A stretch of DNA of 35,687 bases from a virus, in IMG/VR virus record IMGVR_UViG_3300012928_000017, positions 1-35,687 of that record; one strand, 5' to 3'. Under the pieces are notes generated by a model. That model was not told where the DNA came from and ran no database searches. It saw only the letters and a list, made by a program, of their open reading frames with translations. Shown one piece after another: positions 1 to 35,687 of the stretch (positions are counted from its first letter, which is position 1; each line of letters begins with the position of its first letter). The translations under genes were made by a program, and so were the position numbers.

Positions 1-551
1 AATTCAGTTAATATTTGTGCCTTGTTACAACCTTTTTCAAATATATCAATACCTGTTTCCCCACCTACGTCTGCTTGTAGATTTGGAAACTTTTCGTTGA
101 ATGCTTTTGCAATTTGTTCTCTTTCTTTACTTTTACAATCGTAGTAATAATATTGTTTGCGTTCTTCTTGATTTGCATTACGTCCTACAACACTAAAATT
201 ACACATGCCTGTTCTATCTTCAAAATGTAAACCTGTGCGTAATTCAAAAGGACTATGTTCTAATTTAAAATTTAGCCATTGTTTAGCATCGATAGGCAAC
301 TCCCAATTACTATAATATAATTCTTTGTCTCTTACCCAACGACTATTACCACTGCAATTATATACTCGCATACATGCATCGTATATTTCTTGTCCTATTT
401 GTTCTATAGTTTTATTTCTGTCACTGCCCGTAACTAAAAATACTCTATGTGAATAACAAAAATTTAAAAACTCTTTGTAAAAGTTTGGATCTATTGAACC
501 TCTGCTAGGTGTTAATGTTCCGTCAACATCAAATATATAATCATGTATCAT
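1..551 (-). CDS. Eukaryotic-type phosphomannomutase (HAD family), 3' end cut off by window edge
   Basis: Partial gene: 183 codons are visible from ATG at 551 and it continues past base 1. The protein looks like the PMM1/PMM2-type phosphomannomutase, which interconverts mannose-6-phosphate and mannose-1-phosphate for GDP-mannose synthesis. Visible signatures are FDVDGTLTPSRG (residues 7-18, with nucleophile Asp8 and acid/base Asp10 of the HAD motif I), TGSDRNKTIEQIG (41-53, motif II), RTGMCNFSVVGRNANQEER (113-131, the cap-domain sugar-phosphate binding stretch with its arginines) and GGETGIDIFEKGCNK (163-177). I compared these from memory with human PMM2 (FDVDGTLT, GMLNVSPIGRSCSQEER, GGQISFDVFPDGWDK). 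The start overlaps the end of the upstream gene by 11 nt, so the two are probably translationally coupled. Likely role: sugar-nucleotide supply for glycan or DNA modification; this is inference. The C-terminal HAD motifs (GDKTMPGGND in PMM2) lie outside the window. Confidence 0.85.
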   Translation of the reverse strand, partial: MIHDYIFDVDGTLTPSRGSIDPNFYKEFLNFCYSHRVFLVTGSDRNKTIEQIGQEIYDACMRVYNCSGNSRWVRDKELYYSNWELPIDAKQWLNFKLEHSPFELRTGLHFEDRTGMCNFSVVGRNANQEERKQYYYYDCKSKEREQIAKAFNEKFPNLQADVGGETGIDIFEKGCNKAQILTE

Positions 552-900
552 CAATATCTAAATCAATCAACTTATGCACTTTTCTGCTTTTGCGTAACTT
601 CTGATATTCAGCATGATACTCATTTGTTGCTTCAAAGTAACGTGATATAATTTCCTCTAAGAATGGTTGAAGTTCTACTTCAATTGGATTGTTGTAAATG
701 TCTAATAAGACTGCTTTATTTTGTTCTTGGTCGATTAAAACTTTTACAAAAGATATTAGTGTTTGAGATATTTCAAATGTACCACCATTAATGCTATAGT
801 TTAATAGTGTTTGTACTTTCGCTTTTAAATTATTGTGCTGTATGTTTAGTGTAGTACGATAATTCGCGAACTCGAGTGCTTTTGTTAGTTTAGACGACAT
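541..900 (-). CDS. Conserved phage protein of unknown function (119 aa)
   Basis: This small soluble protein has a heptad-like N-terminal half and a charged C-terminus rich in Lys/Arg followed by an acidic end (LIDLDIDDT). I see no membrane segment, signal peptide or catalytic motif. The string EATNEYHAEYQKLRKSRKV (residues about 90-108) resembles small hypothetical proteins of marine T4-like phages as I remember them, but I cannot name a function. It is the first gene after the terminator of the fibre operon and has its own late-promoter-like AATAAATA 6 nt before its ATG. No Shine-Dalgarno sequence is present. It overlaps the phosphomannomutase gene by 11 nt (541-551), so the two form a small operon. 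Confidence 0.75.
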   Translation of the reverse strand: MSSKLTKALEFANYRTTLNIQHNNLKAKVQTLLNYSINGGTFEISQTLISFVKVLIDQEQNKAVLLDIYNNPIEVELQPFLEEIISRYFEATNEYHAEYQKLRKSRKVHKLIDLDIDDT

Positions 901-906
901 ATTACA

Positions 907-914
907 TATTTATT
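907..914 (-). promoter_or_regulatory. Late-promoter-like AATAAATA for the 900-to-1 unit
   Basis: On the minus strand AATAAATA matches the NATAAATA form of T4-like late promoters. It lies between the terminator (925-949) and the ATG at 900, with 6 nt between core and ATG, so transcription would start within about 1 nt of the start codon. It lacks the upstream dyad seen at the three GATAAATA promoters in this window; the terminator occupies that position instead. Confidence 0.5.
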
Positions 915-920
915 TGCCAT

Positions 921-949
921 AAAAAAAGCCAGTTACTTGAACTGGCTTT
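921..949 (-). terminator. Intrinsic terminator closing the fibre-pqqA operon
   Basis: Perfect 10-bp inverted repeat AAAGCCAGTT (925-934) / AACTGGCTTT (940-949) with a 5-nt loop. Read on the minus strand it is followed by a run of seven T (complement of 921-927), the classic Rho-independent form. It begins 4 nt after the pqqA stop codon. Only the minus strand has the uninterrupted T tract. Confidence 0.92.
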
Positions 950-953
950 AAAT

Positions 954-1025
954 TTAAACACTCTTTACATACATTGTGATTTCAAATCCTAAACGTATGT
1001 TTTCGTACGTTGGTTTAGTCCACAT
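954..1025 (-). CDS. pqqA: PqqA-like peptide: precursor of the redox cofactor PQQ (23 aa)
   Basis: A 23-codon gene reads [19 protein letters not shown] followed by VKSV and TAA. PqqA is the ribosomally made precursor peptide of pyrroloquinoline quinone: PqqE, with PqqD as chaperone, cross-links its conserved Glu and Tyr, and the rest is removed by proteolysis. The defining Glu-x-x-x-Tyr core is present as Glu15-Ile-Thr-Met-Tyr19, preceded by the usual Gly-Phe/Met. The N-terminal Met-Trp-x-Lys-Pro is also typical of bacterial PqqA (for example Klebsiella MWKKPAF). Translation support is strong: AGAGGAGA (complement of 1032-1039) lies 6 nt before the ATG. The gene follows the 1059-2108 fibre gene in the same direction and ends just before the terminator, so it is the last gene of a late operon. 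No pqqB, C, D or E is visible here, so modification would depend on host enzymes or genes outside the window. Confidence 0.87.
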
Positions 1026-1029
1026 ATAT

Positions 1030-1048
1030 CGTCTCCTCTGTTGAGACG
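1030..1048 (-). promoter_or_regulatory. RNA hairpin overlapping the pqqA ribosome binding site
   Basis: On the minus strand CGTCTC (complement of 1043-1048) and GAGACG (complement of 1030-1035) form a perfect 6-bp stem with a 7-nt loop. The Shine-Dalgarno GAGGAG is split between loop and 3' stem arm, so folding would partly hide it. In T4, late genes such as e and soc are held silent in early transcripts by similar hairpins; applying this here is inference. Confidence 0.45.
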
Positions 1049-1058
1049 TCCGTGTCTA

Positions 1059-2108
1059 TTATAATCCGCTTGTTTGACTAAAAGTAGGAGCAGTTACAAC
1101 AACACCGTTGTTTGCTCTTTTAGTTTGTATTGTACTTGTGATTGTTCCATCTACACCATCAACGTATCCGTCACTATCATCTGCGTTACCGTCAATACCG
1201 TCAGGACCAAGACCATCACCTAATGCGTGGTCATCTCTCATTGTTACTTTGAAAGTTACAACTGTTGGATCAGTTGTGCTGTTTACTTTACCTTCTATTT
1301 TGTAATAGTTACTTGCATAACTACCTGAACCATATTTAATATATAGTTGCTGATAAGATGTTGATAATTCATAGAAGCCTTTACTTGCACTTGTTCCTGT
1401 TGAACCAGAACTTGTTAAGTTGTTTAAGTTAAATGTTAATGTACCCATAGCACTTAATAAGTTAGTCCAGTTTGTGTTTTGAGAACCAATTGTTCCTGCA
1501 CTACTTCCTGATGTACCACCACTTCTTGAACCTGTAAATAATACTTCACCACCAGAGTTGAAAAATCCTCTAGCATGTGCTTCATTACTAAATGTTAATG
1601 TAAATTCATGTGTGATTTCTGGAGTTGATGAACTTCCCCAACCTGTTGTTCTTGAATCTGAACCTGCGGCATCTGTAGTTAAACTACTTCCTGGAATACT
1701 AAATCTACCATCAAATAAACTTTTGACATCATTCATTAAGTTATTCCAATCACTTGCTGTAATAGAATCACCTGCTGATTTATCTGTGCTACTTGAGGAA
1801 AATAAACTTACACCTGTAAATGTTGCTAAAGCCTGTGCTTCGTCCTGTAAGTTTTTGTATCCGTTATCTGTGCTACTTGCATTAATAACTTCACCTGTTG
1901 CGGCATCTAAACTACCAGTAGACTGGTTGTAACCATATGTGCTACTTGCTGTGTATGTACCTAATGTAACATCTGCTGGTGTGCCAAGTTGTCTATAAAC
2001 ATTAGCAACCATGTTATCATAATCTGCTGGTGCAACACTATCTGTACTTGCAACAACTTGTGTCATGTTAGTACCACCTGATACTGTTAATGAACTTCCT
2101 GATGCCAT
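1059..2108 (-). CDS. Tail-fibre-like virion structural protein (349 aa)
   Basis: A Ser/Thr/Gly-rich, beta-structure-type protein. Its composition and the segment FSNEAHARGFFNSGGEVLF (about residues 172-190) recall structural and fibre proteins of marine cyanophages and pelagiphages. An Asp/Gly-rich stretch (about residues 298-321, DGLGPDGIDGNADDSDGYVD...) looks like a calcium-binding loop cluster, though no full EF-hand or dockerin is evident. The closing VDGTITSTIQTKRANNGVVV motif recurs in such fibres. The start is supported by an AGGAG about 8 nt before the ATG at 2108. It is third in the unit C operon, between a larger fibre-like protein and pqqA. Likely role: distal fibre or host recognition; exact assignment unknown. 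Confidence 0.7.
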   Translation of the reverse strand: MASGSSLTVSGGTNMTQVVASTDSVAPADYDNMVANVYRQLGTPADVTLGTYTASSTYGYNQSTGSLDAATGEVINASSTDNGYKNLQDEAQALATFTGVSLFSSSSTDKSAGDSITASDWNNLMNDVKSLFDGRFSIPGSSLTTDAAGSDSRTTGWGSSSTPEITHEFTLTFSNEAHARGFFNSGGEVLFTGSRSGGTSGSSAGTIGSQNTNWTNLLSAMGTLTFNLNNLTSSGSTGTSASKGFYELSTSYQQLYIKYGSGSYASNYYKIEGKVNSTTDPTVVTFKVTMRDDHALGDGLGPDGIDGNADDSDGYVDGVDGTITSTIQTKRANNGVVVTAPTFSQTSGL

Positions 2109-2139
2109 ATTATACTCCTATTGTAATACTACTATTTAC

Positions 2140-3984
2140 CTATTTAATACCTATTACTGCTTCAATGACTCCTTGGTCACCGTCTTCTTTATCTTCTAAA
2201 CTTCTACCAATAATTGCTTTGATGTCTACATCTTCGTCTGCTACACCCCAAGCAACTCCAGGTACGTCACTAGATACTAGTCTTTCACCTTTAGCAACTT
2301 TACCAATTACTTTAACAGGAACCCTTCCTGCTAATGCTACTGGTTGTCCTTGTGCTTCACTGTTCATTAAGTATGCTGGATTACTTGATATAACACCAAA
2401 CACATCAACATCTGCATGTTCTAATGTTTGTGTTATTTCTTTTTCGCCACCAATCTTAATAACTGTGCCTGGCTCATACTCTACGTCTGAGGAATAAATC
2501 TCAGCCATATCCGCATACTGGGCCTGTGTTGCAATACCATTAAAGTATGTACCGCCAACGTTACCTGTGAACGTTGCACTTGTACCATTAATTACTGCAA
2601 TATTACTTGTACCTGTTAGTTCTGCTTTAACACCATCAAACGTTGATGCAAATACTGTAGCAAAGCCTGTAGTTGCATTACCAATTGTTTGTGAGTTGTT
2701 AGCCGCTAATGTTGTACCTAAAGTTTTGTTTGTTAAAGTTTGAGCAGTATTTTCTTGTGCTACAACACCATCCGCTGGATTTAAAACTGTTGTACCACCA
2801 CTGTTTACAATGTTACCATATAGACCAGCACTTGTAAAATGGAATGTGCCTGAAGCAACATTACTAATAAATGCTGTGTCGATTGGTGCTCCACTTGTAC
2901 CAAAACTTTCTACATTAAGTCCGCTAATACCACCGCCGTTTGCTAGTGTAATATTTGTAGCATAAATGTTATCGATAGGAGCCGCACTCTCACCAATATC
3001 TAATACTACGTTTGATCCTGCTTTCTTAATGTATTGTGCCGCATTTGAACTTGCGTCACCTATTTGAATTGTGTCAATGAACAATGTTGAGAATCTTTGG
3101 TCAACGTTACCAATTGTAACTGAGTCAGTTGTGTCTGGTATTAATGCTGTTGAACCACTTCTAAATATTGTGTTAGCACTATATTCAGAACCACTTACAT
3201 AAATTGCATTAGCCTTGTCGGCGAATGTTGCCACGTTTGCCAATGCAACCGCTGTACCGGCATATTTCTTTCTCAAGTTCATACCTGGCTTAATACTTGT
3301 ACCTATACCATCTGTTGCGTCATTAAATTCGTTGTATAAAGATACATCGCCTAACTCTTCAACTCTTACAGCAACGTTTTGGTTAACTGTAAATGTGGAA
3401 TGGTCACTGAATATAGCCATTACTGTTTCACCGTTTGTGAAACCTGCTGTTCCTGTTCCGTCACTTACATACATTAATGCAAGTACGGCTCTGTATGCTC
3501 CAGTATCATCTGGAATATACATTGTTCTTAATCTTGTACCATATTTGGTTGGTGAACCAATTGAACTCTCACTGGAGTATTGGTTATTAACTTCACCTGC
3601 ATAACTGGCTTCAACAAATGCTGTGCCGTTATGTATTTTTAATTTGTCATCTCTTGTGTCGTAATAAGTTGTGCCTGATGCTACGCCGCCTGTAGGAGCA
3701 GTTGCACTAACTGTTGGACTCATTCTTCGCCATCCTGAGCCGTCATATACTCTCATAACTGACTCGTTTTTATCGTACCAAATTTGTCCTGTTAATAGAA
3801 CTGAATCACTTGGTGCTGATGTACTGGCAAAGTTTTCTAAATGTCTGATTGAGTTTTGAACAAAATATTGTCCATAACCTGAAACGTTTCTACCTACCAG
3901 TGCAACTGAAAACGAGGAGTTAACCTGACTTGCGGCTACGTTAATGGTTCTAGAACCATCTGTATTTTGTACTGAATATGTCAT
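2140..3984 (-). CDS. Tail-fibre-like protein with conserved C-terminal fibre domain (614 aa)
   Basis: The N-terminal region (about residues 30-110, including RHLENFAS and GQIWYDKNESVMRVYDGSGW) is of the kind that anchors phage fibres. The centre is a long Asn/Thr/Gly-rich repeat-like region. The C-terminus from about residue 490 (QYADMAEIYSSDVEYEPGTV, then DVFGVISSNPAYLMNSEA and VALAGRVPVKVIGKV) is a domain seen at the ends of many T4-like cyanophage fibre proteins. It also resembles intramolecular-chaperone-type end domains, but I see no proof of self-cleavage. The ATG at 3984 has AGAGGAAA upstream. It is second in unit C, so most likely a fibre or fibre-tip component acting in adsorption. 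Confidence 0.72.
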   Translation of the reverse strand: MTYSVQNTDGSRTINVAASQVNSSFSVALVGRNVSGYGQYFVQNSIRHLENFASTSAPSDSVLLTGQIWYDKNESVMRVYDGSGWRRMSPTVSATAPTGGVASGTTYYDTRDDKLKIHNGTAFVEASYAGEVNNQYSSESSIGSPTKYGTRLRTMYIPDDTGAYRAVLALMYVSDGTGTAGFTNGETVMAIFSDHSTFTVNQNVAVRVEELGDVSLYNEFNDATDGIGTSIKPGMNLRKKYAGTAVALANVATFADKANAIYVSGSEYSANTIFRSGSTALIPDTTDSVTIGNVDQRFSTLFIDTIQIGDASSNAAQYIKKAGSNVVLDIGESAAPIDNIYATNITLANGGGISGLNVESFGTSGAPIDTAFISNVASGTFHFTSAGLYGNIVNSGGTTVLNPADGVVAQENTAQTLTNKTLGTTLAANNSQTIGNATTGFATVFASTFDGVKAELTGTSNIAVINGTSATFTGNVGGTYFNGIATQAQYADMAEIYSSDVEYEPGTVIKIGGEKEITQTLEHADVDVFGVISSNPAYLMNSEAQGQPVALAGRVPVKVIGKVAKGERLVSSDVPGVAWGVADEDVDIKAIIGRSLEDKEDGDQGVIEAVIGIK

Positions 3985-3999
3985 TCTTAATTTCCTCTA

Positions 4000-4614
4000 T
4001 TAATTTAACTGCACTCTCACAGTATATATTATTTCTATAGTTCTGTTTGCACTCTTTTGAACTGGGTGAAATATCACATGCGTAAGCATAGTACTGTCAT
4101 TTGGATCAGTAGCATAACTTAACAATCCTAATTCATCAAAAACGTATAACCCTTCGTTAGTTGTACTAGTATCAAAAGTGTCTTGTGCTGAAGGTTCGTT
4201 ATAACCTAATGTACAAGTAATTTTTAAATCTGTATAACTAGCACCAGGGATAATTTCAATTTTATCTGTTGCTGTATTGTTACTTATTACTTTCTGATAT
4301 GTTCTACTATATAGTGTTGCACTATTCTCATAGGCTTCACTTACTCTTGGTGCTTTGTAAATTACTTTACCAGCAGAGTCAACTGATGTTGCTCCATTAC
4401 CAAAAGCCATATAGTGAATGTAAGCACCGGAAGTATTTGTAAGAGCATTTGCTATCATATTCGCCATGTTACCATAGTGAATAGCATTTCTCTTGTTTAC
4501 AAGTTCCTCTTTAGTTTCTGCATCTCTAATTAAAATATGCCCCGACATCTTGATGCCGGCTTTATCGTCCACTTTAGATTCTTCTTTTTCCGGTTTGTCT
4601 ATGCTTTCGTTCAT
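4000..4614 (-). CDS. Conserved T4-like marine phage structural protein, function unknown (204 aa)
   Basis: A charged N-terminus (residues 1-20, Glu/Lys/Asp-rich) is followed by SGHILIRDAETKEELVNKRN, then IHYGNMANMIANAL and IHYMAFGNGAT. I remember this arrangement from small virion proteins next to fibre genes in marine T4-like phages. No enzyme motif is present. The reading frame extends to a GTG at 4629, but that GTG lies next to the late promoter core GATAAATA (4620-4627) and would not be on the transcript, so the ATG at 4614 is the better start. There is no Shine-Dalgarno sequence, and the promoter lies only 5 nt before the ATG. It is the first gene of unit C. Baseplate- or fibre-attachment role is a guess from position. 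Confidence 0.72.
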   Translation of the reverse strand: MNESIDKPEKEESKVDDKAGIKMSGHILIRDAETKEELVNKRNAIHYGNMANMIANALTNTSGAYIHYMAFGNGATSVDSAGKVIYKAPRVSEAYENSATLYSRTYQKVISNNTATDKIEIIPGASYTDLKITCTLGYNEPSAQDTFDTSTTNEGLYVFDELGLLSYATDPNDSTMLTHVIFHPVQKSANRTIEIIYTVRVQLN

Positions 4615-4619
4615 GTTGT

Positions 4620-4651
4620 TATTTATCACTTTTTGTTAAAATATGTTTTAA
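4620..4651 (-). promoter_or_regulatory. Extended late promoter for the fibre-pqqA operon
   Basis: Minus strand, in order: TTAAAA, 4 nt, TTTTAA (4636-4651), 8 nt, then GATAAATA (4620-4627), 5 nt, ATG at 4614. The core matches T4-like late promoters (TATAAATA, -13 to -6). The dyad would cover about -37 to -22 and has exactly the same spacing as at 26744-26775. If the start is 6 nt past the core as in T4, transcription begins on the A of ATG. Confidence 0.7.
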
Positions 4652-4654
4652 TTC

Positions 4655-7600
4655 TTAATCGAAATTCTGCAAGAAGTCGATAATACTACTGTTCGCTTGT
4701 AAAACTGTACCTTTATCTGTTAAACTTATTGCGTCCTTAAGTCCTTGTTCACCTGAATCCCAACCTGTTGATTCATCAACATCGTGTGCTAATACAGTTC
4801 CGTCTGCAAATTCTGTTGTAACTGAACCTGTGCCATCCCAACTAGCATCATAGCCTTGATATCTCACATTAGCACCGCCACTTAAATCATCGTATGTAAT
4901 ACCATAAGCAGTGAAACTACCACTTAGGTCCCAATTCTCATCAAGTGGGATTTGGTTATTGTAAATTTCTACTGGTTTAATCCAGTTGTAATCTTCCGGA
5001 TCACGTACTAGTGTTCCGTCAGTATTTCTTAATCTTATGTTTTCTGTTTCCTCACCGTTGTATATTCCTGCACCACTTTGTATAAGTGTGTTAGGTGTAG
5101 TACCTTTAGTACCTCTGTATATACCTGTAAGTTTATTGTTTACGGTGTCTCTAACTTCGTATTCTATTCTTTCGCCTTGTATCCATATTACAGCACGTTT
5201 AATACTACTTGCTTCTGGTAGTTTACTTGCATCTGTTACAAGTATTTCATTTTCCCAAATATTTAATACGTCTGTTGTAGTTGTTAGTGCTTCTACGTTA
5301 CGTCTATAATATTCTGTATTACCAAATAAATCAGCAAACATAATATATCTAGTGTCTGTACTTACATCACTAATTTGTGTATTACCTTGTGTAGTAACAT
5401 CAAATATTAATGTTTCTAAAGGTTGTACAACTGCAAGTTCTTCAGGTCTGTCTGGACCATATGTTGCTTTACTAAATGTTACACCATCAAATCCGTATAT
5501 AGTTTCGTCATCACGTCTGAAGTTTACATTACCTTGTGTTGTTTCATTGAACACACCTACATAGTTGTCTACTTCAACTTCTCTATCATACATTCCACTA
5601 TCCCATGCATAAGTATCAAACCCTCTGGTGTCTGTGTAGAAGTATGTTGAATGTTGTCCTGGAACTTCATCTTTAAATGTACTTGCATCAATAGTTTCGC
5701 CTTGGAATGTAGCATGTACTTTACTTTTAACTAAGTCTGTTGCAACTTTTAAATTACCATTGTCAATAAGACTTGTTATAATGCTAACGTTTTGCATTAT
5801 GTTTGCATTTGCACTAGCACCAGTACCGTATATTGTATCTACAACTGATGTAATGTTGCTTCTAACATCCGGATCAAACTTCCAAATTCTTTCTGCGGCA
5901 CTCCAGTTTGGACTTCTCACGTTTGCAATATTGGCATTACTGTTTGCTTCAATGTTTACAATGTTAGTTGCAATACTTACATTTAATGTTTCTAATGAAG
6001 GATCAAAACCGTCAAAGTATTTTAATTCAATCTTATCACCATTTGCAGGAGTACCTACTGCTGGATTAAGACTCATATCATTTTCAAATGTTAAGAAGTT
6101 GTTAGTAGTATCCAATGTATAGTTTGTTACAGTTGTGCTATTACCTGTGCTTGTTTGAGGTATAAGTCTGTTGTTTACAAACACTTGCAGTCTATTTGTA
6201 TCTTCTACTTTAATATCAAAACTAAATCCGTTAGTAGCACCATCACCAATTAGTGTTTGTGTTTTACCACCACTGCTGTTTTTAAACATATCTGATTTAG
6301 TTCTATCAAATACAATTTGTGTATTTGCAGTTCTTATTGCGGCATTACTACTAATAAATCCAGCATATTGTTTATCAGAATCTCTAATAGTTACATCAGC
6401 AGGAACACTATCTTCTAATATTCTAACTGTCTTATTTGTTTCATCATAATAAGGAGGTCTATCAAAGTCTGTTGTACTACCTATTAAGTTTTCAATAGGT
6501 GTTTGTTTGATATCACTGTAGTTTCTAATTTTACTACTGTAAGGTTTAACTTCATTAAAGTATTGTATTGCTTTATCAAAGTTATCAACTTTAAATCCTT
6601 TAAATGGTATAAGGTCTGTTTCACGTTTAACAATCTTCAAGTAAGTTGTTTTAAATGCCCAATCAAGTTCGCCTTGTTCTGCGTATGCATGTTTAAGCAT
6701 CTTGAAGAAAAACTTGTTCCAATATTCACTGTATGTTCCTGTAAATACATTTCTATACAATGCATTTAGTATTCCTCTAATCTCTTGTCCTAATGTTAAA
6801 GTTTGACCATCTTCCCAAACTGAATCTGCAAATTTAACTGTTTGGTCTTCCATAGCAATTAGTTTGAATGAGTTATCTTTTTTGCTGTACTCGTATAAAC
6901 TATATTTTGATGTTGAATCTTTTTGTACTTGTATAATACTTTTATCCAATACATTTTGTAGTATTTGGAATTGTTTTGTGTCAGTTACTTTTCTTAATGG
7001 TTTGTAACTGTCATCATAATAAATTTTTCTATTAGTTGTAGCATCAGTTCTCAACAACTCATACCAATCTGTTGTAATCAAATGTGGTGTACTTGTTGGC
7101 AAGTTATCTCTCCAATCAATAAATGTAGAGTCCATTTTTAATTCTGCAAAAGTTTCATTTAATGCTTCTTGCATTTGTTTTCTTGCATTTTTAATATTTG
7201 AGAACATTGTTTGTCTTGGTCTAAACTTGGAACCAAAACGTTCTGCTGAACTTAATCCTTTAGCAGGCACAACTTCGTTTATAGCATTGTAACCTGCTAA
7301 ACTATCTATAAGTTTGACACTTAAATTATCTGGTATAGTAATATCTGTATCACCTTCACCTGCAAGACTCCAACTAGTGTGTTTTTCACTTGCTTCTGTT
7401 TCTCTACGTTTGAAGTTAATACTTAATACACTATCTTCTGTTCTGATTAAACTACCCAATGTGTTTACAACTGCACCGTCTGGACTAATTAATCCTAAGT
7501 AAGGTACACGTTGACTTTCTGGGTTTGCTAATAATCTTTCTAAATCTCTAATACTACGACCTTTACCAGCATTACTTCTAGCCATGTCGCTGACTTCTGT

Positions 7601-10600
7601 TAAGCCTTGTACCCAATAGTAGTAATATGTTTGTGGTCTTCCGTCTTGGTCTTTTCCTCTTACTTCAGATAAGAATATATTATTAGGCACACCTTCGCCA
7701 TCATACAACTCTGGTGGATTAGTACTTTCCACCCACTCATATATGTTTATTTCACTACCAGGGAATAAGTTACCCCAATTCAATGCACGTTCTTGGTTAT
7801 TGTATCCTAAAGTACTGTATGTACCTGCACCTTGCTCGTACCATTCATATCTCATCTGGCTTGTATCTAACCATCTTCTACCAACTTGCTTACTACCCCA
7901 TTCTTGTTTGACAGGATCATATATACAAGGATCTATATCACTCTTGAAGTCTATTTCTTTATCTATGAATCCTGGTATAACACCTTTGAATGGATCATGG
8001 ATATCTATATCAAATTCTTTTTCTGCACTTTCATCATCATATGTAAATACATCAGTTAAAAACTTACTGTCAATTAATTTTTCTTGATGTCTAATAACTG
8101 TATTACTTTCTAAGTATGCCCAACCATTTGCATCATAGTTGTCAACCCAAACATTTGCCATAGTGGCTATGTTTGCCGGAGGAGTACTGTATCTTAAACT
8201 ATCTAATTTAAGTGTTGTAACATTTTTTTGATCCTTGCCTACTAAGTTTGTGCTGTTACCAAATATATCTATCAAGTCATATTGATATAATGCGCCGTCC
8301 ATTCTGTTTGCTAATTTGTTGTTAGCCATATCAACATTAAAGTCACCACCATCAGGCGATGTAAATCTTAATCCTGTACCATCTCCATTAGGACCGCCTC
8401 CCATTCCTGTATCTGCTAAATCAACTTCTAATGGATTATCTCTGGTGTATGCACCACCGTACATACCTATATCATCTAGTAATCCTGGATTTAATTCATC
8501 ACCAAACTCTAATCCATCTAAGTTTGGAGCATCAATAACTAGTCCTGGATTTCCATCGTCATCATCTTCAATACTTGCATTCCACAACGGTAATCCATCT
8601 GGTCCGTATGGAGCCCATTTGTTCAAGTTGTCTGCAAATTGTTCTGCATCGGAGATTGGTCCAATAGCACCTTCTGGAATACCTAAGTCATTTAATGCAT
8701 TACCTTTTTGCGAACAGTCAGGTAATGCTCTTGATGTTAAGAATACTCTAGCACCTCTACCTTGTCCTTTACCGCCATGTGGTGGTCTATTTTTTGCTTC
8801 ACCAATTTTTGTATTTGATTTAGATTTTACTTGAGTTGGATCATGTACTTCTCTGTTTACATGATAATCTAAAGGCACACCTTGGTCAAGGTCACTTGGG
8901 AATTGTTCATATATTCCTCTATCTATAACTCTTAAATCTACAATACCACCTTGGTCGTCTACTTCTGTAACAACAAATACTGCAGGTTTTTCAATGTGCA
9001 TGTCGTCACTATCAAATTGTAATACTGGAACTACAACTGCTCCTCTACCACCACCTTTAACTGTGATTGTAGGAGCACTCTTCTTAAAGTACAGTCCACT
9101 TTCTAATTCGCCTTTTGCGTTTTTAAACATTGGTATCATACCTGCACCAGGAACTCCTCCTGGTAACACATCACCATATGTTGGAGAACTTTTATCTGTG
9201 TCAACATTAACACCTTTAAGTCCACCGTTTTCATCAAATCCTAATTCACCAGGATTATATCTAAACGGTATTGATGTAGCATCCGGAGAATTAATTAATA
9301 GTTCTACTCCACCTGCTTCATAACCTTCACCTGCATTAACAATTCTTAATGCTACAACTCCTGTTCTTATTGTTTCTGATTCGCTAGTTGGTGTACCACC
9401 TACTAGTCTTAATACGTCACCAGGTTTATAATCTTGTCCTTTGCTTTCACATAAACTTGCAAGTTTTCCTATTCTTCTATTTTCTTCTGCTGTTCTACCT
9501 GGAGACTTTTTATACTTAGGTACACCTGTAACTCTTTGGAAAGCACCTGCCGTACTTGCATCAAACGGAGCGGCATTTACACCGTTAAGCATAAACGACC
9601 TTGCTTTACTTCTTGTACTTTCTACAACTTGTGAATCTGGATCTGGGTGGAAACAGTTTTGTTGGTCACGTTGTACTGAATAATCTAATACTTGTCTTAA
9701 CACGCCACCTTTACAACCATTTCTCACAATCATTTGGTCTCTGACAATGTTCTGTATATTAATACATTTTTCGCCTGACTTGTTGTGGTCTATTGCTACA
9801 TGAACTTCGTCACCTGCTTGAGCTCTAATCTCATCTGCAATAACTTTCATGTCTGTACTTCCGCTCAATGTAATGCTCTTACCATTTATTGTGAATGAGT
9901 CACCTTTACCAACCGGGAATGTATTACCACAAATTTTGTGTCTCGGTTTAGGAGGACATACTGGAACTTGTACTGGAGGTTGTGCAACATACTTGCCATT
10001 AAATTTAGTTAATGGCGTAACACTAACATAAGGTGTACATATTTTACCACCCATAACAGGTTTGCCACCAGGATTACTTGTACCTGACGAACCAGCCGGA
10101 GGAGCAGTTGTTGTTGTGTTAATTGGAGGAATGTTGAATGATATTCCTGCTACACCACCGCCACCATAGTTTACAAACCCTGCACCTTGATTACTGTATG
10201 AACCTACACTTGGTGCAACTGTAGGTGTTGATTTTACAGAGACTGATTTTAAAGTCGATATTTTAGGAATATTAATTTTAGGCATATTGTTAAGATTAAA
10301 TCCACCAATATTGTTTAGTGCTGACATGCCTCCTAAACTACCACCATTAGGTCCATAACCAAAATGTCCAATAGCCGGTATGGCTGAAAAATTAAAAAAT
10401 GAACTCATGTTTATTGTTTTTGGCTTAGGTGTAAGTGGTGGTTTCGCAACAACTGGCGGACTAGGTACTTGACAACCTGTTCCTGGTATGCCTGGTCCTT
10501 GTACACTTTGTCCATATGCACTAGACACTTGTGATTTATCCACAGGATAATTCATGCTGTATTGATATGCTATACTTCTTTTTGGATGTTTATCAAGTAC

Positions 10601-13600
10601 TGTTGTAATATATCTACCATTGTCTGAATTATATACCCATGTAAATTTACCTGTGTAATAAACAAAACCATTCCCCAATGATCCAGTTGATGCCGCTTTT
10701 GTATGAGCCGCACCTGCTTTGGCAAAATCTTTACTTTCTTGCGATGTAAGTTGACTAAAGTTTCTTGTACTTGCAACTAGTCTACCTCTTGAATGAGGTG
10801 AACTACTTTGATATACTTCTAATCTGTCCTGGGCACTATACATATTGAATAACATCTTAATTGTATAGTCTGCTCCATTGAAACCTGTAAATGTATATTT
10901 TTTAGTTTCTGTTTGTCCTGTCTTACCACTGTATGTTACAAAGTCATTGATAAAGTAAATATCAGGCTTTGGAGGTGGTGGAGGAGGAGGTGGAGGAGGT
11001 GGAGGACAATCTGTTCTCTTCTTCTGACCAATTTTTATATCTGCATTAATTGTTGCAAAGTCCACTGGAGGAACAACTGCAAACTGATCCTTATATTTTT
11101 TCTGTCCTGTAGGATTATTTGTAACAAATTTTGTAGGTGTTGTATATGCTGGTGGTGGAGCCGCCGGCGGTGTATTAGCCGGTTGCCTGGTGTTACTAAC
11201 TTTATTATTTGTAGGACTTGTATTTGCAATAGTAGTTGATGTACTACTTGTTGCAGGGCTCGATGTTGTTTTACCCATAATACTTGAAGCATTAAATATT
11301 GACGTTGGAAAATTTAAGCCTAAACCGCTACTACCAAACAATGGAGGAACTATTGGCAAACTACCAGGTATCAAGTTTGGATTAATTAGATTTTTTGGTG
11401 TGTTGTATGGCATTTTCTTAAATGTTCCGCCATTTCTTTTAACAGCACCAGGCCCAAACAAAGGCAGTCCCATTGTGAATGAGCCTGAATTAATAACAGC
11501 ACCTGCTTTTGCAATAAGTTGTCTTTCAATTTCATCTTTATATTCGTCCATATTCAAATATGGGAAAGCATTTACAACAACGTTTGCACCGTTGATTCTA
11601 ATTTTACCTTCGTGGTCATCTACAAAGAATGTAACTCTTTCTTGTTCTACTATTGTGTTGGCAAGTTGTATATCAATGTTTGCACTTGGTGTTGTCTTTA
11701 ATGCAACATTACCAAATTGTAAGAAATCTTTTTTGCTTATATATTCGTCACCACTATCAACATATGGATGATCCAATGCATAACCTTCTACATAAATTGT
11801 GTTTGCTGTTGGTACACCTGTAACTTGGAAAGTATAGTTATAGTACTCAGGCTCGTAATTATAAATTCTAATGTTTTCACCTATTACAGTTTGTACGTTT
11901 CCTGAAGAATCTAATTCATAACCATGATCCTCTGCTGTTGTAATCTCTATTGTGTTACCTACAAATGTTGCATTACCTAATAAATCTTCTGTAATAGTAA
12001 CTGTTGCACCAGATGTAATTGCAATATTACTTGCTAACGTAACATTAGCAGTTCCATTTACTGTTTCAATTTTAGTTGCAACATTACCACCTGTTACAAT
12101 CATTCCTGAACGTAATTGTGTATTTCCTGTTGTAAGCAATAATACATTACTGTCTGTTAATGTGCTACTTGCAGTATCATTGATGGTCATGTCTCCTGTG
12201 TACACTCCATCTATCTTAATTGTTTTATTTCCTGTATTAAAATCTCGTACAGTATTCAAGTCTGAATACTTGCCAATGTTATTAAGTTTAATTGTTTGGA
12301 AAGTACTCAACCCTGTTATTGTTGCATCTGTAGTAATGCTTGTTGCATCTTGTACAACAAAACTAATATTATTTGCATTTGCTGTAATATCACCTTTTGG
12401 AATATCAAAAGATGTAATTGTTTTTTCACCTTCTACAACAACTGTTGTACTTGGTGTTTCTCTAACAAATTCTAATGTTTCTCCTGCACTTAATGTTACA
12501 GGATTATCTAATGTTACTTTTACGACTCTGTTATCATCTACAATTTTTGTAGCAGTAAATGATACATCTTCGTCTATTGTAATTGTAGAGTCTAATGTAA
12601 TTGTGTTGTTGTCCACAATACTTGCAATAGTTCTTTCACCATCTATAGCAGGGTATCCTGTGTTGTCTATTACCATGCCTACTTCCATACCAGCAGTTGT
12701 CTCAACATTTACTGTAGCACTTGCTACTGTAATTGCATCTGTAACAAAACCTACTATGGAAGTGTTTTTATTAAATTCTACACTTTTAATTTTAAATAGT
12801 TTTGGATCAACACCAGTTGCTTTTAGTCCTAAGCCTGAATCTAATTGTGTTGTTAATCCGTTGTTTAATTCTATAGTTCTTCTATTTGTAACACCAGCCG
12901 CCAAACTGTCAGTCCATATTGTTTCACTTTCATATGTTAAACTTGTTGTTTGTTGTGGCTCAATGTATTCTGTTCTTATATTTGATATTTGGAAAACATT
13001 TCCATTCATGTTTCCGCCTGCAGGATCTGTAACAGAAATAAATGCACCAGGTATTAAATTAGCAGAACTAATTTTATCTAATACTTCTGTGCTTACTGTA
13101 ACAGTATCACTAACTAGTCCCATTGTTTGAGTGCTGTCAGTTACATCTAATGTTGTGTTACCACTTGCTACACCTTCAACGAAGAATGTGTTTAATGTAA
13201 CATCTGTTGGTGTAAATGCTGTACCTTGTGCTTTACCTAAATTATGTCCAGAAAACTTAATTGTTTCATCACCTGTGTAACCATGTTTCTCAGAAAATAT
13301 TTGTACGTTGTAAGTACCTGTGCTATTTGCTGTTGAAGTTGTACCATAGTTTGCAAAACTTAAATTTGCTTTAGGTATTGTTGAAGCAATACCATTTAAT
13401 ACAGTACTGTTAGCATACAATACAATTTCTTTAAATTGTGCATTAACACTTGCAACTTGGAAAACATTTGCGTTTAAGTTACTTGAACTTGTATCATTAA
13501 ATTTTAGATAGTGTCCTACTTTAACACCGTCAATGTCACCTTGTTTAATTCTAAATGCTGGTGTACCATTAAAGTTATATGTGCTAGTATCTGCTGTTAC

Positions 13601-16600
13601 ATTTCTGTAAATATCCAATGTTTGTGTTGTAGGTGCCAATACTGCATTAGCATTAACACTTACGTTACTAAATGAATCATATGTTACGTTAGTGATATTA
13701 CCACTTAACACTGGTTTAATTTTTGTAATGTCTTTAATGTTCGCAGTATTATATGCTACATTACCAATAGTAACTGCTTCGTCAAATATTCTTTGTTCAT
13801 TACCCCAAGCAACAACTTCTTTAGTTGTTTCTGGTATTGTTGTATCGTAAAACTTCTCACCATCTTGATATACTAATTCTGCAACGTTTGAATCTAATGA
13901 TGCATTTCCTTTTAGTACTAATATATTATCGTAGGTTGCAGTATGGTCATAGTTTGCATCTACATTACCACCATCATTAAAGTCTAATGCAACGTCTGTT
14001 AATTGTATATCAGTAAATAATTTTAGTGTTCCTGTTTCACTACTGTTTTCAATATAAGAAACATTACCACCAACTTTAGTTAATCTATAAACGTCAAACT
14101 CACCGTGTTCACTTTTTGCAAAATGAACTATATCATTTTCCAATGGTATTTCACTTGCACGTCTTGTTGTTCTATCAAACAATTCATCAAATCGTGCTAT
14201 GTCAAATGCTTGATATCCTACATTATATTTGCTTATATAACCTGCGTTAGGTAACGGATTATAATCTTTATCTGTTATACCTGTATAATCTGCTTTTGTA
14301 GTTGTGGGCCATAAACCTTTTTCTGACATGTCAGTAGGTCTTACAATTAATCTGCTAGAGTCATCAACATCAATTAATATTGTTGAGTCTGACTGGTCAT
14401 CTGGTGTAATATCAAATGTTCTAACTTGTTGTAGTTTTGCCGCTAAGGCATCACTTGCCTCTACTTTAATATTTAGACTTGCACCTGGTAAGTCTCCTTG
14501 ATATGCATCTACAAAGTCTATAGTTGCTCTTTCATCAACAATAATTTCAGCATCAGCGGCTAAGTTACCACCTGGTAATGCTTGTACATTTGCAAAGTTA
14601 ATATATGAATTTGTTGTATCACCTGATATACTTGATATTGTGTATAATGGATTTGTAACTCTTTCTTCTAGTTTTTGCCCGTCGATGAATACATCAATGT
14701 GAGGATATGTTCCATCTATGATTGTTAAATTTTCTGTTGCTATGTTACCAGCATTTGACAGTTCATCAGTTCTACTTAACGGTGCAAACACATAACTTAT
14801 GTTACCACTACTTGCTAATGCATTGTTTACAATAGTTGTTCTACTACCTGAATCAAACTCCCAATCATTTCCTGTACCACCAACAACGTTTCCAACTGTT
14901 GCTGTGTCATTTACAGTAACACTTACATCTGAATAAGTTGTGCTGTTAGCACTTTCAAAACTAAATCTTTGTCTTGGCTGATATCTTTTTGCTTCTACGT
15001 CTAAGTTTGCTAAACCACTACCAGCAAGTGTAAAGTCAGATCCTCTAATTGTAATTACATAGTTTTCTGATGTTGCATTTGCTATACGTTGTGAACTTGC
15101 TGTAATTAAACTGTTACCACTTGCTACACCAATGTTTGCTGTAATAGTTGGGTCTAATGGCACATTTGCCATCGTTGTGTTAATAGCACTTACAACATTA
15201 GCAACCATTTGTGCATTTGTGGCACTACCACTTGCTACTGTTGATAAGTCAATAGTAGTTGGATAATGACTTGAATTTGCATGGTGGTCTGTAATTGTAA
15301 TGTTAGCAACACCTGTTAAGTCACCTGTATTTGTAATGTATGTATTACTTGTAGCATACGGTTGTAAATAACTTGTACTAATATTTGCTGTTAATAACTG
15401 TGCCGCAATAACTGTTACAGCCGGATTAGTTGTATAACCGTATCCTGGCTCTGTAACATCTACTGTTGTAATTGTTCCGTCTTGTCCTATATTAACTGTT
15501 GCTAATGCAGTTGTTCCTCCACCGTATGAGAAACTTCCTGGAATCTCTGCAGGTGGTGGTTCAATTTCTAAGAAAGGTCTTTGGAAGAATTTAGTTGTTC
15601 TGTCTAGTACTTCAACTTCCTTAACTTTACTTACTGTATTTTCAGGATAAGCAATTTGAATAAGTTGTTTTTCATTTTTAACTTCTGCTTCATTAACTTT
15701 AATATCTAAACTTTGTTGATTTTCTGTATCACCAAATTCTCCAAGTTTTAATGCCCATTCATCATATACATTAACACTACCTGGTACTAAAACTTTATCA
15801 CTGTTTAACAAAATCTTTAATGCATTTTGTGTACCCTTACTTCTAATCATACCCATATAAAAATCATATTGGTCATCTTGTGTAAGTTCAAATTCTCTTA
15901 AATATTTTCTTTCTTGATATCCGTATTGTCTTCTACTTGCTTCATATAATTGTTTTTGTACAGGCACATGTCCAATTTCATTGTATTTGCCCATATCACT
16001 TGCAAGTGTATCAAAGTTAGGCAATAGTTCTTCGCCTTGTATAATAAATCCATCTGCTGACAATGTTCCGTTCCAACCAGCAGTACGTTTGGATTTAATT
16101 TTTAATCTTGCTTGTCTTTGATTCAACAAGTTGTCATAAATTGTATCACCAAAAATAGTTTTGTTCGATACTAATATGCTATGTTCTATTTCATTAGTGT
16201 AAAGTAATGCACCATACAGTTGTTTAGTTGGGTGTGCTATTGTAACCTCAGGACCATCTCTTGTGATGTCACATTCAGTTGCACTAATCATTTTGCCTTC
16301 TTCATCAAGCAAACTGAATTGTCCTTGGTCAATATCTTTTATGGCACTTACTTTTCCTCTTGGAGCAACAAATTTAATTTTACTTGCTAATGGACTTAGG
16401 TTAATTGTATTACCTGCACTCCATTTACCTATACTCCAGAATAAAAATTGTTTACCTGAATATACCCAGTCATTTACATCTGCAATCTCATCATTGTATT
16501 CGCCAAAGTCATAACCATATGCTTTTTGTAATCTTCCTAAACTTATAAGGAAGTCATATACTTCTGCTACAGTATCATATTCTGTACCGTACTCTACTCT

Positions 16601-19600
16601 TACAGTTTGTCCTGTGCCTTGTAAAAATAATGTTGCTTCTGCACCACCTACTGTAGGCAATGTACTTAAACGTTGCCATATTGCAGTATTAGTTACATTA
16701 CTTCCTGCAGGAGCAACTGCTTTTGCTCTAAAGAAGTTGTAACCACTTTTAATAATGGAACCTTCATTGTATTGTGTATTAACATTATATGCAACGGTTT
16801 CAATTGGTTCACCACCAACTTTAACTTGTGTTTTTGGTCCGTTTACATCACTAGTTTCTATTTCAAAATATTTTTTAGTACTGTTGTAACCAAATACTTT
16901 GTATTTGTTATTTGCTGTTAATTGTACTAATACACCTGTATAATCATTTGTAGATGCATAAGGACCTACATGTACATCAACTTGTAAATCTTCTTGTGGT
17001 AAAATCAAACTAGAACTATTACCAGTTGTGCTATAGTTGTCACTGAACACAGTCATAGTATCTTTGTCTACAAATCCAGCCATCTTATGACCTAACTTAC
17101 TGTTAATAGTTTTGTAAGGCTTACTAAATTCTTCTACAGGATTTAATCCTTGGAATCTAATATATGGATCTATAAATGTTGACCAACCAGTGTTAGTTTG
17201 CATTAAATTGTTTGTATCTACAGAACCATGTAGTGTAGCATTTTTAACTTTGTAACGTTTATAATTTGTATTATCTAATAATTGGTTGGTGTTTGCAGAA
17301 GCCCGAGTTATTTTCCCTGGCTCTGCAAACACACTGGCAAACTTACCGGGCTTGGTAAGTAAAAGGGCCTCTGCTATTGCAAAGGGATATGCTTCAGAAA
17401 TTTTCCATGCGTTTTCAACTGGCGCACCATCTCCAAATTTCCAATTCTTATTTGTTAGTGATGTATCAACACTAAAGGTTGTATTCAATGCACTTGTTAA
17501 TTTATAATTTTCTGTACCGCTAACATGTGTTGCTGTACCTGTAGCATTTGTACTTAAACTTGTAGGTGTAAAGAAAAACTTAGGGCCTACTGTAAATGGA
17601 TATGCTGGATTTCCATCTGCATCTAATGTTGCTACATAATATCTTGTTCCTGTTGGAAACTCTGGTGTTACACCATAACGTGAATTAAATTCATCGAGGT
17701 CTCCTGTTGAAGCACTATATTCATAATCTTCAACAAACTCTCCTGTTGGTGCACCACCTATTGTTGTTCTTGTTGTTGTTTTTAAACTGTAACTACTTTC
17801 TAATCTTTTTATTGCACTAGTGTTGTCTAATCTGTCGGTATAACCATATGGACCATAAATTGGTAATCCATCAAATGCCCAACCAACAATTGGTGAATGA
17901 CTGTCTGTTGCCCAACTTGTTAGTCCAACTGTTTGTGGACTAGGTTGTACATAACCATAGCAATCGTAACTATCAACATATCCACCAGCACTATCCATAC
18001 TCACATCATTTCTATATTGACGTGAGTATGTGAATGAGTTGCTCAGTGAATGTGCGTTGCCTGTATTAGCATTAAATATTTTTGCTCCATTTACAGCAAT
18101 ACCAACTGGTGTACTACTTGTTGAAGTAGCATTGGCAAAATCACCTGCTGTACTGTCGCCTGTGTTAATAGTAATTGTGTAAGTTAATTCTTTATCCCCT
18201 AATTCGTTTACATTATCGTCAGTTGGGAAAGTACCAATAGTGTGATTAATAATATTGTTTGTTGTAATATTAATGTTTGCACCACTGTCTACTTCTTGTA
18301 CACTTAATCCATCTACACTTGTTAAGAATGTGTTAGCATTTGCTGTTGCAGTTCCTGTAGTTGTTTCTACATAATCAATAGTTTTTGTAGTTGCTGTTGT
18401 GCTAATAATATTTGCAGGTGCAATTAAATTACCTTGTGCATCTACAGGTATCTCAAATTTTAATCCAATTCTTCTATACGGATTATTTTTTCTATATCTA
18501 TTATTTGTTACGTTTTCTCTAGCACCTTGTCTAATAATACCTTCTTCTAAATCTTTCCACATAGGTGTATTAGCACTACTATAATCTGGGTATGTTGTTG
18601 TGATATATTGAGTATCCCACCAACTAGGCTTTCTCACAAAGCCTAACATTTCCCATGGATGAGTATGAGGTCTTTCTGTGTCGTAACAACTTTCAAATAT
18701 ACCTCTCCAGTATCCAGGTTTTACTGTGCCACTGTTATAGTTCCAAGTGAATAAATTGCTGGAGTCATAATATTCATTAACAACAAAGTCTACATCATTT
18801 CTTGTAATGAATTGATTAAAATTACTTCTTAGTAAATTATAATATGTTGTTCTAGTTAAACCTGTGTCAGTTCTAAAACGTCCTGGTCTAATTGAATAAA
18901 TGTTTAAATCATATTGACTATCTTTTTGTCTATAGTCTGCTAATATACCATTCCAAATTCTGTTTTCAAATTCTAATAAAACAAAATCATGTATATCATC
19001 TGCGGCAACTGTTTTACTGCCATCGTGTCCTACAATAACTTTAATAGGCTCTATAAAACTATTGTCTGTAATAATCTCTGGTTGTGTTGCTGGATATAAT
19101 CCCATAGCACTTGGTGTAGGTGGAGTTTGTGTACTCTCCCTATTTGAATCATACATTCTAAATTTGAATGTATTTCCAAGTGTCATTGTGAAACTATCTG
19201 TAAATGTAACAGTATTAGCAGTAGTTGTACTTGATACTGTATAATCTTTTTCAGCAACTAATAATTTTTCTATACCGTCCTGTCCAATTTCATACACATA
19301 TAATGTGTTTTCAAGTTTGGATAAATCTTTATATGTTTCTAATGTGTATGCTTTTTGTAATACATTGTTTACTACAACAACTTGTTCTTCGTATTTGTCG
19401 CCAAATGCCGCCATGTAAGTATAATCAAAAACATTTTTTCCTTGATTAAAACTTATAACACCTTCTAGTACAAGTTCTAATATTTCACCGTAACTTTTAC
19501 CTGTTGTATCATTGTTGTCAATGAATTTTATAATTTCTTTTTTAAGTCTGTTCTTATATTTTACATATTCGTTGCTGTTAAATTCTAATGCATCTCTGAT

Positions 19601-21913
19601 ATTAAATTTATCATTGCTCATTAGCCAAGCCGCAACTTGTAAATCATCATCTGTTTGTACAATGGTGTTTGCTTTAGATGAATCAAATTCTAAATCTGTA
19701 AAGTTATTTGTGCCTAGTGGTTCACCTGTAAGTCCAACTTGGTCTTTTATTGTTTTGTAAAAATGTTCAAAGTATTGTGGTTGTGCAACACTTTCAATAT
19801 CTAAATTGTCTAAGTTACTGTGCCAACTTAATGGTAATGCATACCTACCACTTCTGTTTGCGTCTATGATATAACCACTTGTTGTTTTAGTTTTAATGTC
19901 TATAACATCATTTTTGCTGAATGTAAATGTTCCAAATGTAACAGCAATAAAGGTACTGTTATAACTAAATTCATTGTTTAGTTTGCCATTTACAAAAACT
20001 TGTATGCTACTTTCATCAACTTCTGGTTTTGCAGTAATTTCCCAAACTGTTCTGCTGTTATTAATATCACTGTCATTTACAATGTATCTATCTTCAACTA
20101 GTTGAATTGCTTTCTTGTCTTGTGACTTCCAAGATGTTTCTTTTACCTCGTCACCGTTTGTAAGAGTTTTCTTATAATAAATGTAACCTTGCATGAACAC
20201 TTTGTTTGTGCCACCAAAAGGAATATAAGAATATAAATCTTTTTCTAAATCGTTATCAAAAACTATTTCGCTAAAGTTATTAAAGTTTTCATATTTAAGT
20301 GGAAATTTTAATACTGGGTCTATAGTTGCATTAGGATCTATATTAGGAGCATAACTAAATATTTCTGTTCCTTTGAAATCACTGTTTGGATATGTAGCAA
20401 CGTCATCTAAAGACTTGCCGTCATAGTCATATGCTGTAAACAATATTGGTGTATTAACTTTGTCTTTCTTTTGACCTTCTAACCATTTTGTTCCGTTCCA
20501 ATAATATTCTACACCCTGCTTTCTAGCACCAAATTTAATACTAATAACATCACCAATACTTGCTGTATAACTTTCTTCTGTTAATGTAGCCAACGATGGG
20601 ATACCACCGTCACTACCAATAGTATAAATTTTTTGTGCTATACTAGTTTCTTCATTAGGGAAAATAATTCTATTACCAACTTCTAGTGTAACACCATCTA
20701 TTACACCACCGTTTGGTCTGCCTACTACATCTGATTTTAAACTATCAAAAGCCGCAATCTCTACTGCGTCTACACCTTTTGTACCAAAATTATACAGTTC
20801 AATATCTCTATCAAATTCTAAAATAGGTCTTACTGCTCTTTTGCCTTTATTTGGAAGTTGGTCACCTGCGTCTAAGAAGTTTTGTCTGTGATACCAAAAG
20901 TTAATCCTACTCCAAACATTATTATCTCTAGCACCACGTTGCATCATAATGTAGTCTGGATTTTCTTGTGTATTATCACTGTCGTAAGGTTCTGTGTCGT
21001 ATGCACCAATACCACCTACAACATACTGTAGTTGCAGTCCTACTGGAGTTACATAACCGTCCCACATTGGGCTACCAGTAGTAGCATCTACTTGGTTAGC
21101 ACCTGAATACGAAAATCCATCTACGTCCACATAATTTGCAACTCCAACTAATCCCCCTGATTTAAATCTTGTATCATTAGGATCATTGTTTGTGTTTATT
21201 AATGTATCTGTAGAAGTATCTATAATTGTTCTATCATATAAAATATAATCTTCTGTACTAAATGTTGTAGCAAAGTTTTGGTCTCTGTTAATCAACATTA
21301 TGCTTTCGCCAACACCTTCTATAATCCAACGTTTTTCATCTTTGTAAGTATTAGGTATTACATAGTCTCCTGCAAAGGATACTATCATACCATTTTTAAA
21401 TAGTGTGCCGTCGGGTGCTGTAAAAGTTTTCTTACCTAATATATCTTTTTCAACGTTTATGGGATTTGTTGCTGTACCATTTATAATTTTTGGTGTAGGT
21501 CCTGTTGGACTCCAAAAATATTCTTGATAGTTTATAAATTTGTCAATGTTAATTGGTGGTAGAAAACTATAAAAGTTTGAATCAAACAATGTGTTTTGAT
21601 TTTGTTTATCTGCACCAGAACTTTCTAAAATATTTAAAAAGTCTTCATAGAAAACATTGTTCTCACTTCTACCTGAAAGTTGATTAATATTGTTTACTAC
21701 AGGCTCTAAACTATATTTGTCTCTATCTGCTGTGGGCTCAATTAGATAAGTGTCACTAGGATCAAATACTGTAAAGTCTTTTGAACCAATATAAGCACTT
21801 ACGTTCTCAATATTTGCTTTTGAGAACAGTTGCTCAACAGTAGTATCAAAAAAGTTTTTGATAGTTGTTGTTTGATTAACTACTGGTAGTTTTGTGTATT
21901 TCTTATCTGCCAT
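4655..21913 (-). CDS. Giant baseplate/tail-associated structural protein (5752 aa)
   Basis: One uninterrupted frame of 17.3 kb, directly after gp6 where T4 has gp7 and gp8, so a baseplate-wedge or peripheral tail role is likely. Marine T4-like phages often carry a very long structural protein here. Landmarks: a conserved-looking N-terminus (residues 1-130); VFVNG-type beta modules near 638, 2406 and 5243; a YHYH-like domain (about 1230-1430, with DGLPIYGP at 1348-1355); a Tyr/Arg-rich segment near 1970-2035 (EASRRQYGYQERKYLREFEL); GxGY repeats near 2160 and 4195; a Pro/Gly/Asn low-complexity linker (about 3470-3970) with twelve consecutive prolines at 3637-3648; then a Cys-containing domain and a C-terminal region with WAFKTTYLKIVKRETDL. 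No protease, hydrolase or membrane motif was recognised. The ATG at 21913 follows the gp6 stop by 12 nt and its ribosome binding site is weak. Assignment to gp7 or gp8 by sequence was not possible. Confidence 0.9.
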   Translation of the reverse strand: MADKKYTKLPVVNQTTTIKNFFDTTVEQLFSKANIENVSAYIGSKDFTVFDPSDTYLIEPTADRDKYSLEPVVNNINQLSGRSENNVFYEDFLNILESSGADKQNQNTLFDSNFYSFLPPINIDKFINYQEYFWSPTGPTPKIINGTATNPINVEKDILGKKTFTAPDGTLFKNGMIVSFAGDYVIPNTYKDEKRWIIEGVGESIMLINRDQNFATTFSTEDYILYDRTIIDTSTDTLINTNNDPNDTRFKSGGLVGVANYVDVDGFSYSGANQVDATTGSPMWDGYVTPVGLQLQYVVGGIGAYDTEPYDSDNTQENPDYIMMQRGARDNNVWSRINFWYHRQNFLDAGDQLPNKGKRAVRPILEFDRDIELYNFGTKGVDAVEIAAFDSLKSDVVGRPNGGVIDGVTLEVGNRIIFPNEETSIAQKIYTIGSDGGIPSLATLTEESYTASIGDVISIKFGARKQGVEYYWNGTKWLEGQKKDKVNTPILFTAYDYDGKSLDDVATYPNSDFKGTEIFSYAPNIDPNATIDPVLKFPLKYENFNNFSEIVFDNDLEKDLYSYIPFGGTNKVFMQGYIYYKKTLTNGDEVKETSWKSQDKKAIQLVEDRYIVNDSDINNSRTVWEITAKPEVDESSIQVFVNGKLNNEFSYNSTFIAVTFGTFTFSKNDVIDIKTKTTSGYIIDANRSGRYALPLSWHSNLDNLDIESVAQPQYFEHFYKTIKDQVGLTGEPLGTNNFTDLEFDSSKANTIVQTDDDLQVAAWLMSNDKFNIRDALEFNSNEYVKYKNRLKKEIIKFIDNNDTTGKSYGEILELVLEGVISFNQGKNVFDYTYMAAFGDKYEEQVVVVNNVLQKAYTLETYKDLSKLENTLYVYEIGQDGIEKLLVAEKDYTVSSTTTANTVTFTDSFTMTLGNTFKFRMYDSNRESTQTPPTPSAMGLYPATQPEIITDNSFIEPIKVIVGHDGSKTVAADDIHDFVLLEFENRIWNGILADYRQKDSQYDLNIYSIRPGRFRTDTGLTRTTYYNLLRSNFNQFITRNDVDFVVNEYYDSSNLFTWNYNSGTVKPGYWRGIFESCYDTERPHTHPWEMLGFVRKPSWWDTQYITTTYPDYSSANTPMWKDLEEGIIRQGARENVTNNRYRKNNPYRRIGLKFEIPVDAQGNLIAPANIISTTATTKTIDYVETTTGTATANANTFLTSVDGLSVQEVDSGANINITTNNIINHTIGTFPTDDNVNELGDKELTYTITINTGDSTAGDFANATSTSSTPVGIAVNGAKIFNANTGNAHSLSNSFTYSRQYRNDVSMDSAGGYVDSYDCYGYVQPSPQTVGLTSWATDSHSPIVGWAFDGLPIYGPYGYTDRLDNTSAIKRLESSYSLKTTTRTTIGGAPTGEFVEDYEYSASTGDLDEFNSRYGVTPEFPTGTRYYVATLDADGNPAYPFTVGPKFFFTPTSLSTNATGTATHVSGTENYKLTSALNTTFSVDTSLTNKNWKFGDGAPVENAWKISEAYPFAIAEALLLTKPGKFASVFAEPGKITRASANTNQLLDNTNYKRYKVKNATLHGSVDTNNLMQTNTGWSTFIDPYIRFQGLNPVEEFSKPYKTINSKLGHKMAGFVDKDTMTVFSDNYSTTGNSSSLILPQEDLQVDVHVGPYASTNDYTGVLVQLTANNKYKVFGYNSTKKYFEIETSDVNGPKTQVKVGGEPIETVAYNVNTQYNEGSIIKSGYNFFRAKAVAPAGSNVTNTAIWQRLSTLPTVGGAEATLFLQGTGQTVRVEYGTEYDTVAEVYDFLISLGRLQKAYGYDFGEYNDEIADVNDWVYSGKQFLFWSIGKWSAGNTINLSPLASKIKFVAPRGKVSAIKDIDQGQFSLLDEEGKMISATECDITRDGPEVTIAHPTKQLYGALLYTNEIEHSILVSNKTIFGDTIYDNLLNQRQARLKIKSKRTAGWNGTLSADGFIIQGEELLPNFDTLASDMGKYNEIGHVPVQKQLYEASRRQYGYQERKYLREFELTQDDQYDFYMGMIRSKGTQNALKILLNSDKVLVPGSVNVYDEWALKLGEFGDTENQQSLDIKVNEAEVKNEKQLIQIAYPENTVSKVKEVEVLDRTTKFFQRPFLEIEPPPAEIPGSFSYGGGTTALATVNIGQDGTITTVDVTEPGYGYTTNPAVTVIAAQLLTANISTSYLQPYATSNTYITNTGDLTGVANITITDHHANSSHYPTTIDLSTVASGSATNAQMVANVVSAINTTMANVPLDPTITANIGVASGNSLITASSQRIANATSENYVITIRGSDFTLAGSGLANLDVEAKRYQPRQRFSFESANSTTYSDVSVTVNDTATVGNVVGGTGNDWEFDSGSRTTIVNNALASSGNISYVFAPLSRTDELSNAGNIATENLTIIDGTYPHIDVFIDGQKLEERVTNPLYTISSISGDTTNSYINFANVQALPGGNLAADAEIIVDERATIDFVDAYQGDLPGASLNIKVEASDALAAKLQQVRTFDITPDDQSDSTILIDVDDSSRLIVRPTDMSEKGLWPTTTKADYTGITDKDYNPLPNAGYISKYNVGYQAFDIARFDELFDRTTRRASEIPLENDIVHFAKSEHGEFDVYRLTKVGGNVSYIENSSETGTLKLFTDIQLTDVALDFNDGGNVDANYDHTATYDNILVLKGNASLDSNVAELVYQDGEKFYDTTIPETTKEVVAWGNEQRIFDEAVTIGNVAYNTANIKDITKIKPVLSGNITNVTYDSFSNVSVNANAVLAPTTQTLDIYRNVTADTSTYNFNGTPAFRIKQGDIDGVKVGHYLKFNDTSSSNLNANVFQVASVNAQFKEIVLYANSTVLNGIASTIPKANLSFANYGTTSTANSTGTYNVQIFSEKHGYTGDETIKFSGHNLGKAQGTAFTPTDVTLNTFFVEGVASGNTTLDVTDSTQTMGLVSDTVTVSTEVLDKISSANLIPGAFISVTDPAGGNMNGNVFQISNIRTEYIEPQQTTSLTYESETIWTDSLAAGVTNRRTIELNNGLTTQLDSGLGLKATGVDPKLFKIKSVEFNKNTSIVGFVTDAITVASATVNVETTAGMEVGMVIDNTGYPAIDGERTIASIVDNNTITLDSTITIDEDVSFTATKIVDDNRVVKVTLDNPVTLSAGETLEFVRETPSTTVVVEGEKTITSFDIPKGDITANANNISFVVQDATSITTDATITGLSTFQTIKLNNIGKYSDLNTVRDFNTGNKTIKIDGVYTGDMTINDTASSTLTDSNVLLLTTGNTQLRSGMIVTGGNVATKIETVNGTANVTLASNIAITSGATVTITEDLLGNATFVGNTIEITTAEDHGYELDSSGNVQTVIGENIRIYNYEPEYYNYTFQVTGVPTANTIYVEGYALDHPYVDSGDEYISKKDFLQFGNVALKTTPSANIDIQLANTIVEQERVTFFVDDHEGKIRINGANVVVNAFPYLNMDEYKDEIERQLIAKAGAVINSGSFTMGLPLFGPGAVKRNGGTFKKMPYNTPKNLINPNLIPGSLPIVPPLFGSSGLGLNFPTSIFNASSIMGKTTSSPATSSTSTTIANTSPTNNKVSNTRQPANTPPAAPPPAYTTPTKFVTNNPTGQKKYKDQFAVVPPVDFATINADIKIGQKKRTDCPPPPPPPPPPPPKPDIYFINDFVTYSGKTGQTETKKYTFTGFNGADYTIKMLFNMYSAQDRLEVYQSSSPHSRGRLVASTRNFSQLTSQESKDFAKAGAAHTKAASTGSLGNGFVYYTGKFTWVYNSDNGRYITTVLDKHPKRSIAYQYSMNYPVDKSQVSSAYGQSVQGPGIPGTGCQVPSPPVVAKPPLTPKPKTINMSSFFNFSAIPAIGHFGYGPNGGSLGGMSALNNIGGFNLNNMPKINIPKISTLKSVSVKSTPTVAPSVGSYSNQGAGFVNYGGGGVAGISFNIPPINTTTTAPPAGSSGTSNPGGKPVMGGKICTPYVSVTPLTKFNGKYVAQPPVQVPVCPPKPRHKICGNTFPVGKGDSFTINGKSITLSGSTDMKVIADEIRAQAGDEVHVAIDHNKSGEKCINIQNIVRDQMIVRNGCKGGVLRQVLDYSVQRDQQNCFHPDPDSQVVESTRSKARSFMLNGVNAAPFDASTAGAFQRVTGVPKYKKSPGRTAEENRRIGKLASLCESKGQDYKPGDVLRLVGGTPTSESETIRTGVVALRIVNAGEGYEAGGVELLINSPDATSIPFRYNPGELGFDENGGLKGVNVDTDKSSPTYGDVLPGGVPGAGMIPMFKNAKGELESGLYFKKSAPTITVKGGGRGAVVVPVLQFDSDDMHIEKPAVFVVTEVDDQGGIVDLRVIDRGIYEQFPSDLDQGVPLDYHVNREVHDPTQVKSKSNTKIGEAKNRPPHGGKGQGRGARVFLTSRALPDCSQKGNALNDLGIPEGAIGPISDAEQFADNLNKWAPYGPDGLPLWNASIEDDDDGNPGLVIDAPNLDGLEFGDELNPGLLDDIGMYGGAYTRDNPLEVDLADTGMGGGPNGDGTGLRFTSPDGGDFNVDMANNKLANRMDGALYQYDLIDIFGNSTNLVGKDQKNVTTLKLDSLRYSTPPANIATMANVWVDNYDANGWAYLESNTVIRHQEKLIDSKFLTDVFTYDDESAEKEFDIDIHDPFKGVIPGFIDKEIDFKSDIDPCIYDPVKQEWGSKQVGRRWLDTSQMRYEWYEQGAGTYSTLGYNNQERALNWGNLFPGSEINIYEWVESTNPPELYDGEGVPNNIFLSEVRGKDQDGRPQTYYYYWVQGLTEVSDMARSNAGKGRSIRDLERLLANPESQRVPYLGLISPDGAVVNTLGSLIRTEDSVLSINFKRRETEASEKHTSWSLAGEGDTDITIPDNLSVKLIDSLAGYNAINEVVPAKGLSSAERFGSKFRPRQTMFSNIKNARKQMQEALNETFAELKMDSTFIDWRDNLPTSTPHLITTDWYELLRTDATTNRKIYYDDSYKPLRKVTDTKQFQILQNVLDKSIIQVQKDSTSKYSLYEYSKKDNSFKLIAMEDQTVKFADSVWEDGQTLTLGQEIRGILNALYRNVFTGTYSEYWNKFFFKMLKHAYAEQGELDWAFKTTYLKIVKRETDLIPFKGFKVDNFDKAIQYFNEVKPYSSKIRNYSDIKQTPIENLIGSTTDFDRPPYYDETNKTVRILEDSVPADVTIRDSDKQYAGFISSNAAIRTANTQIVFDRTKSDMFKNSSGGKTQTLIGDGATNGFSFDIKVEDTNRLQVFVNNRLIPQTSTGNSTTVTNYTLDTTNNFLTFENDMSLNPAVGTPANGDKIELKYFDGFDPSLETLNVSIATNIVNIEANSNANIANVRSPNWSAAERIWKFDPDVRSNITSVVDTIYGTGASANANIMQNVSIITSLIDNGNLKVATDLVKSKVHATFQGETIDASTFKDEVPGQHSTYFYTDTRGFDTYAWDSGMYDREVEVDNYVGVFNETTQGNVNFRRDDETIYGFDGVTFSKATYGPDRPEELAVVQPLETLIFDVTTQGNTQISDVSTDTRYIMFADLFGNTEYYRRNVEALTTTTDVLNIWENEILVTDASKLPEASSIKRAVIWIQGERIEYEVRDTVNNKLTGIYRGTKGTTPNTLIQSGAGIYNGEETENIRLRNTDGTLVRDPEDYNWIKPVEIYNNQIPLDENWDLSGSFTAYGITYDDLSGGANVRYQGYDASWDGTGSVTTEFADGTVLAHDVDESTGWDSGEQGLKDAISLTDKGTVLQANSSIIDFLQNFD

Positions 21914-21925
21914 CTACTTTACCAA

Positions 21926-24900
21926 TTAATAGCCTGAACCACTTCCTCCGCCACCGCCGGAGCCTCCTCCGCCGCTACCGCCTGAACCTGAAGAAGAAGC
22001 ACTAGTACCTAATGTGTTATTTGTTACGTTTGCATTTCCGGCTCCTGTGCTTGTAGAAGAACTTGTACCAGTTTCAACAACATAGTTGCCATGATAGAAT
22101 GTAACTCCATTTGGCATATAAAATGTTTTACCAAAAAATACATGCGTATGGTGTGAACCATTTCCTGCAAAATTAGCCGCCTCTGCCGTTGCATATAATG
22201 GATAGTATCCGTCAATAGCATAAGGACCAATTGCTTCGGTAGAATTATCATAACTACTAAATGATTGTGCTCCAACTCTGCTTGGTCTTAAATTTTCACT
22301 TGTAAGTTTATCTACAATATCAATGTCCGTAACTTTTGCTGTACTTAAAAATAATTCATCTGACTCACATTTAACTTGGAATAAATCTCCAAATACTCCT
22401 GCTGTACTCTTAGGTACTATAACAATACTACCTATTGAATTACCTACTTGCTGATGAATAAAACTACTTAATTCTGTAAAGTAGAATGTATCACCAAATT
22501 CCCAATTATCAATATCAAAATATCTATTAATAGCATTAATAATATTTGTTTTTATTTCATTATCACTTAAACTTGTGCCAGGCAATCTTACCACTTTTAA
22601 TCTTGCTTGTAAACTTTGTTCTGCATCATCTCCAAATAATAATTTGAATCTACCACTCTTAAATAATAGTTGGTCACTTGCCGCTTTGAATTGTTCTAGT
22701 ATTGCAAACTCATTTTCTAATTCAGAACTTGTAGGTTCTTTGGGCCATGCAGTTCCTGGAACATTCAAATATGATTTAACTTTATCGTGATATGTTTCTG
22801 TTAATATAAACATTTCATGTACATTACTAATACTTGGATCTATCCTCATACTATTATTTGCAATATGTTGCCACTTGAATATTACACCTTCTTGATAAGA
22901 CGATAAAGTGTTTTGTGTAAATGACTTACCATGTTTTGCTCTGTGATTAGAACTCTCATAGTGTTTTACAACATTTAAGTTTGTACTACTATATGTCATA
23001 ATATAAACTTTGCCTGTGTCTTTAGCATAAACTTTTTTATTATGTAACTTACCACCTATGTTAGTGTTATCAAACGTATTAATAATACTTTCACTTTTTA
23101 CCATATAGTAATCATAATCAGCAGTATTATAAACTTTACCTGTGTTGTTTGTGGCATCACCTGTAGAGTCTCCTGCAATCTTGCTGTAGTCTGCATTAAA
23201 GTTTACACCATTTTCTCTTCTTAAATCTAGTATTCCTGCTTTAACTGGTTTTGTATATGTGTACCCGTCAAAACTATTATAGTCCTCATAAAGAATCACA
23301 TCATCAGTTGCAACAAAGTCTGCAAACTGAATTGGATTATCAGGACTGTCATCACCAGTAGTGTTAATTGGTGTGACTTGAACTTTTCTTGGATCAATAT
23401 ATCCGTCTGGATAACTGAAATTACCTACCGCACTATATGTGATAGGTTTTGTTAATCTTTCTCTATCTTGTATATACGTGATTGTCAATTTATCTTTACT
23501 TGCCAACCCTGAACTGTCAATAGCATAATGTCTTTTATTATTAAAATTACTAATTCTTAATGTTCCTGTTTGTGCTGAAACATTTGCATTTGTTACTTCA
23601 ATATGTCCGCTACCCATAACGTTACCGTTGTTATAGTTCGTATTTTCAAACCTATAACTTACATTACCATTTGAATCTAAAATATTATAACCAAAAGTAG
23701 TATTTGTAAAATTAATTACAATGTTACTAGGTAAACTGTGAACAACACCTGTGTTATTTGCAATAGTTACGTTTGTGTTACTTGTTAAATCTGAAGTATC
23801 AAAGTTTGTGCCTAATTCTATTACTGCGTCTTGAACAAAATTATTAGCACTTGTATCAGCATTTCTATACAAACCAAAGTTACTTACAAGTCTTGCTTCT
23901 ACTTGGTCAAATCTTGTGTCTCTATTTTTTAAAGGTATTGTTTGGAAACTTTGTCCAATCTTAGTTGAATACCAAGCATCACCTACAAAGTCTGTGCCTG
24001 AATCACTCCATTCAAATGTTTCTTCACTTCTTGATTTGTTATTAAGTGTAGTAAGTTCAACAGTATCATATTTTGCTGTACCTGTAAAACTATCAACAAT
24101 TCTGTTTTCGTTTACGTTGTAAAATCTAACATCTTCAAAACTTTCGAATACATAACGTATTCCTCTGATTGTAACATTATATCTATGACTTAGAGAATCA
24201 ATTGGAACATAATCAAATTTTAGTAGCCAACTTCTATCTCTTCCGTTTCCTGACTTGTCTTCTGCGTTATTAATATCAAACACTTCATTGGTAGATGTAT
24301 CATTATTACTAATTACATAGAATGAATTTGAACTAGGATTATATCCTAATGCAAAACTTTGTTTTAGATTCATAGCATTTGTGATTGATGTAATCTCTGT
24401 ATCAAAAAATGCTTTCCTTAATGTTGTAATAACTTGTACACCTTCCCAACCCTCAGGTACTGCTTCACTTAATGTGATAGGTCCTGTCACAGTTGTATTG
24501 GTACTTACACGTTTGCCGTTATCTCTAATACTTTTAATTTTTACCCATTTCCATTCTGTAATGTCTGCAGGGTTTTGGAATCTTATTAAATGACCAGGTT
24601 GTATAAGTTGTAAACTAGGATTTGCTATGTTTACATCTGTTACTGTGCCATTTTGTGTAAAGGATTCTGTCATATACCCTGTTACATTTTGTGCAGTCTT
24701 AGGCAACGTTTGCCATTTAATTCCATACAATGCTAAATTAAATTTGTTTGGTTCTCTTAATAACCATTTGTCTCTGAAGTCACTGTATATAAAATCATTA
24801 AGTTCTAACTGTTTTAAGTATATTGGTAACAGTTTAGTAATTTGTTCGTTAGGTGTATTGTTGTTATCTATGATAAAGTTTTTAGATATGTTACTATCTT

Positions 24901-26365
24901 CAATAAACAATGCCCCATCTTCTGCTAATACATTTGTAGTTTGGAATGTGCTAGTAGGATCTGTAATGTCAATATATCTACTATGCCCAGCATGTGTTCT
25001 ATTTGTAACTTTAAGTTTGGCAATATTTGTGCTTTTGCTTAAAGGTAATACTTGATAGTCTTGTGCAGACACCATTCTGTCTTGTGCATAAAAACTTTGC
25101 GGTGCTCTTTCTTTAATACCTGTGGCACTTTCTGCCGGCAAACTATTATTAACACTACTTTGTAATCTTAATGTTAAAGATAATGTGTAACTTACACCTT
25201 CTGCATTGTTGTAAGGTATATCTACATTTACGTTACCAACATCGTCTGGTTGTATTTGAAATCTTTCTGGGTCACTTGTTCTGTAATAAAATTTGTAAGA
25301 CCCTGTAGGTACTTCTGCAAAGTTACCATCTGCAAATTGTAATGTTACTCCGCCATCTCCTCTGTTTTGTATGGCGTATAAGGCACCTGTGTTTTCTGCT
25401 TTTGTATTATATTGTAATGTTTGTCCAACTGTATTTGGAACTTTAACCCATTTTCTAATTGTGTTACCTGCGGCATCTACTTGCTGTAAGTAACAATCTA
25501 ATTCGTTGATGTTTGCAACATCTATATCTACAGTTCTATTTTCTACAGGCTCTACAAAATTTAAGTCTGTGCTGTTTAGTACACCTTGTCTAAACATTAA
25601 AAAGAAGCCGTTGTTTTTACTGCTTAATCCTAAGCCATCGTTTCTATGTATAATACCAAAGTTGTTTGTAGCATCTGGATGCTTTTCATAAATTGCTTTG
25701 TTGTCTGTAAAGTCTGCATTTACAAAATCAAAGTTTCTGTCCAAGCCATTTAAATTTGCTACAAATGATTGTGTTAAAGGATTAGTTACAGGTGTGTTTA
25801 TTTCATACAAGTCTGTAACTATGTCATCGATTGTTCCTGTTTTTACAGGTTTACTGAATCTGTTTACATTTCCAAATGCACTATTTAATATTGTAATAAA
25901 TTGCTCATAACTGTCTGAGTTGTTAGCATCGTTCCAATTAACTGTTCTTGCTTGTAATTGATTGCCTAAACTATCTGTTAAAGGTTCTGATGTTGCTACA
26001 CTGACAATCTTCATAAGTCCACTTGCAGGAATGTTACGTTTTGGATTGTAACCTAATTGTCTTGCAAGTTTAAAAATACTGTCTTTTCTTTCAGCAGTTT
26101 CTAAAAAGTTTTCCCTTGTGTTTACGTCCATTCTAAATGCAATACTTTGAGCCAAGTATGCAAGTAGTTCTATGATGGCAATAAATTCTGAACTTTCAAT
26201 ATAGTCATTGAAGTTTTCTGGGAAATTAGTTTTGATATAATCCACCATTGCTGTACGCATGGTGTCGAAATCATATGCTTGGAAGTCTACTTGGCTGTAT
26301 GCCTGATAGGCTACTTCCCAATCTTCCGCCGCAAATAAATTATTTTGTCTACTGTTTACTGCCAT
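21926..26365 (-). CDS. gp6: Baseplate wedge subunit gp6, long form (1479 aa)
   Basis: gp6 is the wedge protein whose dimers form the inner ring of the T4 baseplate. The N-terminus (FAAEDWEVAYQAYSQVDFQA at residues 11-30, then IIELLAYLAQSIAFRMDVNT at 64-83 and DSIFKLARQLGYNPKR at 95-110) is typical of gp6 in T4-like phages, and the gene follows gp25 as in T4 relatives. T4 gp6 is 660 residues; this one is more than twice as long, as is common in marine relatives, with extra beta-rich, Asn/Thr-rich sequence in the middle and C-terminal parts. Near the end is a His-containing segment (HHTHVFFGKTFYMPNGVTFY). The last 25 residues are almost pure Gly/Ser, resembling a flexible linker. The start lies 1 nt after the gp25 stop codon, so translation is probably coupled. 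Confidence 0.93.
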   Translation of the reverse strand: MAVNSRQNNLFAAEDWEVAYQAYSQVDFQAYDFDTMRTAMVDYIKTNFPENFNDYIESSEFIAIIELLAYLAQSIAFRMDVNTRENFLETAERKDSIFKLARQLGYNPKRNIPASGLMKIVSVATSEPLTDSLGNQLQARTVNWNDANNSDSYEQFITILNSAFGNVNRFSKPVKTGTIDDIVTDLYEINTPVTNPLTQSFVANLNGLDRNFDFVNADFTDNKAIYEKHPDATNNFGIIHRNDGLGLSSKNNGFFLMFRQGVLNSTDLNFVEPVENRTVDIDVANINELDCYLQQVDAAGNTIRKWVKVPNTVGQTLQYNTKAENTGALYAIQNRGDGGVTLQFADGNFAEVPTGSYKFYYRTSDPERFQIQPDDVGNVNVDIPYNNAEGVSYTLSLTLRLQSSVNNSLPAESATGIKERAPQSFYAQDRMVSAQDYQVLPLSKSTNIAKLKVTNRTHAGHSRYIDITDPTSTFQTTNVLAEDGALFIEDSNISKNFIIDNNNTPNEQITKLLPIYLKQLELNDFIYSDFRDKWLLREPNKFNLALYGIKWQTLPKTAQNVTGYMTESFTQNGTVTDVNIANPSLQLIQPGHLIRFQNPADITEWKWVKIKSIRDNGKRVSTNTTVTGPITLSEAVPEGWEGVQVITTLRKAFFDTEITSITNAMNLKQSFALGYNPSSNSFYVISNNDTSTNEVFDINNAEDKSGNGRDRSWLLKFDYVPIDSLSHRYNVTIRGIRYVFESFEDVRFYNVNENRIVDSFTGTAKYDTVELTTLNNKSRSEETFEWSDSGTDFVGDAWYSTKIGQSFQTIPLKNRDTRFDQVEARLVSNFGLYRNADTSANNFVQDAVIELGTNFDTSDLTSNTNVTIANNTGVVHSLPSNIVINFTNTTFGYNILDSNGNVSYRFENTNYNNGNVMGSGHIEVTNANVSAQTGTLRISNFNNKRHYAIDSSGLASKDKLTITYIQDRERLTKPITYSAVGNFSYPDGYIDPRKVQVTPINTTGDDSPDNPIQFADFVATDDVILYEDYNSFDGYTYTKPVKAGILDLRRENGVNFNADYSKIAGDSTGDATNNTGKVYNTADYDYYMVKSESIINTFDNTNIGGKLHNKKVYAKDTGKVYIMTYSSTNLNVVKHYESSNHRAKHGKSFTQNTLSSYQEGVIFKWQHIANNSMRIDPSISNVHEMFILTETYHDKVKSYLNVPGTAWPKEPTSSELENEFAILEQFKAASDQLLFKSGRFKLLFGDDAEQSLQARLKVVRLPGTSLSDNEIKTNIINAINRYFDIDNWEFGDTFYFTELSSFIHQQVGNSIGSIVIVPKSTAGVFGDLFQVKCESDELFLSTAKVTDIDIVDKLTSENLRPSRVGAQSFSSYDNSTEAIGPYAIDGYYPLYATAEAANFAGNGSHHTHVFFGKTFYMPNGVTFYHGNYVVETGTSSSTSTGAGNANVTNNTLGTSASSSGSGGSGGGGSGGGGGSGSGY

Positions 26366-26366
26366 T

Positions 26367-26738
26367 TTAAATCTCTACGTCTGTCCTAGCATATTCAAGA
26401 TATAATCTATCCTCGTCTAGGGTTGGCAAAAATTTAAGTTGTACTTGAACTCTTATTAAATGGTCTAATGATTGAGTAAAAATTTCATCTATCTTTACTC
26501 TGGGGTCTTTTTCTATGACTCTTCTAATTTCATCTTTGACTTCTTCAATAACAAATTCATCTAAAGGATTCATCAATATGTCATGTATTGTGGTTCCGAA
26601 GTTAGGTCTCATAACTCGTTCCCCTTTTCTTGCTTTCAATTCATTGAGTAAATCAATCTTGATTAACTCTCCGTCTATAGCAGTAAAAGGTGCCCTAACC
26701 TTTCCTATTGTACTAAACCCTTTGTAAATGTTTGCCAT
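26367..26738 (-). CDS. gp25: Baseplate wedge subunit gp25 (123 aa)
   Basis: This is the small GPW/gp25-family wedge protein (lysozyme-like fold, structural role) that joins gp6 and the sheath-initiating complex. Signatures are KARKGERVMRPNFGTTIHDI (residues 36-54) and NPLDEF followed by VKDEIRRVIEKDPRV, with length close to the T4 protein (132 aa). The frame can be extended to a GTG at 26753, but that GTG abuts the late promoter core at 26744-26751, so the ATG at 26738 (MANIYKGFSTI, the usual N-terminus) is the start. There is no Shine-Dalgarno sequence and only 5 nt between promoter core and ATG. It is the first gene of unit B (gp25, gp6, giant protein). Confidence 0.95.
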   Translation of the reverse strand: MANIYKGFSTIGKVRAPFTAIDGELIKIDLLNELKARKGERVMRPNFGTTIHDILMNPLDEFVIEEVKDEIRRVIEKDPRVKIDEIFTQSLDHLIRVQVQLKFLPTLDEDRLYLEYARTDVEI

Positions 26739-26743
26739 ATCAA

Positions 26744-26775
26744 TATTTATCACTAACCATTAAAACTAGTTTTAA
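26744..26775 (-). promoter_or_regulatory. Extended late promoter for gp25-gp6-giant operon
   Basis: Minus strand: TTAAAA, 4 nt, TTTTAA (26760-26775), 8 nt, GATAAATA (26744-26751), 5 nt, ATG at 26738. Every spacing equals that of the promoter at 4620-4651. The dyad is the core of an 18-bp perfect palindrome ATTAAAACTAGTTTTAAT (26759-26776). In T4 terms the dyad lies at about -37 to -22, where T4 late promoters carry no element. Confidence 0.7.
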
Positions 26776-26786
26776 TAAACCACTTT

Positions 26787-26815
26787 TTGAGTCATTGTAA
26801 AACCTACTAGATAAG
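26787..26815 (+). promoter_or_regulatory. Weak candidate promoter for the three-gene plus-strand operon
   Basis: TTGAGT (26787-26792) and GATAAG (26810-26815) are 17 nt apart; each matches 4 of 6 positions of the sigma-70 consensus. GATAAGTA at 26810-26817 also differs from the late core GATAAATA by one base, but lacks the dyad at the expected place. The operon needs a promoter in 26776-26872 and this is the best I see. Confidence 0.25.
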
Positions 26816-26872
26816 TACATGTAGGAGCAACTAGCAATAGTTGTGTGTTTTACATTTATATAAGGTAATTAA

Positions 26873-27154
26873 ATGAAAAATGTTTTAGACCGATTTGAAG
26901 AAATCGTACAAAAAGCCTATTCGGCAAACAAGCAAATTCAAGCAAATAACTATGAAGGATCAACAGGATACGGTCCTAGATTTAGAAAAATGCTTCACAA
27001 AGAAGGCAAAAGGGTCCATTCATTAGGAATATATGACTATCATACCAAGAAGTATGTTCTTTTTGAAATGGTTAATATGGTAGGTCAGAAAAACAAGATA
27101 CCAATCGAGTTTGACCAAATGGAGGAACTCGTTAAGGATGCACAAACAACCTAA
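26873..27154 (+). CDS. Hypothetical protein, first gene of plus-strand insert (93 aa)
   Basis: I do not recognise this protein. It is small, soluble and charged, with an amphipathic N-terminal helix (VLDRFEEIVQKAYSANKQIQ), a central basic part (RFRKMLHKEGKRVHS) and a beta-like segment YDYHTKKYVLFEMVNMV. No signal peptide, membrane segment or metal-binding motif is seen. An AAGG 7 nt before the ATG serves as ribosome binding site. It overlaps the next gene by 17 nt, so the two are translationally coupled. The gene runs opposite to the structural block that flanks it and diverges from gp25 across a 134-nt regulatory gap (26739-26872). The orientation suggests expression at a different time from the virion genes. 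Confidence 0.8.
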   Translation: MKNVLDRFEEIVQKAYSANKQIQANNYEGSTGYGPRFRKMLHKEGKRVHSLGIYDYHTKKYVLFEMVNMVGQKNKIPIEFDQMEELVKDAQTT

Positions 27155-27764
27155 CTTAATTTTTGTTCACGGAAGTGGACAAAGTAAATTGAGTTATAAT
27201 TTCCTAAAAATATTTTTACCTGAACACAATGATTTGTGTTTGGAATACGATACCGCTGAGGAGCCTGACAAAATACTAAAAAGATTTCAGTTTTTGGCAG
27301 ACCAAGAGTTTGAAGGCGAGCCCGTAAGTATTATTGCTCATAGTTATGGTTGTTTACTTGCTACATTGTTTAGTAAAGAATATAAGAATGTAAATAATCT
27401 TGTTACTTTATCTAGTCCATGGGCAGGAAGCAGAACAGCAAAATGGTTGGCTTTAGTTTTTAGGCAAAGTCAACTATTTAAAAATACACAACCAGGAAGT
27501 CCTCTTTTGAATGCAATATCTGAGACAAAATTGGAATTTCCGATAATTAATATTATATCAACTGGAACTTCGTCATCCGGTAATGCTCTTGCAGGTATGG
27601 GAGCACCTAACGATGGATTGTTGACAGTAGAGACACAAAAACAAGTACCTAGTACATTTACAAATGTAAACAACATAGAACTTGCTTTAAGTCATAACGA
27701 ACTATTGTTTTCAATGGAAGTTGTTGAACTAATAAAGGACATGTTTTTCAATGAAACAAAATAA
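27138..27764 (+). CDS. Alpha/beta hydrolase, lipase/esterase-like (208 aa)
   Basis: Serine hydrolase fold. NLIFVHGSGQSK (residues 6-17) gives the oxyanion-loop HGSG, and SIIAHSYGC (64-72) is the nucleophile elbow with Ser69. Asp159 in APNDGLLTVETQ and His186 in LSHNELLF complete a plausible triad in the correct order. NDGLLTVETQ followed by an SHNELL-type histidine is typical of PGAP1/lipase-like hydrolases. The frame opens with a TTG at 27111, but the ATG at 27138 is preferred: GGAGGA lies 11 nt upstream and the protein then begins just before its first strand. There is no signal peptide, so it acts in the cytoplasm unless released at lysis. The substrate is unknown; phage-made lipase activity on host membrane lipids or peptidyl esters is speculation. 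It lies in a three-gene operon, overlapping both neighbours. Confidence 0.85.
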   Translation: MHKQPNLIFVHGSGQSKLSYNFLKIFLPEHNDLCLEYDTAEEPDKILKRFQFLADQEFEGEPVSIIAHSYGCLLATLFSKEYKNVNNLVTLSSPWAGSRTAKWLALVFRQSQLFKNTQPGSPLLNAISETKLEFPIINIISTGTSSSGNALAGMGAPNDGLLTVETQKQVPSTFTNVNNIELALSHNELLFSMEVVELIKDMFFNETK

Positions 27765-27951
27765 ACTGTTAAACGACACACTAGAAGAACAATTAAGAAT
27801 ACAACTAGTAGAATTACAAAAACAAAACACTTATCTGCAAAATCAAATAAGCATATTAGAAAGATGCGTCAAAGAAGAACAAGACGGAAAGTACGAAGCA
27901 TATAAAAGAATACATGCTTTAAACGACGAACTTAAAAAAGAAAAAGTTTAA
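27751..27951 (+). CDS. Small coiled-coil protein (66 aa)
   Basis: Almost the whole chain is predicted coiled coil by eye: LEEQLRIQLVELQKQNTYLQ and NQISILERCVKEEQDGKYEA show regular Leu/Ile spacing among Gln, Glu and Lys. Function unknown. The start ATG lies within the end of the hydrolase gene (14-nt overlap) and has AAAGGA 11 nt upstream. The stop codon overlaps the stop codon of gp5 on the opposite strand (27948-27951). Possible roles are an adaptor or oligomerising partner of its operon neighbours, but nothing in the sequence decides this. Confidence 0.75.
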   Translation: MKQNKLLNDTLEEQLRIQLVELQKQNTYLQNQISILERCVKEEQDGKYEAYKRIHALNDELKKEKV

Positions 27952-30593
27952 AAGAATCTATTATTCCTAGGATCTAAGAAAGATAACGGATCGTATCCAA
28001 ACTGTGGCGGTCTTTGACCGTACGGAGGATTATACGGATTAAACGGAGGTGCCATGCCCATTGGACCTCTAGGCATAAAGTTAGGAGATATATGCACTCC
28101 ACCTGGTGGTCTCATTCCATCTACTGCAAAATATTCATATTGTTTACGTCTAAGTCTATTTGCTAATATACCCCAACCCATTCCATTTGCTCTGGGTGTT
28201 TCTCGTAAGTCATAAAAATCAGGCATACCAAATAGTGTTGCTTCATATATACGTCTTGCTTTTAGTGTTGGTCTGTAAATATCATTAGTAATCCATTGTT
28301 GCATTAAGTTTGGTATAAGTCTTTTTGTATTGCCATCTCTGACAGCATTTCTTACAGCACTATTATACCAATTTTGTTCGCCTATACTGTTGCCAAATAA
28401 AGCCATAGCCATAACTTCATTTCTAGTCGACTTACTGCCTGACAATGAACTTGCAATTACGGCACCTGTTGTGCTTAATCCTGCACTACCTAATTGTTTA
28501 GCAACATTTGTACTCATTGCAGATGTTAATTTGTGTATAATAGTATTTTTTGTTCCTTCGATTTGATAACTGCCATCTGACCCTGCAATTTTTGCCAAGC
28601 CATAATTTAATATTCCTTTTTCAGTTTCATTCATTATGATGTCTGCATATTCACTTGCAGGTCTTTTCATACCAGGATTTTTAAAATCGCCTTGTGGGTC
28701 TAAAATTTTACCATCGCCAAATATTGTAGCACCAGCATCAAGTTCATTTTTATCTAATATATGTCCGTACCCTACTGTTGAAGCACCACTTGGCATCTTT
28801 GCTGGTATAGGCATACTATGACCAGCACTTTGTAAAACTTGTGCTCCAGCATCTGCCAATCCGTTTTTGTCCATGTTGCCTGCCATACTAGTAACATCGT
28901 CCATAGTATTTTTGATACCTGACTTTTTATAGATAGGTTCTGAAAATTGGTCTGGTTTTGTTTTACCTTGTTCTGGTTTGTATCCTGTACCAATATCTAC
29001 ACTACCATCTGGTGCAGTAGTTGTTGCGGCGGCTGTATCACTTTGTACAATAGCACCTGCAGGTGTATTTTTTGTAGCCTCCGTAGATTGATTCATTTTT
29101 GCTGGATCTTGTGTTGTGGCTGTAGCCGCGGCATGTCCTGCCCAAGGCTCTCTGGTAGGTATAACTTTTAATATACTGTTTATAGGTTCTGCAGTACCGT
29201 CACGTTCACCTTCTGTTGGCAAAGGATTTGATTCACCTGGTTCTTTCTCATTGTAGTCCCAACCTGGTAAAGCCGCTGGTACATCATCAATGTCTTCTGT
29301 TTGGAATTGTTCCACTACTGCGGCTGGGTCTGCCTCTTGGGCACTACCACCACTGTTAAGATTTACATTACTACCTATTACATTATTATTTCCACCTGCT
29401 TGTGAATTAATTTCTCCACCAGCATGTTCCATAATTTCACTACCACTAATTTTATGTATGTTGCCAACTTTTAAATGTCCATCTTGTGTTGCTTCAATTT
29501 TGTAATTAGCATCTGCTTTAAAATTTAGTTCTTTTCCTACAGTTGCATTAAAATTGTTTGTTGCTAATAATTCTACACCTTCACTTGCTTCTATTTTAAT
29601 TTTTCCTAATTCGTCTTCACCATATACACCTGCACGAATATTAATTTGTTCACCTGCTTCAAAATTTATATTTCTGTCTGCTCTAAAATTTATATCCTGT
29701 GTGCTACGCATGTTGATGTTTTCATCACTGAACACATGAATACTACCACTTTGTGCTAGTTCTACCCAAGCAGTACCTTTTGCATTAATTACATAGATAA
29801 TACCATTAGTATCGTCCATTAATATTTGGTTACCTAACCCAGTTCTTAAACGTATGTGCCTTTGGTCTAAACTGTCGTCCATAACAAACTGGTGTCCACT
29901 ACGTCTGTTTGTACCGTCTTTTTTGCCTGTTGTTAAACTTGGCTCTTCTGGGCCAGGTGTTAATATACCGTAAACTTGTGAAGGACTTTCTCTTCTCGCA
30001 CCAGCAGTTGTTGTACCTCTTATAGGATCATTAATTAATCCTTGGTCCAATATTGCTTTTGTTAAAATATGATGTAATGGTCTGTTTGCTTCTTTACCGT
30101 GGCTTGGATCATCTTCTCTTTTATTCTTTTCTGCAACTGGTAAAGGTAAACTGCTACCATATGTTGTTCCTGAAGGAACACCAGGAACCATGTTTTGCAT
30201 TTGATCCGGAAACATACATCCTATAATAATTGGATTTTTCTTTTTACCGTCACCAAATATAACTAATACAAAGTTACCTGGGTCAGGTGGCACCATCCAC
30301 ATACCATATGTTTTCATAGTTTCATCGTAACTTCTTACATTTTGTCCTACTTTTTCACTTGGTGTGCTACCTGCAAATGGTGAACTCCAATATGCATTGT
30401 AATAACCGTTGGGGTCATTTCTATCTTTTGCCAGCATAGGTATATACACAGGAATACGTCCGCTATGTGTATCATCTTTTGGTCTAACAATAACTTCAGC
30501 CAAATAGATACCATAGTCAAGTTCTGCATTTTCTCTTAACTTGTCTCTAGGATTTTTTCTTCTGTGTTGGAAGAAATCGGGTCTATATGGCAT
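27948..30593 (-). CDS. gp5: Baseplate hub/central spike protein gp5 (881 aa)
   Basis: gp5 forms the membrane-piercing spike under the tail tube. The N-terminal OB-fold region (about residues 25-140: IYLAEVIVRPKDDTHSGRIPVYIP, WSSPFAGSTP, YGMWMVPPDPGNFVLVIFGD, NPIIIGCMF) is clear. A triple beta-helix type repeat follows at about residues 285-400 (INMRSTQDINFRADRNINFE and similar octad-like strands). The usual order in T4 is OB, lysozyme, helix. Here no lysozyme lies between OB and helix; instead the region after the helix contains STVGYGHILDKNELD (Thr606-His611 as TVGYGH), resembling the GH24 lysozyme signature, but without Asp or Glu at the catalytic spacing. The C-terminus is Pro/Gly/Phe-rich. 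Start: TAATG overlap with the upstream stop, with a strong GGAGGAG. Confidence 0.88.
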   Translation of the reverse strand: MPYRPDFFQHRRKNPRDKLRENAELDYGIYLAEVIVRPKDDTHSGRIPVYIPMLAKDRNDPNGYYNAYWSSPFAGSTPSEKVGQNVRSYDETMKTYGMWMVPPDPGNFVLVIFGDGKKKNPIIIGCMFPDQMQNMVPGVPSGTTYGSSLPLPVAEKNKREDDPSHGKEANRPLHHILTKAILDQGLINDPIRGTTTAGARRESPSQVYGILTPGPEEPSLTTGKKDGTNRRSGHQFVMDDSLDQRHIRLRTGLGNQILMDDTNGIIYVINAKGTAWVELAQSGSIHVFSDENINMRSTQDINFRADRNINFEAGEQINIRAGVYGEDELGKIKIEASEGVELLATNNFNATVGKELNFKADANYKIEATQDGHLKVGNIHKISGSEIMEHAGGEINSQAGGNNNVIGSNVNLNSGGSAQEADPAAVVEQFQTEDIDDVPAALPGWDYNEKEPGESNPLPTEGERDGTAEPINSILKVIPTREPWAGHAAATATTQDPAKMNQSTEATKNTPAGAIVQSDTAAATTTAPDGSVDIGTGYKPEQGKTKPDQFSEPIYKKSGIKNTMDDVTSMAGNMDKNGLADAGAQVLQSAGHSMPIPAKMPSGASTVGYGHILDKNELDAGATIFGDGKILDPQGDFKNPGMKRPASEYADIIMNETEKGILNYGLAKIAGSDGSYQIEGTKNTIIHKLTSAMSTNVAKQLGSAGLSTTGAVIASSLSGSKSTRNEVMAMALFGNSIGEQNWYNSAVRNAVRDGNTKRLIPNLMQQWITNDIYRPTLKARRIYEATLFGMPDFYDLRETPRANGMGWGILANRLRRKQYEYFAVDGMRPPGGVHISPNFMPRGPMGMAPPFNPYNPPYGQRPPQFGYDPLSFLDPRNNRFF

Positions 30594-33127
30594 TAGTCAT
30601 CTCCTCCTTGTGCCGCAAGGTAGGCTTCAACTGCCGCTTCGGATTCTGCGTTTTGCTGATTTTCAATCACTGCTAATTCTTGTTCTCTTTCTTCTTTGCT
30701 ATCGTATGCTACTGCTGTCATATCAAACTTACTTAATGCTAAACTAGTTTCTTTTGGTGCTTTTTCGAACTCTACTTTAAATTCTCCACCACCAAATGAA
30801 CAAGTTACACTTACTATTCTATATACACCACTAATGAAATAAGCAGTTCCAACATTTTTCATGTACCCTGTATTTTCATCTTCATCATCATAATTAGGGT
30901 CTCTAACACGTGGTGTTTGCATTGTGAATAAAAAGAAGTTATCTGTTCCTGTATATACAATACCCTCTTGTTCCTTTTTATCTTCTGCTTCTTCATATTC
31001 TTCTTGTGCTGACTTTGGAGTAACTGGTGTCATTGCTTCTTGTCTAGTAGTCGCAGGGCCTAAGTACCAAGGATCACCTCTCACTGACAAACCTAGTTCT
31101 ACTAATATACTTGCATCATTTACGTTTTGATACATGTATCCAAATAGTGTTGCGGCATTTGTACCATCACTTGTATCTCCGCTTGTAGATACAATACTAG
31201 GCCCATACACATATGATGTTCTTGGTTCTGTGCTTACACCGTTGGCGGCATTTCTTACAGTATTAAGTTTACGTTGATTATCAACATAAGATGACATTTC
31301 GCCTATAATGATTTCACTACCACCTAAATCATCAACTAAGTCTGCACTATATAAGTATCCACTTGCTTCAGGTTTATAGTTTCCATCTAGTTGACCATCT
31401 TCAGATCCTGTACCGCTACCACCACTGCTTTTATTTCCTGTTGGTTGTAAACCTCTACTACCTGCTTGATAATTTGTAAATGCTAATGCTTTTGCTGTGT
31501 CATTTACTCTTTCTTTATCTTTTACAAAATCTTTGAATTCGTCATCGCTCATTCTCAAATCACTTTGTAATTTCTTTTGGAATTCTTTGTCACCTGTAAT
31601 TTGTTTTTTAAATGCTCCTGCTTGTTGACTTTGCTGAGAAGCCTGTGTAGCCGCATCATCTTTTCCAGAGGTGTCTGCATTCTTATTAATATTTGCAGTA
31701 TTTTTATTAGGATTAGTACTCATATCTCCTAATCTACCACCACCTGGTGCGCCAAGTAAAACTTGTCCTGCGTTATATTGAATACTAGCATCTAATACTT
31801 GGTCATTCAATCCTGTGTACAAATAATGATATGCTTTTTTAATTTTAAGTTCTTGTATATGTTTTGTAACTTGTTCGCTGTCCAAGTCTCCTTCTGCCGC
31901 GGCAATGTTTTGATTGTCGTTATGTGTTTCATATATTTCTGGTTTGTAAGTAATTTTTTTAGCATACTTCATTCTGCGAGTATCAAACCCTATATATTCT
32001 ACATCTGCTCTTATTCTGTACCAACGTGTAAATGTTTGATTCAAATCAAACCCATCTTCGTCTACAGAATAATCTCTAAATATTTTTTTCCTTGATGTTC
32101 CTTCTAAGAAATCATCACACATCACAAACATTGTTGTAAAGAACTGATTCATGTTTGTTCCTTCAACCATGTTAATTTGCTGTGCTGTACCCCAACCAGC
32201 ACTTTCTACTGTTACTCCTCCATCTAAACTATCTGGATTATCTTCTAATGCTTTTTCGTAATCTTCTTTTGTTTTAATACCTTGTGATTGTGCGTTAATT
32301 AATCTGTTTACTTGTTCTGCATTCTTTCTGTTACCTCTATTACTACCAACAAGCAAACTTCTATTTTTTATTTTAGCCTGAATATCAGATAAATCGAAAT
32401 GTATTTCATCATGCATTTCTTCTTCTAGCAAATTATCTTCTTTATATTTTTTTAAATTTTCTTTTAAGTGTTCAGTCATTTCTTCGATAGTTTGTCCTTG
32501 TACATACATGTCTTTGGGTAACTTATAATAAAAGTCATTGTATGCTTCAGAATTTCCTATAGGACATTCAAATTCATAATCACTACCATAATGGTCAATG
32601 GCTATCGATACTTTTGCAATTTTTAATTGATATATAAAAGGTCCCGCAATATGTGTTGGACTTCCTTCTGCTTCGTTGTCTGCTACATCATCTTTGTAAC
32701 CTTGGAAATTTATTTCTAAGAATAAAGGAACGTCAGCATACATATAATGTCCAAGTTCCATTTTTGCTATTTGTATTTGGTCAAGTAAATCTGCCGCACC
32801 TGGTTGTTTAAGTGTAAAAGCGGCTCTTACTGCTGTACTGTTTCCTGTATTTGGACCTTGTACAAATTGTATATCTAAATTATCTATTTGTACACCTGTT
32901 ACACTAGTCTGTGCAATAACAACTGTTTCTTCTGGTTTGGCGGCTTTGCAACCTCTCAGCCAACCACCACCGTCAGATGTTTCTGCAGGAATCATATACA
33001 GTTTTAAATTGTATGTAGGATTTTGAAAATTATCTAAGACATTACCTTGTACTAATCCAAGATACCTATCTTCTTTAGTAATATTCTCTTTCTTTTTCTT
33101 ATCGTCTTTCTTCTTTGACTTAAACAT
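30593..33127 (-). CDS. Baseplate hub protein, gp27-like by context (844 aa)
   Basis: The N-terminus is strongly basic (KSKKKDDKKKKENITK). It is followed by beta-rich domains (residues about 25-200, including NVLDNFQNPTYNLKLYMIPA). A middle part with RWYRIRADVEYIGFDTRRMK leads into a Gln/Asn-rich linker (about 465-500) and a Gly/Ser-rich linker near 560. The C-terminus (GTAYFISGVYRIVSVTCSFG, GEFKVEFEKAPKET) has the form of hub proteins that contact gp5. Adjacent gp53 and gp5 and the absence of another gp27 candidate make this the likely hub ring. It is about twice the length of T4 gp27 (391 aa), and I could not confirm homology by eye. It shares a 1-nt TAATG junction with gp5. Confidence 0.65.
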   Translation of the reverse strand: MFKSKKKDDKKKKENITKEDRYLGLVQGNVLDNFQNPTYNLKLYMIPAETSDGGGWLRGCKAAKPEETVVIAQTSVTGVQIDNLDIQFVQGPNTGNSTAVRAAFTLKQPGAADLLDQIQIAKMELGHYMYADVPLFLEINFQGYKDDVADNEAEGSPTHIAGPFIYQLKIAKVSIAIDHYGSDYEFECPIGNSEAYNDFYYKLPKDMYVQGQTIEEMTEHLKENLKKYKEDNLLEEEMHDEIHFDLSDIQAKIKNRSLLVGSNRGNRKNAEQVNRLINAQSQGIKTKEDYEKALEDNPDSLDGGVTVESAGWGTAQQINMVEGTNMNQFFTTMFVMCDDFLEGTSRKKIFRDYSVDEDGFDLNQTFTRWYRIRADVEYIGFDTRRMKYAKKITYKPEIYETHNDNQNIAAAEGDLDSEQVTKHIQELKIKKAYHYLYTGLNDQVLDASIQYNAGQVLLGAPGGGRLGDMSTNPNKNTANINKNADTSGKDDAATQASQQSQQAGAFKKQITGDKEFQKKLQSDLRMSDDEFKDFVKDKERVNDTAKALAFTNYQAGSRGLQPTGNKSSGGSGTGSEDGQLDGNYKPEASGYLYSADLVDDLGGSEIIIGEMSSYVDNQRKLNTVRNAANGVSTEPRTSYVYGPSIVSTSGDTSDGTNAATLFGYMYQNVNDASILVELGLSVRGDPWYLGPATTRQEAMTPVTPKSAQEEYEEAEDKKEQEGIVYTGTDNFFLFTMQTPRVRDPNYDDEDENTGYMKNVGTAYFISGVYRIVSVTCSFGGGEFKVEFEKAPKETSLALSKFDMTAVAYDSKEEREQELAVIENQQNAESEAAVEAYLAAQGGDD

Positions 33128-33129
33128 GA

Positions 33130-33429
33130 TTATCCAATAATTCTATCAATAGTTTCTCTAGGTGGTATGCGAATACTTAAACCAGCAACAAAATCTTCAA
33201 GAGGATCAACTAATAGGTCTGGATTTCTCAATGCAAACACCCACCATAAGTTTGTTGAACCATATCTTTCATGTGCTAATAAATCCGGTCTGTTTTCATA
33301 CTTAGATTCTATTGTATAGATATCATCGGATATTGAATTAGGAATTTTTGGCAAAGTGTTTATGTCCAGATAAAAGTCATTTACTGGTGCATTTTTTAAA
33401 AAACTTTCGTTGCTATGAAAACCAGCCAT
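33130..33429 (-). CDS. gp53: Baseplate wedge subunit gp53 (99 aa)
   Basis: gp53 clamps wedges together in the baseplate. The hallmark YENRPDLLAHERYGSTNLWW (residues 44-63) followed by VFALRNPDLLVDPLEDFVAG (64-83) and IRIPPRE is the conserved LysM-like core of this family. T4 gp53 is 196 residues; marine relatives are often shorter, and here only the core is present. It shares a TAATG overlap with gp48 upstream (33429), and the hub gene starts 2 nt after its stop. Translational coupling through unit A is likely. Confidence 0.93.
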   Translation of the reverse strand: MAGFHSNESFLKNAPVNDFYLDINTLPKIPNSISDDIYTIESKYENRPDLLAHERYGSTNLWWVFALRNPDLLVDPLEDFVAGLSIRIPPRETIDRIIG

Positions 33430-34172
33430 TATATAAATCCATCCTTGTATGCTTTGCCACTAGTGAAGCCTTGTAAGTCGAATCTCTTTCTGAGTTTCTT
33501 GTATGTGTACTGTGGTGCCATTTCAATCATTATATCTGTTTCTGTTGGCATATATGTAGTTTTACCATCATATTTAACTGGAACATAATCTACGCCGTCA
33601 GGTAATTGGAAGTTGTATGAACGTATTACAACTGGCACTTTGTTAAAACCATAATCTCCTAAGTATTCAAATAACAACACTGGAGGGGGAGTTCCGTATG
33701 TACCTGCTTTAACACTAGCATCTCCATAGAATGCTTTAGTAACTGTTCTTAAGAAATGGAATACTGCTAACAAGTATTGTGCTTCTTCTAATGTATTTGC
33801 AGTCCATTGACCTTGCAATGGTAATGTTGGTGGTCTGCTATTCATGTATGTATAAAATGGATAGTTTGACCCGTGTTGCATCGCTTCATTGTAGTCAACA
33901 CTTGCTTGTAGATATAAGTTTGGTGTATAAGGAAATACTATACCACCTCTGTCTTTTAAAGGCTGTAATATTGAGTCTTGTTTGTTACCCTTACTGTCTA
34001 CTAAACCGTATGCCCAGTCCTCACCACCTTTTTTAGGGCGAATTCTTGCTCTCCAATCTTTGCTTTTAAAAGAATTTCTATCATCAGTTTCTGCACTGAT
34101 GGCTGTAGTGTCTGCTGGTACTACACCTTCAAAACGTTTTAAAGACGAGTAAAAATTGTCATTATCTGCCAT
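33429..34172 (-). CDS. gp48: Baseplate tail-tube cap protein gp48-like (247 aa)
   Basis: The protein has an aromatic, beta-rich core: RGGIVFPYTPNLYLQASVDY, YPFYTYMNSRPPTLPLQGQW, AQYLLAVFHFLRTVTKAFYG, then PPPVLLFEYLGDYGFNKVPV and VVIRSYNFQLPDGVDYVPVK. The C-terminal layout (a 'gives the potential ... force-field strand ... EITM' pattern; here TDIMIEMAPQYTYKKLRKRF) parallels T4 gp48, which caps the baseplate and starts tube polymerisation. T4 gp48 is 364 residues, so this is short. gp54 is the alternative, but the end of the protein fits gp48 better. First gene of unit A; AGGAG lies 7-8 nt before the ATG, and the late promoter core is 18 nt upstream. Confidence 0.75.
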   Translation of the reverse strand: MADNDNFYSSLKRFEGVVPADTTAISAETDDRNSFKSKDWRARIRPKKGGEDWAYGLVDSKGNKQDSILQPLKDRGGIVFPYTPNLYLQASVDYNEAMQHGSNYPFYTYMNSRPPTLPLQGQWTANTLEEAQYLLAVFHFLRTVTKAFYGDASVKAGTYGTPPPVLLFEYLGDYGFNKVPVVIRSYNFQLPDGVDYVPVKYDGKTTYMPTETDIMIEMAPQYTYKKLRKRFDLQGFTSGKAYKDGFI

Positions 34173-34190
34173 ATTAGTATCTCCTAATTG

Positions 34191-34208
34191 TATTTATCAT
34201 GATAAATA
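34191..34208. repeat. Perfect 18-bp palindrome of two face-to-face late promoter cores
   Basis: TATTTATCATGATAAATA is a perfect palindrome, giving GATAAATA on the minus strand (34191-34198, towards gp48) and on the plus strand (34201-34208, towards gp55). Only the minus-strand copy has the dyad at the correct upstream distance. Confidence 0.6.
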
Positions 34209-34222
34209 AAAACATACTTTAA
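34191..34222 (-). promoter_or_regulatory. Extended late promoter for gp48-gp53-hub-gp5 operon
   Basis: Minus strand: TTAAAG, 4 nt, TTTTTA (34207-34222), 8 nt, GATAAATA (34191-34198). The dyad matches the TTAAAA-N4-TTTTAA form at 10 of 12 positions with identical spacing to the core. Here the ATG is 18 nt beyond the core, leaving room for a leader with the AGGAG ribosome binding site, unlike the promoters of units B and C. Confidence 0.65.
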
Positions 34223-34247
34223 TGATTAGTACCATTTTACAATTATG

Positions 34248-34275
34248 TTGACAAACACTTGTAAATGTGTATAAT
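34248..34275 (+). promoter_or_regulatory. Sigma-70 type promoter for gp55
   Basis: Consensus TTGACA (34248-34253) and consensus TATAAT (34270-34275) are separated by 16 nt and precede gp55. A start near 34282 would leave a leader of about 30 nt containing GAGGAG (34300-34305) 5 nt before the ATG. Host RNA polymerase would read it without phage factors, allowing the late sigma factor to be made before late transcription begins. Confidence 0.85.
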
Positions 34276-34310
34276 ACAATATAAACGAACGATAGTTTTG
34301 AGGAGAAAAA

Positions 34311-35180
34311 ATGACACAACCAAGAAGAGTCAACTATCTTAATAACAAAGACATACTAAAAGAGATACACAAAAGTAAACTAACATACTGTTATGTACAG
34401 GATGATAAGTTTGCAAATGTAGATTTAATAGTAGAATCTGTTAAAAAAATTAACAAAACAGCAATTAAACAAGCACAAGAAAATCGTGCTTCTAAAATGC
34501 AAACTGAAGCATATCAGAAATCCATTGCAGAAGGCAATTGGACTAAAAAGCCTAAACAGAAAGACTTTGCAGTAGATCCAAAATCTATTCCTGTAGATGA
34601 ATTAGTATTTAGAGTTATGACGTATGACCATATACCAGATGAGATTGGTCGTAAGAAAACTACTAAAACTATTGCAGATACAAAAGCAAAAGTAAACTTT
34701 CCACCATTCAAACATTACATCTTAGACAGTAAAGGTATTAATCCTAGAGAAGTTGTAAGAAGTCACTGGGTAGGTGGACTACATAACGGACACTTTTCAG
34801 TTGACCACGGAAAGATTACAAATGAATTAGGCAAAATGTTTATGAAGTTAGTAGAACGTTATAGTCAAAGAGGTAACTGGAGAGGTTACACTTATGTAGA
34901 TGAAATGCGTGGTACTGCTTTAGTGCAATTGGCACAGATTGGATTGCAATTTAATGAAGCAAAATCAGATAATCCGTTTGCTTATTATACTGCTACTGTT
35001 AATAACAGTTTTACTAGAGTATTAAATTTAGAAAAACGTAACCAAACAATAAGAGACGATATATTAATTGAACAAGGACACTTACCAAGTTATGGTAGGC
35101 AGATTCAACATGAAAATGAACTCAAGGCAATGAGAGAATCCGCTGAAAATGAATTGGAAAATAATCCTGGTAACGAGTAA
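34311..35180 (+). CDS. gp55: Late-transcription sigma factor gp55 with a large N-terminal-half insertion (289 aa)
   Basis: gp55 replaces host sigma-70 on RNA polymerase to read phage late promoters. Homology to T4 gp55 is visible at two places: RVNYLNNKDILKEI (residues 6-19; T4 YNYVNNKELLQAI) and NWRGYTYVDEMRGTALVQLA (189-208) with FNEAKSDNPFAYYTATVNNS (214-233) and FTRVLNLEKRNQ (T4 GYTQSWKQEM..., [30 protein letters not shown]). T4 gp55 is 185 residues; here about 130 extra residues lie between the two homologous parts (about 22-152). This extra part is Lys-rich and I do not recognise it. The C-terminus is acidic but lacks the hydrophobic SLDFLYE-type clamp-binding motif of T4. It has a strong promoter and GAGGAG 5 nt before the ATG. 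Confidence 0.88.
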   Translation: MTQPRRVNYLNNKDILKEIHKSKLTYCYVQDDKFANVDLIVESVKKINKTAIKQAQENRASKMQTEAYQKSIAEGNWTKKPKQKDFAVDPKSIPVDELVFRVMTYDHIPDEIGRKKTTKTIADTKAKVNFPPFKHYILDSKGINPREVVRSHWVGGLHNGHFSVDHGKITNELGKMFMKLVERYSQRGNWRGYTYVDEMRGTALVQLAQIGLQFNEAKSDNPFAYYTATVNNSFTRVLNLEKRNQTIRDDILIEQGHLPSYGRQIQHENELKAMRESAENELENNPGNE

Positions 35181-35187
35181 TTAACAT

Positions 35188-35687
35188 ATGGCAAACCTTT
35201 TTAAAAGGGCCGCATGTTTTACAGACATACATTACGGCTTAAAACAAAATAGTAGACAGCATTTAAAAGACTGTAACGATTTCGTAAATTGGTTTATAGC
35301 AGAAGCCAAAGCAAGAGATTGTGAAACATGTATATTTTTAGGTGACTGGCATCATCATAGAGCAAGTATTAATATTGCAACTATGAATGCAACAATTAGA
35401 GATTTAAAATTACTAAATGAATCATTTGAAAAAGTCTATATGATTTTAGGTAATCACGATTTATATTACAGAGAAAAACGTGACCTAAACAGTATAGAGT
35501 TTGCTAGAGACTTGCCCAACATTGTAATGATAGATGAACACTTCTGTGAAGATGGTGTTGCTATTATACCTTGGCTTGTAGGCGATGAGCATAAAAAACT
35601 AAACAAGTTAGATTGCAAATATATGTTTGGACATTTTGAATTGCCTTATTTTAAAATGAATGCAATGGTAGAAATGCCAGACCATGG
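35188..35687 (+). CDS. gp47: Recombination nuclease subunit gp47 (SbcD/Mre11-type), 3' end outside window
   Basis: Partial gene of 166 visible codons. It is the calcineurin-like phosphoesterase nuclease that pairs with ATPase gp46 to process DNA ends for recombination-dependent replication. Metal-binding motifs are present in order: FTDIHYG (Asp13, His15), FLGDWHHH (Asp53, His56), LGNHD (Asn89, His90) and FGHFE (His149). It begins 7 nt after the gp55 stop, on the same strand, so it probably shares the gp55 promoter. In T4, 55 and 47 are also near each other. No strong Shine-Dalgarno sequence is visible; GAG at 35175 is the closest. gp46 would be expected just beyond the window. Confidence 0.92.
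   Translation, partial: MANLFKRAACFTDIHYGLKQNSRQHLKDCNDFVNWFIAEAKARDCETCIFLGDWHHHRASINIATMNATIRDLKLLNESFEKVYMILGNHDLYYREKRDLNSIEFARDLPNIVMIDEHFCEDGVAIIPWLVGDEHKKLNKLDCKYMFGHFELPYFKMNAMVEMPDH

Follow-up and report, generated by a model that had tools for sequence, protein, structure and literature searches.

A probable substrate-only auxiliary metabolic gene, pqqA, at the tail-fibre operon of a marine jumbo myovirus

The stretch of DNA analyzed here (the window) is a virus contig of 35,687 bases, a 35.7-kb fragment that encodes a baseplate wedge protein (gp53), a gp5-like hub/lysozyme, tail-fibre-like proteins and a T4-type late sigma factor (table 1). The sigma factor was 77% identical to that of a 340-kb relative (G055), its nearest counterparts belong to jumbo phages, PA5oct among them, and IMG/VR contigs with the same flanking genes reached 340-524 kb. 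Because of these baseplate, tail and sigma genes, the jumbo-phage-like sigma factor and the size of the relatives, the window is assigned to a T4-like jumbo myovirus, of which it is a fragment. The sigma factor also points to late-gene control. A single 5752-codon ORF with a YHYH domain (17 kb, 4655-21913) likely encodes a giant tail or adhesin protein, and a HAD-IIB-like hydrolase, scoring under its family cut-off, was seen at the contig edge (3-554).

Table 1. Features at and around the pqqA locus, numbered along the whole window
Feature	Position	Strand	Evidence or remark
Downstream gene, 119 aa, synteny anchor	541..900	minus	265 viral relatives
Late-promoter-like AATAAATA of next gene (541-900)	907..914	minus	pattern scan
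Intrinsic terminator of tail-fibre operon	925..949	minus	stem-loop and T run; terminator scan; now also ends pqqA
pqqA	954..1025	minus	23 codons, 72-base ORF; translation, PF08042, TIGR02107
Possible hairpin CGTCTC-N7-GAGACG	1030..1048	minus	covers half of ribosome binding site; weak
Shine-Dalgarno GAGGAGA of pqqA	1032..1038	minus	read from sequence; ~7 bases before ATG
Gene directly upstream of pqqA	1059..2108	minus	ORF; last gene of late tail-fibre operon in relatives
Tail-fibre-like protein	2140..3984	minus	phrog_19602 tail fiber protein, E 8.4e-11
First gene of late operon	4000..4629	minus	phrog_11259, E 1.5e-61
T4-type late-promoter-like GATAAATA	4620..4627	minus	pattern scan; nearest upstream of pqqA, own strand
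T4-type late sigma factor	34311..35180	plus	phrog_12791, E 1.4e-93

A sequence-only reading of the window had placed here a short gene for PqqA, the precursor peptide of the cofactor PQQ, with a good ribosome binding site. That reading was supported in part: both the gene and its Shine-Dalgarno sequence were confirmed with exact coordinates, and the strand, which had been left unstated, is the minus strand. The peptide matched PF08042 over the full profile (1-19; 40 bits, E 3.6e-10; curated cut-off 21.1 bits) and the NCBIfam equivalog model TIGR02107 (45 bits, E 6.6e-12; cut-off 20 bits), passing both about twofold. A six-frame profile search recovered the gene at E 1.3e-10, and the same search gave zero matches in 14 control genomes. 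The length, WTKP start and GFExTxY core are those of the family, with Gly13, Phe14, Glu15 and Tyr19 all found and the cross-linking spacing E-x3-Y retained. The window copy differs from the family in lying on a phage, alone without pqqBCDE, and in ending in VKSV in place of FSNR-like tails. Sequence searches of PDB and PHROGs with the peptide gave no matches. A Shine-Dalgarno-like motif lay within 20 bases before the start in 117 of the 120 phage pqqA loci listed. Judged by these model scores, the ORF is an authentic PqqA, beyond chance. It shares its contig with structural and late sigma genes, and phage genes flank it on both sides, which rules out host contamination as its source.

The homolog of the gene directly upstream adjoins that of the downstream anchor in nearly all close relatives, and the first gene of the operon has 97 confirmed viral relatives. 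The pattern scan detected five NATAAATA late-promoter-like sites in the window, every one at a gene start. Since the nearest upstream site of this kind on the same strand lies at 4627, pqqA is probably the final gene of the late tail-fibre operon. It is followed by the operon terminator and then by other phage genes; no canonical pqq operon (pqqA then pqqB-E) was found in the window, which is a fragment.

The terminator had been ascribed to pqqA itself, but in alignments 10 relatives without pqqA have this terminator in the equivalent position behind the tail-fibre gene; it is ancestral, older than pqqA. The neighbouring genes of these relatives show roughly 70-86% identity to those of the window, and the tail-fibre stop codon, the terminator and the late promoter of the next gene (retained as ATAAATA or TAAATA) all align, with the ~90 pqqA bases absent. 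Since the terminator is kept where pqqA is missing, the gene is an insertion of ~90 bases between a tail-fibre gene of the late operon and the pre-existing terminator.

The expectation that related phages would carry the same peptide at this locus failed. No PqqA motif was detected, within the DNA searched, in any of 170 loci retrieved via three neighbouring genes. When the records of 50 relatives, most of them fragments, were searched whole, only G055 (339,794 bases) was positive, and there pqqA, at 252,134, is a long way from the tail-fibre operon. The empty site in the 10 relatives marks the gene as accessory and not core, and because of this site and the G055 copy elsewhere pqqA is mobile cargo and not a trait of the locus.

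Comparison of the window gene with phage or host copies gave pS of 0.58-1.02 and pN of 0.05-0.16. Because the search patterns fix some residues, a fair test of selection is confined to the codons that they leave free (positions 6-12 and 17), for which pN/pS was 0.35. R11, F14 and T17 never changed across 108 distinct sequences, although their codons did; E15 and Y19 were also invariant in these phage sequences, but both are required by the search pattern. These values indicate purifying selection on pqqA family-wide, and they hold for the family, since selection on this copy alone is not separable when no close relative has pqqA at the site. Many other phages thus conserve PqqA, with synonymous change dominant, which supports the sequence-only reading on this point.

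The occurrence of pqqA at this site in this phage only, and its absence from 49 of the 50 relatives' records (most of them fragments), would also be compatible with a recently captured passenger that brings this phage no benefit. This explanation is unlikely, as synonymous change is near saturation in phage copies while the peptide is kept, unrelated phages hold pqqA in unrelated places (L392, Venkman; see below), and the ribosome binding site is good.

The RNA around the gene was also considered. A 121-nt stretch (window 940-1060, minus strand) was more stable than all 200 shuffles (z -3.3; single sequence), as would be expected if the conserved element were an RNA structure and the PqqA peptide incidental. 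However, substitutions in phage pqqA fall at synonymous sites with the peptide unchanged, a codon pattern that disfavours such an element; leader hairpins differ among phages, that of the window not being common to other phage pqqA leaders; and an Rfam search gave no match. A purely structural role is therefore scarcely credible. In the predicted fold of this single sequence, a stem brackets the gene and a hairpin lies at the ribosome binding site; 61 nt with the leader hairpin gave a z of -1.9.

A degenerate DNA pattern detected PqqA in at least 120 IMG/VR contigs, and the translations were short, clean PqqAs ending in stop codons; the window-subtype pattern matched 96 viral contigs. Among 50,697 annotated phage records only 12 matched, an identical set with three PqqA queries: nine Methylophilales phages, one spring metagenome podovirus and two records named "Acinetobacter phage". 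The nine, cultured on OM43/Methylophilales and of several kinds (P19250A, Venkman, MEP301, MEP401, MEP402 and four Melnitz), are a count of pqqA carriers only. In the true phages the locus was unannotated or carried a hypothetical protein called on the opposite strand, and was never annotated as pqqA; the gene goes unmentioned in the papers that describe MEP401/402 and Melnitz. The two "Acinetobacter phage" records were rejected as viral carriers: they hold bacterial DNA, at least one with a whole pqq operon. In CAKLQF020000010.1 (L004), titled Acinetobacter phage MD-2021a, a complete pqqABCDE operon occurs along with fur and polyphosphate kinase, which marks the record as bacterial DNA.

The peptides closest to that of the window were those of phages, with 18/18 core residues shared in L423 and L378, and 20/22 residues in L392. 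These contigs had no other detected gene in common with the window in the DNA searched. In L392, pqqA lies after a 251-aa ORF and directly before an SU10-type major capsid gene, and in Venkman it lies near recombination genes. Because the nearest peptides sit on such contigs, the data suggest transfer of pqqA among phages.

No pqqB-E homologs were found in the flanks of the viral pqqA loci searched, and a host control locus did match. PqqE was not detected above the cut-off in any of 39 records, nor was a PqqE-like match of any strength seen in 49 further virus records; these included the window and the 340-kb G055. PQQ alcohol dehydrogenase was likewise absent from all 28 pqqA-bearing viral records, whether above the cut-off or at E 0.001. 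Because no PqqE passed the cut-off in the records tested, the peptide would have to rely on host PqqBCDE, if any enzymes are used.

PqqA is itself a RiPP precursor, and the peptide could be the precursor of a different RiPP made by another maturase, a use that had been raised for it before. Three of the 39 records had weak radical-SAM matches (17-28 bits vs a cut-off of 381), and L130 has a SPASM-like radical SAM ORF ~1.5 kb upstream of pqqA. Against this, the 49 further records lack any PqqE-like match and the peptide keeps its PqqA equivalog score. With no PqqE-type maturase found alongside the peptide, a separate RiPP use received no support and is highly improbable.

In GTDB species genomes the window-type pattern matched 11 loci, although other hosts could be missed because the pattern was built from residues of the window itself. 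Eight of these belonged to Gammaproteobacteria (Pseudomonadales, Pseudohongiella and relatives), and in all eight pqqB comes after pqqA, as do pqqD, pqqE and pqqC where the contig extends far enough. The nearest cellular PqqAs share 15-17 of 18 core residues with the window and lie in pqqABDEC operons; the four C-terminal residues are VKSV in the window and FSNR in these hosts. From the peptide and the cargo of the relatives, a Pseudohongiella-type gammaproteobacterium is the probable host. The PQQ alcohol dehydrogenase model matched 24-49 times in each candidate host genome, and 2-4 matches per genome passed the strict cut-off. The idea that the host possesses pqqBCDE thus holds for the candidates, within the limits of a host assigned by inference. 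Two outcomes that would have spoken against the sequence-only reading, a peptide conserved in no other phage and a host without PQQ genes, were looked for, and neither was observed as far as that assignment allows.

"Marinimicrobia" was ruled out as a host. The contig PBPT01000016.1 (335 kb; G090 contig C57; L126, L338) has ORFs resembling PhoH, ThyX and a clamp loader, together with a T4-type late sigma gene that shares 57% identity with that of the window. It probably belongs to a jumbo phage and was mis-binned into a GTDB Marinimicrobia MAG. Another contig of this MAG, C77, also has a late sigma gene, which scored the same.

The altered C-terminal tail (VKSV vs FSNR) might suggest a decoy that occupies PqqD/PqqE, so that PQQ synthesis in the host is reduced or redirected. 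Yet Glu15, Tyr19 and their surroundings are kept, and a decoy would need neither residue; moreover, the hosts of the cultured carriers are methylotrophs and so depend on PQQ enzymes. A decoy is accordingly improbable.

PqqA is consumed at one peptide per PQQ, and PqqB-E are catalysts that are reused; a small gene could therefore keep PQQ synthesis alive. We consider it likely that pqqA is a substrate-only auxiliary metabolic gene of the jumbo myovirus, made late and topping up PQQ. Read-through of the tail-fibre operon would yield PqqA late in infection, and the peptide would enter the host machinery of PqqD/PqqE, PqqB, PqqC and a protease, in which Glu15 and Tyr19 would be joined to form PQQ. 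In this way 72 phage bases could sustain PQQ synthesis once host transcription drops, and the added cofactor would charge host periplasmic alcohol and sugar dehydrogenases, passing electrons into respiration to the presumed benefit of the phage.

Acetic acid bacteria make more PQQ when pqqA or pqqAB is overexpressed, though pqqA is not the only limit (PMC7936290). Work cited there gives a Gluconobacter ranking of single-gene overexpression, pqqB > pqqA > pqqD > pqqC > pqqE, in which pqqA helps but stands below pqqB; the earlier claim that PqqA is the limiting substrate is thus not supported.

Viral pqqA has already been reported (PMC7678222, PMC13188868), so the kind is known and the window copy is a new member of it. 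Lake Baikal virus VP_266, a putative methylotroph virus, likewise has pqqA on its genome, together with methanol dehydrogenase, and a boost to host PQQ was proposed (PMC7678222); the window differs in coming from a jumbo myovirus with a probable Pseudohongiella-type host and in having no PQQ dehydrogenase in the fragment. A 2026 survey of reservoir sediment contigs also placed viral pqqA, with pqqD and pqqE, among auxiliary metabolic genes (PMC13188868), but listed pqqA as phosphate-solubilising and did not analyze the peptide. The OM43 phages P19250A, Venkman, MEP301, MEP401, MEP402 and Melnitz share with the window a PqqA of the same family encoded alone, and have methylotroph hosts; they belong to other phage families and their pqqA is of the RFGFEVTMYVMNK-type subfamily. 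The link to lanthanide methanol dehydrogenases drawn earlier may fit these phages. As far as the literature was searched, the breadth of occurrence, the cultured OM43 isolates and the jumbo-phage cassette described below appear to be new.

Should this interpretation hold, phages would govern a redox cofactor through its peptide precursor alone, encoded in ~90 bases of DNA, and the supply of PQQ would be limiting in marine methylotrophs and related Gammaproteobacteria during infection. It would also mean that gene callers hid pqqA from virus surveys, the gene being unannotated or called on the wrong strand even in cultured phages. These cultured phages have laboratory hosts, e.g. OM43 strain H5P1 for Venkman and Melnitz, which opens the question to direct test.

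Viral contigs including G055 and L011 have the start of pqqA 16-144 bases beyond the gene of a secreted protein of 408 residues that contains a CxxCH haem motif, and a related CxxCH gene lies near pqqA in the 335-kb Marinimicrobia-binned contig. Relatives of this protein were found in 117 viral contigs, and pqqA was right behind the CxxCH gene in 19 of the 80 examined; the window fragment has no such gene. The structural model of the CxxCH protein was of low confidence (pLDDT 52), yet all of its top matches were to PHM and dopamine beta-hydroxylase (26 rows, Z 11.1-12.7, against 8.0 for the next unrelated structure), so that the protein is probably a cytochrome-c/copper monooxygenase fusion. 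The literature searched held no relevant account of such a viral copper monooxygenase, and this phage redox gene is little described. Candidate host genomes had 11-17 matches each to the protein, and these lay within 3 kb of PQQ dehydrogenases no more often than by chance (5 seen vs 4.4 expected); it is thus tied to PQQ by gene position only.

A broader scheme is offered tentatively, as a possibility somewhat short of an even one: unrelated phages of PQQ-dependent bacteria may repeatedly have taken only the consumable substrate of the pathway, and some jumbo phages may join pqqA to a secreted cytochrome-c/copper monooxygenase (PHM-fold) gene pair as a phage-borne module for periplasmic oxidation centred on PQQ.

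Secreted CxxCH proteins of jumbo phages, often paired, were observed at L426:4001-5224, L313:9202-11770 and L126:4632-5930. Two genes from pqqA in the 340-kb relative, a protein combining CHASE2 with an adenylate/guanylate cyclase is encoded (L313:6450-8522), and the pqqA-bearing contig L074 encodes a protein 37% identical to it.
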